NCBI RefSeq assembly: GCF_902686445.1
Contig: NC_062232.1
Location: forward strand, 16,970,897-17,034,896
Length of the DNA: 64,000 bases
Direction of reading: 5' to 3'
Origin: Sciurus carolinensis
Taxonomy: Eukaryota; Chordata; Mammalia; Rodentia; Sciuridae
The first letter of the stretch is position 1; the number at the start of each line of letters is the position of its first letter. The notes beneath the pieces were generated by a model. The model was not told the origin of the DNA. It made no database searches and worked only from the letters and a program-made list of their open reading frames with translations. Shown one piece after another: positions 1 through 64,000 of this stretch. The position numbers were made by a program, and so were the translations under genes.

Positions 1-883
1 GGATAAAGATGGTGATATGATTGCACTTGAATCTTGGTATTTTCCAAGGAATTGAGTCCTATAATTGATCTCAGCAGTATTTTTGGAGGAAGAGATTAAA
101 AGGAACTCACATCAATAAAGGGCTCTATAATTAAAACCTTATGTATTCCTTGTCCTTTAATACTACCTGTTCCAACAATGACCTAATAACTAGGTTTTGT
201 TTACCAAGAAGTTATCTTTTATCATGATGTTAATTTGAAGAGATAAAACAGGATAAGAGGAATAGGTTTTTAATAACAATAATGCATTGAAGATATTAAA
301 ATTTAATGACAAGAGGGCAAAGTCAAAGGAGTTTTTCCATTAAAAATTATTATGCTTGAAAAATAGTACATCTGTATCACAAATGTTAAATATGTTCATA
401 CCTTTTGACCTTGTAATTCTACTGCTAAAACTAGTAGTGTATTTGTGTATAAGGGTGTTTATTACAACTTTGTGTAAACTAGGTCATATTGGAAACAACC
501 TGATTTTCCACAAATGGGGATTATACTTAAATTAATTATAGTTCATCTATATAATGTACTTCAATAAATTTATTTTTCTAAGTAATATTTAAAGGACAAG
601 AAAATGCTTATGATAGAATGCTTAGCAAAGGGGAGAATAAGCCACATGAGTTATATGTGTATGCATATGTGTATGTTCATATGAATATACATGCATATAT
701 TCATAAATATACATGCATATGTATATGTGTATATGTGTACACACACACACTCATCTCAGTCTTTTTGTTAAAAATATACTTGTGTTTTGTAAATAGACTT
801 AAAAGAAGTATTTCAAATATGTAAGACAAAATTTACAGAACCCAAAATATAAATTTAAACAGATGATATAAAAATAAAGATTA
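1..883. other. AT-rich non-coding DNA
   Basis: No gene, exon or clear transposon is visible. Around 650-755 there is an impure ATATGC/TATGTG simple repeat ending in a short CA run. Open frames here are short and of simple-repeat composition, so I do not call them genes. Confidence 0.6.
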
Positions 884-899
884 AAGAGTCCTAATATTT

Positions 900-1019
900 T
901 TTAAAAATATTTTTTGTTGTTGATGGACCTTTATTTTATTTATTTATATGTGGTGCTGAGAATCAAACCCAGTGCCTCACAGGCAAGGGCTCTGCAACTG
1001 AGCTAGAACCCCAACCCCG
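900..1019 (-). repeat. ID-type SINE (squirrel ID family)
   Basis: On the minus strand this reads as a tRNA-Ala-derived SINE: GGGGTT near its start, an A-box-like tAGCTCAGTTGcAGAGC segment, a B-box-like GGTTTGATTC, then CACCACAT and an A/T-rich tail. Imperfect 16-bp direct repeats at 884-899 and 1020-1035 (AAGAG[T/A]CCTAATATTT) flank it and are read as the target-site duplication. The longer tail beyond the AAATAAAATAAA stretch is shared with the copy at 22949-23087, so both probably belong to one subfamily. Confidence 0.85.
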
Positions 1020-1035
1020 AAGAGACCTAATATTT

Positions 1036-1574
1036 CCACTTACTCTTAAATGGGGGTGATGGGTTGTCATATACACCCCCTGGGGTAAAGAAACTTTACC
1101 TTGAAGACTGAATGTGGTTAGTAGATTCTAAAGTCCAGTCTAACTAAGAAAAATTTCTGTTACATTTTAAACATGTAGATATTTTAAAATCATTTTTCTT
1201 TTTGGAATTGAATGTATTTCAGAGAAAATTGAATACTTTACTTCCATTTTCTTGTGGTATAGAAATTTTTCATGGTCACAATGAGGAAAAACAATCAAAT
1301 ATGATTATGCATGCCTGTTTCCCTTATCATTATTCTTTAATTTCTCATGTGTCTGAGTTGTTACATATCTTTTCACCTTCTAGAGTCTGTATATTGTTGG
1401 GCATTTTCTAAAATATAAATAAAATTAAATGTTAATTTTCCCTTCCATGTCATCAGAAGAATCCTTTATTCATAGTTTCAAAAGAACAGATTAAAACTTT
1501 TTAAAAACAAAATATAGGTATCAATTAGTTCAAAATCATTGAATAATTTTATGTATTTCTAAAAGGTGTTCATT
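1036..1574. other. Non-coding DNA, nothing recognised
   Basis: AT-rich sequence without a recognisable gene or repeat. A 69-codon open frame at 1202-1411 has no recognisable domain and is probably chance. Confidence 0.5.
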
Positions 1575-1740
1575 TTTATTGGTTATTTTTAGTTATACAT
1601 AATAATAGGATTCTTTTGATATAAATATAAAAGCATGGAATGTAATTTGCCCTAATTTAGTCCCAAGTACTTCCACTTTTCCTCCCCATACTTCCTCTTC
1701 CTGCTGTCTTCTCTTTACTGATCTTTCTTCTATTATAGGA
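1575..1740 (-). repeat. Old L1 3' end fragment
   Basis: The TTTTAGTTATACATaa motif followed by C/T-rich text matches the inverted 3' UTR pattern seen in the other minus-strand L1 copies in this window (for example near 14120 and 22780). It is diverged and truncated just before the younger L1 that starts about 1741. Confidence 0.5.
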
Positions 1741-2114
1741 TTTTTTTATTTTTTAATTTATTTGTATTATAAACAAATGGTATACATCTTGTTTCTCTGT
1801 TTGTACATGAAGTAGAGGCATACCATTTTGTGTAATCATACATTTACCTAGGGTAATAGTTTTTGATTCATTCTGTTAATTTTTTTCCTTCCCTCCAACC
1901 TCTCCCACCCCTCTTTGCCCTCTACACAGTTCCTCCTTCCTCCATTCCCCCCCCCCACCCATTATGTGTCATCATCCACTTATCAGCGAGATCATTTGTT
2001 CTTTGGTTTTTTTGAGATTGGCTTTACTCACTTAGTATGATATTCTCCAATTTCATCCATTTGCCTGCAAATGCCATAATTTTATTATTTTTTATGGCTG
2101 AGTAATATTCCATT

Positions 2115-2175
2115 GTGTGTGTGTGTGTGTGTGTGTGTGTCTATATATATATATGTATATATGTATATATATATC
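2115..2175. repeat. (TG)n/(TA)n microsatellite inside L1
   Basis: About ten TG units followed by TATATG repeats lie exactly where L1 ORF2 text reads CCATTGTATATATA in other copies of this window (for example near 53575). The tract has therefore grown from L1 sequence. Confidence 0.85.
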
Positions 2176-3935
2176 ACAGTTTCTTTATCCATTCATCAAC
2201 TGAAGGGCATCTAGATTGGTTCCACAATCTGGCTATTGTGAACTGAGCAGCTATGAACATTGATGTGGCTGTATCTCAGTAATATGCTGATTTTAAGTCC
2301 TTTGGGTATAGGCCAAGGAGTGGGATAGCTGGGTCAAATGGTGATTCCATTCCAAGTTTTCTAAGGAATCTCCACACTGCTCTCCAGAGTGGCTGCACTA
2401 ATTTGCAGCCCCACCAGCAATGTATGAGTGTACCTTTCTCCCCACATCCTCGCCAACACCTATTGTTGCTTGTATTCTTGATAATCACCATTCTAATTGG
2501 GGTGAGATGGAATCTTAGGATAGTTTTGATTTGCATTTCTTTTATTACTAGAGATGTTGAACATTTTTCATATATCTGTTGATTGCTTGTACATCTTCTG
2601 TGAAGTGTCTGTTATTTTATTAATTTTTTCGATTATTTCTTTTGCTTCAATTTCATTGATTTCAGCTCTGATTTTAACTATTTCCTGTCTTCTACTACTT
2701 TTGATGTTGATCTGCTCTTATTTTTCTAGGGCTTTGAGCTGTAGTGTTAAGTTGTTTATTTGTTGATTTTTACTTCTTTTGTTGAATGTGCTCCATGAAA
2801 TAAATCTTCCTCTAAGTACTGCTTTCATAGTGTCCCAGAGATTTTGATATGATGTGTCTTTGTTCTCATTTACTTCTAAGAATTTTTTTATGTCCCTCCT
2901 AATGTCTTCTGTTATCCATTCATCATACAATAGCATATTATTTAATCTCCAGGTGTTGGAGTATTTTCTGTTTTTTATTCTTTCATTTATTTCTAATTTC
3001 AGTCCATTATGATCTGATAGAATACAAGGTAGTATCTCTATCTTCTTGTATTTGCTAACAGTATCTTTGTGGCATAAAATATGGTCTATTTTAGAGAAGG
3101 ATTCATGTGCTACTGAGAAGAAAGTGTATTCGTTCTTTGTTGGATGTTTTTTTAAAGATGTTGAACACTTTTTCATATATCTGTTGATTGCTTGTAGATC
3201 TTCCTCTGTGAAGTGTCTTTTCATTTCCTTAGCCCATTTGTTGATTGGGTTATTTGTATTCTTGGTGTAGAGTTTTTTGAGTTCTTTATATATTCTGGAA
3301 TGTAGTGCTCTATCTGAAGTATGAGTGACAAAAATTTTCTCTGTAGGCTCTCTCCTCGTATTGCTGATAGTTTCCTTTGCTGAGAGAAAGCTTTTCAGTT
3401 TGAATCTATCCCAGTTGTTGATTCTTGCTTTTATTTCTTGTGCAATGGGAGTCCTGTTAAGGAAGTCTGATCCTAAGCCAACAAGTTGAAGATTTGGACC
3501 TACTTTTTCTTCTATAAGATGCAGGATCTCTGGTCTGATTCCAAGGTCCTTGATCCACTGTGAGTTGATTTTTGTGCAGGGTGAGAGATAGGGGTTTAAT
3601 TTCATTCTGTTGCATATGGATTCCCAGTTTTCCCAGCACCATTTGTTGAGGAGGCTATCTTTTCTCCACTGCATGTTTTTAGCTCCTTTGTCTAGTATGA
3701 GAAAATTGTATTTATTTGGGTTTGTGTCCATGTCCTCTATTCTGTACCATTGATCCACCTTTCTATTTTGGTACCAATACCATGCCGTTTTTGTTACTAT
3801 TGCTTTGTAGTAGAGTTGAAGATCTGGTATTGCGATACCCCCTGCTTCACTCTTCCTGCTAAGGATTGCTTTAACTATTTTGGGTTTCTTATTCTTCCAG
3901 ATGAACTTCATGAGTGCTTGCTGTATTTCTGTAAG

Positions 3936-3941
3936 GTATGT
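3936..3941. repeat. Provirus target-site duplication, left copy
   Basis: GTATGT directly precedes the LTR end TGTCACGC. The same six bases follow the opposite LTR at 11861. A 6-bp duplication is the usual size for class II endogenous retroviruses. Removing the provirus and one copy leaves continuous L1 ORF2 text. Confidence 0.95.
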
Positions 3942-4302
3942 TGTCACGCTCCCTGCCCGCAGAGAGACACAACACCTGGTTCTTTTCAGCTCTTTATTGC
4001 GCGCGTCTGCCGTGGTTTGTTTCTCGCTTCTTCTTCCTTCTTTTGGGGGAAGCTACACCTCGATATATGCCCCCAAGCGACCAATCATCATACAGAGCAC
4101 GAGGGGAGAGCGTGGACAGATACAGGCAGCATATACAGGCATGCAGTGTCCATGAGGGGGCTTCAACCAATCACTGAAACTTCCTCAAGCGACATCAGTT
4201 GTCTGCGCACAAGCTAGCTACACTCAACCACACTGGCATCCTGCCAGGCGCCATCTTGGCCTTGCCACACCTAGGGCCAGGGGTCCGGCCGAAACCCCGA
4301 CA
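3942..4302 (-). repeat. Provirus 3' LTR
   Basis: This 361-bp LTR is bounded by TG...CA. On the coding strand it starts TGTCGGGG, just after the polypurine tract, and ends GCGTGACA. It carries a CAAGATGGC (YY1-type) site near its start (4251-4258), two inverted CCAAT boxes (4081-4085, 4167-4171), a weak TATA-like CATATATC (4062-4069) and an AATAAA signal (3993-3998). It differs from the 5' LTR only at position 3946, where a CpG seen in the partner has become TpG on the coding strand. Confidence 0.97.
3993..3998 (-). terminator. Retroviral polyadenylation signal in 3' LTR
   Basis: AATAAA on the minus strand within GCGCAATAAAGAGC. It lies about 50 bases before the LTR end, which fits transcript 3' end formation in the R region. 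The same hexamer in the 5' LTR is at 11551-11556. Confidence 0.8.
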
Positions 4303-4320
4303 GTTCCCCCTTTTCTCTTT
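4303..4320 (-). promoter_or_regulatory. Polypurine tract (plus-strand primer site)
   Basis: The coding strand reads AAAGAGAAAAGGGGGAAC immediately before the 3' LTR start TGTCGG. A purine run abutting U3 is the RNase H-resistant primer for plus-strand DNA synthesis. Its exact abutment supports the LTR boundary. Confidence 0.93.
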
Positions 4321-4339
4321 TAAAAAGAAAAGGAAAGCT

Positions 4340-4466
4340 CGGGACCGTGCCTGTCTTAGGCGGAGTGGTCAACCACCGTCCTTACCCGTCATCGGATAAC
4401 TGCAGAGCATGCTACAGCTCCTGTCTTAGGTTGGTACGGTGGTCACCTCCTACCTTACCCGTCTGG
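4340..4466 (-). promoter_or_regulatory. CTE-like RNA export element
   Basis: Between the env stop and the polypurine tract, two imperfect copies of one module occur in RNA sense. Each starts GACGGGTAAGG (4453-4463; 4380-4390) and ends CCTAAGACAGG (4420-4430; 4350-4360). The linker can form a hairpin with stem CTGTAG/CTGCAG around loop CATGCT. Duplicated modules with GGGTAA and AAGACAGG in two-fold symmetry, placed between env and the 3' LTR, are the hallmark of the constitutive transport element of type D simian retroviruses, which binds NXF1 (TAP) to export unspliced RNA. Motif and position are seen; function is inferred from the known element. Confidence 0.85.
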
Positions 4467-6203
4467 CTAGCGATCCAGCATCGTGAGCCATACTTGTGGG
4501 GAACTGCCGGCCTCTAGGGCAGCCATGGCCTGATGGAAAATGATACGATCTCTAGCTTGATCTCGGCGCATGCGCATGATAAAGCGTGTGAGGAAGATAA
4601 CAGCAACAACCATGAACATACAAAAGGCTCCCATACCTGCCCATTGTTTTACAAAGCTGAAAGAGGAGGATAACCAACTTAGCACTTCGGACATAGGGGC
4701 TACATTAACTCTAGTAGCATTAAGGCTAACAATTTGAGATCTAAGAATAGCAGTAAGATTATCAAATGTATAAGACCAATTTGTTTGTAGCTGAGCAGAC
4801 AAGATTCTAGACAAGTTTGCTGCATAACTGAAATTATGGTAAGCTACAGGTGTAACGCACAGTCCCGTCAGACGATAAATACATCCCACGTTTAACAGTT
4901 CCTGTAAAATGTCTATTTGTTCTTGAAGCAAGTCCACTCGCTGGTTTACTAAAAGAATCCCTGCTTTTAAGTGTTGATCCACTGTCTGCTGAGTAGATAA
5001 GGCAGTAGCAGTCTGTTGAACCACCTTATTGATTGTGGCTGCAGATTGTACAGACGTAGTTAAGGCTACAGCTGCGGCAGTGGCGGCTGCCGCTGATGCA
5101 ACTACGGCGGTGATGACTGCTGCGGTGATTCCAAAATCTCTCTTATTTCTGGAAAGCAATACTGGCAATTCATCATCTGTAACAGAGACCGGCATGGGCA
5201 AGAAAGTAGGGATACGCATAATGACAGCTCGGGAATATTTTGTTGCGTTCCAACACTGAGAAAGATAGCAGTTAGTTCCAGAGCAGCTGAGGGTCGTGCC
5301 ATTAGAAACATTAGTCAATAGGAACATAAAAGGAGGGTAGACACACACAGGAGTGGGATACAATGTTATAGTATTGTTACAGGCTATCTTACTGGCCTGG
5401 GAAGGGCCCGTGCCAGTATGATCTGAAGTGAGATTCCAATAACAGGCCTTAAACGAACCTCCTTGTAGAGCAAACAAAGGCTGAAGATTAGTATATCCTG
5501 CTTGGGAGGTAAATAGGAACCAATTATCAAAAGGATTTATACTTTGACAAAAGCCAAAGTAGACGAGGTTTTGGATAAAATTGTTCACAGATCGCTGGTA
5601 TGTAAAGTTTGGGGTGAAATAAAATCCATGTTGAATAGGAGCTGCTCCTTCAGCATGTTGACAACCTGTCCAAATGGGAGGACTAGAAACTTTGGGGTCA
5701 CAAGGAGGGAAAATACGAGGTGTATGAAATCCAGTGGATGGCAGTTTCAGTCGCTTTGGAATTAATCCTTTAAGAAAGACAACTTGCCCTGAAGTAGTAA
5801 TCTTACTTGTCCCTGTAACTTCACCCTGGGTTATAGTCATACTTTCTTGGAAACCATTCCCCTTGGTAGGCTGTCTTGAAAACAACCCTTGCACTTCACG
5901 CTGCAATTGAATGCAGGGCCTAAGAGAAGTGTCATTAACAAATTTGTTATTGGTAGAGATATCAAAGCAAAGGGTACCTGGCAGAGAAAGGGTAGAAAAA
6001 TTATAAGGTTCTTCCTTGGGATCCATGATGACAGTTGGCAATCCAGTCCTAGGTCCTGTAGAAAACAAAGGTGGAAGGGTAGAGGAGGTGTTAGTTAGCG
6101 GCAAAGGATATGGCCAAGCCTTAACTATTGCCCACAGGTCTCGAGTCTTCACCGGTGTCATTGTCATCATCAATAGGATGTTTATCAGCACGATGTTCTT
6201 CAT
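4467..6203 (-). CDS. env: Envelope glycoprotein (Env), intact frame
   Basis: This is an uninterrupted 578-residue precursor for receptor binding and membrane fusion at the cell surface. In order: a hydrophobic N-terminal signal region (residues about 3-18), a surface subunit rich in N-glycosylation sequons (about nine), a furin-type RNKR site at 352-355, and an Ala/Val-rich fusion peptide (about 357-385). A coiled-coil heptad region (about 395-437) and a C-X7-C loop (441-449) follow. A membrane anchor (about 521-542) precedes a cytoplasmic tail of about 36 residues. CX6CC is absent, as in betaretroviral rather than gammaretroviral transmembrane subunits. The start overlaps the pol end by 83 bases. 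It is the first ATG after a good splice acceptor 61 bases upstream (6264/6265), so a singly spliced message is expected. Nothing in the frame looks broken. Confidence 0.93.
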   Translation of the reverse strand: MKNIVLINILLMMTMTPVKTRDLWAIVKAWPYPLPLTNTSSTLPPLFSTGPRTGLPTVIMDPKEEPYNFSTLSLPGTLCFDISTNNKFVNDTSLRPCIQLQREVQGLFSRQPTKGNGFQESMTITQGEVTGTSKITTSGQVVFLKGLIPKRLKLPSTGFHTPRIFPPCDPKVSSPPIWTGCQHAEGAAPIQHGFYFTPNFTYQRSVNNFIQNLVYFGFCQSINPFDNWFLFTSQAGYTNLQPLFALQGGSFKACYWNLTSDHTGTGPSQASKIACNNTITLYPTPVCVYPPFMFLLTNVSNGTTLSCSGTNCYLSQCWNATKYSRAVIMRIPTFLPMPVSVTDDELPVLLSRNKRDFGITAAVITAVVASAAAATAAAVALTTSVQSAATINKVVQQTATALSTQQTVDQHLKAGILLVNQRVDLLQEQIDILQELLNVGCIYRLTGLCVTPVAYHNFSYAANLSRILSAQLQTNWSYTFDNLTAILRSQIVSLNATRVNVAPMSEVLSWLSSSFSFVKQWAGMGAFCMFMVVAVIFLTRFIMRMRRDQARDRIIFHQAMAALEAGSSPQVWLTMLDR

Positions 6204-8766
6204 CGTTGTTTTGATGCACCAGTCTCGTCAACCTTTCAGGTATCCAGATCGGTGTTTGCTGATCCTGCGGGAAAACACAAACAGACCCTCGGACCCACCG
6301 AAGAACTGGATCTGGGCCTTTCCATGTTCCTGTGAGAATATCTTTCCATCTTACCCACACTTGAGTACTTGCGGGATTAGCATGTCTTTCTGCAGCCGTA
6401 TGTCCATTCTTATCCACATTTAAAAAATTTAAAATAAAAAGTACTAAATTTAGTTTATCTTTAGGTGCTCTAAAGTCAGCACCTATTCCCCCTTTTTGTT
6501 TTTGTAAGCAATTTTTTAACGTTAAATGAGTGCGCTCCACTATGCCTTGTCCTTGAGGATTATAAGGAATTCCTGTGATAAGTTGTATATTAAAAGTTTG
6601 TGTAAATTGTAAGAAACTTTTGGATGTGTAAGCCGGTCCATTGTCAGTTTTAATGATTTTAGGAATGCCCCAGGCTGCAAAGGCCTGTAAACAATGTTGT
6701 ATGACATCTTTAACCTTTTCACCTGTGTGAGCAGAGGCCATGATCACTCCTGAGGCAGTGTCAACTGACACATGAACATATTTAAGTTTTCCAAACTCTG
6801 AAAAATGAGTAACATCCATTTGCCAAATATGATTAGGTAAAAGTCCCTTGGGATTTACTCCAGTAGACTGAACTGGTAATAATGGAGCACAATGTTGACA
6901 TGTTTTAACAATTTGTCTGGCAGCATCTTTAGAAATATTGAATTTTCTTCTAAGGGTAGTAGAATTGACATGAAACTGTGAATGAAACATCTGGGCTTGT
7001 TTGAATGCTGTAAAAGCAAAAACAGTTTTTGTAGTTTTGTCAGCTTTAGCATTTGCTTTGGCGAGTGGCCCCGGCAGATTAGAATGAGCTCTAATATGTC
7101 CTATATAAAAGGGATACTTGCGGTCTAAGATTAATGCACGCAAAGTTCGAAAATAAGGAGCAACTGCGGATCCATCAGGAATATAAGGAACAGTTTCTAA
7201 ACAGGGCACTGATTGTACTATATAATGACTGTCAGATAATAGATTGAAAGGCTGCTCTATCATAATGTTAAAAGCTAAAACTACTGCAGCAAGTTCTACT
7301 ACTTGGGCAGATGAAGGGGGGAGAATAACAGTTTCTACTTTATCATCAATTATTACTGCTCCCACTCCATTTTTAGATCCATCAGTGAATATGGTTTGGC
7401 AATGAGGTAAGGGCTGCGTTTTGGTAATTTTTGGAAATATAATTGGAGTATTTTTACAGAATTGTATCCATGGATGTTTAGGATAATGATTATCAAATGT
7501 TGCTGTGGTTGAGCAATACAAAACAGCCCAATCATCATCATGTTGAATCAACCATTGTATTTGTAGTTTAGTATAGGGAATAATAATGACCTCAGGATGG
7601 CTTCCAAATATAGTAACGCAGGCTTCTAACACTTTATATATTAATTGAGCTATTGCTTTAGGAAATGTTTGTAATTGTTTTGTAGGCGATGCTGGGAGAT
7701 TAATACTTTGTAAAGGTCCTCCTTGCCATATAATTCCATATGGACTATGTTGTTCTGGAATAATGATTAACATTAGAGGCTGGAATGGATCACATCTTTC
7801 TGTGTGATCTGACTGTAATCTTTGTTCCACCAATGTAAGAGCTCTTCGTCCTTCTGGAGTAAGGATCCTCAGGGAACAAAGATCAGGATCTCCCTTAAGT
7901 ATATCAAATAAAGGTTTTAATTCTCCTGTGGTAATTTTTAAATATGGCCTAATCCAATTTATATCTCCAAGAAGCTTTTGAAAGTCATTTAAAGTTTTAA
8001 GTTCACTAGTTCTAATAGTTAGTTTTAGAGGCTTTACCATAGTAGCCGTAAGTTTAGTGCCCAGATATTCTTGAGTTTCTCCCATTTGTAACTTTTCTGG
8101 AGAGATGTTTAAACCATATTGCTGTAGAGTAGATATTAAGAATTGCAAAGCCTTTTCCAGTAACTGTTTATTGTCATGACAAAGAAGAATATCATCCATG
8201 TAATGATAAATCAATAAATCTGGGAAGGTCTCCCTAGTAGGTTTTAAGGCTTTATCTACATAAATTTGACATAACGTAGGACTATTAGCCATGCCTTGAG
8301 GCAATACAGTCCATTCAAATCTTTGATCAGGCTGTGCATGATTGAGAGAAGGTAAAGTAAAAGCAAATCGCCAACAATCCTTGGCATGTAATGGAATTGA
8401 GAAAAAACAATCTTTTAAATCTAAAATAATGGTGGGCCAATTTTTAGGTAAGGCTGTGACTAATGGCAATCCACGTTGTAGAGGACCCATAGGAAACATC
8501 TGTGCATTAATAGCCCTTAAATCATGTAATAGTCTCCATTTTCCAGACCCTTTTTTTTTAATGACAAAGATGGGTGTATTCCAGGGAGAAGTAGAAAGTT
8601 GTAAATGTCCTGCCTGTACTTGTTCTTGTACTAATTTATGAGCCGCTTGTAATTTTTCTATAGTTAAGGGCCACTGTGGAATCCATTGCGGCTTATCATC
8701 CTTCCAAACTATTGGAATAGGTGTAATAACAGTGGCCCCTACATAAAACCCAGCCCTTCGAAATCG
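6121..8766 (-). CDS. pol: Pol: reverse transcriptase, RNase H, integrase
   Basis: The frame is open for roughly 880 codons from the pro-pol slippery site; the first internal ATG (8499) lies well inside RT and is not the start. RT shows LPQG and the catalytic YMDD (8191-8202). RNase H shows TDGS and SDS acidic motifs. Integrase shows an HX3H plus CX2C zinc finger (HSQFH ... CQHC). Its DD35E core has Asp in WQMDVTH, Asp in KTDNGP and Glu in GIVERTH, with exactly 35 residues between the last two. The product would be made as Gag-Pro-Pol by two -1 frameshifts and cut by the viral protease. It copies RNA to DNA and inserts it into the genome. The end overlaps env by 83 bases. I see no missing catalytic residue. 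Confidence 0.94.
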   Translation of the reverse strand, partial: RFRRAGFYVGATVITPIPIVWKDDKPQWIPQWPLTIEKLQAAHKLVQEQVQAGHLQLSTSPWNTPIFVIKKKGSGKWRLLHDLRAINAQMFPMGPLQRGLPLVTALPKNWPTIILDLKDCFFSIPLHAKDCWRFAFTLPSLNHAQPDQRFEWTVLPQGMANSPTLCQIYVDKALKPTRETFPDLLIYHYMDDILLCHDNKQLLEKALQFLISTLQQYGLNISPEKLQMGETQEYLGTKLTATMVKPLKLTIRTSELKTLNDFQKLLGDINWIRPYLKITTGELKPLFDILKGDPDLCSLRILTPEGRRALTLVEQRLQSDHTERCDPFQPLMLIIIPEQHSPYGIIWQGGPLQSINLPASPTKQLQTFPKAIAQLIYKVLEACVTIFGSHPEVIIIPYTKLQIQWLIQHDDDWAVLYCSTTATFDNHYPKHPWIQFCKNTPIIFPKITKTQPLPHCQTIFTDGSKNGVGAVIIDDKVETVILPPSSAQVVELAAVVLAFNIMIEQPFNLLSDSHYIVQSVPCLETVPYIPDGSAVAPYFRTLRALILDRKYPFYIGHIRAHSNLPGPLAKANAKADKTTKTVFAFTAFKQAQMFHSQFHVNSTTLRRKFNISKDAARQIVKTCQHCAPLLPVQSTGVNPKGLLPNHIWQMDVTHFSEFGKLKYVHVSVDTASGVIMASAHTGEKVKDVIQHCLQAFAAWGIPKIIKTDNGPAYTSKSFLQFTQTFNIQLITGIPYNPQGQGIVERTHLTLKNCLQKQKGGIGADFRAPKDKLNLVLFILNFLNVDKNGHTAAERHANPASTQVWVRWKDILTGTWKGPDPVLRWVRGSVCVFPQDQQTPIWIPERLTRLVHQNNDEEHRADKHPIDDDNDTGEDSRPVGNS
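6264..6284 (-). promoter_or_regulatory. Candidate env splice acceptor
   Basis: The coding strand has a pyrimidine-rich TGTTTGTGTTTTCCCGCAG, with the exon beginning at 6264. No ATG intervenes before the env ATG at 6203. Together with the donor at 11461/11462 it would give an env subgenomic RNA. Inferred from consensus only. Confidence 0.65.
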
Positions 8767-9677
8767 TTTTTTGGAGGAGGAAGGGGGATGGGTTGTGAAG
8801 GCCCTTGTTGTTTCTTCCCTAATCCCAAACCTTCTGTATACTTCATTTTTCTCATCATACGTGCTGCAGGTTTAGAATTAATGTTTGTTGTCAACTTAGC
8901 ATTCATCTGAGTTAAGACATCCCTTCCCCATAAAGAAATAGGTATTTTACAAATATATGGTTGGAACACCCCTGAATGACCCTCATTATCCCTCCAAGAC
9001 AGTGAAGCAGCACTCTGGTTAGGCGATTGAGCCACTCCCAACCCTTGTAGGTTTTGATTAGCTGTAACTACAGGCCAACCTTTGGGCCAAACTGCCTCAC
9101 TTATTATACTTTTATCAGCTCCTGTGTCCAGTAATCCTATAAAAGGTTTATGCCCTACTGTTAGTTGCATAATGGGTCTATCTTGGAGGTCCATAGTAAA
9201 ATTAGCCCAGGGTCCACCTGTAGACCCGAATCCTTTATCTCCTCTTGTTGTCTCCCTACTAGGCCATAAAGAATGTTGGCTAGGCAAAATTAACATTTGT
9301 GCTATTCTGTCTCCTGGAGAAATGACTGTAATCCCTTTGGGTGAAGAAATCATAGCCCTAACTTGTCCTTGAAAGTCTGGGTCAATTACTCCTGGGTGGA
9401 CTATAAGACCTCTTAAAGTAGAAGAACTTTTGCCAAGGAGCAACCCTACTGAGTCTGCAGGAATATTGCCATCCCAGTCTGTGTCCACCATTTGTACACC
9501 CATATCAGGTGTTAGTACGAGTCTGGAGGTGGCACAGATGTCCAATCCTGCGCTTCCTGTTGTGGCCCTCCGCTCCTGGGCAGTGTCCCCTTCTCTGTCG
9601 GGGGGTACCACTGCCTGGGCACTTGTTGGATTACCCCGTATATTTGTGGCGGGCCCCGGGGCGGGCCCCTCATCACG
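8739..9677 (-). CDS. pro: Pro: dUTPase, aspartic protease, G-patch
   Basis: The frame is read by -1 frameshifting from gag at the A AAA AAC site 9677-9683; it has no ATG start of its own near the beginning. The N-terminal dUTPase keeps its five motifs, including SAGLDI, the GVIDPDFQG segment, GDRIAQ and the GFGSTG tail; it lowers dUTP to limit uracil incorporation. The aspartic protease follows with LLDTGAD at the active site and GRDVL near its end; it matures Gag and Pol. A glycine-rich G-patch (GLGLGKKQQG) closes the protein. This order is characteristic of betaretroviruses and IAP-like elements. The frame stops at 8739 just after the second slippery site. Confidence 0.93.
   Translation of the reverse strand, partial: RDEGPAPGPATNIRGNPTSAQAVVPPDREGDTAQERRATTGSAGLDICATSRLVLTPDMGVQMVDTDWDGNIPADSVGLLLGKSSSTLRGLIVHPGVIDPDFQGQVRAMISSPKGITVISPGDRIAQMLILPSQHSLWPSRETTRGDKGFGSTGGPWANFTMDLQDRPIMQLTVGHKPFIGLLDTGADKSIISEAVWPKGWPVVTANQNLQGLGVAQSPNQSAASLSWRDNEGHSGVFQPYICKIPISLWGRDVLTQMNAKLTTNINSKPAARMMRKMKYTEGLGLGKKQQGPSQPIPLPPPKNDFEGLGFM
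8766..8772 (-). promoter_or_regulatory. Pro-pol -1 frameshift site (A AAA AAC)
   Basis: The coding strand reads AAAAAAC with pro-frame codons CCA AAA AAC, the exact phase needed for tandem slippage. The -1 frame is then open into RT, while the pro frame ends nine codons later. A strong downstream stem is less obvious here than at the gag-pro site. Confidence 0.88.
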
Positions 9678-11176
9678 TTTTTTGTCATCCTGGTATTGGG
9701 TGGCAGAATATTACCCTGTTTGTCTCTAACGGATTTACACTCACTGAGCCAGTGTGGACCTTTTTGGCACCGAGGACATAAGCCTGGGGCTTGATGAGGC
9801 GAAGCTGGTTTTTGTGGGCATGTTGCTTTTAAATGACCCGCTTGTCCACAGCTAAAACATTTCCTTGGTTCTGGTTTAGATTTCCCTCCAAATCCCTGAG
9901 AAACAATATTAGCAAGTGTCTGGGTCTGTCTGTCTATAGCAGCAACAAATGCCGCATTATTTCCTGTAGATTCATTAATATCTTTACATACTCTCAGATA
10001 AGTAGTAAGATCTTTATTTTTCCAAGGTCTAATTGCTTCTTTACACCACTTATTAGCCTGTTCATAAGCCAATTGTTTTACCAAAGGCATTGCAGAGTCA
10101 GCGTCCCCAAAAATTCTTGAAGCAGTCTGTATTAACCTGTCTACAAAATCTGCATACGGCTCATTGTTTCCTTGAGTAACTTTAGACAACTGTCCCTGTA
10201 AGTCTCCAGTTCCTTGTAATGTTTTCCAAGCCTTAGTTGCGGCTACTGCTATTTGAGCATAAACCGCTGGATGATAATTAACTTGAGCCTGTACCCCTTC
10301 ATAAGGCCCCGTTCCCATTAACATATCTCTGTCTACTTGTGGATTTCCTGCAGCTGCGTTACGCCTTGCAGTATCTGTTGAAAGTTCCTGCCAAGACATC
10401 TTCCACATAAGGTACTGCCCTCCTGATAATGTGGCTCTAGCTAAATTAGTCCAATCTAGAGGTAATAAATTTAGAGACATCATGGTTTCCACCAGAGACA
10501 CCGTAAAGGCAGATTGAGGCCCATAAGTACTGACAGCTTCCTTTAGCTGTTTGACCATTTTAAAATCTATAGGTTGGTGATAACGTTGTTGCTGTGCGTC
10601 CTCAAACACTGGATAAACGCTATCTTCCTGTACTGTAGACCATCCTGTATGTCTACTAGACCCAGTAACAGGAGGGAGATCCATTGGGGGTGCAGAGGGT
10701 GTAACAGGCACCAGAGGGCGCTCCTTCCCCAATTTTAATTTTTGTACCCTTTGTTCCAGTTCCTCTCCTGAGAGTTCCCCTTCAGAGTCAGAACCCATTT
10801 CACTTCCCCCTCCTATTTCACTTCTCCTTCCTGAAGTACATGACTGTTCCTCTTTAATTTCTTCTAAAACTTGACTTCCCTCTTCTAAAGATTTTTGTGA
10901 ACTTGGCTTTTTACTTTGTAAGCAAGATCTAATCAAAGACCAGATGGCTAGAGTCCCCACAGGGAGTGATACCTGTTTGTCTGCTACGTGCAGATCTTCT
11001 CCTAGCTGTTCCCATTGAGGTATGTTTAACAACCCCTCCTCCAGAAACCAAGGGGATACCTTTTCTATTGTATCTAAGAATGTACGTGCTGTCTTTGCCT
11101 TTAATGGAGTGCCGTTGCTCTTTAACAGTTCCCGGAGGGGCTGTTGCATCCTAGTCTTAGATAGTTCCGTTCCCAT
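9512..11176 (-). CDS. gag: Gag polyprotein, intact frame
   Basis: This structural precursor drives particle assembly. I choose the ATG at 11174-11176 because it gives MGTELS, a standard N-myristoylation signal; the upstream in-frame ATG at 11197 would add seven residues and lose it. From the chosen start the length is 554 residues. Matrix-like N-terminus; acidic, Ser/Glu-rich linker (about 95-145); a PSAP late-domain motif at about 160-163, expected to recruit TSG101 for budding; capsid with a major homology region (QGNNEPYADFVDRL); and nucleocapsid with two CX2CX4HX4C zinc knuckles in the last quarter. The gag-pro slippery site lies about 57 codons before the stop. No internal stop or frameshift is seen. 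Confidence 0.94.
   Translation of the reverse strand: MGTELSKTRMQQPLRELLKSNGTPLKAKTARTFLDTIEKVSPWFLEEGLLNIPQWEQLGEDLHVADKQVSLPVGTLAIWSLIRSCLQSKKPSSQKSLEEGSQVLEEIKEEQSCTSGRRSEIGGGSEMGSDSEGELSGEELEQRVQKLKLGKERPLVPVTPSAPPMDLPPVTGSSRHTGWSTVQEDSVYPVFEDAQQQRYHQPIDFKMVKQLKEAVSTYGPQSAFTVSLVETMMSLNLLPLDWTNLARATLSGGQYLMWKMSWQELSTDTARRNAAAGNPQVDRDMLMGTGPYEGVQAQVNYHPAVYAQIAVAATKAWKTLQGTGDLQGQLSKVTQGNNEPYADFVDRLIQTASRIFGDADSAMPLVKQLAYEQANKWCKEAIRPWKNKDLTTYLRVCKDINESTGNNAAFVAAIDRQTQTLANIVSQGFGGKSKPEPRKCFSCGQAGHLKATCPQKPASPHQAPGLCPRCQKGPHWLSECKSVRDKQGNILPPNTRMTKNVMRGPPRGPPQIYGVIQQVPRQWYPPTEKGTLPRSGGPQQEAQDWTSVPPPDSY
9648..9669 (-). promoter_or_regulatory. GC-rich frameshift stimulator candidate
   Basis: Seven bases after the gag-pro slippery site the RNA becomes almost pure G/C, with self-complementary GGGG and CCCC blocks. 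A further CGGGGTA can pair with a downstream TACCCC. The spacing suits a frameshift-stimulating hairpin or pseudoknot. The pairing was worked out by eye, not folded. Confidence 0.55.
9677..9683 (-). promoter_or_regulatory. Gag-pro -1 frameshift site (A AAA AAC)
   Basis: Gag codons ACA AAA AAC place the AAAAAAC heptamer in the required phase, and the -1 frame is open straight into the dUTPase. A structured GC-rich stretch begins seven bases downstream. Confidence 0.92.
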
Positions 11177-11310
11177 GATGTAATAATCCACTAGCACTAA
11201 GACTTAAGAAGACTACACACACAAACCAAACAAGGAGAACAAAAGAAAAAACAAGAACACACATCAATCGCTTATCACACATTGACAAAGAACTACATAT
11301 ACTTCTGTTT
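11177..11310 (-). other. U-rich leader just before gag
   Basis: In RNA sense the leader segment next to the gag ATG is strongly U/G-rich, with long runs of T, TTC and TTG. No ORF is present. Possible roles such as ribosome loading are unproven. Confidence 0.5.
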
Positions 11311-11316
11311 TAGCTC

Positions 11317-11425
11317 AGGCTCGTAGCCTCTTTCCTGTTAACTCAGGCTCGCAGCCTCTTTCCTGTTTTCCTTTACACTCAGGCTCACAGCCGTTTTATG
11401 TGTCTAGAGATCAGGTTCGCAACCT
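11317..11425 (-). promoter_or_regulatory. Four tandem stem-loops, putative packaging signal
   Basis: Four copies of a 13-base hairpin occur at 11317-11329, 11345-11357, 11381-11393 and 11413-11425. Consensus in RNA sense is AGGCT-GCG-AGCCT, usually with AAAG on the 5' side and GAG on the 3' side. The copy at 11413-11425 has AGGTT/AACCT, so both stem sides changed together and pairing is kept. The copy at 11381-11393 loses only the closing pair. All lie downstream of the splice donor and would be in genomic RNA only. That position suits packaging or dimerisation; function is inferred. Confidence 0.7.
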
Positions 11426-11455
11426 CTTTCAAACTTTATACTTTACCTGTTGATT

Positions 11456-11463
11456 ACTTACCT
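11456..11463 (-). promoter_or_regulatory. Major splice donor candidate
   Basis: The coding strand reads AG|GTAAGT, a perfect donor consensus, with the exon ending at 11462. It lies 16 bases past the primer-binding site. It would serve the env message with the acceptor at 6264/6265. Confidence 0.75.
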
Positions 11464-11478
11464 ATCGTGTTACTGAGC

Positions 11479-11497
11479 TCCCGGGGTTTCAGCACCA
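11479..11497 (-). promoter_or_regulatory. Primer-binding site, tRNA-Phe-like
   Basis: Two bases after the 5' LTR the coding strand reads TGGTGCTGAAACCCCGGGA. The known primer site complementary to mammalian tRNA-Phe, used by rodent IAP elements, matches this except for one substitution and one extra C. The TGG start pairs with the CCA end of tRNA. The Phe assignment rests on remembered tRNA sequence. Confidence 0.75.
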
Positions 11498-11499
11498 CC

Positions 11500-11860
11500 T
11501 GTCGCGCTCCCTGCCCGCAGAGAGACACAACACCTGGTTCTTTTCAGCTCTTTATTGCGCGCGTCTGCCGTGGTTTGTTTCTCGCTTCTTCTTCCTTCTT
11601 TTGGGGGAAGCTACACCTCGATATATGCCCCCAAGCGACCAATCATCATACAGAGCACGAGGGGAGAGCGTGGACAGATACAGGCAGCATATACAGGCAT
11701 GCAGTGTCCATGAGGGGGCTTCAACCAATCACTGAAACTTCCTCAAGCGACATCAGTTGTCTGCGCACAAGCTAGCTACACTCAACCACACTGGCATCCT
11801 GCCAGGCGCCATCTTGGCCTTGCCACACCTAGGGCCAGGGGTCCGGCCGAAACCCCGACA
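11500..11860 (-). repeat. Provirus 5' LTR (promoter LTR)
   Basis: This 361-bp copy matches the 3' LTR at all but one position. On the coding strand it runs TGTCGGGG to GCGCGACA. Its U3 has a YY1-type CAAGATGGC at 11809-11816, inverted CCAAT boxes at 11725-11729 and 11639-11643, and a TATA-like CATATATC at 11620-11627. AATAAA follows at 11551-11556. The CpG-rich composition makes it a likely target of DNA methylation. Confidence 0.97.
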
Positions 11861-11866
11861 GTATGT
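11861..11866. repeat. Provirus target-site duplication, right copy
   Basis: GTATGT follows the terminal CA of the LTR and matches 3936-3941 exactly. The L1 ORF2 text then resumes with CATTGGGATTTTAATTGG. Confidence 0.95.
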
Positions 11867-13232
11867 CATTGGGATTTTAATTGGAATTGCATTGAATCTG
11901 TATAGCACTTTTGGTAGTATGGTCATTTTGACAATATTAATTCTTCCTATCCAAGAACACGGGAGATCTTTCCATCTTCTAAGGTTTTCTTTAATTTCTT
12001 TCTTTAGTGTTCTGTAGTTCTCATTGTAGAGGTCTTTCACCTCTTTTGTGAGATTGATTCCCAAGTATTTTATTTTTTTTTGAGGCTATTGTGAATGGGG
12101 TAGTTTTCCTAACTTCTCTTTCTGAAGATTCATCACTTATGTATAAAAATGCATGGGATTTATGAGTATTGATCTTGTAAACCTGCTACTTTACTGAATT
12201 CACTTATGAGTTCTAAAAGTTTTCTGGTGGAATTTCCTGGTTCTTCTAAATATATAATCATGTCATCTGCAAATAGGGATAGTTTCAGTTCTTCTTTTCC
12301 TATTTGTATCTCTTTAATTTTCTTGGTCTGTCTAATTGCTCTGGCTAGAGTTTCAAGGATGATGTTGAATAGAAGTGGTGAAAGAGGGCATCCCTGCCTT
12401 GTTCCAGTTTTTAGGGGGAATGCTTTCAGTTTTTCACCATTTAAAATCATATTGGCCATGGTCTTAGCATAGATGGCCTTTACAACGTTAAGAAATGTTC
12501 CCACTATCCCTATTTTTTCTAGTGTTTTGAGCATGAAGGAATGCTGTATTTTATCGAATGCTTTTTCTGCATCTATCGAAATAATCATGTGATTCTTGAC
12601 TTTAAGTCTGTTGATATGGTGAAATACATTTATTGATTTCTGAATGTTGAACCAACCTTGCATTCCTGGGATAAAACCCACTTGATCGTGGTGCACTATC
12701 TTTTTAATATATTTTTGTATGCGATTTGCTAAGATTTTGTTTCATCATTTTTGCATCAATGTTCATGAAGGATATTGGTCTGAAAATTTCTTTCCTCGAT
12801 GTGTCTCTGTCTGGTTTAGGTATCAGGGTGATATTGGCTTCATAGAATGAGTTTGGGAGGGTTCTCTCCTCTTCTATTTCATGGAATACTTTGAGGAGTA
12901 TTGGAATGAGCTCTTCTTTAAAGGTTTTGTAGAACTCGGCTGAGAACCCATCTGGTCCTGGACTTTTCTTTGTTGGTAGTCTTTTGATGACTTCTTCTAT
13001 TTCATTACTTGAAATTGGTCTATTTAAATTGTGTATGTCCTCCTCGTTCAGTTTAGGCAATTCATATGTCTCTAGAAACCTGTTGATGTCTTCAAGATTT
13101 TCTGTTTTGTTGGAGTATAGATTTTCAAAATAGCTTCTGATTATATTTTGTATTTCACTCGTGTCTGTTGTGATATTTCTTTGGTCATTCTGAATTTAGT
13201 AATTTGAGTTTTCTCTCTCCTTCTCTTTGTTA
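11861..13232 (-). mobile_element. L1 retrotransposon, 5' part (ORF2 RT region)
   Basis: This continues the L1 broken by the provirus. ORF2 text is readable on the minus strand at 12704-13060 ([17 protein letters not shown] finger region) and 12160-12696 ([13 protein letters not shown] and catalytic FADD). Small frameshifts separate the pieces, and the stretch nearest the LTR (from about 12064 down) is in another frame. The element is 5'-truncated about 13232 within ORF2, at the TLTKRRREKTQIT region, so ORF1 and the 5' UTR are missing. It is a dead copy. Confidence 0.9.
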
Positions 13233-13530
13233 GTGCAGCTAAGCATATATGTACATAGGAAAGATAGGTTAGATTCATTCCACTGCTCTTCCCTTATCCC
13301 TTACTTCATCCTTCCCTCTTATTCCCCTTGTCTAATTTACCAATCTTTCTTCTGTTTTGATGGAATCCATCCCAGCCTTCCTTTCTCTCACCCCTTATTT
13401 TGCAGAGAAAACAATCAACCTTTGACTTTTTGAGCCTGACTTTTTTCACTCAGCACAATGGTCTCAGTTCCATCCATTTACCAGAGAATGCCATGATTTC
13501 ATTATTCTTTATGACTGAGTAATATATTCC

Positions 13531-13572
<42 letters not shown>

Positions 13573-13745
13573 CACATTTTCTTTATCCATTCATCTATTG
13601 AAGGGTGATGTGATTGGTTCCGGAGCTTGGCTTTTGTGAATTGTGCTGCTATAAACATTGATGTGACTTTATCCCTGTAGGATGCATATTTTAGATCTTT
13701 TGGATATAATGGTGGCTTCCAAATCCCTATCACCAGCACATCTTC
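13233..13745 (-). mobile_element. L1 3' end fragment, older subfamily
   Basis: An inverted L1 3' UTR plus the final part of ORF2 (GAGTAATAT, CCATTCATC, GAAGGG landmarks). It carries a TG repeat at about 13535-13570 and is truncated near 13745. Confidence 0.75.
13535..13570. repeat. (TG)n microsatellite inside L1
   Basis: About 18 TG units at the same ORF2 position as the tracts at 2115 and 14500. Confidence 0.9.
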
Positions 13746-13784
13746 TCATGTAAGTTCCGACTACTAATCAACCTATAAATGCAT

Positions 13785-14100
13785 TTTCTTTTCTTTTTTA
13801 AAATTTATTTTTATTGTAAAGAAATGGGATACATGTTGTTTCTGTTTGTACATGAAGTAAAGGCTTACCATTTGTGTAATCATAAATTTACATAGGGTAA
13901 TGGCGTCTGATTTATTCTGTAATTTTTTCCCTTCCCCCCACCCCTCCCACCCCTCTTTTCCCTCTATACAGTCCCTCCTTCCTCCATCTTGCCCCCCCCA
14001 TTATGTGTAATCATCTGCTTGTCAGCGAAGATTCATCACTTATGTATAAAAATGCCTTAGATTTATGTGCATTGATTTTATATCCTGCTACTTTACTTAT
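13785..14100 (-). mobile_element. L1 3' UTR fragment joined to internal ORF2
   Basis: 13785-14027 matches the inverted 3' UTR of the younger L1s (compare 1745-1990). At about 14028 the text jumps to the ORF2 segment GATTCATCACTTATGTATAAAAATG seen at 12127, so most of ORF2 is deleted in this copy. Confidence 0.7.
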
Positions 14101-14499
14101 TAATTTTTAAATTTGTTCTAATTAGTTATACATGACAGTAGAATGCATTTTGACACGTTATACACAAATGAAGCACAACTTCTCCTTCCTCTGATCATGG
14201 TGCTGAGTCACAATGGAAGTGTAATCATACATGTATATAGTAATAATATCCATCTCATTCCACCGTCCTTCCCATCCCTATGCCACCTCCCCTCAGTCCT
14301 CTCTGTACACTCTAAAGTGCCTTCATTCTCCCCCACCTCTTGCCTTCATTATGGACTAACATCTGCTTATCAGAAAAAAATTTGGCCTTTTTTTGGTGTG
14401 TTTGGCTTATTTCACTTAGCATGATTTTCTCCAGATTCATCCATTCATGTGCAAATGCCATAATTTCATTCTACTTTAAGGCTGAGTAATATTTCATTG

Positions 14500-14520
14500 T
14501 GTGTGTGTGTGTGTGTGTGT
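14500..14520. repeat. (TG)n microsatellite inside L1
   Basis: About ten TG units after ATTTCATTG, homologous in position to the tracts at 2115 and 13535. Confidence 0.85.
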
Positions 14521-17500
14521 TTCTTTATCCATTCATCTGTTGAAGGGCATCTAGGTTGGTTCCACAATGTAGCTATTGTGAATTTAGCTGCTATAAACAT
14601 TGATGTGGCTATGTCAGTGTAGTATGCTGATTTTAAGTCCTTTGGGTATAGGCCAAGGAGTGGGATAGCTGGGTCAAATGGTGGTTCCATTCCAAGTTTT
14701 CTGAGAAATCTCCATACTGCTTTCCATAGTGTTTGCACCAATTTGCAGCAATGTATGAGTGTACCTTTTCCCCCACATGCTCACTAACACTTGTTGTTGC
14801 TTGTATTCCTGATATTTGCCATTCTTACTTAATTGAGATAAAATCTTAAAGTAGTTTTGATTTGCGTTTTTCCAGTTGCTAGAGGTGATGAACCTTTTTT
14901 GGATTTTCTAAATATATATGTTTCTTTGATCAATTTTATATCTTCTGTGAAGTGTCTGTTCAGTTGTTTAGCCCATTTATTGATTGGGTTGTTTTCTTTA
15001 AGTTTTTTGAGTTCTTTATATATCCTGGAGATTAGTGCTCTATCTGAGGTGTGTTTAGTAAAGATTTTCTCTCATTCTGTGGGCCATCTCTTCATGTTCT
15101 TGATTGTTTCCTTTTCTGAGAAGAAACTCTTTAGTTTGATACCATCCCATTTATTGATTCTTCATTTTACTTCTTGCACTTCACAAGTCTTGTTAAGGAA
15201 GTCAGTTCCTAAGCTGACATGGTGGAGATTTGGTTCTAAGTTTTCTTCTATTAGGTACAGGGTCTCTGTTCTAGTGCCTAAGTTTTTGAATTGATTTTTG
15301 TGCAGGGTGAGAGATAGAGGTTTAATTTCATTTTGCTACATATGGATTTTCAGTTTTCCTGGCACCATTTGTTGAAGAGGCTCTCTTTTCTCCAAGGTAT
15401 GTTTTTGGTGCCTTTGTCTAGTATGAGATAACTGTATTTATGTGGGTTTGTTTCTGTGTCTTCTATTCTGTACCATTGGTGTGCATGTCTATTTTGGTGC
15501 CAATACCATGCCATTTTTGCTATTATTTCTCTGTAGTATAGTTTAAGATCTAGAATTGCGATGCCTTCTGCTTCACTTTTGTTGCTAAGTATTGCTTTGG
15601 CTATTCAGGGTCTCTTATTTTCCAAATGAATTTTGTGATTGCTTTTTCTAGTCCTTTGAAGAATGTCATTGGGATTTTAATAGTAATTGCATTGAATCTG
15701 TATAACAGTTTGGTAGTATGGTCATTTTGATAATATTAATTATGCCTATTCAAGAACCTGGGAGATCTTTCCATCTTCCAAAGTCTTCTTCAATTTCTTT
15801 CTTTAGTGTTTTTTAGTTTTCATTGTAGAGTTCTTTCACCTCTTTTGTTAGATTGATTCCCAAGAATTTTAATTTTTTTGAAGCTATTGTGAATAATATA
15901 ATTTTCCTAATTTTTCTTGCAGTTGATTCATCACTGATGCATAGAAATGCATTTGATTTATGGGTATTGATTTTATATCCTTCTACTTTGCTGAATTCCC
16001 TTATTAGTTCTAGAAGTTTTCTGGTGGAATTTTTTGGATTTTCTAAATATAGAATCATGTCATCAGAATATAGTGATAGTTTGGATTCTTCTTTTCCTAT
16101 TTGTATACCTTTAATTTCTTTCATCTGTCTAATTGCTCTGGTTAGAGTTTCAAGGACTATGTTGAATTGAAGTGGTGAAAGAGGACATCCCTGTCATGTT
16201 CCAGTTTTTAGGGGAAATACTTCTAATTTTTCTCCACTTAGAATGATATTGGCCTTGGGCTTAGCATAGATAGCTTTTTTAATGTTGAGGTATGTTCCTA
16301 CTACCCCTGATTTTTCTAGTGTTTTGGACATGAACAGGTACTATATTTTGTCAAATACTTTTTCTGCATCTATTGAGATGATCATATGATTCTTGTTTTT
16401 AAGTCTATCGATGTGATGAATTACGTTTATTGATTTCCATATGTTGAACCAATGTTGTATCCCTGGGGTGAACTCCACTTGATCATTATGCACTATCTTT
16501 TTAATATTTTTGTATGCAATTTGCCAAAATTTTATTGAGAATTTTTGTGTCTCTGTTAATCAGGTATATTGGTTTGAAGTTTTCTTTCCTTGATGTGTGT
16601 TTGTCTGATTTTCATATCATGGTGATACCAGCATCATAGAATGAGTTTTGAAGGGTTACCTCCTTTTCTATTTCATGGAATAATTTGAGGAGTAGTGGTG
16701 TTAATTGTTCTTTGAAGGTCTTGTAGAACTTGGCTGAGAATCTGTCTGGTTCTGGGCTTTTTTGGGTTGTTGGTAGGTTTCTGATGGTGTTTTCTATTTC
16801 ATTGCTTGAAATTTCTGTTTAAGTTGTGTATGTTCACCTTTTTCAGTTTGGGTAGTTCATATGTCTCTAGAAATTTGTCAATGCCTTTGAGATTTTCTAT
16901 TTTATTTGAGTATATATTTTCAAAATAGTTTCTAATTATCTTCTGTATTTTAGTAGTATCCATTGTGATATTTCCTTTTTCATCATGACTTTTAGTAATT
17001 TGAGTTTTTTCTTCATTAGTATAGCTAAGGGTTATCAATTTTTATTATTTTTTCAAAGAACCAACTTTTCATTTGGTCAATTTTTTGAATTGTTTCTTTT
17101 GCTTCAATTTCATTGATTTCAGCTCTGATTTTAATTACTTCCTGTCTTCTACTGCTTTTGGTGTTGATTTGTTCTTCTTTTTCTAGGGCATTGAGCTGTA
17201 ATGTTAGGTCATTTATTTGTTGACTTTTTATTCTTTCAATCAATGAGCTCAATGCAGTGAAGTTTCCTCTTAGCACTGCCTTCAAAGTGTCCCAGAGATT
17301 TTGATATGTTGTATTGTATTCTCATTTACCTCTAAGTGTTTTTTTATTTCCTCCCTGATTTCTTCTGCTATCCAGTCATCATTCAATAGCATGTTATTTA
17401 GTCTCCAGATGTTGGAGTAGCTTCTATTTTTTTATTTTATCATTGATTTCTAATTTTATTCCATTATGATATGATAGAATGCATGATAGTATTTCTATTT

Positions 17501-18129
17501 TTTTGTATTTGCTGAGAGTTGCTTTGTGGCATAACATGGTCTATTTTAAAGAAGGATCCATGTGCTGCTGAGAAGAAAATAAGTTCACTTGATTATGAAG
17601 TGCTCTATATATGTCCATTAAGTCTAAAATATTGATTTTATTACTTAGTTCTATAGTTTCTTTGTTTAGTTTTTGTTTGGAAGATCTATCCAGTGGTGAG
17701 AGAGGTGTATTAAAGTCACCCAATATTATTATGTTGTTGTTTAGTTGATTCTTGAAATTGAGAAGGGTTTGTGTGATATATGTAGATGCTCCACTGTTTG
17801 GGGTACATATATTTATTGTTTATGTATGATTTCCTTATGCAGTATGAAATGTCCTTCTTTATCCCTTCTGATTAACTTTGGTTCAAAGTCTACATTATCT
17901 GATGTGAGGATGGAATCCCTGTTTGTTTATATAGTCCATGTGAGTGAGATTTTTTCCCTATCCTTTCACCTTTAGTCTGTGGGTATCTCTTTCTATGAGA
18001 TGAGTCTCTTGCAGGCAGCATATTGTTGGATCTTTCTTTTTAGTCCAATCTGCCAGTCTATGTCTTTTGATTGATGAGTTCAGGTCATTAAAATTCAGGG
18101 TTATTCTTGAGATATGTTTTGTATTCCCA

Positions 18130-19080
18130 TTGTTTTTAACTTGACTTAGTTTCTCCTTTGATTGCCTTTTCCTTTAGTGTCGTTCCTCCCTTTGCAGGTT
18201 TTCATTGTTTTCTTTTTCTTTTTCATTTATTCCTCAGAAAATATTTTACTGAGAATGTTCTGTAGTGCAGTCTTTCTAGTTGTGAATTATTTTAACTTTT
18301 GTTTATCATGGAAGGTTTTTATTTTATCTTCAAACCTGAAATTTAGTTTTGCTGGCTATAAAATTCTTGGTTGGCATCCATTTTCTTTCAGAGCTTGAGA
18401 TATGTTATTCCAGGACCTTCTGACATTGAGGGTCTGGGTTGAGAAATCAGCTGAGATCCGAATTGATTTTCCCTTATATATAATTGACTTTTTTCTCTCT
18501 CACAGCCTTTAAAATTCTGTCCTTATTCTGTGCATTAGTCATTCTCATAATATGCCTTGGTGTGGGATTGCTGTAATTTTGTACATTTGGGGTTGCATAA
18601 ACATCTTCTAGTTGATTTTCTATTTCATTCTTCAAATTTGAGAAAATTTCTGGTATTATGTCATTAAAAAGATTGTGCATTCCTTTGGTTTGTATCTCCA
18701 GGCCTTCTTGAATTGTGATAAATCTTAAATTTGGACTTTTCATATTATTCCATATTTCTTGAAAATTATTCATGGTTTCTTTATTTTCAAGAGTATATAT
18801 TTTGTCTTCATTGACTGAGGCTCTGTCTTCCAAGTGGTCTAGTCCGTTGGTGATGCTTTTCATTGAAGTTTTTTTTTATTGTTTCCTTCATTTTGAGGAT
18901 CTCTGCTTGATGCCTTTTATAATCTCTGCCTCTTTATTGAAGTGATCTTTCACTTCCTGTATTTATTTTCTGTCCAATATCATCCTTTATTTTGAAGGTC
19001 AGTCTAACTAATACCTTATAAACTCCTTTGACATTTCTTCTACTGTGTTGTCTACAGATTCTATTGTTGGAACATCTTGG
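18130..19080 (-). pseudogene. L1 ORF1 remnant
   Basis: A readable piece at 18474-18863 shows the coiled-coil end and the NIQNKDRILKA-like RNA-binding segment (here MTNAQNKDRILKAV) of L1 ORF1 protein, with further broken pieces on both sides. ORF1 protein packages L1 RNA. This copy cannot encode it. Confidence 0.75.
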
Positions 19081-20424
19081 TTTGTTCAAGATGTTTCGTT
19101 CTCTTGTTTTTTTTCATGTTGTTTGTGTGTCTTCCCATCTAGGTGTATGGACCTGAGGCAGTATATTTTCTACCCTGTAGTCTTATAGTGTCCCTGAAGG
19201 CTTCCAATACCTCACCTTTAAGGGGGATACCAATATGAACAGCACCCAATGCAAACAGTATACAACCTTATACCAAATAGCTCCTATTAAGGCATCCTAC
19301 AGTTTTGTCACACTAAACAGAAATGATGTGTTCAATTATTGTGTACAATATAAATAGTACATTTGCTAAAAGGGTCTACATTTCAAATGATGAACAAAGA
19401 GGGAACAGAAGTAGTGTAGCTGTGATGTTTATGAGGGAGAAGGAGAGAAGATAGAGGTAAAATTTTAAGAGTGAAGAAGGAATTAATAGAGATTGATTGT
19501 TAGCATGAGAGAAGTGAGAAAGAGAATCCCGGGAGATATAGTCTCATACCTTCTTCCAGTCTTCCCATCAGTTGTAGCCAACCCCTTCCGTCCCCGCGCA
19601 TTTCTGGACTCACTGAACTGGAGAGAGCTCAGTTTTCTACAGTTTCTTCAACCTGTGCTCCCCCTGGGGAACTTCCCCCAGTCTCTTTCTTTCCAGGCTC
19701 AGACTGGCCCATGCAGTCCCATAGACCTGGGATTCAGATTCCCCAGGCTCTGCCTTGCTGCAGTTCCAAGATCTCAGTGCCATTCCAACTTGCAGAGAGA
19801 CCACCAGGGATGCACTCACACAAAGGATTGACCCTGCAAAGAGGCAGCCAGATGGCAGCCACTAGCACACCCAGCAGGAAGACCTCAGGTGCAACCAGAC
19901 CTGCAGTTACCCCAGCAATATATCCCCAGGCCCTGGCTGGTGTTCCAAGACTGAGGCAGCTATTCCCTGAGATGGTGGTGGTGGTGGCAGCAAGCCTGCA
20001 GGCCCCTTGGTCCTGGACTCCCAGGCTCTGGCCTATGTCCCAAGATGGTGGTGACCATGTGTAACCAAACTTGTGGGTACCCTGACAGTGGACTTCCAGC
20101 AACAATAGGCAGTGGGCACTCTATGGACAGTATGTGGGCAAATGGCTGGTGTTCAACAGGTGGACATTGGGTGCAGGGTGATGAGCAGGTTAAAGGCAGG
20201 CAAATGGGGAACTGGTTGGCATTCAGTGGTAGTCAGAGAGTGATTTGCATGCAAAAGGTGGGTGATATAGTGGCAAAGGGTTGGTGATCCTGGCAGACAA
20301 ATGGGGCAAACAGAAGGAGATTGTGGGCAGCGAGGTCTGTCTTGCAGAGAAACAGTATTTCCTCTGCTTGAATCCTGAGTCACAGAGCAACAAGGAATGC
20401 AGCCTCCCTCTAGTTTGTCATATT

Positions 20425-21490
20425 AAATCCCCTGTGTAATTCATCTCTATGCTGGTTTTCTTTTTTCCTTGTTCATGTCTTCATGAATTATTTCATTAAA
20501 TATGTTTTGTGGTGCAGATTTTGTGTTTATGAATTCTTTTAGTTTTTATCATGGAAGGTTTTGGTTGGCACCTGTTTTCTTTCAGAACTTGGTTTATATT
20601 ATTACAAGTTCTAGCTTTTAAGGTCTGGTTTGAGAAATCATTTGAATCCAAATTGGTTTACCTCTAAATGTGACTAGTTGTTTTCATCTTGCAGCTTTTA
20701 AAATTCTATCCTTATTTTGTACATTAGGCACTTTCATCATAATGTGTCTTGGAGTAGATCTATTGTGATTCTGTCTATTTTAAGTTTTATATGCCTCTCA
20801 TGTTTGAATTTCTGTCTGATTTCTAAGATTTGAAAATTTTTCTAATGTTATTTCATTGAAAGGATCATGCATTCCTTTAATTTGTATTTTGGCACCTTCA
20901 TCTACCCCAGTGATTCTTAAATTTGGTCTCTTGATGTTATACCAGATTTCTTAAATATTCTTGTCATAGTCTCTTAACATCTTTTCTTTATGGTCACCTT
21001 TATTTTCAAGATTAAATGCTTTGTCTTCAAGGCCTGAAAATCTGTCTTCAAAGTGGTCTAATATTTTGGTGATGCTTTCCATTGAATTTTTAATTTAGTT
21101 TATTGAGTTTTAGTTTTAGAATTTCCATTTGGCTCTTTTTCAGAATCTCTATTTCTTTCACTTCCTGTATTTTTTTCTAATTTCACTCCTTACATCTTCT
21201 TTTAGCTCATTGAACACTTTAACTATGAACTTCCTAAATTCTTTCTCTGACATGTTCTCCACTGTGGTATTGATGGAGTCAGTTGTTTCAGTATTATGGG
21301 CTTTTTGGGTGGTTTATTCCCTTGCTTTATCATATTGCTTGTGTGTCTACCCATCTATTGCTTCTTCTTTTACAAGGGACTACTTTGTGAACTTCTTTCT
21401 CTTAAGAGCCCTGGGTTGGGTGAATATCTAGGTATTGATATTTTAACTCAATGGATAGTTTTGCTGATCCCAGTATCAGCATCACTTTGA
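20425..21490 (-). mobile_element. Second L1 fragment: ORF1 and 5' region
   Basis: Text homologous to the ORF1 region at 18130-19080 recurs here (AAAATTCTATCCTTATTTTG, AATCTGTCTTCAAAGTGGTC landmarks), diverged and without the rest of the element. It is a separate, older insertion in the same orientation. Confidence 0.65.
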
Positions 21491-21500
21491 GAGAAGACAG

Positions 21501-21929
21501 TTTTAGTCAGCTTTTTTTTTGCTACTGTGACTAAAGGGTCTGACCAGAAGAACTATAGAGGAGGAATAGTTTATTTAAGGGCTCAAAATTTCAGAGGTCT
21601 CTATACATTGACAGCAGGCTCCATTCCTTGGGACTCTAGATGAGACTGAACCTCATGGTGGAGTGTGTGGCAGAGGGAAGCAGCTCACATCATGATCAGA
21701 AAGCAGAGTTTCCACTCTCCTGATACAAAATATATACTCCAAATCCACTCCTCAGTTCCCACCTTCTCTAGCCACACCCTGCCACTTCAATTACCACTCA
21801 GTTCATTCCTATCAGGGGATTAATTCACTGATTGGGTTAAGACTCTTAAAACTAATCATTTCTCCTCTGGACCTTCTTGCGTTGTCCCACATGTGAGCTT
21901 TTGGGGGTCACCACATCTAAACCATAACA
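21501..21929 (-). repeat. Solo LTR, MaLR type (ERVL-MaLR)
   Basis: On the minus strand it begins TGTTATGGTTTAGATGTGG, the typical start of MST/MLT-like MaLR LTRs, and ends in AAAGCTGACTAAAACT. It contains AATAAACTATTCC near its 3' end as a polyadenylation context. No internal retroviral sequence is attached. Confidence 0.7.
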
Positions 21930-22754
21930 GCTACTGATCCCTATTTAGTACAATCACTTCAGTGCCAAGCCATGTACTATTCAACCTTATGAGAAGCAAA
22001 AAATATATTATTCATGTTTTTCTCTACCATTCCTCTAATCCAGGTATGAACTTGTAGTAGCGTTCATTTCCTGGCTTTAAGGATGCCCAGTGATTTCCCT
22101 ATGGTCCTTTCAGCGCCTGTGCAGTACAGAAACTTGGGGCTCCTGAGTATAGGAGAAGGGACCTAGAAATGGATCTGAAGAATGACTGTAAAGTGTGTTC
22201 TTAAGACCAGGTTATAGAAAGTTATAGAAGATTATAGCATCATATTTGAAAGGTACTAGTAAATTTACTGGGCAGATTGTATTCTATAAGGCCTATGTAA
22301 GTAAACTTGAATATTTAGTTTCAGAGATATATCAGCATCAATTAAGTTGCTTATGGAATATTGAAGATATGTCAGTTAGAACCAATGCAATTCGGTAGCA
22401 CTGGATGACAGAAAAAGAAACTATTCTTGGTAGATATTGTACACAAACTTAATGATTTAGAAAGCAAACATGAAAAATGTAAAATCTATGAAATGGTTTA
22501 TTAAGTAGGGTGAAGTCAGTGAGGCATGGCTCTATTGTAGTTTAATCCTAAACTGGGATATTAATTCCCTGATTTCACTAACACTTGGACCTAAAGAAAG
22601 AACAAAAAGTGGAATAACTTTCTTAAAATAAGAAATGTCAAGAATATTTAAGAACATACATTAAGATTATAGAGTTTTAAGATTAAAATAGAGTAGGCAT
22701 TTAATAATCTTTTCTTTTTTTATTGTTTAGCCATGGTAAACAGCCAAGCATATG

Positions 22755-23240
22755 ATTTTTAAAAATTTGTTCTTTTTAGGTATACATGACAGTAGAGTGA
22801 ATTTTGACATATCATACATACACAGAGTTTAACTTATTATAATTAGCATTCTCATTTTTGTGTTTGTACATGATGTGGAATTTCATTGGTTGTGTATTCA
22901 TACATGAACATAGGAAAGTTATGTCCAATTCATTTTACTGTTTTTCTTTAAAAAATTTTTTTTGTAGTCATAGATGGACAGAATGCCTTTATTTTATTGA
23001 TTTATTTTTATGTGGTCCTGAGGATCAATCACAGTACCTCACACATGCTAGGCAAGCACTCTACCACTGAGCTACAGTCCCAACCCCTTACTATCTTTCT
23101 TAATCCCATCTCTCCTCCCTTCCCTTCATTCTCCTTTGTCTAATTCAATGAACTTCTGTTCTCCCCACCCCCTTATTGTGTGTCAGCATCCACACATCAG
23201 AGATAACTTTTAGCCTTTGTTATTTTGGGATTGTCTTATT
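22755..23240 (-). mobile_element. L1 3' end fragment hosting an ID SINE
   Basis: Inverted L1 3' UTR text (TATACATGACAGTAGAGTG, TTGTACATGATGTGGAATTTCA) runs on both sides of the SINE at 22949-23087. The L1 stops near 23240. Confidence 0.7.
22949..23087 (-). repeat. ID-type SINE (squirrel ID family)
   Basis: On the minus strand: GGGGTTGGGACTGTAGCTCA, a tRNA-like B box, then CCACAT and the long A/T-rich tail shared with the copy at 900-1019. Imperfect 14-bp duplications at 22935-22948 and 23088-23101 flank it. Confidence 0.85.
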
Positions 23241-23254
23241 TCTCAGTGCCAGTT

Positions 23255-23640
23255 GATATTACTGGGGAACATGGGAGAGAATTTTGGCCAATGGGAAATA
23301 GGAAATAGGCAGGAGCTAGTCAGAGATTTCCCCCCTTTTTTGACCTCTGGAGGATTCTGCAAGTCCTCCCAGCAAAGCTTCTGAAGAAATTCTGCCTGCT
23401 GAATGAACATATCTGCTGAGTGGTGTGTGGTATTTCAACATGGCTCCTTGTGAAGCAGTAATCATGACAAGTAATGTTTAACATTGTGTACTTTGCATCT
23501 ATCCTTACCTTGTTTCTTCTTTTTTGCTCACCCTTACTGCTCTAACTTTGTACTATTTAAATAAAATTTAGCATCTTAATCCTTGCCACAGGTTCTGTTT
23601 CCTACATGATCTGGGAAAACGTGGCATAAGCTAACCTATC
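23255..23640 (+). repeat. Possible LTR of unassigned family
   Basis: The stretch has an LTR-like layout: CCAAT at about 23299, an AATAAA at about 23560 (TTTAAATAAAATTTAGC), and a short U5-like tail ending near TTTCCTACA. I do not recognise the family, and no paired copy or internal region is visible. Confidence 0.3.
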
Positions 23641-23779
23641 TACTGTGAAGATTTTCTTGTATCATTAAATAATGTTTGCCATTTTTTAAGTTATCTTTGT
23701 TAAGTATAATTATGACTTATGGTGAAATGTACAGATCTTAAGTGTACAGTTCACAAGTATACAATTTTACTAGTAAGCT

Positions 23780-24205
23780 TTTCATAACCATAGTAAAATA
23801 CCCAAGTCAGGCTACTTATGAAGAAAAGAGACTTATTTAGCTTACAGTTTTGAAGGCTCAAGAGTATGGTGCTAGTATTGACTCATTTCTGGTAAGGACC
23901 TCATGGGGATCACAATGGTGGGAGTGTGTGTAGGAGGAAGAGGTCATATGACAAAGTCAGCAGCAGAGAGGTGGATAGAGCCAGATCGGGTTTATATACC
24001 AACTCTCTAATGAAAACTACTAGGAGGTTACATAAGAACTACCCTAATCCCTTTTGACCTGAGAGCTTCCCACTAGGGCCCACCTCTTAAGGGTTGGTTC
24101 CATAGCACCTCCCAAAGCAACTATCCTGGGGATCAAGCTTCCAACACACAAACCTTTGAGGAATACCCAAACCATTTCCAAACCATAGATAGCAACATCC
24201 CAGTC
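23780..24205 (-). repeat. Diverged LTR, probably MaLR type
   Basis: The plus strand shows the inverted MaLR pattern (GAAAAGAGACTTATTTAGC, TCACAATGGTGGGAGTGTG, then CAAACCTTTGAGG and AAACCAT at the end). It is too diverged to name a subfamily. Confidence 0.5.
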
Positions 24206-24399
24206 ATATACATGATATTTCTATCATTTTAGAAGTTTCTTTTTATCCCATCATTAAATAGTATTGACATATATCCTGACTCTACTCCCTTGTTGAGAAT
24301 TCAGTACAGAAATTGGTATTTCATAGTTGTAGCAGTGAAACAGGGGTTCAAATTCAGTTTTCATAAAAAATTAGCTAGTTGACCATGGAAGAGTCACCA

Positions 24400-25110
24400 A
24401 AATATTTTTCATTTTATGTAAGACAATCAAGAATACAAGTAATGATAACTGTTGGTAAAGATGTAGGGAAAAATGTACACTCTTACATTTCTGGTAGGAC
24501 TGCAAATTGGTGCAACCACTCTGAAAAGCAGTATGGAGATTCCTCAGAAAACTAGGAATGGAATCACCATTTGACTCAGTTATACCACTCCTTGGTATAT
24601 ATCCAAAGGAATTAAAATCAGCATGCAATGATGCAGCTCAATTCACGATAGCTGTGGAACTAACCTAGATGACCTTCAACAGATGAATGTATAAAGAAAA
24701 TGTGGTACATATACACAATGGAGTATTACTCAGTCATACAAAAGAATTACTTTATGACCTTTGCCAGTAAATGAATGGATCTGGAGACTGTCATGTTAAG
24801 TGAAATGAGTGAGTCCCCAAAAACCAAAGGTTGAATGTTCTCTCTGTTAAGTGGATGCTAACACACAATAAGGGGAGAAGGGGAAATAGAAGTTCAGTGG
24901 ATTAGACAAAGGGGGAATGAAGGAGAGGATGTGGGGATAGGAAAGGGAAAGATAGTAGAATGAATGTGATATAACTTTCTGTGAAACTACATTATGTACA
25001 ACCACATGATTGGATCCTAATTAGAATAAATTATACTGTATGTAGGTAAAATGTGTCAAAGTACACTCTACTGTCATGTTTATTTAAGAAGAACAAATTA
25101 AAAAGTAATC
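24400..25110 (+). mobile_element. L1 3' end, plus strand, 5'-truncated
   Basis: ORF2 C-terminal text (GGTAGGACTGCAAATTGGTG, CAATGGAGTATTACTCAG) followed by a purine-rich 3' UTR and an A-rich tail near 25090-25110. Old and non-coding. Confidence 0.8.
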
Positions 25111-25161
25111 TGAGATAAAGGAAAGTTTAAAAGAACTTCTACCCCCAAAAGGAATGATAGT

Positions 25162-25251
25162 GGGCTGGGGTTGTGGCTCAGTGGAGAAGTTCTTGCCTAA
25201 CGTGTGAGGCACTGGGTTTGGTCCTGAGCACCACATAATAAATAAATAAAA
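25162..25251 (+). repeat. ID-type SINE
   Basis: GGGCTGGGGTTGTGGCTCAG start, B-box-like GGTTTGGTCC, CACCACAT and an AATAAATAAATAAAAT tail. tRNA-Ala-derived ID family. Confidence 0.88.
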
Positions 25252-26658
25252 TCGAGTTAAAATGTTGCAGAGTCAATGGATAAGAGACTTTGATGAGGTG
25301 AAATATCAGCTGTAATTTGGGGAGTTGAGCAAGTAAGCTGGAAGTAAAGGAGTCTTATGTCTTAAAATGAGCTCTTTGAAATTGAGATGTTAGAGGTGGA
25401 TGATTTAGGTTGATGAGATGTTACCAAATGTGACTCTAGAAGTGGGTTTATAATGTGGAGAATGGCAACAAAGAGGTCAAGGTATTGAGAAACAAAGATG
25501 GACATTAAATTCATTAGAAATGATGACAGAAGTATAAAGAAGAGTTTGAGTAAGTGAAATGAATGAAGACAATAACAGGGGTTGATGAGTGGTAGCACCA
25601 AAAAGTAGAATAGGATAGTCTTTCATGAGTCTCAGTGGAGCAAGATGTTTGCAAGACAGAGGAAGAAAGACGTTTACCACTGTAATGGAGAAAATACCCC
25701 TCTCCTAGACCTAAAATATGAAAGGTATGAGAAAACGACAACCCCCCAAAAGTCTTCTCTTGAGAAGGTCATACTACCTTGAGACAGTGGCTGGAGTAAT
25801 CAGCATGTGAGACATACTGGATTACTCCTGAAACCTAAAAGGACATAGACTCTTAGTTTTCTTAATTTTTCAGAAATTCAAATTCTTGGTATCTAAAATG
25901 AAGGGATAAAACTGATGGTCTACAAGGTTCTTTTTGTCTCTGGAATATTCCAGATATCACTTCTTCAAATATCTATAACTGAGATATATATATTACCATT
26001 GATAATATTTCTATGATATGACATCATCTCTTGACTAAAATCTCTATACACTTAAGTTTAAAAAAGCATATATCCATAATGATAGGTGGTTTAAATGGTT
26101 ATTTTTATTAACAGGTCCTAATACTAATATTTTATGTGATTTCATCTTTGGTTTTTCTTGCCAATCATTGTAATTCTATGTTTTTTTTTAACACATGTCT
26201 TTTTACCTTGATTTTGTCAGCTGCTAATTTTAAAGTTTATGTATGCCATATGCAGTTGCCATATGCAAAATAGTGACGAACTCTAATTAACTTTATCTTA
26301 TATCTGAGTAGACTCCATTCTTTCCCTATAAACAGATAATAAATATTTTGAGTGTGTGAATATTACAAGTGTGTCTAAATTCTGCCAAATTTCAAACAAT
26401 GTTGTTATAACTATGTGCAAGTTCTCATTCTCATTCCTTACTCTCCTCTCCTTCTTCATCATTTTCTAATGGAGAATTCTCTCTAAATCATTACTTTTTG
26501 ACCTGTAGATTAATAGCTCATTAGTGAATTGAGGAATTGATTTAGCATGTCCAAAGCAGCATTTTAAAAAGAAATAAACCAGAACAGAAAAACAGAAAAT
26601 GTTAGAGTGCACATAGAATTGTTTATTGAAGCTTGTTTTCATATATATAGCTGTTTAC
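25252..26658. other. Non-coding DNA, nothing recognised
   Basis: No gene or clear repeat. Three overlapping minus-strand frames at 25362-25741 have no recognisable domain and look like chance. Confidence 0.5.
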
Positions 26659-26661
26659 ATA

Positions 26662-28137
26662 CAGTAGTTCCCCCCTTATCCATGTAGGATATGATCCAAC
26701 TAAGACACCCCAGCAGATTCCTGAAATCATGGATAGTACTAAACCCCATATATACTATGGGACTTTTTCTATATATACACAGTTGTGATAAAATTTAATT
26801 TCTAAATTAGGTACAGTAAGAACACAACAACAACTGATAATTAAAAAGAACAGTTGTGTGCTAATTTTAAGTCCTTTGGGTATAAACCAAGGACTAGGAT
26901 AACTGGGTCAAAAGGTGGGTCCATTCCAATTTTCCTAATGATTCTCCACACTGCTTTCCAGAGTGGCTGCACTAATTTGCAACTCTACCAGCAATGTATG
27001 AGTGTACCTTTTTCCCCACATCCTTGCCAACACCTATTGTTGCTTGTATTCTTGATAATTGCCATTCTAATTGGAGTAAGATGAAATCTTAGAGTTGTTT
27101 TAATTTGCATTTCTCTAATTACTAGAGATGTTGAAAACTTTTTTATATATTTATTAATTGCCTGTATGTCTTGTTCTGTAAAGTGTTCAGTTCCTTTGCC
27201 CACAGTAACACAGCCACATCAATGCTTATAGCAGCTCAATTCACAATAGTTAGATTGTGGAACCAGCCTAGATGTCCTTCAACAGATGAATGGATAAAGA
27301 AAGTGTGGTATACATACACAATAGAATATTATTCAGCCATAAAGAAGAATAATATTATGGCATTTGCAGAGAAATGGATGGAATTGGAGAATATCATGCC
27401 AAGTGAAATAAGCCAATCCCAAGAAACTAAAGACCAAATGTTTTCCCTGATAAATGGATGATGATATAAAATGGGGGTGGGAGGTGGGGTGAGAGAAGAA
27501 TGGAGGAACTTTAGATTATGTAGAAGGAAATGAGAGGAAGGGGAGTATGAAAAATTGTGGAATAGACAGACATAATTACCCTGTGTACATGTATGATTAC
27601 ATGAATGGTATGAATCTACATCATGTACAACTATAGAAACAAAATGATGTACTCCATATGTGTGCAATGAATAAAAAAACCCAGCCATAACAATATATTA
27701 TAATAATATTTATATGAATATGGTCTCTCTAAATATCTTATTGTACCTCCTTGAGGTGATGTGAGATGATACAATCCCTATGTGATAAGATGAAGTGCTG
27801 TGAATTATGTAGGCATTGTGATGTAGTATTAGGCTACTTTGTGAGAGTTAAAACACAAACACTATGATATTTTAATAGCCAATCTGATAACTCAGATGGT
27901 TATTAAATGACTAGTGGGCAGGTATTGTATACAGGGTGGAGACAGTAGACAAAGCAATGATTCACATCCTAGGTCAGAAGGAGCAGGACTGTGTGAGATT
28001 TCATCATACTACTCAGAATAGTGTGCAATTTATGAATTTTTTCCCCAGAATTTTCCATTCAGTATTCTCAAATCTTATTAGACTGTGGGTAACTGAAATA
28101 ACAGAAGGCAAAAACTGCAGATAAGGGGGAACTACTA
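26662..28137. mobile_element. Tigger/MER2-like DNA transposon, interrupted
   Basis: Terminal inverted repeats are visible: CAGTAGTTCCCCCCTTATCC on the left and its near complement, ending GGGGGAACTACTA, on the right. TA dinucleotides flank both ends (26660-26661, 28138-28139), as for Tc1/mariner-type elements. Inner text such as ATCTTATTGTACC and GTAGGCATTGTGATGTAG resembles non-autonomous Tigger relics of mammals. An L1 lies inside at about 26859-27680. No transposase frame is present. Confidence 0.75.
26859..27680. mobile_element. 5'-inverted L1 (twin-primed)
   Basis: 26859-27203 carries ORF2 C-terminal text on the minus strand. From about 27204 to 27680 the following L1 segment continues on the plus strand through the 3' UTR to an A-rich tail. 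The two pieces abut in L1 order with opposite orientation, the known signature of twin priming. Confidence 0.85.
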
Positions 28138-28389
28138 TATATGTTTATTTTTCCATATATGCTTGCCCATACACATGTATGTTTTGCAAGTACTAGGTTA
28201 TAAAGTAAAATGAATTTATTAATTGTGTGTTGTGGCTTAAAAGTTTGAAAGCCAAAGGTATAAATAATTTGTCAGATTCTTTACAGTTCTGAATTCACAT
28301 AGCAAAATATGTACATAACATTTCTACTTCCTATTCTATAATATCCTAAGGTCCCTCTTCACACCCTGAAAATTCAAGTTTATTGGCTA

Positions 28390-28800
28390 GCTTTGCTATA
28401 AAACAATATCAAAAACCTCAGTGGCTTACAAGAACAAATATTTATTTCCTGCTCATTCATCAGCTGGCATGTTCAGGTCTGCTGTTGCAATTCCATATGT
28501 GTTCAAGTTCTGGAATTTAGATTGAGTGGGAAGCCCCTGTTTGGAACTAGTCATCTTAATGGCAGACAGAACAACCGAGAGACAGAGTGGAAGTTTATGG
28601 TGCTCAGAGATGACATACATCACAACTACTCACATTCCATTGTCTAAATTATGTTATACTTCAAGGCCAAAGTCAGTATAGTGATATTGTAAATTCCATC
28701 TTCAAAGAGGCATAGCAACTCACATGGCAACTGTCAAGGATAAACTTCTTATCAGTAAGGCAGCTAATATTTGACAACAATAACATAATCTATCACAACA
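28390..28800. repeat. Ancient interspersed repeat, family unassigned
   Basis: Text such as CCTCAGTGGCTTACAAGAACAA, GCTCATTC and CTATCACAACAATG has the style of an old mammalian transposon relic. I cannot name the family. No ORF is present. Confidence 0.35.
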
Positions 28801-30374
28801 ATGCACTAATTTCATTTTCTAATCTCTGTGTGTGCCAAAGAAAATGTGTCATGTTCCAAAGATAGGAATGAGGCCATTATCATGGCTTAATATGAGTTAT
28901 GGCCTCGTTAATTTCTTCTGGGTTCTGGTCACACCCTTCCTACTTGAGTGATGCCATTATCTTGCAAATGGACTAAGGACTTAAAAGCATAACTAGAACA
29001 GAACAGACCTCCAGGTACAAAAAAAATTACTTAGAGAACACATAAGGAAGATAACAATCATCACCAGGAAATCAAGTAAATTGCATAAACTAAAAATAGT
29101 TCTTCAAAAAGTTAACATAGTTAACAGTTCTTCTTACTAAGTTAACATAGTTCTTCTTACTAAGGACATAATGAATTTTTATAAACCAAGTACATAAAGC
29201 ATTAATATGCTTAAAGAGAAAGTGGAGTTTTAAGGTAATTTGTTGAAAATATTTATTTTCTGTTCTGTTCTCCTATAGAAGTTTATGTAAATGTTATTAT
29301 CATTTCCACAAGATCAAATTATTGGAGATTATACATTCCAGTCTTTGTTCTTCCTTAATTCAAAAATAGTTAAAAAACTCAGTCATCAAGATAAGAAACA
29401 GCTAATAATAAATCCCATGAATGCCTATGACTCTCTGGGAACTCTTACAAATGACAAATTAGGCATTCATAAGTGAACATTATTAAAAAATTTCAACTAG
29501 CCTGAATCATCCCAAACCAAATTATAGTAGAAATGTCCTGTCAATATCAAATCTTAAACTATGCACATAAGTGACTAATAATTTATTTTTGAAAGAACAT
29601 AAACAAGATTCCAATCAATTTATACAAGACAGGTCAAACAAATGAAACTGCTGCTAAGTCCTAATTGTTCCATCCTAGCAATTTTACAAAAATAAAATAT
29701 CGAATGGAAAACAACAGTTTTTAAGACTTAGCTATAAATAAAAAGGTGTGTATGTATTCATGTGTGTATGTGTTTAATCTTATCAAAGACTGCATGAATA
29801 TACTAAGTGGAGTTTCAACAGACTAGGTCATCACTAGGCTGTATGGTCACATCCTCTTGCTCCAAACACTTCTGTACACAAGGAAACATCTCTATATAGT
29901 GACCCTATATATTCAGTCTTGTGTGAATTCTCTTATTATCAAAGAGACACAGTATCCAATACCTACTTCATTCCCAAGTGGATTCCCACCTTATTGGCCA
30001 CAATCTGAAAGGGAAGTCTGAGAAGGATCAAAGTTTCACTTTACTTTGCTGTTGTCCAAGGTTGATTTCATTGATTATATTACATGCTGCTCATTTAATT
30101 GAGATATGGGGGTGAGGTATGAAAAGAATCCTCCAAATATCTAGAGAGAGGCCATACCAATAGTCACCTTAGCTCTGAATAGAATATAAAACAAAGGATC
30201 ACTGTTTCCATAAAAGGTAACTTAATAGACACTTGATAGTGACCCCTGGAGCAAAGGAGTTCTTTAAAGAAGCAACCAACTACTTTGCTCACAAAATAAA
30301 GGGGCTTCACAAAGAATAGTCAAGATTTGGAATGTTAAAATCTATGAAACAATGAATTATTTAACCAGATCCTT
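28801..30374. other. Non-coding DNA, nothing recognised
   Basis: No gene, exon-like or repeat pattern stands out. A short GTGTGTATG repeat occurs near 29745-29775. Confidence 0.5.
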
Positions 30375-30715
30375 TCATTTTTTTCTTTTTTAAAAATTCT
30401 TTTTAGTCATACATGATAGTAGAGTATATTTTGACATATTTGTATAAACATGGAGTATATCTTATTTTAATTAGGATCCCAGTCTTGTGGTTGTACATGA
30501 TGTGGAGTTTCACTGGTCACGTATTCATATATGAACATGAGAAACTTATGTCCAATTCACTCCACTGTCTTTCCTATTCCTGTTTGACCTTTGGTTTTTT
30601 GGGATTGGCTTATTTCACTTAGCTTGACAGTCTCCAGATCCACCCATTAACTGGCATGATAGTCTTCAGATCCATCCATTTACTGGCAAAAGTCATAAAG
30701 TCATTTTTTTTAAAG
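30375..30715 (-). mobile_element. L1 3' end fragment
   Basis: Inverted L1 3' UTR (AGTCATACATGATAGTAGAG, TTGTACATGATGTGGAGTTT). The unit around ATCCACCCATTaACTGGCA occurs twice in a row near 30635-30690, a small local duplication. Confidence 0.7.
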
Positions 30716-30774
30716 ATAAAATAATTTAATAAAAGTAGAAGAAACTGTGATGTCAATGTTTATACATTTACATC

Positions 30775-32065
30775 TACTTTTTAAATTTTTTAATTCTTTT
30801 TATTTACACATGACAGTAGAATATATTTTGACATATCATATATACATGGAGAATAAATTCCCATTCTTTTTTTTAGCTGAGTAATATACCATTGTGTATA
30901 TATACCACATATTCTTTATCTATTCATCTGTTGAAGGCACCTAGGTTGGTTCCATAGCTTAGCTATGATGAACTGGTCTGCTATAAATGTTGATGTGGTT
31001 GCATCACTGTAGTATGCTGATCTTAAGTCCTCTGGGTATATATCAAGGAGTGGTATAACTGAGTCAAATGGAATCTCCATACTGCTTTCCTGAGTGGTTG
31101 CACCAATTTGCAGTTTCACTAGCAATGTATGAGTAACCACTTTCTCCCACATCCTTGCCAACATTTATTGATACTTGTTTGCTTGATAATTGCCATTTTG
31201 ACTGGAATGAGATGAAATCTTGTTGTAATTTTAATGTGCATTTCTCTAATTGCTAGAGATGTTGAACATTTTTTATATATTTGTTGACTGATCATATTTC
31301 TTCTGTGAAGTGCCCAGTCAGTTCCTTTGCCCCTTTATTGATTGGATTATTTGATTTTTGGTGTTAAGTTTTTGAGTTCTTTATATATCCTGGGGATTAA
31401 TGCTCTATCTGAGGTGCAGGTGGCAAAGATTTTCTCCCATTCTGTAGGCTCTCTGTTTATATTATGGATTGTTTCCTTTGCTTAGAAGAAGTTTTCAGTT
31501 TAATACCATCCCATTTATTGATTCTTGATTTTATTTCTTGTGCTTTAGGAGTCTTGTTGAGGAAGTCGGTTCCTAAGCTGACATAATGGAAAGTTGGACC
31601 TATATTTTTTTCTAGTAGGCACAAAGTCTTTGGTCTAATGCTGAGGTCCTCAATTCACTTTGAGTTGAGTTTTGTGCAGGGTGAGAAGTAGGGGTTAAAT
31701 ATCACTCTGCTATATGTGGATTTCCAGTGTTCCCAGCACCATTTGTTTTCTCCAATGTATGTTTATGGTGCCTTTGTCTAGTATAAGATAACTGTATTTA
31801 TGTGGGTTTGTCTCTGTGCCTTCTATTCTGTTCCATTGGTCTTCATGTCTGTTTTTGTGCCAATACCATGCCATTTTTGTTACTATAGTATAAGTTAAGA
31901 TCTGATATTGTGGTGCCTCCTGCTTCACTTTTCTTGCTAAGAATTACTTTGGCTATTCTGGGCCTCTTATTTTTCCAAATGAATTTCATGAGTGCTTTTT
32001 CTATTTCTATGAAGAACATCATTGGAATTTCAATGGGAATTGCATTAAATCTGTATAGTGCTTTT
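30775..32065 (-). mobile_element. L1, 5'-truncated, 3' UTR and ORF2 C-terminus
   Basis: Minus-strand L1 from an A/T-rich 3' end through ORF2 C-terminal text (30916-31164 and 31710-31928 still read in frame) to about 32065. Broken by several indels. Confidence 0.8.
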
Positions 32066-32069
32066 TGAA

Positions 32070-32645
32070 CTCAGATAACTAAAACCTCTGTCTTAATTCA
32101 GATTTTGTGATTTATCACTATGATTACATCCTTGCAAATACTTAACTCCTCTTATTTCCTACATAATCCTTATTTGGCAAGTCTCAAACTCCACCTTCTT
32201 CTGAATAACTGAGCTGTGATGAGTTCAGTCACACACTGGGTGAACTGATTGCATCTTCTATTAATGAGCACAAAGCTTAAATTCATACTTTGTGTAAGCT
32301 TGGGCTGCTATAACAAAATAACATACAGGTGACTTGAATAACAAACAGTTATTTCTCAGTTCTAGAGGCTTAGAAGTTAAAGATCTAGGCCAGCAAATTT
32401 GGTATATTGTGGTTTCTGGTGTGCAGACTGCAGCCTTATTTCTGTATTTTACATGGTGGAGAGAGAGAGATCAATCATCTCTCTGTTGTCCTTTCTTATA
32501 AAGATTCTGGTCTCATTATGACAGCTTCAACCTCATGACCTAATGATGTTCTAAAGGGCCTCGCTTCCAAGTACCATCCCACTGGGATTAAGGTTTCAAC
32601 ATGTGACCTTTGTTGGGAGAATAAAAACATTTAGTCCATTGCTTC
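32070..32645 (-). repeat. MLT1-like MaLR LTR
   Basis: The plus strand shows the inverted MLT1 pattern: GGGCTGCTATAACAAAATAAC, TTCTCAGTTCTAGAGGCTTAGAAGTT, CTTATAAAGATTCTGGTC and AAGGTTTCAACATGTGA in the expected order. Edges are approximate. Confidence 0.65.
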
Positions 32646-33224
32646 ATGGATGGAAAATACCATTATATTTCAATACAAAGCTTGTTTTCTCATTCTTTTA
32701 GGTGACTGTTGTACAATTCTTCATGTAGCCTTTTGCCCACTCCTGACTGATAACCTTGTTTCAGACCACATTTACAAAAGGAAAGCATACAGGAATTCCA
32801 GTAGCATCACCATCAAATCTGAAAATTGCCAACTTCTGCTCCTGTTTCCTCTTGTTTCCTATAATAACGGGTGAAATGTTTTCCACTCTTCAAAAACCAA
32901 TTCCATCACTGATATTCTGAATCCCATTCCCCTCATCTTCTTAAGCCCTAGTACCTCCGATGATTCTTTCTCTTTTTTGCAATGTCTACCTCTGTGATAC
33001 TTGTTAGAAACATTACCATCAGCATATATGTGTTAGTCCTTCCCACCTAAGGAAACTAATTATTGACCCCACATCTTCCCATGGGTACTGATATAATCCT
33101 TTGTTTTAGTTTATAGCCAAGAGCTCTAAAGGCATAATCTACAAGTACAAATACTGTTTAACTTTTTCAGTTTTCATTTTCTTATTTAAAGTTTGTTTTT
33201 AATTTAGTAGATAGCACATATGTA
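32646..33224. other. Non-coding DNA, nothing recognised
   Basis: No gene. A 74-codon frame at 32650-32874 has no recognisable domain. Confidence 0.45.
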
Positions 33225-33402
33225 GGTATTTTATTTTTGCAGTACTGGGTATTGATACCAGGGACTTCTGTCCTCTACCACTGAACTATATACCCAGCCC
33301 CTTTTACTGCCCAGCCTGACCTTGAACTTGTAATTTTCCTGTTTCAGCCTCCTGAGTAGCTAGCTGGGATTAAAGGTGTGTGCCATCCTGCTCAAACTTA
33401 AA
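33225..33402 (-). repeat. B1-ID composite SINE
   Basis: On the minus strand a B1/Alu-like part (GCAGGATGGCACACACC, TCAGGAGGCTGAAACAGG order) is fused to an ID-like tRNA-derived part ending in a weak A-rich tail. Same composite type as the copy at 51415, more diverged. Confidence 0.7.
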
Positions 33403-33424
33403 CTTTTTTTTCGTGAAATGTATT

Positions 33425-33478
33425 GTGTTAATCAGATTTCTGTTACTGTAACAAAATGCCTGAAATAATCAATGTAAT
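33425..33478 (-). repeat. Short MaLR LTR fragment
   Basis: TTAATCAGATTTCTGTTACTG and AACAAAATGCCTGAAATAATCAA match the inverted LTR end seen at 21501. Only about 50 bases survive before the inverted L1. Confidence 0.4.
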
Positions 33479-34890
33479 GGTCATTATTTTTGAAAAATTT
33501 GTGGGATGCTGAATATTGTTTCATATATTTGTCATCCATTTGTATTTCTTCTTTTGAGAACTGACTGTTAAGTTCTTTTTCCCATTTATTGATTGGGTTA
33601 TTCTTTTTTTTGGTGGTAAATTTGTTGAGTTCTTTATATATTCTGAATTTTAATCCCCTAATGAAAGAGTAACTGGCCAAGATTTTCTCCCATTCTATAG
33701 GCTCTCCCTTCATACTCTTGTTTCCTTTTGCTGTGCAGAAGTCTTTTAATTCAATGCCATCTCACTTATTGATTCTTGGTTTTATTTCTTGAGCTTTATG
33801 AATCTTACTAAAGAAGTTGGTGCCTGTGCCCATATATCGGAGTGTTGACTCTATGTTTTCTTCTAGCAGTCATAGTATTTCTGATCTAATTCCTAGGTAT
33901 TTGTTCCATTTTGAGTTGATTTTTGTGTAGTGTGAGAGAGGGGGATCTAGTTTCATTCTTTTACATATGGATACCCAGTTTTTCCAGCATCACTTGCAAA
34001 GTTCTAATCAAAACTAAGTGAGATTTCATTTTACTCCAGTTAGAATGGTAATCATCAAGAAAATTAATAATAAATGCTGGCAAGGATATGGGGAAAAAGG
34101 TTTACTCATACATTGTTGGTAGGACTGAAAGTTAGTAGATGCACTTTGGAAAGTAGTATGGAGAGTCCTCAAAAGGCTAGGAACCATATGACCCTGTTAT
34201 CCCACTTTCTGGTATTATTTCAAAATAACTACAATAAGACTAGTATAGTGAGAAATGCATACCACTGTTTATAGCAGTGCATTTCACAATAACCATGTTG
34301 TGGAACCAGCCTAGATGTCTGTCAACAGACAAATTGATTAAGAGAATGCTGTATATATACACAATGGAGTTTTAGCCAGCCATAAAGAATGAAATTATAT
34401 CATTTGCTGGTAAATGGATGGAAATGGAGAACATCATGCTAAGCAAATTAAGCCAGACTCAGAAAGTCAAGGGCCAATGTTTTTTTATTGTTTGTAGAAA
34501 CTAGAGAGAAATAGGAATTAAAAAATGGAACATCATGAAATAAAAAGAACAGTGGAGTGGAGGAAGGGGATCACAGAGAAGTGAGGATAGGGTGGCTAAG
34601 GGGGAGGAAATGTGGAATGAAATTGACAAAATTATGATATATATGTATGAATAGAACACTGTGAATTCTATTTTTATGTATAACTATAATGTACTGATTA
34701 TAAGACAATAAGTAAACAGAAGGAAGACCAAAAGACTAGAGTAAGGGGACCAGAGGTAGGGAGGAGGGGAGGGAAAGAAGTACTGGGGATTGAGAAAGAG
34801 CTAACTATGCTATATGCATTCATGATTATGTAAAAAAAATGAATCCCACTATTATGAATAACTATAATATACTAATAAAAATGAAAAAGA
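33479..34890. mobile_element. Second 5'-inverted L1 (twin-primed)
   Basis: 33479-33996 reads as L1 ORF2 C-terminal text on the minus strand (93-codon frame at 33432-33713). From about 33996 the next L1 segment runs on the plus strand (ATCAAAACTAAGTGAGATTTCA, then GGATATGGGGAAAAAGG) to an A-rich 3' end near 34890. The pieces are consecutive in L1 order but head to head. Older subfamily than the L1 at 35225. Confidence 0.8.
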
Positions 34891-35062
34891 ATATAAATTC
34901 AAAAACTCATTTGTAAACCACATAATAGCAATATACAAGTAAAATTGTGTCAAGAAATAAAAGGTATAGGGTTTCTTTGAAACCTAGGAATGATATGTCT
35001 TCTTCCAAAGGGAGTTTGAATTTTACATGTGTTATATGTCTGTTATCAAGAATAATGCTTTT

Positions 35063-35162
35063 GGGCTGGGGTTGTAACTCAGTTGGTAGAGCGCTTGCTT
35101 TGCATGCACAAGGCCCTGGGTTCAATCCCCAGCACCACCAAAAAAAAAAAAAAAAAAAAAAA
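35063..35162 (+). repeat. ID SINE, young copy
   Basis: Best-preserved ID copy: A box TAACTCAGTTGGTAGAGCG, B box GGTTCAATCC, CACCACC, then an A run of about 23 bases. Direct repeats AAGAATAATG[C/G]TTTT at 35048-35062 and 35161-35175 form the target duplication. The intact pol III boxes and pure A tail indicate recent insertion. Confidence 0.93.
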
Positions 35163-35175
35163 GAATAATGGTTTT

Positions 35176-35224
35176 AAAACTGGGTAGACTTTAGAATCAC
35201 ATGAGGAACTTAAAAAAAATCCTG
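35176..35224 (+). repeat. MER5-like hAT relic, left part
   Basis: TTTAGAATCACATGAGGAACTT followed by AAAAATCCTG is the first half of a MER5-type element. It continues at 40910 beyond the inserted L1 (ATGCTCACGCTGAACCC, AAATCAGAATCTTTGG). Confidence 0.65.
35215..35224. repeat. L1 target-site duplication, left copy
   Basis: AAAAATCCTG precedes the L1 5' end and recurs at 40900-40909 after its A tail. The preceding CTT/AAAA (35209-35215) fits the L1 endonuclease target, so the true duplication may reach 13 bp, merging with the tail. Confidence 0.8.
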
Positions 35225-35700
35225 GATCCAAGATGGCAGACTAGAGGGTGACTGCATCTCCTGTCATTCCAGAACCCAGGATTCAAGAAGGGGAGGCATT
35301 GAGAGACTAGGACTAAAATAGAACAACGGGGTGAGTCTCCCCCACTGGGTGAAGCTCAGCCTGGGTGGCAGGCCCGGATAGGGGCGGCTTATAAGAGCAG
35401 GGCAGAGCAGCTAGAGTCTTCCCCAGGTAGCCTTCCACACTCCGGCGGTGGGCTCCTCCCACACGGCCAGCTGCACGGTGCAGGCCCCCAGTGAGAGTCT
35501 TTCCGCACAGAGCCAGCTCCAAACCCTGGAACCAGTAGGGGGCTAGGGGCAGCTTTCTTAGGAAGCACTGCATTATCAAGTTCCTCCAAGACTTCAGGCT
35601 ACTGAAGGCTGGGAGTTGAAACACTGGAAATCTATAGGGACATTATAAGCCAATAGAGGAAATCTGCAGTATCTCAGAGTCCCACTGACATCTGACGAAT
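35225..35700 (+). promoter_or_regulatory. L1 5' UTR with YY1-type site
   Basis: The element opens with CCAAGATGGCAG, a YY1-like core at the expected start of an L1 promoter, followed by GC-rich text. The neighbouring older L1 5' UTRs (about 19100-20420 and 48600-49720) look different. Confidence 0.7.
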
Positions 35701-36746
35701 ATGAGAAAACAAGGGAAGAAAATGTCCCAAACAAACCTAGATTCTATATCAACAAAACCCAATGACAGCACAGCAGAAGAAATGTCAGAAAGGGAGATCA
35801 GAATGTACATAATTAAAACAATCAGGGAAGCAAATGAGGAGATGAAAGAGCAAATGCAGGCATTGAAGGAGGAGATGAAAGAGCAAATGCAGGCATTAAA
35901 TGATCGCACCAATCAACAGTTAAAAGAGCAAATACGGGAAGCAAGAGATCATTTCAATAAAGAGTTAGAGATACTGAAAAAAAAAAAAACAGAAATCCTT
36001 GAAATGAAGGAAACAATAAACCAAGTTAAAAACTCCATAGAAAGCATAACCAATAGGATAGAACACCTAGAAGACAGAACCTCAGACATTGAAGAAAAAA
36101 TATTTAATCTTGAAACCAAAGTTGACCAAATAGAGAAGATGGTAAGAAATCATGAACAGAATCTACAAGAATTATGGGATATCATGAAAAGGCCAAATTT
36201 AAGAATTATTGAGATTGAGGAAGGCTTGGAGAAACAAACCAAAGGAATGAACAATCTATTCAATGAAATAATATTAGAAAATTTCCCAAATCTGAAGAAT
36301 GAAATGGAAAATCAAGTACAAGAGGCTTATAGGACTCCAAATATACAAAATTACAACAGACCCACACCAAGGCACATTATTATGAAAATACCTAACATAC
36401 AAAATAAAGACAGAATTTTAAGGCCGCAAGAGAAAAGAATCAAATTACATTCAGGGGGAAACCAATAAGAATATCAGCAGATTTTTCAATCCAGACCCTA
36501 AAAGCTAGAAGGGCCTGGAACAACATTTACCAAACCCTGAAAGAAAATGGATGTCAACCAAGAATCTTATACCCAGCAAAACTTACCTTCAAATTTGACG
36601 ATGAAATTAAATCATTCCATGATAAACAAAAGCTAAAAGAATTTACAAAAAGAAAGCCAGCATTACAGAACATTCTCAGCAAAATACTCCATGAGGAAGA
36701 GATGAAAAACAATGATGCAAATCAGCAACGGGAGGAACTAGCCTAA
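35701..36746 (+). pseudogene. L1 ORF1 (RNA-binding chaperone), frameshifted
   Basis: 255 codons read from MRKQGKKMSQ through a long coiled coil and into the RNA-binding domain (PTPRHIIMK, NIQNKDRIL). One missing base near 36420, in a short A run, shifts the frame. The remaining C-terminal domain (about 36424-36746) continues in another frame to its normal stop. The coiled coil contains an exact 11-codon tandem duplication in protein terms, apart from its last residue (EEMKEQMQAL[K/N], 35836-35868 and 35869-35901). ORF1 protein trimerises and coats L1 RNA. Confidence 0.88.
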
Positions 36747-36802
36747 AGGAATAGCCAAATAAAGGAGAAACCAAATCATGTCAAAAAACAAAAATGAGTC
36801 AA

Positions 36803-39800
36803 ATGACTGGGAATACAAATCATATCACAATAATGTTAATGGCCTGAACTCATCAATCAAAAGACATAGACTGGCAGATTGGATTAAAAAGAAAAATCCA
36901 ACAATATGCTGCCTGCAAGAGACTCATCTCATAGAAAGAGATACCCATAGACTAAAGGTAAAAGGATGGGAAAAAACATACCATGCACACGGACACAGCA
37001 AAAAAGCTGGAGTATCCATCCTCATTTCAGATAATGTGGACTTCAAGCCAAAACTAGTCAGAAGGGATAAAGAAGGGCATTGAACTGCTTAAGGGAAGCA
37101 TAAATCAGCAAGACATAACAATCATAAATATCTATGCCCCGAACATTGGCTCATCCATGTGTGTCAAACAAATCCTTCTTAATTCCAGAAATCAAATAGA
37201 CCACAACACAATAATACTCGGCGATTTTAACACACCTCTCTCACCACTGGATAGATTGTCCAAACAAAAATTGAATAAAGAAACCATAGATCTCAATATC
37301 ACAATCAACAATTTAGACATAACAGAGATATATAGAATATACCATCCAACAAAGAACGAATACACTTTCTTCTCAGCAGCACATGGATCCTTCTCTAAAA
37401 TAGACCATATTTTATGCCACAAAGCTACTGTTAGCAAATACAAGAAGATAGAGATACTACCATGTATTCTATCAGATCATAATGGATTGAAATTAGAAAT
37501 AAATGACAGAATAAAAACCAGAAACTTCTCCAATACCTGGAGATTAAATAATACACTATTATATGATGAATGTATAATATAACACATCAGGAGGGAAATA
37601 AAAAAATTCTTAGAAGTAAACGAGAACAAAGACACATCATATCAAAATCTCTGGGACACTATGAAAGCAGTACTTAGAGGAACATTTATTTCATGGGGCA
37701 CATTCAAAAAAAGAAGTAGAAATCAACAAATAAACGACTTAACACTACAGCTCAAAGCCCTAGAAAAAGAAGAGTAGGCCAACACCAAAAGTAGTAGAAG
37801 ACAGGAAATAGTTAAACTCAGAGCTGAAATCAATGAAATTGATACAAAAGAAACAATCGGAAAAATTAACAAAATAAATAGTTGGTTCTTTGAAAAAATA
37901 AACAAAATTGATAAACCCTTAGACACACTAACAAAGAGAAAGAGGGAGAAAACTCAAATTACTAAAATTCAGAATGAACAAGGAAATATCACAACAGACA
38001 CGACTGAAATACAAAACATAATTAGAAGCTATTTTGAAAATCTATACTCCAACAAAACAGAAAACCTCGAAGACATCAACAAGTTTCTAGAGACATATGA
38101 ATTACCTAAACTGAACCAGGAGGGCATACACAACTTAAATAAATCAATTTCAAGCAATGAAATAGAAGAGGTCATCAAAAGCCTACCAACAAAGAAAAGT
38201 CCAGGACCAGATGGGTTATCAGCCAAGTTCTACAAAACCTTTAAAGAAGAGCTCATTCCAATACTTCTCAAAGTATTTCATGAAATAGAAGAGGAGGGAA
38301 CCCTCCCAAACTCATTCTATGAAGCCAATATCACCCTGATACCTAAACCAGACAGAGACACATCGAGGAAAGAAAATTTCAGACCAATATCCTTAATGAA
38401 CATCGACGCAAAAATTCTCAACAAAATTTTAGCACATCTCATACAAAAATATATTAAAAAGATAGTGCACCACGATCAAGTGGGTTTTATCCCAGGGATG
38501 CAAGGTTGGTTCAACATCCGGAAATCAATAAATGTCATTCACCATATTAACAGATTTAAAGTTAAGAATCACATGATTATTTCAATAAATGCAGAAAAAG
38601 CATTCAATAAAATACAGCATCCCTTCATGCTCAAAACACTAGAAAAAATTGGGGTAGTGGAAACATTCCTTAACATTGTAAAGGCCATCTACGCTAAGCC
38701 CATGGCTAATATCATTCTAAATGGTGAAAAACTGAAAGCATTCCCCCTATAAACTGGAACAAGGCAGGGATGCCCTCTTTCACCACTTCTATTCAACATC
38801 GTCCTTGAGACTCTAGCCAGAGCAATTAGACAAACCAAAGAAATTAAAGGGATACGAATTGGAAAAGAAGAACTCAAACTATCCCTGTTCGCTGATGACA
38901 TGATTATATATTTAGAGGAACCTGGAAATTCCACCAGAAAACTTTTAGAACTCATAAGTGAATTTAGTAAAGTAGCAGGTTACAAGATCAATGCTCATAA
39001 ATCCCATGCATTTTTATACATAAGTGATGAATCTTCAGAAAGAGAAGTTAGGAAAACTACCCCATTCACAATAGCCTCAAAAAAAAATAAAATACTTGGG
39101 AATCAATCTCACAAAAGAGGTGAAAGACCTCTACAATGAGAACTACAGAACACTAAAGAAAGAAATTAAAGAAAACCTTAGAAGATGGAAAGATCTCCCG
39201 TGTTCTTGGATAGGCAGAATTAATATTGTCAAAATGGCCATAATACCTAAAGTGCTATACAGATTCAATGCCATTCCAATTAAAATCCCAATGATGTACC
39301 TTATAGAAATAGAGAAAGCAATTATGAAATTCATCTGGAAGAATAAAAAACCCAGAATTGCTAAAGCAATCCTCAGTAGAAAGAGTGAAGCAGGGGGTAT
39401 CACAATACCAGATCTTCAACTCTACTACAAAGCAATAGTAACAAAAACGGCATGGTATTGGTACCAAAATAGACAGGTAGATCAATGGTACAGAATAGAG
39501 GACACGGACACAAACCCAAATAAATACAATTTTCTCATACTAGACAAAGGGGCCAAAAATATGCACTGGAGAAAAGATAGCCTCTTCAACAAATGGTGCT
39601 GGGAAAATTGGAAATCCATATGCAACAGAATGAAACTAAACCCATATCTCTCACCATGCACGAAACTCAACTCAAAATGGATCAAGGACCTTGGAATCAG
39701 ACCAGAGACCCTGCATCTTGTAGAAGAAAAAGTAGGTCCAAATCTTCAACTTGTAGGCTTAGGATCAGACTTCCTTAACAGGACTCCCATAGCACAAGAA

Positions 39801-40592
39801 ATAAAAGCAAGAATCAACAACTGGGATAGATTCAAACTAAAAAACTTTCTCTCAGCAAAGGAAACTATCAGTAATGTGAAGAGAGAGCCTACAGAATGGG
39901 AGAAAATCTTTGCCACTCACACTTCAGATAGAGCGCTAATTTCCAGAATCTATAAAGAACTGAAAAAACTCTACACCAAGAATACAAATAATCCAGTCAA
40001 CAAGTGGGCTAAGGAAATGAACAGACACTTCACAGAAGAAGATGTAGAAGCATTCAACAGGTATATGCAAAAATGTTCAACATCTCTAGTTATAAGAGAT
40101 ATGCAAATCAAAACTACCCTAAGATTTCATCTCACCCCAATTAGAATGGCGATTATCGAGAACACAAGCTACAATAGGTGTTGGAGAGGATGTGGGGAAA
40201 AAGGTACACTCATACATTGCTGGTGGGGTTGCAAATTAGTGCAGCCACTCTGGAAAACAGTATGGAGATTCCTCAGAAATCTTGGAATGGAACCACCATT
40301 TGACCCAGCTATCCCATTCCTTGGCCTATACCCAAAGGACTTAAAATCAGCATACTACAGAGATACTGCTACATCAATGTTCATAGCTGCTCAATTCACC
40401 ATAGCCAGATTGTGGAACCAACCTAGATGCCCTTCAGTTGATGGATGGATAATGAAACTGTGGCATACATATACAATGGAATATTACTCCGCCATGAAGA
40501 ATGATAAAATTATGGCATTTGCAGGCAAATGGATGAAATTGGAGAATATCATGCTAAGTGAGATAAGCCAATCTCAAAAAACTAAAGGATGA
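36803..40592 (+). pseudogene. L1 ORF2 (endonuclease and RT), broken
   Basis: The endonuclease domain reads at 36803-37083 (NGLNSSIKRHRLADW, CCLQETHL) and 37157-37582 (LGDFNTPLS, ILSDHNGLK). RT reads at 38396-38752 and onward with [10 protein letters not shown] and catalytic FADD (about 38888). The C-terminal part is an uninterrupted 498-codon frame (39096-40592) with the Cys-rich segment. A small deletion near 36830, frameshifts near 37083 and 39095, and stops near 37582 and 38750 inactivate it. ORF2 protein nicks target DNA and reverse-transcribes L1 RNA. Confidence 0.88.
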
Positions 40593-40641
40593 ATAATCTC
40601 GCTGATAAGTGGATGAGGACATATAATGGGGGGTGGGAGGT

Positions 40642-40680
40642 GTTAGCATTAGGGTTAGGGTTAGGTTTAGGTTTAGGGAT
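40642..40680 (+). repeat. Telomere-like hexamers in L1 3' UTR
   Basis: Six consecutive hexamers GTTAGC, ATTAGG, GTTAGG, GTTAGG, TTTAGG, TTTAGG follow the GGGGGGTGGGAGG tract of the 3' UTR. The reverse complement of the same pattern is found in the L1 at 53416, so it belongs to an L1 subfamily and is not a chromosome-end remnant. Confidence 0.88.
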
Positions 40681-40899
40681 AAGGAGGGTGGTAAGAATGG
40701 AGGAAGAAAGGACTGTATAGAGGGAAAAGAGGGGTGGGAGGGGTGGGGGGGAAGGGAAAAAAATAACAGAATGAACCAAACAACATTACCCTATGTAAAT
40801 TTATGATTACACAAATGGTATGCCTTTACGCCATGTACAAACAGAGAAACAACATGTATCCCATTTGTTTAGAATAATAAAAAAATAATAAAAAGAAAT

Positions 40900-40909
40900 A
40901 AAAATCCTG
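40900..40909. repeat. L1 target-site duplication, right copy
   Basis: AAAAATCCTG matches 35215-35224 and is followed at once by the right half of the MER5-like relic. Confidence 0.8.
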
Positions 40910-41030
40910 ATGCTCACGCTGAACCCTGGACTATTTAAATCAGAATCTTTGGAAGGGGAATTCAGGTATCAGTAGCTTTTTTAAAAATGTGTACTCAGGT
41001 GTTTCAATGAGCATCCAAGACTGACTACTA
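40910..41030 (+). repeat. MER5-like hAT relic, right part
   Basis: Continuation of the relic at 35176-35224. Joining the two across one target duplication restores the usual order of this family. Confidence 0.6.
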
Positions 41031-43374
41031 TGTGTGTAAAATAACATCCATGTTTAGTAATTTTGGATAATTCAGATGATTTGAATTTGGGTTGCACATC
41101 AGATGAAGGCCAATTTGTCATTACAAAATTTCAGGAATTATCCCATAATCCACCACATACTCGGTAGCAAGGCAACTTTTCTTTCTATTATTTTGGAATG
41201 GATCTGGGGCTGGTTAACTTTCTCTGAGGATTTAGTCTTTGGAACCTAGTTTAAGTTGAAGAGGCCATCTGAACTAATTATACGCCTTGTGTGAAATCTG
41301 AGCATTGATTTATGTTTCCTTTGATAGTGAGGCTACCAAAACAAAGTTAGTGGTTTCTGGGGATGGTAAAATGCCTTTTAGAGCAAATGTAGCATCTGTA
41401 ATCTACTTATGTCTTTGGGTTTCTGTCTCCTTTAAGACTTTAGGCTAATTCCTTTTTGCCTGTCATCTCTTCAGTTATTTTAGTTTTCCTTTTTTAAATT
41501 CCTGAAGCATTTGTATTTTTTTAAGCCAGATATTTAGTCCAGATGGTGTTGCCCACCATGACCAGAAATGGAAGGCCTTACCACCTAATATACAGACTGT
41601 CAAAGTCATTTTGTTTTTATACGCACCTTCACCCCTACCAATAGAAATATCTCTTGGTTCTTCCAATTTATCATATTAAGGATTCCACAGTGGAAATCAT
41701 ATTGGTTCTTAGCTTTTTTTCTTCAGCCTCAGTTTCTCATCTCTGCTAAATAAATTTATCATTTGATAAATTGCTTTCCAGTATAGAAAATATTGATGCA
41801 TTTATTTCTACTCATTTTCTATTCTCTTTGTCTTTATAGGGCTATTTTTTTTTTAAATAATTCTTTATTGTTCTTCTGGTGCACTTTCTCCAGGAAGCAG
41901 AGGATCAGAGTTAATGCATATGTTCAATCTTTCATCTGTACCCTGAAGTCTCATTTACTTTTCAGTATGCTCCATGATGGCTTCCATTATCACATCTTTT
42001 TTTTTGATTCATTTGGGATATGTTCTCTGGTTTTAAGGAGTCATGTAAGTAGCTTGGGCCTACAGAGATAATCGAGGATAATTTCCCAATCTAGATCTTT
42101 AACTTACATATAAAAGCCCCTTTTGCTGCACATATTCATAAATTTGTGGGATTAGGATGTAAACATCATTGTAAGTCATTATTATGCCTACCACACCCAC
42201 AGTGATTAACATGATCATTTTTGATTCTTAACCATAATTTGGGTCAATTCATGGATTCTTACATATTTTTGTCCCTGCTGTTCTCTCATGATACACTTGT
42301 CATATGGTAATTTTTTTCTAATGTCAACAAAATAATGAAAAAACATATACAGAGGATTTTGAGAGGGTATTTAATTCATGTAACTCTACCCCTTAGAATT
42401 TTATGCAAATCATCTTTTAACTTATCCATTTATTCCTTACATTATATTCGTCGTATTAAGTGAAGGTGAAAATGATGAAAAATATAAATTCTTTTAAGAT
42501 TTTTATGGTGTTGCCCATGAAATATTCGTTTTATCCTGGAATATTTCTTTCATTTTTATCTGGGAAACTTTCAGGCTGGTACCTACAGCATATCTGCAGG
42601 GTCTTTTATGGTTTGACTTCTAAGTGAAAAGACTAATTATATTGAAGGTGGGGCCTTGCTGTCTTTTTGTATGAAGGACCCCAGGCTCATGCTAATGCAG
42701 TATGAAATCATAAATTGAAATTGGTTTGCTTATATTGAATCTTGGCATGTACGAGGATTCATCAACACATTATTCCTATGGAAACTTCATTTCTTTTATT
42801 CCACATTATACTTATTATTAGTAGTAGAAATCACAGTCTTTTATTAGTAAGATGTGGCATCATCTTCCTCTTTTGTTTTTAATGTCTCATTCCTATGTTG
42901 AGAAATAACACATTATGGTATGTGTTACTTATTTGCAGTCTGACTTCTCGTAAAATTCATTATTCCTCTAGGTTCTTAATAGAAGCTGTCTTCTACCCAT
43001 TCTAGTTCACTATTTCTGATGTCTTATAAGAACCCAGTGTCAGTCCTTTATAGATGAAAATAGGTCAAAAACTGCTTAAGTACTCCACGATGTGCCAGGT
43101 ACTGAATGAACCATGTTCATTAAACTGTCAGCATTTCCCACAATGTGTTGGGTAGAATTAAGAACGTTTATTGGTATTCTGTAAAAACATGTTTCCATGG
43201 TCAGATAAATTAACAGGAGATTAGTTTAAAGGAACTTAAACTGATTTATTTAAAGGGAGGTTTTGGTAGCATCTTTAATATGCAAAAACACTCTGAATGG
43301 AAATATTTTATTTGAACATTTTAAATGATTCATGTTCTTCAGAAGTTTGAGAAATATTTACGTGTGATGACATT
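41031..43374. other. Non-coding DNA, nothing recognised
   Basis: AT-rich, without gene, exon or repeat signature that I can support. Confidence 0.5.
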
Positions 43375-43500
43375 AAATCCTCATAATTGCCCTTTCAGGG
43401 AAATATTAATCTTTTTTACAGATGAGGAAATTTAAGTTTAAAGAACTCGATCAAAGACCTGTGAGGTGGAGTCTTGATGCAGGCTCATATCTGACCTGTA
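43375..43500 (-). repeat. MIR fragment
   Basis: TTTTTTACAGATGAGGAAATTTAAG followed by AAAGAACTCGATCAAAGACC and GCAGGCTCATATCTGACC resembles the inverted MIR core, diverged. Confidence 0.55.
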
Positions 43501-45640
43501 TGAAAGCCTCTGTTCATTCTTTCTCGCCCTTTCTTCTTCCTTCCTTTCTTAATTTCCTTCCACTTTAAATTATATTTGTTTTTCTGATTATAAAAGTAAC
43601 GTGTGTATGTATGTATATATGTATGTTTATATATATATTTCACCTGGAAAACAACAAAAGCATAGTTGGTCAAGGAATACAAAGTTTCAGTTAAGCAAGA
43701 TGAATAAGTTCTGGAAATCTAATGTACAAACAACATGGCTATAGTCAAAAACATTGTAATTACTATATATTTGAAACTTGCTAGGCTAATCTAAAGTGTT
43801 CCCACCACAAAAAGAGAATTATTAATTTAATAAGAAAAATTATTATTGTGGAATAAATAAAAATGTTAATATATATTAGCTTGATTGTGGCAATTACTTC
43901 ACACTGTGTATGAGTGTATAAAATCAAGTTGTATACCTTAAATGTATACAAGTTTTTTCATCTGCATTCCCATGTTTACCACAATATTATTCACAATAGC
44001 AAGGATGTGAAATAGACTATGTACACATATTCACATACTACATATGATTACACTCCTTTCCCCTTGATTTATAAAACATTTTGGAATATGTTAGTGTAAA
44101 TGCATTATAATTAATGATTGCTCTAATTTATACCGATATAAATAATTAAAATCATTCATCCTGAAAATATTATTAGTATCAAATTATTTGCCATAATCCA
44201 TACTAGTATAAAATTCAGCTACTTTAACAGAGGTTAAAATTAACAATCCCTGAAACAGGATAGAATTTTATTTCTTTCTCAAAGTGAAATCAGAGGACTT
44301 ACAATAGCTCTCCACCAAGAAGCATTAAGGGCACAGACAAGCTCCCTCCATCTTATTGCTCTGTGATCCTTAGAATATTGACTTCATTCACGTGATTGAA
44401 GATAACTCTTCTAATGTCTGAATTCTAGCCATCAAGAAGGGTATAAAATGGTCGTATAGGGCTATGTCCCCACATTCACGGACATTACTCCAAAATGGTA
44501 AATATTACTTTTGCTCATCTCCAGTTGATCAGACCATAAACACATAGGAGCACATCTACTTGCAGAGTACCATAGGGAGGCTGTGTATCCAGCTTAAAAT
44601 CAGGAGTTCTCTTACTGTGAGAGAGAAGATGGGGACAGATTGATGTGTGAATCAAATATTTTCTCATAAGTGTATTGCTTCCGGGTACTTGGTAAAGTTC
44701 AGTCTTCTGAACCACTGATCAGCAGAGTATCCAGTTTGCTTCCCCCTTATCCCAACTGGTTGACATTCATTTCCTGTGGTTCTATATCTGGATCACTAAT
44801 TACATCAGTGTACTCAGCTGAATATGGGAGACAAGATTTGAGACCCACTTCATTTAATCTTTAAATTGTTCTTCTGTTTACAGTTTAGATGGGGGCCTTG
44901 ACCTTATTGTGAATAAACTGAAATGGTTAGCCTTACCATTTTCTACCCTGTTTATCCAGGAGAAGTAATAAGCTGAACCAAATGAAAATTATCATGCCTA
45001 AGTTATTGACATTCAGAGAATATAGGGCATATGTGTTATGAAAATGTAAAAAGGAACAGTTTTTCACTGCTGTTTAAAAATGTATTTTTAATATATTCCC
45101 CTTTTTTCACCCAAAAGAAAATAACCATATCAGAGCAAAACATTTCAATTTGAAAAACCCCAGTTGAAATTTTCTTGGTTGGGATAGGGAGTGGATTGTA
45201 GACAGATGGAATTACTGATCTTTTATATAGAATGTGTTTCATTCATATTTTTGCCTTAAGTTGACCTCAAAACTGGTTTCATCATGTGAATGTGGAAATA
45301 ATAACTCTTGAGCAGTCATTCTTTATGACTGGTGTGATATTGGAATGCTTGAGACCCATTTAAACCATGTGGAAATAAATGATCAAATAAACATTCATAT
45401 TAATTAATATTTTCTATTTAAAGCTTGAGCCTTTGATTTGTTTATCTGGAGGTGAGAGAAACTTTAGTAGGGGAGTAGGGAGATGAGAAAGGGAAGAGAA
45501 AACAACCAAAAAAAGCTACCATCTGTGACTAATTGAAGTTTACTCTCATGAAAAATTCTAGAAAATAGTCTCCATCCAAAGGAGAAAGAGAACTGGAATG
45601 TTTATTCCCCATCTCTATTGGTCATTGAATGGGAACTTCT
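43501..45640. other. Non-coding DNA, nothing recognised
   Basis: A short GTATGTATATATG simple repeat lies at about 43600-43640. The rest shows no gene or recognised repeat. Confidence 0.5.
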
Positions 45641-47141
45641 ATTTTTATTTTTTATTTTTTTACACAAATGGGGTACAACTTTTCATTTCTATGGTTATAC
45701 ACAATGTAGATTAATACAATTCATGTAATCATATATGTACACAGGGTACTGATGTCTGTCTCATTCCACTATTTTCCTTCCCCCACTCGCTCCTGCCCCA
45801 TTTCCCTCTACACAATCCAAAGTTCCTCCATTCTTCTCTTCCCCCCTTCCCCCCTCCCTCATTATGTATTATCATCCACTTATCAGAGAAAACATTTGGC
45901 CTTTGGTTTTTGGGCTTGGCTTATTTCACTTAGCATGATATTCTCCAACTTCATCCATTTACCAGAGAGTGCCATAATTTTATTCTTCTTTATGGCTGAG
46001 TAATATTCCTTTGTATATATATCCTGCAGTTTCTTTATCCATTCATCAATTGAAGGGCATCTAGGTTGGTTTCACAATCTAGCTATTGTGAATTGAGCAG
46101 CTATGAACATTGATGTGACTGCATCACTGTAGTATGCTGATTTTAAGTCCTCTGGGTATAAACTGAGGAGTGGGATAGCTGGGTCAAAGATGGTTCTATT
46201 CCAAGTTTTCTGAGGAATCTCCATACTACTTTCCAGAGTGGCTGCACCAATTTGCAATCCTTCCAGCAATGTATGAGTGTGCCTTTTTGCCCCACATTCA
46301 CTTCAACTTTTATTGCTTGTGTTCTTGATAGTAGCCATTCTAATTGGAGTTAGATGATATCTTAGGGTAGTTTTAATTTGCATTTCTCTATTTACAAGAG
46401 ATGATGAGCACTTTTTCATATATTTGTTGATCACTTGTATATCTTCTTCTGTGAAGTGTCTACCCAGTTCCTTAGCCCATTTATTGATTGGGTTCTTTGT
46501 TAGTGTGGCTAAGAATTTATCTATTTTGTTTACTTTTTCAGAGCACCAACTTTTTGGTTTGTCAATATTTTGAATTGTTTCTTTTGTTTCAATTTCGTTG
46601 ATTTCAACATTGATTTTAATTATCTCCCATCTTCTACTACTTTTTGTGTTGTTCTGTTATTTTTCTAGGGCTTTGAGATGTAATGTTAGGTCACTTAGTT
46701 GTTGACTTTTTATTCTTTTCTTGAATGTGCTCCATGCAATGAATTTTCCTCTTAGTGTTGCTTTCATAATGTCCCAGAGATTTTGATATGTTGTACCATC
46801 ATTCTCATTTACCTCTAAGATTTTTTTTTTATCTCCTCCCTGATGTTTTCTGTTATCCATGCTTCATTAAATAGCATATTATTTAGTTTCTAGGTATTGG
46901 GGTAGTTTCTGTTTTTTATTTTATCTTTGATTTCTAATTTCATTCCATTATGGTCTGATAGAATACAAGGTAGTATCTCTATTCTTTTTGTATTTACTAA
47001 GGGCCGCTTTGTGGCATAACATATGGTCTCTTTTAGAGAAGGATCCATGTGCTGCTGAGAAGAAAGTGTATTCGTTCTTTGTTGGATGGTATATTCTATA
47101 TATGTCTGTTAAGTCTAAGTTGTTGATTGTGTTAATAAGTT

Positions 47142-47636
47142 TTATGGGTCTCTTTGTTTAGTTTTTGTTTGGATAGCCAGTGGTGACAGTGGTGTGTTAG
47201 CATCACCCAGAATTATTGTGTTGTGGTCTATTTGGTTCCTGGAATTGAGAAGAATTTGTTTGATGTACATGGATGAGCCACTGTTTGGGGCATAGATATT
47301 TATGATTGTTATGTCTTGCTGATTTATGGTTCCCTCAAGCAGTATGAAATGACCTTCTTTATCCCTTCTGACTAACTTTGGCTTGAAGTCCACTTTATCT
47401 GATATAAGGATGGAAACCCCTGCTTTTTTACTGAGTCCGTGTGCATGGTAGGTTTTTTCCCATCCTTTCACCTTTAGTCTGGGGATGTCTTTTTCTATGA
47501 GGTGAGTCTCTTGCAGGCAGCATATTGTTGGGTCTTTCTTTTCCATCCAATCTGCCAGTCTATGTCTTTTGATTGATGAATTTAGGCCATTAACATTCAG
47601 GGTTATTATTGAGATATGATTTGTATTCCCAGTCAT
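47142..47636 (-). pseudogene. L1 ORF2 endonuclease domain remnant
   Basis: An uninterrupted 164-codon piece starting at the natural ORF2 start (MTGNTNHISI) and covering most of the AP-like endonuclease fold. GDFN, which carries a conserved active-site Asn in L1, here reads GDAN but keeps the Asn. Downstream the frame breaks and RT is missing. Confidence 0.8.
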
Positions 47637-47640
47637 TTTG

Positions 47641-48590
47641 GCTTATTTTTGGTTTTTAACTTGACTTGGTTTCTCCTTTGATTGGCTTTTCCATTAGGTA
47701 GTTCCTCCCTTTGCTGATTTACATTGTTGTTTTTCATTTCCTCCTCATGGAATACTTTGCTGAGAATGTTCTGTAGTGCAGGCTTTCTATTTTTAAATTC
47801 TTTTAATTTTTGTTTATTATGGAAGGATTTTATTTTGTCTTTAAATCTGAAAGTTAGTTTTGCTGGGTATAAGATTCTCTTCACAACCACATTCTTTCAG
47901 AGCTTGAAATATATTGTTCCAGGCCCTTCTTTCTTTAGTGTCTGAGCTGAGAAATCTGCTGATATCCGTACTGGTTTTCCCCTTTATGTAATCTGATGTT
48001 TTTTTTTTTTTTCTCGCAGCCTTTAAAATTCTATCTTTATTTTGGATGTTAGGCATTTTCATTATAATGTGCCTTGGTGTTGATCTGTTGTAATTTTGTA
48101 CATTTGGTGCTCTATAAACTTCTCGTAGTTGATTTTCCATTTCATTCTTCAGGTTTGGGAAATTTTCTGATATTATTTCATTGAATAGGTTGTTCATTTT
48201 TTGGTTTGTAGCTCTGTGCCTTCCTCAATCCCAATAATTCTTAAATTTGGCCTTTTCATGAGTCCCGTAGTTCTTGGAGTTTCCATTCATGATTTTTTAC
48301 CATCTTCTCTGGTCAACTTTGTTTTCAAGATTAAATATTTTGTCTTCATTTGTTTATATCTTCCAAGTGATCTAGTCTGTTGGTGATGCTTTTCATTGAG
48401 TTATTTATTTGGTTTATTGTTTCCTTAATTTGAAGGATTTCTGTTTGTCTTTCTTTCAGAATCTCTATCTCTTTGTTGAAATGATCTTTTGCTTCCTGCA
48501 GTTGCTCTTTTAACTGTTTATTGGAGTGATCATTCACTGCCTGCACTTGCTCTCTTATCTCATCCTTTACTTCGTGGATCATTTTAATTA
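47641..48590 (-). pseudogene. L1 ORF1 remnant
   Basis: Three overlapping pieces (48346-48582 coiled coil, 47841-48197 RNA-binding middle, 47633-47890 C-terminal) together cover most of ORF1 in different frames. A poly-A/T length change near 48001-48012 causes one break. Confidence 0.8.
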
Positions 48591-49720
48591 AGTATATTCT
48601 GAACTTCTATTCTGACATTTCTTTTACCATGCTGTCATTAGATTCTATTAATATAGACTCTTGATTTTTCTGGAACACTTTCTTCCCTTGTTTTTTCTTG
48701 TTGTTCACAAATCTTCCCCTCTACAGTACAGATCTGGGGTATTGCAGTTTCCCCCCTGTAGGACCATAGTGACCCCACAGGTTTCCAAAACCTCACTTAT
48801 CTTTAAGGGGCAGATCAATATTAGCAATACCCCATACAGACAGTATGCAGCCCTCATCAGATAGCCCCTATGAAGACGTTAACAATATTATCATAATAAA
48901 CAGAGAGAATGATTTCAATTATTATCTACAGTATAACCAATAGATTTGCTTTGAGGTCTACAGTTTGTAATGGTGGACAAAGAGAATGGGAAGGGGTGTA
49001 GGATGTAACAGTCAATGGGATAAAAGAAGAGTATATAGAAGTACTAGATTATAGGAAGAGTGAAAGCAGAATCAAAAGAAGTTTGTTGTTAGCATGAGAA
49101 AATGGAGAAAGAGACTGAGGAAACAGGTAAACAAAAGGAAAATAGAGTGAGAAAAATAAAGATTTAAAAACTTAAAAATTTTCATAAAGGAGAAAAAAAT
49201 CTACACTATAACAGTCATATACTATTCAAACCTCCCAGTCTGCAGTAGCCTGATGCATGAGAGGTACCTGACAATAAGCTTCAAGTCTCCAGCAGGCATC
49301 TCAGGATGGGATTTGCCTCACCTAAAGATCGGAGCTATGGCTTCCGGGATAATTCAAGATGGCTGCACGGGCTTCCAAATGTGTTGGCAAATGGGGAGTT
49401 GCAGGGTGGGGCATGGAGTGCCATGTTCGCATAGAGCTCAGCCAGTCAGACCGGGGGTCCTGGAGGCAGGGTTGATTGGGATGGGGGTCCTGTGGGTACC
49501 GTGACTTCCAGGCAACAGTGGGCAACAGGCTGGTGGTCTGTGGGTGGTCTGCAGGCTACTGGTGGACTATCAGCAAGTGGGCCTTGGGTAGTGAGTGATG
49601 GGTAGGTGAAAAGCTGGTGATGGGCAGGCAAGAGGCAGGCAAACAGGTAAATGGTGGATGATAGGTGGCAGTCAGTGAGCGATCTGCCTGAATGGGAACT
49701 TCTGGAGACAGGGTTGATGC

Positions 49721-50144
49721 TAGCTGTATGAGCACCACATTGGCTTTGGTGGCCTGAGCAAGTCTTCAGGCACAGGAATACAGGTTCTGGAAGTTAGAAA
49801 TCAGATGGTGTGTACTGAGTTGGTAAGGCCTGAAGAGAATACAGCTGGCTCAGAGCAAATCAAAGTACTCCTGTTATTTCAAAGCAGGTACTGATGCAAG
49901 ATAAAAGCAAACTGAAATCATCCTAAGATTTCATTAGAGGTGTAGTAAGGTAAAAAGATATGGCACAGTAGGTTAGTTTTAACAGAACTTTTTCTTATGA
50001 CTTGATGAACTTACTTGATAGGAGATGGTACCTTCCTGGAGGAACACTAGATGGTGCTGTTCTCTAAATAGAACATAATCTACAACTAGATTTTGATGCT
50101 GATCTATTATTACAGTTTAACACAAGATTTTAAGGCAGTTGGGC
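49721..50144. other. Non-coding DNA, nothing recognised
   Basis: Flank beyond the L1 5' UTR, with no gene or repeat that I can name. Confidence 0.4.
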
Positions 50145-50215
50145 TTCAATCAATCAAAATGTATTTACTGAACACCCATTAAGTGCCAGAGTTGGGCCTG
50201 AAATAGAAAGAAAAA
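50145..50215 (-). repeat. L2 3' end fragment
   Basis: AATGTATTTACTGAACACCCATTAAGTGCCAGA is the inverted L2 3' end pattern (sequence ...TTTATTGAGCACCTACTATGTGCCAG in the family). Confidence 0.55.
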
Positions 50216-50609
50216 TGGTATTAAGAAGAGAAAAACAGTCAAGCACAAAACTGAAGCAGCAGTTTTCCAATTTAAATGAGCCTGAAGTTTTCCTTTCTTA
50301 AGAGAACTGATAGAGAATCTATGTAGCACAAGAATTTTTTTATCATGAAAGAACTTTGTATTAATGGAACAATATTTACTATCAGTTTTTACCATAATAT
50401 TTTGTGAATATTATGTATTTAGTTACTGGTTAACTATATCTGCTGTTTGACCTTATGTGGAAATTAAAAAACCTGATGTTTTCTATAAAATGATATAGGA
50501 ATATCCTTCTCAAATATACCTCCTCCAAGAAGTTTCTGTGTTAAATCCCACTAGCTTTAATTACTCCAAACTTCTAGTATCACCCTGAGTAACTCTAGGG
50601 AGTCCTTAT

Positions 50610-50740
50610 AGTAATGCTTCTTAAACTTTAATGTATATAACAGGCACCAGAGAATCTTGTTAAGAAGCAGATTCTGAGTCAGTGGGTCTGGGGCCTGAAA
50701 TTTTGAATTTCAATGCTGCTGTTGCAGTAGATTTTTACAT
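50610..50740 (+). repeat. MER5A-like hAT relic
   Basis: CTTCTTAAACTTTAATGTATAT, GAATCTTGTTAAGAAGCAGATTCTGAG and TGGGGCCTGAAATTTTGAATTTC follow the MER5A order. Non-coding. Confidence 0.6.
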
Positions 50741-51414
50741 GTGGATATGGTAATTGAATGAGTTTTGCCATGAATAGAAATGTTGTAATTTGAATTTCCT
50801 GTAGGAAAAATATTTTTTTCCTTTGTGATTCTTTCTCCATCTTCAATCTCCTTTATCCCCATCCCTACCAAGTTCTTATAATTAACTGTATATTGCATAT
50901 AGTATTCCCTCAATAGATCAGATGATGAAAGGGAGAAGAAATTGTTTCCCATAAAACATGGAATATTGGGCAGTTTTCACTTGTCCCTTCAGCACCATTT
51001 TCCCTTTTTCTTTGCCCTGATCTCTGCCCTGGGATGCTGTCCTGTGAGAATCTCATCAAGGAGCTCCTTCTTCCTCGGGCTTCCAGGTTGATTCTGCTCA
51101 TCCTCCCTACTCTCCACAGAAGGTGAGAGATAACAGAGGGAGAGGGAATGATATCAAGTGTCTGTCCCCTGGAGCCTTCCTTGTATTGTCACCTTGGACT
51201 GACTGAGAATGTTTACTGAAAACCAGTGTGTTTCTCAAAGTGTCTACCTTTATGCCACTTCCTCCTTTCAGGCTGTGGAAACCCTAACCTTTCCCTCCTC
51301 CTTTTGGGTCTAGAGATTTGTATCTGCTTATGTATTATTAACCCTGGGCTACTTATGGTTCCTCTGTATCTTGCCTACATTCTTTATGAGTTCCTTTTAT
51401 AAAATTAATCTTCC

Positions 51415-51621
51415 AGTCAGGTACAGTGGCATAGGCCTGTAATCCCAGCAACTCGGGAGGCTGAGGCAGGAGGATCATGAGTTCAAAGCCAGTCTCAGCA
51501 AAAGTGAGGCCCTAAGCAACTCAGTGAGACCCTGTCTCTAAATAGAATACAAAATAGGGTTGGGGAGGTGACTCAGTGGTCGAGTGCCCCTGAGTTCAAT
51601 CCCCGTTACCCCCTGAAAAAA
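51415..51621 (+). repeat. B1-ID composite SINE
   Basis: 51415-51555 is B1/Alu-like (TGTAATCCCAGCAACTCGGG, GGCTGAGGCAGGAGGATC). From about 51556 an ID-like tRNA part follows (GGTTGGGGAGGTGACTCAG, GTTCAATCCCC), then a short A tail. AATCTTCC at 51407-51414 and 51622-51629 is the target duplication. Such B1-ID dimers are known from squirrels, dormice and guinea pigs, which supports the host assignment. Confidence 0.88.
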
Positions 51622-51629
51622 AATCTTCC

Positions 51630-52915
51630 TCAAGTTAGCCTGATTTAAATGTGCCCTGACTAGATTACTTGGTTATCACTGATTTTGGTAATACAAATAA
51701 GTAAATTTGCTTGGGCTGTAGAAAGACATAAAATAACAGAACTTGAGATACTTGTAACTTTTGTGGTGAGAACACTTAACATCTATTCTCTTAGCAATTT
51801 TTAAAGAATATAATGCATCATTATTAATTATAGTAGTCTTGTACAATAGATCTCTTGAACTTCTCTTGTAATTCATATGTTAATTAACTTGACTTAACCA
51901 TTTCACAACGTACGCATATTTCACAGTGTACAAAACAACATGCTATATATGGTAAATATATACATTTTTGCAAATAAATTAAGCCAGGAAATATGAAAAA
52001 GAGGTGAACTTGAGCAAAATAGAAAAGGCTCAATTTTTACAAATATTTAATTGCTTTAAAATTCTAAGCATATAAGCTTTGTATGACATTATCAACTCTG
52101 TTAGGGCAATGACTGAGATTTGGCTTAGGCTTTCTGTTACCTCTTTGACATTTGAAAGCTTTAGACAAATTATTCTGTTTCTTTGGTCAGTGTGGGTCAG
52201 AGTCCAAGTTAGATGTAGATGACTAGGGACATCTGACTTCCTTGAGAATATTTCTTAGTGTGCTGGTCTGTATCCTTATTGCAATTGATGATGGAAGACA
52301 ACAGAAATAATAAATTAAACTCACTTTGGAAAACAACAGTAGTAATTGTCTATCTTTGATTCATTCTTTTTATCTTAACAGATTAGCTATATTATTCTCT
52401 CATCTGAGTCCATTTAATATTTGTGCATATAAATGGAAATATAAATGTACTAAACCTTAGTTTTTACTATTAGAAAAAGAGCTTTCTTGTGGTCTGATTG
52501 CAGTTCTCACTTTGTGTGAAACATACCCATCATACTACTTAATTTACATATATTTAGATGTCAAAAATGATACATATTTAATTTGACCTGAAATATTCCA
52601 AGGTGATAAAGTTTTTAGTCTTTAATGTGGCAGGGATTTTCTTTTTGCCTGTATTGACTTCTCCATTAGACTTGTAACACTTGAGGTTGCAAACTCATTC
52701 TTCTCCTAAACAAATGGTCATGGTGTTTACCAGAATTTTATTACTATGGCAGAGACCTCATCGTTGGGATTTTTTTAATGGGGAAATTTCATGGCCTATT
52801 TTCAAGTTTATTACTCAGAGCAGCAGATATGTACAAGGTTTTATTTTTCTTTTATAGTTATTGTCAGAATAGATGACAACATAGCAGTTTCAATTGCTCA
52901 GATAATCGTGACTAG
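51630..52915. other. Non-coding DNA, nothing recognised
   Basis: AT-rich, no gene or repeat seen. Ends at the assembly gap. Confidence 0.5.
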
Positions 52916-53415
52916 NNNNNNNNNNNNNNNNNNNNNNNNNNNNNNNNNNNNNNNNNNNNNNNNNNNNNNNNNNNNNNNNNNNNNNNNNNNNNNNNNNNNN
53001 NNNNNNNNNNNNNNNNNNNNNNNNNNNNNNNNNNNNNNNNNNNNNNNNNNNNNNNNNNNNNNNNNNNNNNNNNNNNNNNNNNNNNNNNNNNNNNNNNNNN
53101 NNNNNNNNNNNNNNNNNNNNNNNNNNNNNNNNNNNNNNNNNNNNNNNNNNNNNNNNNNNNNNNNNNNNNNNNNNNNNNNNNNNNNNNNNNNNNNNNNNNN
53201 NNNNNNNNNNNNNNNNNNNNNNNNNNNNNNNNNNNNNNNNNNNNNNNNNNNNNNNNNNNNNNNNNNNNNNNNNNNNNNNNNNNNNNNNNNNNNNNNNNNN
53301 NNNNNNNNNNNNNNNNNNNNNNNNNNNNNNNNNNNNNNNNNNNNNNNNNNNNNNNNNNNNNNNNNNNNNNNNNNNNNNNNNNNNNNNNNNNNNNNNNNNN
53401 NNNNNNNNNNNNNNN
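52916..53415. other. Assembly gap (500 N)
   Basis: Exactly 500 N, a round placeholder size, so the true length is unknown. Frames crossing it are artefacts. The right edge falls inside telomere-like L1 3' UTR repeats. Confidence 0.99.
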
Positions 53416-53451
53416 TAACCCTAAACCTAACCCTAACCCTAACGCTAACCC
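53416..53451 (-). repeat. Telomere-like hexamers, truncated by gap
   Basis: TAACCC, TAAACC, TAACCC, TAACCC, TAACGC, TAACCCC on the plus strand. On the minus strand this follows GGGAGGGG, the same context as 40642-40680. Confidence 0.85.
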
Positions 53452-54391
53452 CTCCCACCCCCCATTATATGTCCTCATCCGCTTATCAGCGAGATCATTC
53501 GTCCTTCAGTTTTTTGAGATTGGCTTATCTAACTTAGCATGATATTCTCCAATTTCATCCATGGCAGAGTAATATTCCATTGTATATATATGCCACAGTT
53601 TCTTTATCCCTTCATCAACTGAAGGGCATCTAGGTTGGTTCCACAATCTGGCTATGGGGAATTGAGCAGCAATGAACATTGATGTGGCTGTATCTCTGTA
53701 GTATGCTGATTGTAAGTCCTTTGGGTATAGGCCAAGGAGTGGGATAGCTGGGTCAAATGGTGGTTCCATTCCAAGCTTTCTGAGGATTCTCCATACTGCT
53801 TTCCAGAGTGGCTGCACTAATTTGCAACCCCACCAGCAATGTATGAGTGTACCTTTCTCCCCACATCCTTGCCAACACCTGTTGTTGCTTGTATTCTTGA
53901 TAATCGCCATTCTAATTGGGGTGAGATGGAATCTTAGGGTAGTTTTGATTTGCATTTCCCTTATTACTAGGGATGTTGAACATTTTTTCATATATCTGTT
54001 GATTACTTGTAGATCTTCTTCTGTGAAGTGTCTGTTCATTTCCTTAGCCCATTTGTTGATTGGATTATTTGTAGTCTTGCTTTTGAGTTTTTTGAGTTCT
54101 TTATAGATTCTGGAGATTAGTGCTCTATCTGAAGTATGATTGGCAAAGATTTTCTCCCACTCTGTAGGCTCTTTCTTCACATTTCTGATAGTTTCCTTTG
54201 CTGAGAGAAAGCTTTTTAGTTTGAATCTATCCCAGTTATTAATTCTTGCTTTTATTTCTTGTGCTATGGGAGTCCTGTTGAGAAAGTCTGGTCCTAAGCT
54301 GACATGTTGAAGATCTGGACCTGCTTTTTCTTCTATAAGATGCAGGGTCTCTGGTCTGATTCCGAGGTCCTTAATCCATTTTGAATTTTTT
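53416..54391 (-). mobile_element. L1, 5'-truncated, 3' end in gap
   Basis: ORF2 C-terminal 298-codon frame at 53506-54402 with the Cys-rich segment ([21 protein letters not shown]). The first few residues (MKQEK) are flanking DNA. The 5' truncation is at about 54391, and the poly(A) end is hidden in the gap. Similar in age to the L1s at 1741-13232 and 35225. Confidence 0.9.
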
Positions 54392-55074
54392 TCTTGTTTC
54401 AAAGGTGTTCTCTTTTCTTGAAATTTTATTTAAGGTTCTAGGTTTATGTATTTTATCAAATTGGATTAATAGATGGTGAAATCTTTAGGGAATGTTAGTA
54501 ACTTCTACTTTGCTCATTTATGCTATGAATTCAAATAAATAGAAAGTGTTGAAACTAAATATAAATTTAAAATTAATTCAGCTTTAGTTACAACATCCCC
54601 CCCAAAAAGTTTATTGCTTGCTTCATTTATTCCATATTAATATTAATCCAACCTAAAAACACTGTCAGTTATGCAAATTACCCTTCAATGCATTCATATG
54701 ATACAGTTATTCTTCGAATTTAATGATTTTTAAGAAGTCACTTCCACTATATTCTAAATGTTCTAAGCAGAGCTTCCCTCTGCCCCTGGGATATCGCTAT
54801 TATTCTGGGATATCCTCTCACATTTATACTCGAATTATCTTACTTCTTTCCATGTTCAATAATCCATTTTCTGGAAACCATTTCTTCTTTTCTTTCATTT
54901 TGTTTGACCATGTCCTATAATCTTCTTCAGACAGTGGCTTAGTGAGTAAATGTTCTTGAGACTTTTCATGTCATAAATTTTTCTTTTTATTCTATTATAA
55001 CTAGACATAGAATTCTGGATTGCAAACACTTTCCCTCAAAAATTTGAAGTCAGAAAGCCACATCCATGGGTTGG
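54392..55074. other. Non-coding DNA, little recognised
   Basis: Possible old L1 ORF1-like text near 54970-55050 (ACATAGAATTCTGGATTG), too diverged to call. No gene. Confidence 0.4.
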
Positions 55075-55540
55075 AAGTCAACATAGTACAGTTGTCAATT
55101 CTCTTTAAATTGATCTATAGGTGTACAGCAATTCCTATTAAAATCCTAGCCAAGATTTTATATACATATATAACCTTACTCTAAAATTTATTTGGAAAAT
55201 CACAGCAGTAGATTAAGTAAACAAATCCTGAAACAGAAGAATAAAATGAGAGAACCACTCTACCTGATAATAAGGCTTACTATATAGCTGCAGTAAGCAA
55301 ATCAATGTGGTATTTGCAAAGAAATAAAAACAAAAACCTGTGTCACAAAAAGAAAACCTAAAAATAGAAACATGCAAAATTCTAACTTATTTTTTATAAA
55401 GGAAAAATACAATTCAACAGAGTAAGAAGAGCCTTTTAATAAATGGTATTGGGTCAATTAGATATCCAGGTGTAAAAAATAAAAAATAAAAGAATAAAGT
55501 GAACATTGGCCTAAATGAACATCACACATGCACCCATGAC
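55075..55540 (+). repeat. Ancient L1 ORF2 fragment
   Basis: CAGCAATTCCTATTAAAATCC, TTTGGAAAATCACA, GGTATTTGCAAAGAAATA and AAATGGTATTGGGTCAATTAG follow the order of the ORF2 region after RT in old mammalian L1s. Heavily diverged, no open frame. Confidence 0.65.
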
Positions 55541-58039
55541 CCAGCCTAATAAACTGATCATTACTAAAACAGTTGAAGTTCTTTGCATGTTTAGCCATTT
55601 CCCCAAACATCCCCTTCCTTGGTTCTGGAAGGGATCACCAACCTGAAAGAGCTATTATTGTAGAATCAGTTGAACAGAACATGAGCAGTTTTATAATATG
55701 AAAACTGCTGAAAACTACCCCTGAAGTAGTGTTTCCTAATATGAATGAGGGATGTTAATTTCCAATATTTTCATATAGTTTTTTTAAATGGATGCAGAAT
55801 TTTGTCTCCTTTTACTTTATACTACATCAAATATATTTTTTCAAGATGGAAAAGGAACATCAAAGTGACTTTTTGTCCATTCTATAGGAAAATCTTTAAG
55901 ACTATCTTGATACAGTTGAAATGATAGAAGGTTGAAGTTTTATTCCTAGAAGACTGACACAATCTAGTCTGTGCTTTCTACCCATTAAAGACTTGGAACA
56001 TTTGTATAAGTTACTGCCTTAAGGAAAAATAACACTCTACTTTCCGATACTAAAACTGAAAAATTTTCTCTCACTCCCAAAAATTCTTCATTTATTTTAT
56101 ATTTACTTTGAATACTTAAAAAAGTAGCATAATGATTCAAAAGAGCAAAAGTGGCAACACTGTGTTAACCCTTCTGGTCATATTCTCCAAATTAAATGTC
56201 AGATCATGCCCTTGTTAGCACTAAGAGGAAATGGTTCTGATGCAAAGCTTGATTACATGAATACTCTTAAATCAGGTACAAAGTGGTCACTGAAGCATTC
56301 TGAAAGCTCCAACTAAAAGCCACAATTTGTTATTACCTCATGTTGTTGGATAAATATACACTATGTTCTCAAGCATAGAAAGGTGTCCAGTTTCAGATAT
56401 TTGACTTATTAATTCATTTTAATCTTCTTTATAACCCCCAATTAAAATTCGTGTTTCTTTAATTTCATTTCCCAACTTAAAAAGTAAATAAAATGTCATA
56501 AAACATTTTAATCAGTTTATATTAAATACATATTTGCTAGTTTGAAAGTGATGTTAGAAAATATTTTCTATGTCAAGAAAGCAATATTAAAATATTCAGA
56601 CTCCCTCTTTTTTGTGGAATCTAAAATATTTTGTGTTTTTTAAATGGTATGGAATCTCCTAAGCCATATCATCTCAGAATTTTGGGTAATGGTATATTAA
56701 TTTCCAGAGAGAGTTGCATTTAATTTATGTATATATGTATCTCATAATTCCTTTCTTGAATAGAAAACTCAATCTGGCTAAAGAGAAAAAGTGAAATAAT
56801 TTGAGATTTTGGCCAAAATATCTACTTCCAAGTAAAGAAGTGGAAATAAGAACATAACAATAATAAACTAATACTAATAATAGCTTAAATTTTTTTCCAG
56901 TCTGTGTTCTTTCCATAGGCATCATCCCATGAAACATCATGAAGGTTCTATAATGCATTTGAGTTGGATTGTCTGTTATCAACCTGTCTTCATCACCACC
57001 CACTATGTTCTCCTAGTGCATTGTGGAGGACATAATACAAACTACATTTCCCAGAATACCCCTTCTGTGTTTGGTTCCCAGGTTGAATCTGCCAAGAAGA
57101 ACACTTGGTTGAGATTTGACAGATATATAACAAATGGGAAATTCATAGAGTCAAGGGGACCTTGAACCTCACTGCTATTGACTAAGGTGATTGTTGACAT
57201 CCTCCAGAGATTCTTTGAATTGTAGCAGACTACTTGCTTGGGCGCATCTTCCTGAGATTTTTGGTAGACATTTCCCTGAACTTTGCCTCCATAGAATTTC
57301 CAAAGTTTCTATAAGCTTCCAATTTCCTATTTTAAAACTTTCCATGCCTTATATACATAGTGCATTGTATCTGTTTCATTGGCTATATGTGGAAAGAAGA
57401 AAATGACATTGTGACCTGACAGCTTTCAAGGCACACCTCTGTGTCTGGGTCTGGATAATGATATAAACCCCATGGGAATTAGAGGCAAATTCTGAAACCA
57501 TCAGAAAGTGTGATGCCTCTGGGCATGTAGAGGAAGTTCTGAATATTTAACAAAACATGATTAAGAATACAGAGCCCAAGTGTCCTCCAAGAACTAATTG
57601 CAGTAATTTCTACTAAAGCTCTCCACATCCTCCACTACTGGTATCTCCAGCTACATACAAAAATGAATGGAAAGGAATAGATAGCCATCATATTATTGCT
57701 CTAAGTGAATGAAGACCAATTTTCCTTCCTCAAGTCAAGAAGAAATTACCTACAATGTATTCAATCTAAAAGAATTTGTAGACCAATGATTCTCAAGGTT
57801 GGGGTGGGCTCTACCATCTCCTAGGATGCATTTGAGAAAACCCTATAATTTTAAGTCATATTGCTTTTGCGGCCTCACCTCAAAAATCAGGAAGCTTCAT
57901 TTACCTTTAATTGCATTGGTTACAAGCAAATCATATAGACCAGCTGAGATTAAGGGGAATGGGAAGTAGATACTTCTCTCCTTGAGAAATTTGTCAAAGG
58001 ATTTGTACAGAAAATTCTGTATCATATGGAGCTTACATT
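55541..58039. other. Non-coding DNA, mostly unrecognised
   Basis: No gene supported. A pair of ZNF143-like motifs is at 57018-57059; the short frames nearby (56929-57165, 57191-57406) have no recognisable domain. Confidence 0.45.
57018..57059. promoter_or_regulatory. Paired ZNF143-like motifs
   Basis: GCATTGTGGAGG (57018-57029) resembles the ZNF143 site in one orientation. ACTACATTTCCCAGAATAC (57041-57059) resembles it in the other. Similar motifs occur in promoters and in some old repeats. No gene or CpG island is visible beside it. Confidence 0.35.
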
Positions 58040-58165
58040 TGACAAAAGATGATGAGGACAGGGCTGATTCTGTTTTGTTTACTAGTGTAACCTCAGCATC
58101 TAAAACAGTGTGTAGTACACAAAGGCATTCAATGATATTGGTTTAATGAATAAATGAAATAATTT
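58040..58165 (+). repeat. L2 3' end fragment
   Basis: ATTCTGTTTTGTTTACTAGTG, ACCTCAGCATCTAAAACAGTG and AATGAATAAATGAAA follow the L2 3' UTR order. Confidence 0.6.
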
Positions 58166-58861
58166 CTCTACATTAAATTGCAATATCTCAGTGTCAGTAT
58201 TTTAGTTTTCTCAAGCTTTCTGTTGATAGCTGCTATAATGAAGCTACCAGCAAAATAGAGGACAAATTTGGTAAATTTGATCAAAATAACCAAGTTATGA
58301 AGTTGGGTAATTAAAGCCAAACTTATTTCCTTTCCCATTAAATTGGAAACTCTTTGTTTATTGTTCCAATAAGTCTTTATTAATGCATATTTGTTTCTTT
58401 CACTTCTTTCCAAAATGTAATTGAGTCAAATCAAATAAAAATACTATATCCATACTATATCCCTACCTCTTTTTAAACCAGAGAAATAAAGAAATCTAGA
58501 GTCATTCCAAAGACGTAAAATAGGGAAAGACAACGAGGGTTACACCCCTTGTTCATTTGAAGCAAGGTGAGTTACATCATGAAAGGTTAGTGCAAAGTGG
58601 TCTTCAAAAAGTGAGACAATGATGTCACAAATGAACCAAATGATTTGCCAGAGGTTATTTCCCATCATTTCAATTGGTGTCCTGCTGCTACTACTACCAA
58701 ACTATAACAACCTAATTGTCCAGGCCTGCATGTTTTAACTTGCCAAGCTCAAACAAATGCATTTTCCATTATTGCATAGATATGCATATGTAGAAAAAAT
58801 GTGAAGAACTGGGATCACTAAGTGAATCTATAAAACACTGGATGCAGACACAGATACACAC
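58166..58861. other. Non-coding DNA, nothing recognised
   Basis: No gene or repeat identified. An 81-codon minus-strand frame (58168-58413) has no recognisable domain. Confidence 0.45.
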
Positions 58862-59075
58862 ACCTGGAATTTAGGAAGTTTCTGCCACTTATTAAATATA
58901 AAACGTGTGACAAGACTCTTAACCTCTATGAACCTCTGTTTCCTCATATGTGAAATGTCCACAATAATACCATCCTCTTAGGGTTTTTTGAGAAGGGTTA
59001 GGTGAATAATGTACATAAAGGCCATTAGCACTCAGCCTGGCAAATAGTAACACTTATTAATACATGATAGCTGTC
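58862..59075 (+). repeat. MIR SINE
   Basis: CTCTGTTTCCTCATATGTGAAATG, ATAATACCATCCTCTTAGGGTT and CATTAGCACTCAGCCTGGCAAATAGTAAC match the MIR core and tail in order. Confidence 0.75.
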
Positions 59076-61719
59076 ATTGTTAGTTGTAGGAAGTTTTTTT
59101 TTTTTTTTAAGGATAATTTTCTCAAAATACAAAATAAATGAAGAAAAGTAGTTTGGAGAATTTAAATTTCCTAATAATGGCCATATCTGCTTTTCTTTCA
59201 CTTCAGAGAAACCATCATGATTAAGAAAATGTTAATACAAACCTAAGATCCAGGACTCCCCAGACTGATGTTACAATTGTAACCTCATTAAGCTATTTGT
59301 ATCTGGAACAAGCTGTAGGTCTGAGAAAATGCAAGTTCCTGCTATTATTTCTTGACCAAAGACGTCAGCACCATTCTGCAGATATTTTCAAATTCATTTT
59401 CTCATCATTCTAGCCACAGGGATAATGTGGATTGTTTCACTGAAAGAAAACTGTGGGGCTTTACCCTGCTGTGAATAGTTATGTTCTTTAAACTTTATGG
59501 GAATATGTATAGTTTGGGAATTTAAATCTCCTTTGAATCATTTCTTTGTCTGTCTTGGCATGCTCTGTGCTGGTATTTTCCAGCTGCATACTAATGAGCT
59601 GAGCTATGAGGGAAGAAGCTTGTCCAGGGAAGACATAAGCTCTACTCCACAGCTATGTGACACTGAAGCCTGAATTGATTACCTCTGGTTAATAAGTTCT
59701 TCCCTCCTGGCATGGCTAAGTTTTGACACTGAGTATATACCTACTTTTAAAATCCTCTTTTAAAAAATACAGATAAAGAGGTTTAAGTACTCTATAGGAA
59801 AGTATTTCAAATTAGTGTTCAAATATAAATGACAGTTGCAAAAGTTTTATTCAGGATTTAGTTTCAAGCCCTCCCCATAAAATGTGTATGTGCTAGAATC
59901 CCAGAATTCTTATTCATTTATAGTTAGTTGTTTTACGTGGAGTATGCTTAGGATTAAAAGAAACAACCTTGCAAGATAGTTCAGGGTTCTGGGGAACACA
60001 AGTTAAAATTCAAGTTCAGATCAAAGGCCATCAACTTTATTTAGCTCAAGTCACTTTCTCTACAAACACATTGATACTAAAAGAGCAAAATAGAAGAGAT
60101 TTTTTCAGACTATAAAATAAGATTCTATTTTTTTCCTTAATGCTAGGAAGACACACTACAAATGGAGAGTCAGAAGATGGTCTTTTATCTCTAAAACTTA
60201 AGGATTGAGTGTGTTTTTTCCAACTAGTTTTTATGTGTCCTTCAGTATTAATTGGATTTTCTTTATGGCCTTAAGCAACAGAACTAAATTCTCAAGGGCT
60301 CCCATTAGGAAAGGCTGATATTAAAGCCTGGATAAGCATAAGCTCAAAGGTGAACCATAGACATTTATCATTTATTCATATTGTGTCTGTTTTTTTCATA
60401 AAAGCCCTACTCTTTTTGTTTTCTCACAGTAATGTTTTCTTATATGATTTATAAGCACTATTAATAAGAAAAATGTTTCATGAGAAATACTTCAATGACT
60501 CTATCAAATATACAGCCCATTGCATTCCCCTATAATTTCCACAGTATTTAAATGAAGAGTAATCTCAATTCTGATTAATGAATAGCCTAACATGATTTGC
60601 TTCTTTCAATTCTTCAAATACCTGTATCAGTGGATTGTATATGTTTTGGGTGGCATATACAAAACTGGATAGATAATTGATCACTTTCTTAGCTTATGGA
60701 TTGGAGATTGATTTTATAGCTACATCACTGCATTACCGAGTGACTTTGGAAACAAATATCACCAAAGAAACATGTTTCAAAGTTTAATTCCATCTTTTTC
60801 CTGCTTCTAGGTATTTTTTTTTCTAAACCCACATTATACACATAAGTCAGGTACAAAGTAAAACTACCTTTAGGTTTTGGGACCTTTTATGTGGGCTTGA
60901 ATTTCAGGAGAAATTAAAGTGTGGGGACATATTCACTCAATCATTTGAAAGGGTGTGTTTTTCTCCCTCCCCATTGAAAATGTAGATAATATTTACTAGG
61001 GACAGGAAAATTTGATAGCAAAATTCAGTGGGGGATACATTTACATAATGCATCTTTTAACAAGGGACTGAGTGAGGGCATACGTGACAATGCTAGCATG
61101 ATGTTCTCTCCCTCCTGTCAATTATCCTTGAGTCACCCTGCAGTTTAAGCTTTAGGTCAATAAAATGAATTTCAAAGCAAAAGCCTTCAGCACCATGGAG
61201 GAATTAACTCTGTGGGGTTGCTTCAGAAAAGCAATGACTTTTCCATTGCTTTAACATCATGCAATTTTTTTTTCCATTTTTTGCCTTTTATCAGAAGGGT
61301 CCTTCATTCACATTTAATTCTATGTCTTGATAAGAATTCATTTCTATAAACAAACACTTCCATTTTAAAACACAATAAAAACTGGAAATTTAAATTGAAA
61401 ATTTAAAAGTAAAGAAAATATGTAATGAATTCCTATTAAATATTTGCAAGTACTATTTAGGATTGAACATCACAATATTTTGTGTATTTCTTACCAATTT
61501 TCTATGCCATGCAATATGCTATCTTCCTATGCCTGAAGAAATAATTTCCCACAGATAGGAATCAGGGCTTAAACTGAATCTTCAATTGTTGGGGATAATC
61601 TGAAACCATCTTGTTATCTTCTTTCAACAAAATCACTTTTTAAAAATTCTTCCACAAAAAGATGCGCACACCAGTCACTTGAATTTTTATTTTATTTAAA
61701 GTATGGTTGGTAACATTTT
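59076..61719. other. Non-coding DNA, nothing recognised
   Basis: AT-rich, with no supported gene, RNA or repeat call. Confidence 0.45.
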
Positions 61720-63260
61720 AACTTTGTGTTTTGTAGAATATTTATAGAGAAATTGTGAAGAGAGTACAGAAAGTTACCATATATTCCACACCTGTATTAA
61801 TAACCTACTACATTAATATGGCTAGTATGGTAAATTTATTATAATTTATGTACCTATAGTGACACATTATTAACTAAATTCCATAGTTAATTCATTTCTT
61901 AGTTTTTATACCTTGCAGAGTACCATCCATGCCCAGCAAATAAAACCAGGCTTGGTAAAGCTATCAGACATGGAAATCTGACTCTCAGGAATTGACAATC
62001 ATGGAGATTTTTCCAGATGGCCTGAAGTATGTGGTTTCTGTGCAGTGGCTTACCACCAGAATTCACATGCCCTAGATGTTCCAATGACCCACTAGAGCAA
62101 AATGGCTTGCTTAACTCCACCCCATCCTGGTTCTCATGGAAGGTCCCCCTTTGATCTGTACCACTATAAATAAACCAAGTGCAGGCTCCTCCATGTTGTT
62201 ACAGCCAGATCCTTTACCATGGCTTAACCAGTCATGCCCCCTGATTCAAAAGATAATTGTCTCTTGTGTCTTTTTTTCTATTAAATAAATTTGTTAGCAA
62301 TTAATTTACAGTCAACCCATCCCTCCGACAGGAACCCTTTCCCTTGCCCACTCAGGATGTGCTTCAAGAATACCTAATATTCCTTTTCCCTTCAGGATCC
62401 ATCTAGAACACCACATTACATTTAGGTTCCTTTAAGTTATGACAGTTTCTCAGATTCCTATGTTTTTGGAGACCTTGAGAATTCTGAAAATTACTAATCA
62501 GTCACATTTTATAATGTCTATAAGGGGTTTGTCTAAAGTTTTCTTATGATTAGACTGGAATTACAGGTTTGGGGGAGGAAGACCACAGAGATAAAGTGCC
62601 ATTTTTACTACATTAAATCATGGGTGCACACTATCAATATGACTTTTGTGATGTTGACTCTCAATTACCCAACCGAAGTAGTTTTTGTAAGGTTTCTACA
62701 TCCTAAAATTACTCTTTTTCCCTTCTTTCTATTTTGTGACTTTTGGAAGGAAATCCATATTTGTAGCCCACCCTTGAGGAGTGGGAAATTATGCCATGTC
62801 AATTGAGGGCAGAATGTCTACATAAATTATTTGAACTTTTTCCACATTGGTGATTTGTCTCTTCTCCTCTATTAAATTATTTATTGTCATTTGTTTATAT
62901 CAGTAATATAGACTTGTGGATTTTTTATATTTTTATTTGTAATCTGATATTACTTTGTTATTTATTTGCTGTTCAAATTGTTACAGTGTTGGTCATTGGA
63001 AGTCCTTTAAATTGGCTCCTGTGTCCCTTTACATACCCAAATCATTGTAGATTACCTTTTTTCTTGAGCACTTGCTTTCTTTCTTGCATTATATAGTACT
63101 CTAACTGCATCCTATTTCCTAGTAAAGTCCTAGATTCAGTCATGTCTCCAAGGAACTCTGGTTTCTTGTATTATAGAACGGTATTAGAAAGCAAGAGCTG
63201 GATGTTAGTTGTGCTCATTGTACTGATGTATCATCATTTCTATGTCCTCTAAGAATAAGG
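61720..63260 (+). repeat. Ancient L1 (L1M-type) relic with an insert
   Basis: 61740-61895 (TAGAGAAATTGTGAAGAGAGTACAG, ACATTATTAACTAAATTCCATAG) and 62385-63260 (CACCACATTACATTTAG, GGTCATTGGAAGTCC, GAACGGTATTAGAAAGCAAG) follow the order of an old mammalian L1 non-coding or 5' region as I remember it. About 490 bases at 61896-62384 interrupt it. Confidence 0.45.
61896..62384. repeat. Unassigned insert, possibly an LTR
   Basis: It contains TATAAATAAACC near 62165 and ATTAAATAAATTTG near 62280, an LTR-like arrangement of TATA and polyadenylation contexts on the plus strand. Family not recognised, no target duplication identified. Confidence 0.25.
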
Positions 63261-63299
63261 AAATATTTATGTGAATCCTAACCTGGATACATATATGTG

Positions 63300-63347
<48 letters not shown>

Positions 63348-63450
63348 TATATATGATTTATATATATTATATATAACCATATATAAGCATACATATGTAT
63401 ATATATATACACACATATATATAAAATATATACATATATATATAAAACAA
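63300..63450. repeat. (CA)n followed by (TA)n microsatellite
   Basis: About 16 uninterrupted CA units (63303-63335), then ATATAC and TATA runs to about 63450. Overlapping frames on both strands are simple-repeat artefacts. Confidence 0.95.
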
Positions 63451-64000
63451 TTAAGTAAATGGATGGCAGACAGATAAGAACCAGGTTTGCAACTGTTGGA
63501 GGTGGAATTTACAGGTAGGCAAAGGGAGGAGACGAGAATGATTTTCATGTGGATGATTTGGTGTTGAATATCCACATATCAATACTCTTTTCTTTATGTT
63601 GAGCCTGAAATCAACAGATTTTTCCAACTCTAACCTTGCTTACTTGCAAACTCCCACTCCAACAGGGGGAAACCTGGTTTCTACCATCTGCCATCTCTTT
63701 ACTTAATTGTTCATCTCCAGTATACATGTATAGTAGCATTGAAATTCTTAGGCTGTACCTTTATGGAAAAAATTTTTATCAAATAGAATATAGTGAGTAT
63801 GTACAATTTCTTTTACCTTTAGTGTTACAGATTTTGCTCCTTTCCAAAAATGAGCAGCATATTCCCCCATATCACCACATATACCCCCACTTGCTTCGTC
63901 TATATAAAAATGGACAATTTACTTTCTATAGTTTTGCCTTATCTAGAATGATATAAAACTGTGATTATACAGGGTTACAATAATATTAGCTTCTTTCTCT
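63451..64000. other. Non-coding DNA, nothing recognised
   Basis: No supported gene; a 106-codon frame at 63636-63956 has no recognisable domain. Confidence 0.45.

What the first reader, a model, noticed from the sequence alone, without database searches (positions are those of the whole stretch)
3942..11860. Provirus with all four reading frames open
Gag, pro, pol and env are each uninterrupted, catalytic and structural motifs are in place, and cis-acting signals from primer site to polypurine tract are intact. Full coding capacity is unusual for an endogenous retrovirus and suggests a lineage that is or was recently active in this host.
Basis: partly seen in the sequence, partly recalled or inferred. 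Interest (0 to 1): 0.88.

Follow-up and report, generated by a model that had tools for sequence, protein, structure and literature searches.

The report
Young coding-complete squirrel-type endogenous retrovirus
This stretch is one retrovirus copy whose four genes all read without a break and whose two ends differ at a single base, so it likely entered this genome (likely that of a squirrel-group rodent) recently and is predicted to have been able to make virus particles, a known but uncommon state.

Summary
Minus strand 11860-3942 is a full provirus: 361-bp LTRs differing at 1 of 361 positions, a perfect 6-bp target-site duplication, and gag, pro, pol and env open with their motifs. It lies inside a LINE-1 ORF2; the flanks, joined, match a second L1 across the junction at 94%. 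Each frame change has an in-phase A AAA AAC heptamer. Pol falls on the mouse-IAP side of an unrooted tree, away from simian type D virus, but outside the mouse-IAP clade. Env is beta type (CX7C), its predicted fold nearest HERV-K Env, its best hit a grey squirrel protein (60%). Not in the finding: between env and the polypurine tract lies a two-fold symmetric RNA element with two AAGACA loops, like the SRV-1 constitutive transport element (CTE). So a beta-type Env without a Rec/Rem-like leader is paired with a type-D-style export element; Tap-binding motifs were already reported in bat elements that did not take the gamma Env. Open frames need no selection: about 0.4 stops are expected at this LTR distance. 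Intact young ERVs are known in 123 surveyed vertebrates. Copy number, polymorphism and expression are untested (the genome search did not complete). Ordinary in kind, well preserved.

The parts
3936..3941 (.). target-site duplication GTATGT, left copy
   Evidence: identical to 11861-11866
11861..11866 (.). target-site duplication GTATGT, right copy
11500..11860 (-). 5' LTR, 361 bp, TGTCG...CGACA ends, AATAAA starting at 11556
3942..4302 (-). 3' LTR, 361 bp, one difference from the 5' LTR (3946, CpA where the 5' LTR has CpG)
11480..11497 (-). primer-binding site TGGTGCTGAAACCCCGGG, tRNA-Phe-like (tRNA identity recalled; one mismatch and one extra base)
   Evidence: primer not tested
11461..11462 (-). 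splice donor in the leader (ATAG/GTAAGT)
   Evidence: only GGTRAGT in the leader
11310..11367 (-). 28-bp tandem repeat, 2.1 copies, in the leader
9512..11176 (-). gag, 554 aa: myristoylation-type start, p10/MA, PSAP, p24, two CCHC
9677..9683 (-). predicted gag-pro slip site A AAA AAC, in phase
8739..9710 (-). pro frame (stop to stop), 323 aa: dUTPase, protease DTGA, G-patch
8766..8772 (-). predicted pro-pol slip site A AAA AAC, in phase
6121..8871 (-). pol frame (stop to stop), 916 aa: RT (YMDD), RNase H, integrase (HHCC, DDE)
6265..6265 (-). best splice-acceptor candidate before env (TTTTCCCGCAG), 62 nt before its ATG
   Evidence: 12 of 15 pyrimidines; one of two candidates in 6204-6700
4467..6203 (-). 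env, 578 aa: short leader, RNKR cleavage site, CX7C, 14 N-glycosylation sequons, GP41-type TM
4345..4468 (-). CTE-like RNA element, two-fold symmetric in the predicted fold, two AAGACA internal loops
   Evidence: sequence and predicted fold only
4304..4321 (-). polypurine tract AAAAGAGAAAAGGGGGAA
3156..3941 (-). host LINE-1 ORF2 sequence, downstream flank of the insertion (collinear with the second L1; further left, 1936-3146, also L1 but out of order)
11867..13235 (-). host LINE-1 ORF2 sequence (reverse transcriptase part), upstream flank of the insertion

Best explanation
This is a single class II (betaretrovirus-like) endogenous provirus with all four genes open and LTRs that differ at 1 of 361 bases, and it likely entered the germline of a squirrel-group rodent within about the last 2-4 million years and would spread by making enveloped particles that reinfect cells. 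Shown: a complete provirus with a perfect 6-bp duplication inside a LINE-1, four open frames, in-phase slippery heptamers, splice-site and primer-site sequences and polypurine tract, a beta-type Env motif, and a CTE-like sequence between env and the polypurine tract. Inferred from established betaretrovirus biology: the LTR drives one transcript; [quoted passage not shown] Env comes from the spliced RNA; unspliced RNA would leave the nucleus through NXF1/Tap bound at the CTE-like element, since the short Env leader shows no Rec/Rem-like basic stretch; Gag is predicted to bud at the plasma membrane by its myristate and PSAP motif. By ancestry it is nearest to IAPE, IAP elements with a beta-type envelope, as a lineage outside the murid IAP clade.
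For: LTRs and duplication; open frames and motifs; L1 empty-site match, 94% over 997 bases across the joined flanks; pol tree: 100% SH-aLRT split with the query on the side of mouse IAP, hamster IAP and Nannospalax, and SRV-1 and prosimian retrovirus on the other; env tree: grey squirrel sister at 100/100, 60% identity over 81%; TM matches PDB chains of HERV-K Env by sequence (9nnd_a, which its depositors label 'Endogenous retrovirus group K member 7 Pol protein', E 3.6e-9; 9mla_D, E 8.9e-8), and the Env model's only two Foldseek hits with E of 0.001 or less are HERV-K Env structures; CTE-like element: two exact motif pairs, none in 100 shuffles, fold z -2.60, 3 of 200 shuffles as good, AACCTAAGACAGGAG shared with the SRV-1 CTE half printed in PMC4330393. 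Host: ID-type SINE and B1-ID dimer; the SINE family names are recalled.
Against: Age rests on one difference, so its interval is wide (0.01-3.9 My over assumed, not host-measured, rates of 2-4.5e-9). The pol tree is unrooted, by the quick method, and without MMTV, JSRV or HML rows known as such, so 'IAP side' is a split and not a rooted clade; plain identity does not separate the sides (RT/RNase H 49.0% to mouse IAP, 50.4% to hamster IAP, 49.7% to SRV-1). The Env model is weak (mean pLDDT 64; TM-scores 0.29 by query and 0.42-0.47 by target). The second SRV-1 half-element primer shares only 10 exact bases and 16 of 27 ungapped, no more than shuffles reach (10 and 18); a wider fold scores only z -1.60, 11 of 200 shuffles; and Rfam gives no family for the CTE-like element. 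Seven of the eight XXXYYYZ heptamers found at the two overlaps are in phase, so phase alone does not single out A AAA AAC. The window alone does not prove germline transmission, expression or infectivity.
Confidence: 0.85

Rival explanations
1. An older insertion whose LTRs were made alike by gene conversion or by collapse in the assembly, so that it only looks young.
For: One pair of LTRs cannot tell conversion from youth; the window has an assembly gap of 500 N elsewhere (52916-53415).
Against: Both target-site duplications are identical, four long frames are open, and CpG is far less decayed than in the flanks (0.41 against 0.11 in 12001-64000 and 0.08 in 1-3935); an old copy would need all of these kept.
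Confidence: 0.06
2. Open frames kept by selection because the host uses Env or Gag (for example a placental or restriction role).
For: Env and Gag are fully open; co-opted envelopes are known in mammals (recalled).
Against: All four frames are open, not one, and the youth of the insert suffices: 0.42 stops expected, 0.66 probability of none (substitutions only).
Confidence: 0.04
3. A somatic integration of an exogenous virus in the sequenced animal and not a germline locus.
For: Near-identical LTRs and full coding capacity are also what an exogenous provirus shows; a likely exogenous sciurid betaretrovirus is described (GPDRV, PMC7354474).
Against: A single somatic integration would rarely reach an assembly (inference); GPDRV itself differs in Env type, primer site and LTR length.
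Confidence: 0.05

Closest known systems
IAPE (mouse IAP elements with an envelope)
   Same: Class II gag-pro-pol; beta-type Env; IAP side of the pol split; tRNA-Phe-like primer site (recalled). A mouse IAPE copy is reported as fully functional and infectious (PMC3197615, abstract and passages).
   Different: Outside the clade that holds mouse and hamster IAP (RT/RNase H 49-50% identical); Env nearest to grey squirrel (60%); has a CTE-like element after env; whether IAPE has one was not tested.
Simian type D betaretroviruses (SRV-1, M-PMV)
   Same: CTE-like element right after env (PMC3621094 places the M-PMV/SRV CTE there); two frameshifts, dUTPase in pro and PSAP in Gag are recalled as shared.
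   Different: Env is CX7C beta type, not gamma type; [quoted passage not shown]
   Same: Sciurid-associated, gag-pro-pol-env betaretroviral order, dUTPase and G-patch in pro.
   Different: LTR 403 bp, tRNA-Gln primer site, CX6CC Env (PMC7354474, abstract, passages and section 3.4.1); a different virus.
ERVi (recently invading intact ERVs of vertebrates, PMC10435555)
   Same: Intact gag, pro, pol, env; near-identical LTRs.
   Different: LTRs 360/361, not identical; polymorphism untested. Its supplementary lists could not be read, so whether it lists a close relative is unknown.
IAP-like elements of mustelids
   Same: Gag of mustelids (Mustela lutreola 49% over 97%, M. putorius 73% over 36%) is among the nearest named Gags.
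   Different: Separate gag branch; their other genes were not examined.

Membership tests
Betaretrovirus-like class II ERV | separate pro frame with dUTPase, protease and G-patch, placed for two -1 frameshifts | tested here: met
   frames 1, 2, 0 modulo 3; frameshifting itself not tested
Betaretrovirus-like class II ERV | 6-bp target-site duplication | tested here: met
   (that 6 bp is typical is recalled)
IAPE | beta-type Env (CX7C, no CX6CC) | tested here: met
   HERV-K-like by sequence and model
IAPE | pol within the murid IAP clade | tested here: not met
   query sits with P0029, P0030 and a long-branch rabbit row, outside the 39-row group that holds mouse and hamster IAP; no row named IAPE was in the tree; hence 'nearest to IAPE', not 'an IAPE'
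IAPE | tRNA-Phe primer-binding site | tested here: inconclusive
   tRNA sequence recalled only, one mismatch and one extra base
Simian type D (SRV/M-PMV) | gamma-type Env with CX6CC | tested here: not met
Simian type D (SRV/M-PMV) | CTE downstream of env | tested here: met
   sequence and predicted fold only; NXF1 binding not tested
HML-2/MMTV | Rec- or Rem-like protein in the Env leader | tested here: not met
   4 K/R in the first 35 residues, no run of three basic residues in Env; other frames and spliced products not searched
ERVi (PMC10435555) | identical LTRs | tested here: not met
   360 of 361
ERVi (PMC10435555) | intact gag, pro, pol, env | tested here: met
ERVi (PMC10435555) | insertional polymorphism | not testable with these tools
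   no population reads

The most novel reading that the evidence does not exclude
A retrovirus lineage still invading living squirrels that joins an IAPE-like beta-type Env to an M-PMV-type NXF1 export element: direct evidence that the type D export element existed in beta-Env viruses before the type D lineage took its gamma-type Env.
Probability: 0.2. Interest if true: 0.6.

Novelty: new member of a known kind. Interest (0 to 1): 0.42.

Why it matters
A coding-complete young IAPE-like provirus outside the murid IAP clade would be a reference for the enveloped ancestors of IAP elements. Its beta-type Env together with a CTE-like element bears on a question asked in print (PMC3621094, passages): did the type D CTE predate the swap to a gamma-type Env, or come with it? 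That bat study already reports Tap-binding motifs in most of its group VII elements, which did not take the gamma Env, so this is added support and not the first case. It also adds a candidate for surveys of ongoing retroviral invasion.

Tried and rejected
Host genome search for other copies of the LTR: the same request ten times, never answered. Viral contigs: no relative by Env or Gag (six peptide patterns each) and no CTE motif pair. Rfam: only a tRNA at gathering threshold, which reads as a tRNA-derived SINE (ARAGORN finds no tRNA); for the CTE region four sub-threshold hits, best Ms_AS-1 at 21.8 against a cut-off of 37 bits, taken as chance. Carnivore SINE patterns: none. Simian type D membership: rejected on Env. 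GPDRV identity: rejected on Env, primer site and LTR length. The long minus-strand frame 2718-4052 has no Pfam hit; it overlaps L1 sequence and the 3' LTR. Ribet 2008 on IAPE is not held. PMC1904242 uses 'IAPE' for an IAP export element in pol, a different meaning (passages). PMC2674570 and PMC1363727 (passages) gave background on NXF1, CTE and the RTE of murine IAP only.
Full report
What is there. The minus strand from 11860 to 3942 is a complete provirus. Its LTRs are 361 bp, begin TGTCG and end CGACA, and differ at one position in 361, a CpG in the 5' LTR that reads CpA in the 3' LTR on the + strand. The 6-bp duplication GTATGT flanks it on both sides. The provirus sits, in sense orientation, inside LINE-1 ORF2: 3156-3938 on the left and 11866-13235 on the right match neighbouring stretches of a second L1 in the window at 92% and 94%, and 500+500 bases of flank joined without the provirus and with one duplication match 38795-39790 at 94% over 997 bases. 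Further left, 1936-3146 is also L1 sequence but out of order.

Coding capacity. gag (554 aa), pro (323 aa frame), pol (916 aa) and env (578 aa) have no internal stop and no unknown residue. Pfam finds the expected domain series (zf-CCHC for the first zinc knuckle is just under its cut-off). The order of frames is right for two -1 shifts, and an A AAA AAC heptamer lies in phase in each overlap, at 9683 and 8772. Other XXXYYYZ heptamers are there too: five in all were listed at the first overlap, four of them in phase, and three at the second, all in phase; A AAA AAC is preferred because it is the heptamer known from betaretroviruses (recalled). A consensus splice donor (11462) and a pyrimidine-rich acceptor candidate (6265, the better of two) bracket a predicted env message. 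The primer site TGGTGCTGAAACCCCGGG (11497-11480) looks like tRNA-Phe with one mismatch and one extra base; the tRNA is recalled, not looked up. The polypurine tract is at 4304-4321.

How young. One difference in 361 gives 0.31-0.69 My at assumed rates of 4.5 to 2e-9 per site and year, with Poisson limits from 0.008 to 3.9 My over those rates. At that distance 0.42 stops are expected in the coding frames from substitutions, and none with probability 0.66; at the upper limit of the distance 2.3 are expected and none with probability 0.10. Open frames are therefore what youth predicts; they do not by themselves show selection or present activity. CpG observed/expected is 0.41 in the provirus against 0.11 in 12001-64000 and 0.08 in 1-3935.

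What it is kin to. All three protein searches used provirus proteins. Env: 25 hits (7995 candidates scored, a capped set); the best is a grey squirrel protein at 60% over 81%; 13 of the 25 carry a species name and all 13 are rodents. Of the 25, 23 went into the tree (P0025 and P0028 left out), where the query and grey squirrel are sisters at 100/100. Pol: 496 hits, 120 listed, best an unnamed Logan contig at 70% over 90%. The 120 were thinned to 69 at 75% identity and cut to RT/RNase H; the query pairs with that contig (99), then joins P0030 and a long-branch rabbit row (98), on the mouse-IAP side of a 100% split from SRV-1 and prosimian retrovirus, but outside the 39-row group that holds mouse and hamster IAP (quick method, unrooted). 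Identity alone does not separate the sides: 49.0% to mouse IAP, 50.4% to hamster IAP, 49.7% to SRV-1. Gag: 62 hits (7994 candidates scored, capped), 43 used with the query; the query groups with two Logan rows (100), separate from the ground squirrel and marmot gags, with mustelid gags among the nearest named rows. The best identities listed are 60% (Env), 70% (Pol, of the 120 listed) and 73% (Gag), so no near-identical protein was seen in that database; the host genome itself could not be searched.

Env type. The TM has CX7C and no CX6CC. By sequence it matches 9nnd_a (E 3.6e-9, labelled 'Endogenous retrovirus group K member 7 Pol protein' by its depositors) and 9mla_D (E 8.9e-8), then lentiviral gp41 chains. 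The AlphaFold model (22 rows, mean pLDDT 64; residues 348-433 and 491-507 under 50) has only two Foldseek hits with E of 0.001 or less, both HERV-K Env (9mla_A, 9sya_A). TM-scores are low (0.29 by query, 0.42-0.47 by target), so this is support, not proof. Published text defines IAPE as IAP with a beta-type env (PMC3758190, passages), and a mouse IAPE copy is reported infectious (PMC3197615, abstract and passages).

The export element. Between the env stop and the polypurine tract, 4345-4468, the motif pair GACGGGTAAG ... CCTAAGACAGG occurs twice; the pair occurs in none of 100 shuffles of the window (the pattern was read from this sequence, so this shows only that it is no accident of composition). 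The predicted fold is one long hairpin in which both AAGACA stretches lie in internal loops (unpaired probability 0.63-1.00 per base) with z -2.60, 3 of 200 shuffles as good; a longer stretch gives z -1.60, 11 of 200. PMC4330393 (passages) states that the retroviral CTE has internal loops in two-fold symmetry with a conserved AAGACA in each unit, and prints primers for the SRV-1 half-element. The window shares 15 exact bases with one primer (longest in 1000 shuffles 12; 17 of 22 ungapped against a shuffle maximum of 16) and 10 with the other (shuffles also reach 10; 16 of 27 ungapped against a shuffle maximum of 18). So one half is clear and the other is not significant on its own. Rfam holds no family that matches above its cut-off. 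The Env leader is short, with four K/R in 35 residues and no basic triplet in Env, which gives no sign of a Rec/Rem-like protein; other frames were not searched. The likely reading is NXF1-driven export. PMC3621094 (passages and section 10) asks whether the type D CTE predated the gamma-type Env, reports Tap-binding motifs in most group VII bat elements, and states that group VIII left groups VI and VII by taking a gamma env; this provirus agrees with the 'before' reading but does not settle it, since later recombination could also bring a CTE in. Ten paper searches list no paper that by title or abstract start describes this provirus; nine papers were opened, in passages or sections only; the library is open-access only and no supplement could be read, so the element lists of PMC10435555, which used grey squirrel data, remain unseen.

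Host. An ID-type SINE (about 35064-35141) and a B1-ID dimer (about 51420-51620), together with the Env neighbour, point to a squirrel-group rodent. The SINE names are recalled. The species is not known.

Verdict. It is a new member of a known kind, with one useful extra, the CTE-like element beside a beta-type Env.

Noticed in passing
   Followed up: yes
11310-11367: 28-bp tandem repeat (2.1 copies) in the untranslated leader, where a packaging signal might lie.
   Followed up: no
52916-53415: Run of 500 N, an assembly gap; ORFs listed across 52791-53537 run through it and mean nothing.
   Followed up: partly
35701-40632: A LINE-1 copy on the + strand with an open ORF1 part and parts of ORF2 open, 92-94% like the L1 that carries the provirus.
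   Followed up: partly
10688-10699: Gag has a PSAP but no PPxY late motif.
   Followed up: no
window gag against P0150, P0155, P0161, P0162: Nearest named Gag relatives include mustelid (predator) IAP-like proteins, closer than the ground squirrel and marmot ones, which hints at transfer between orders.
   Followed up: partly
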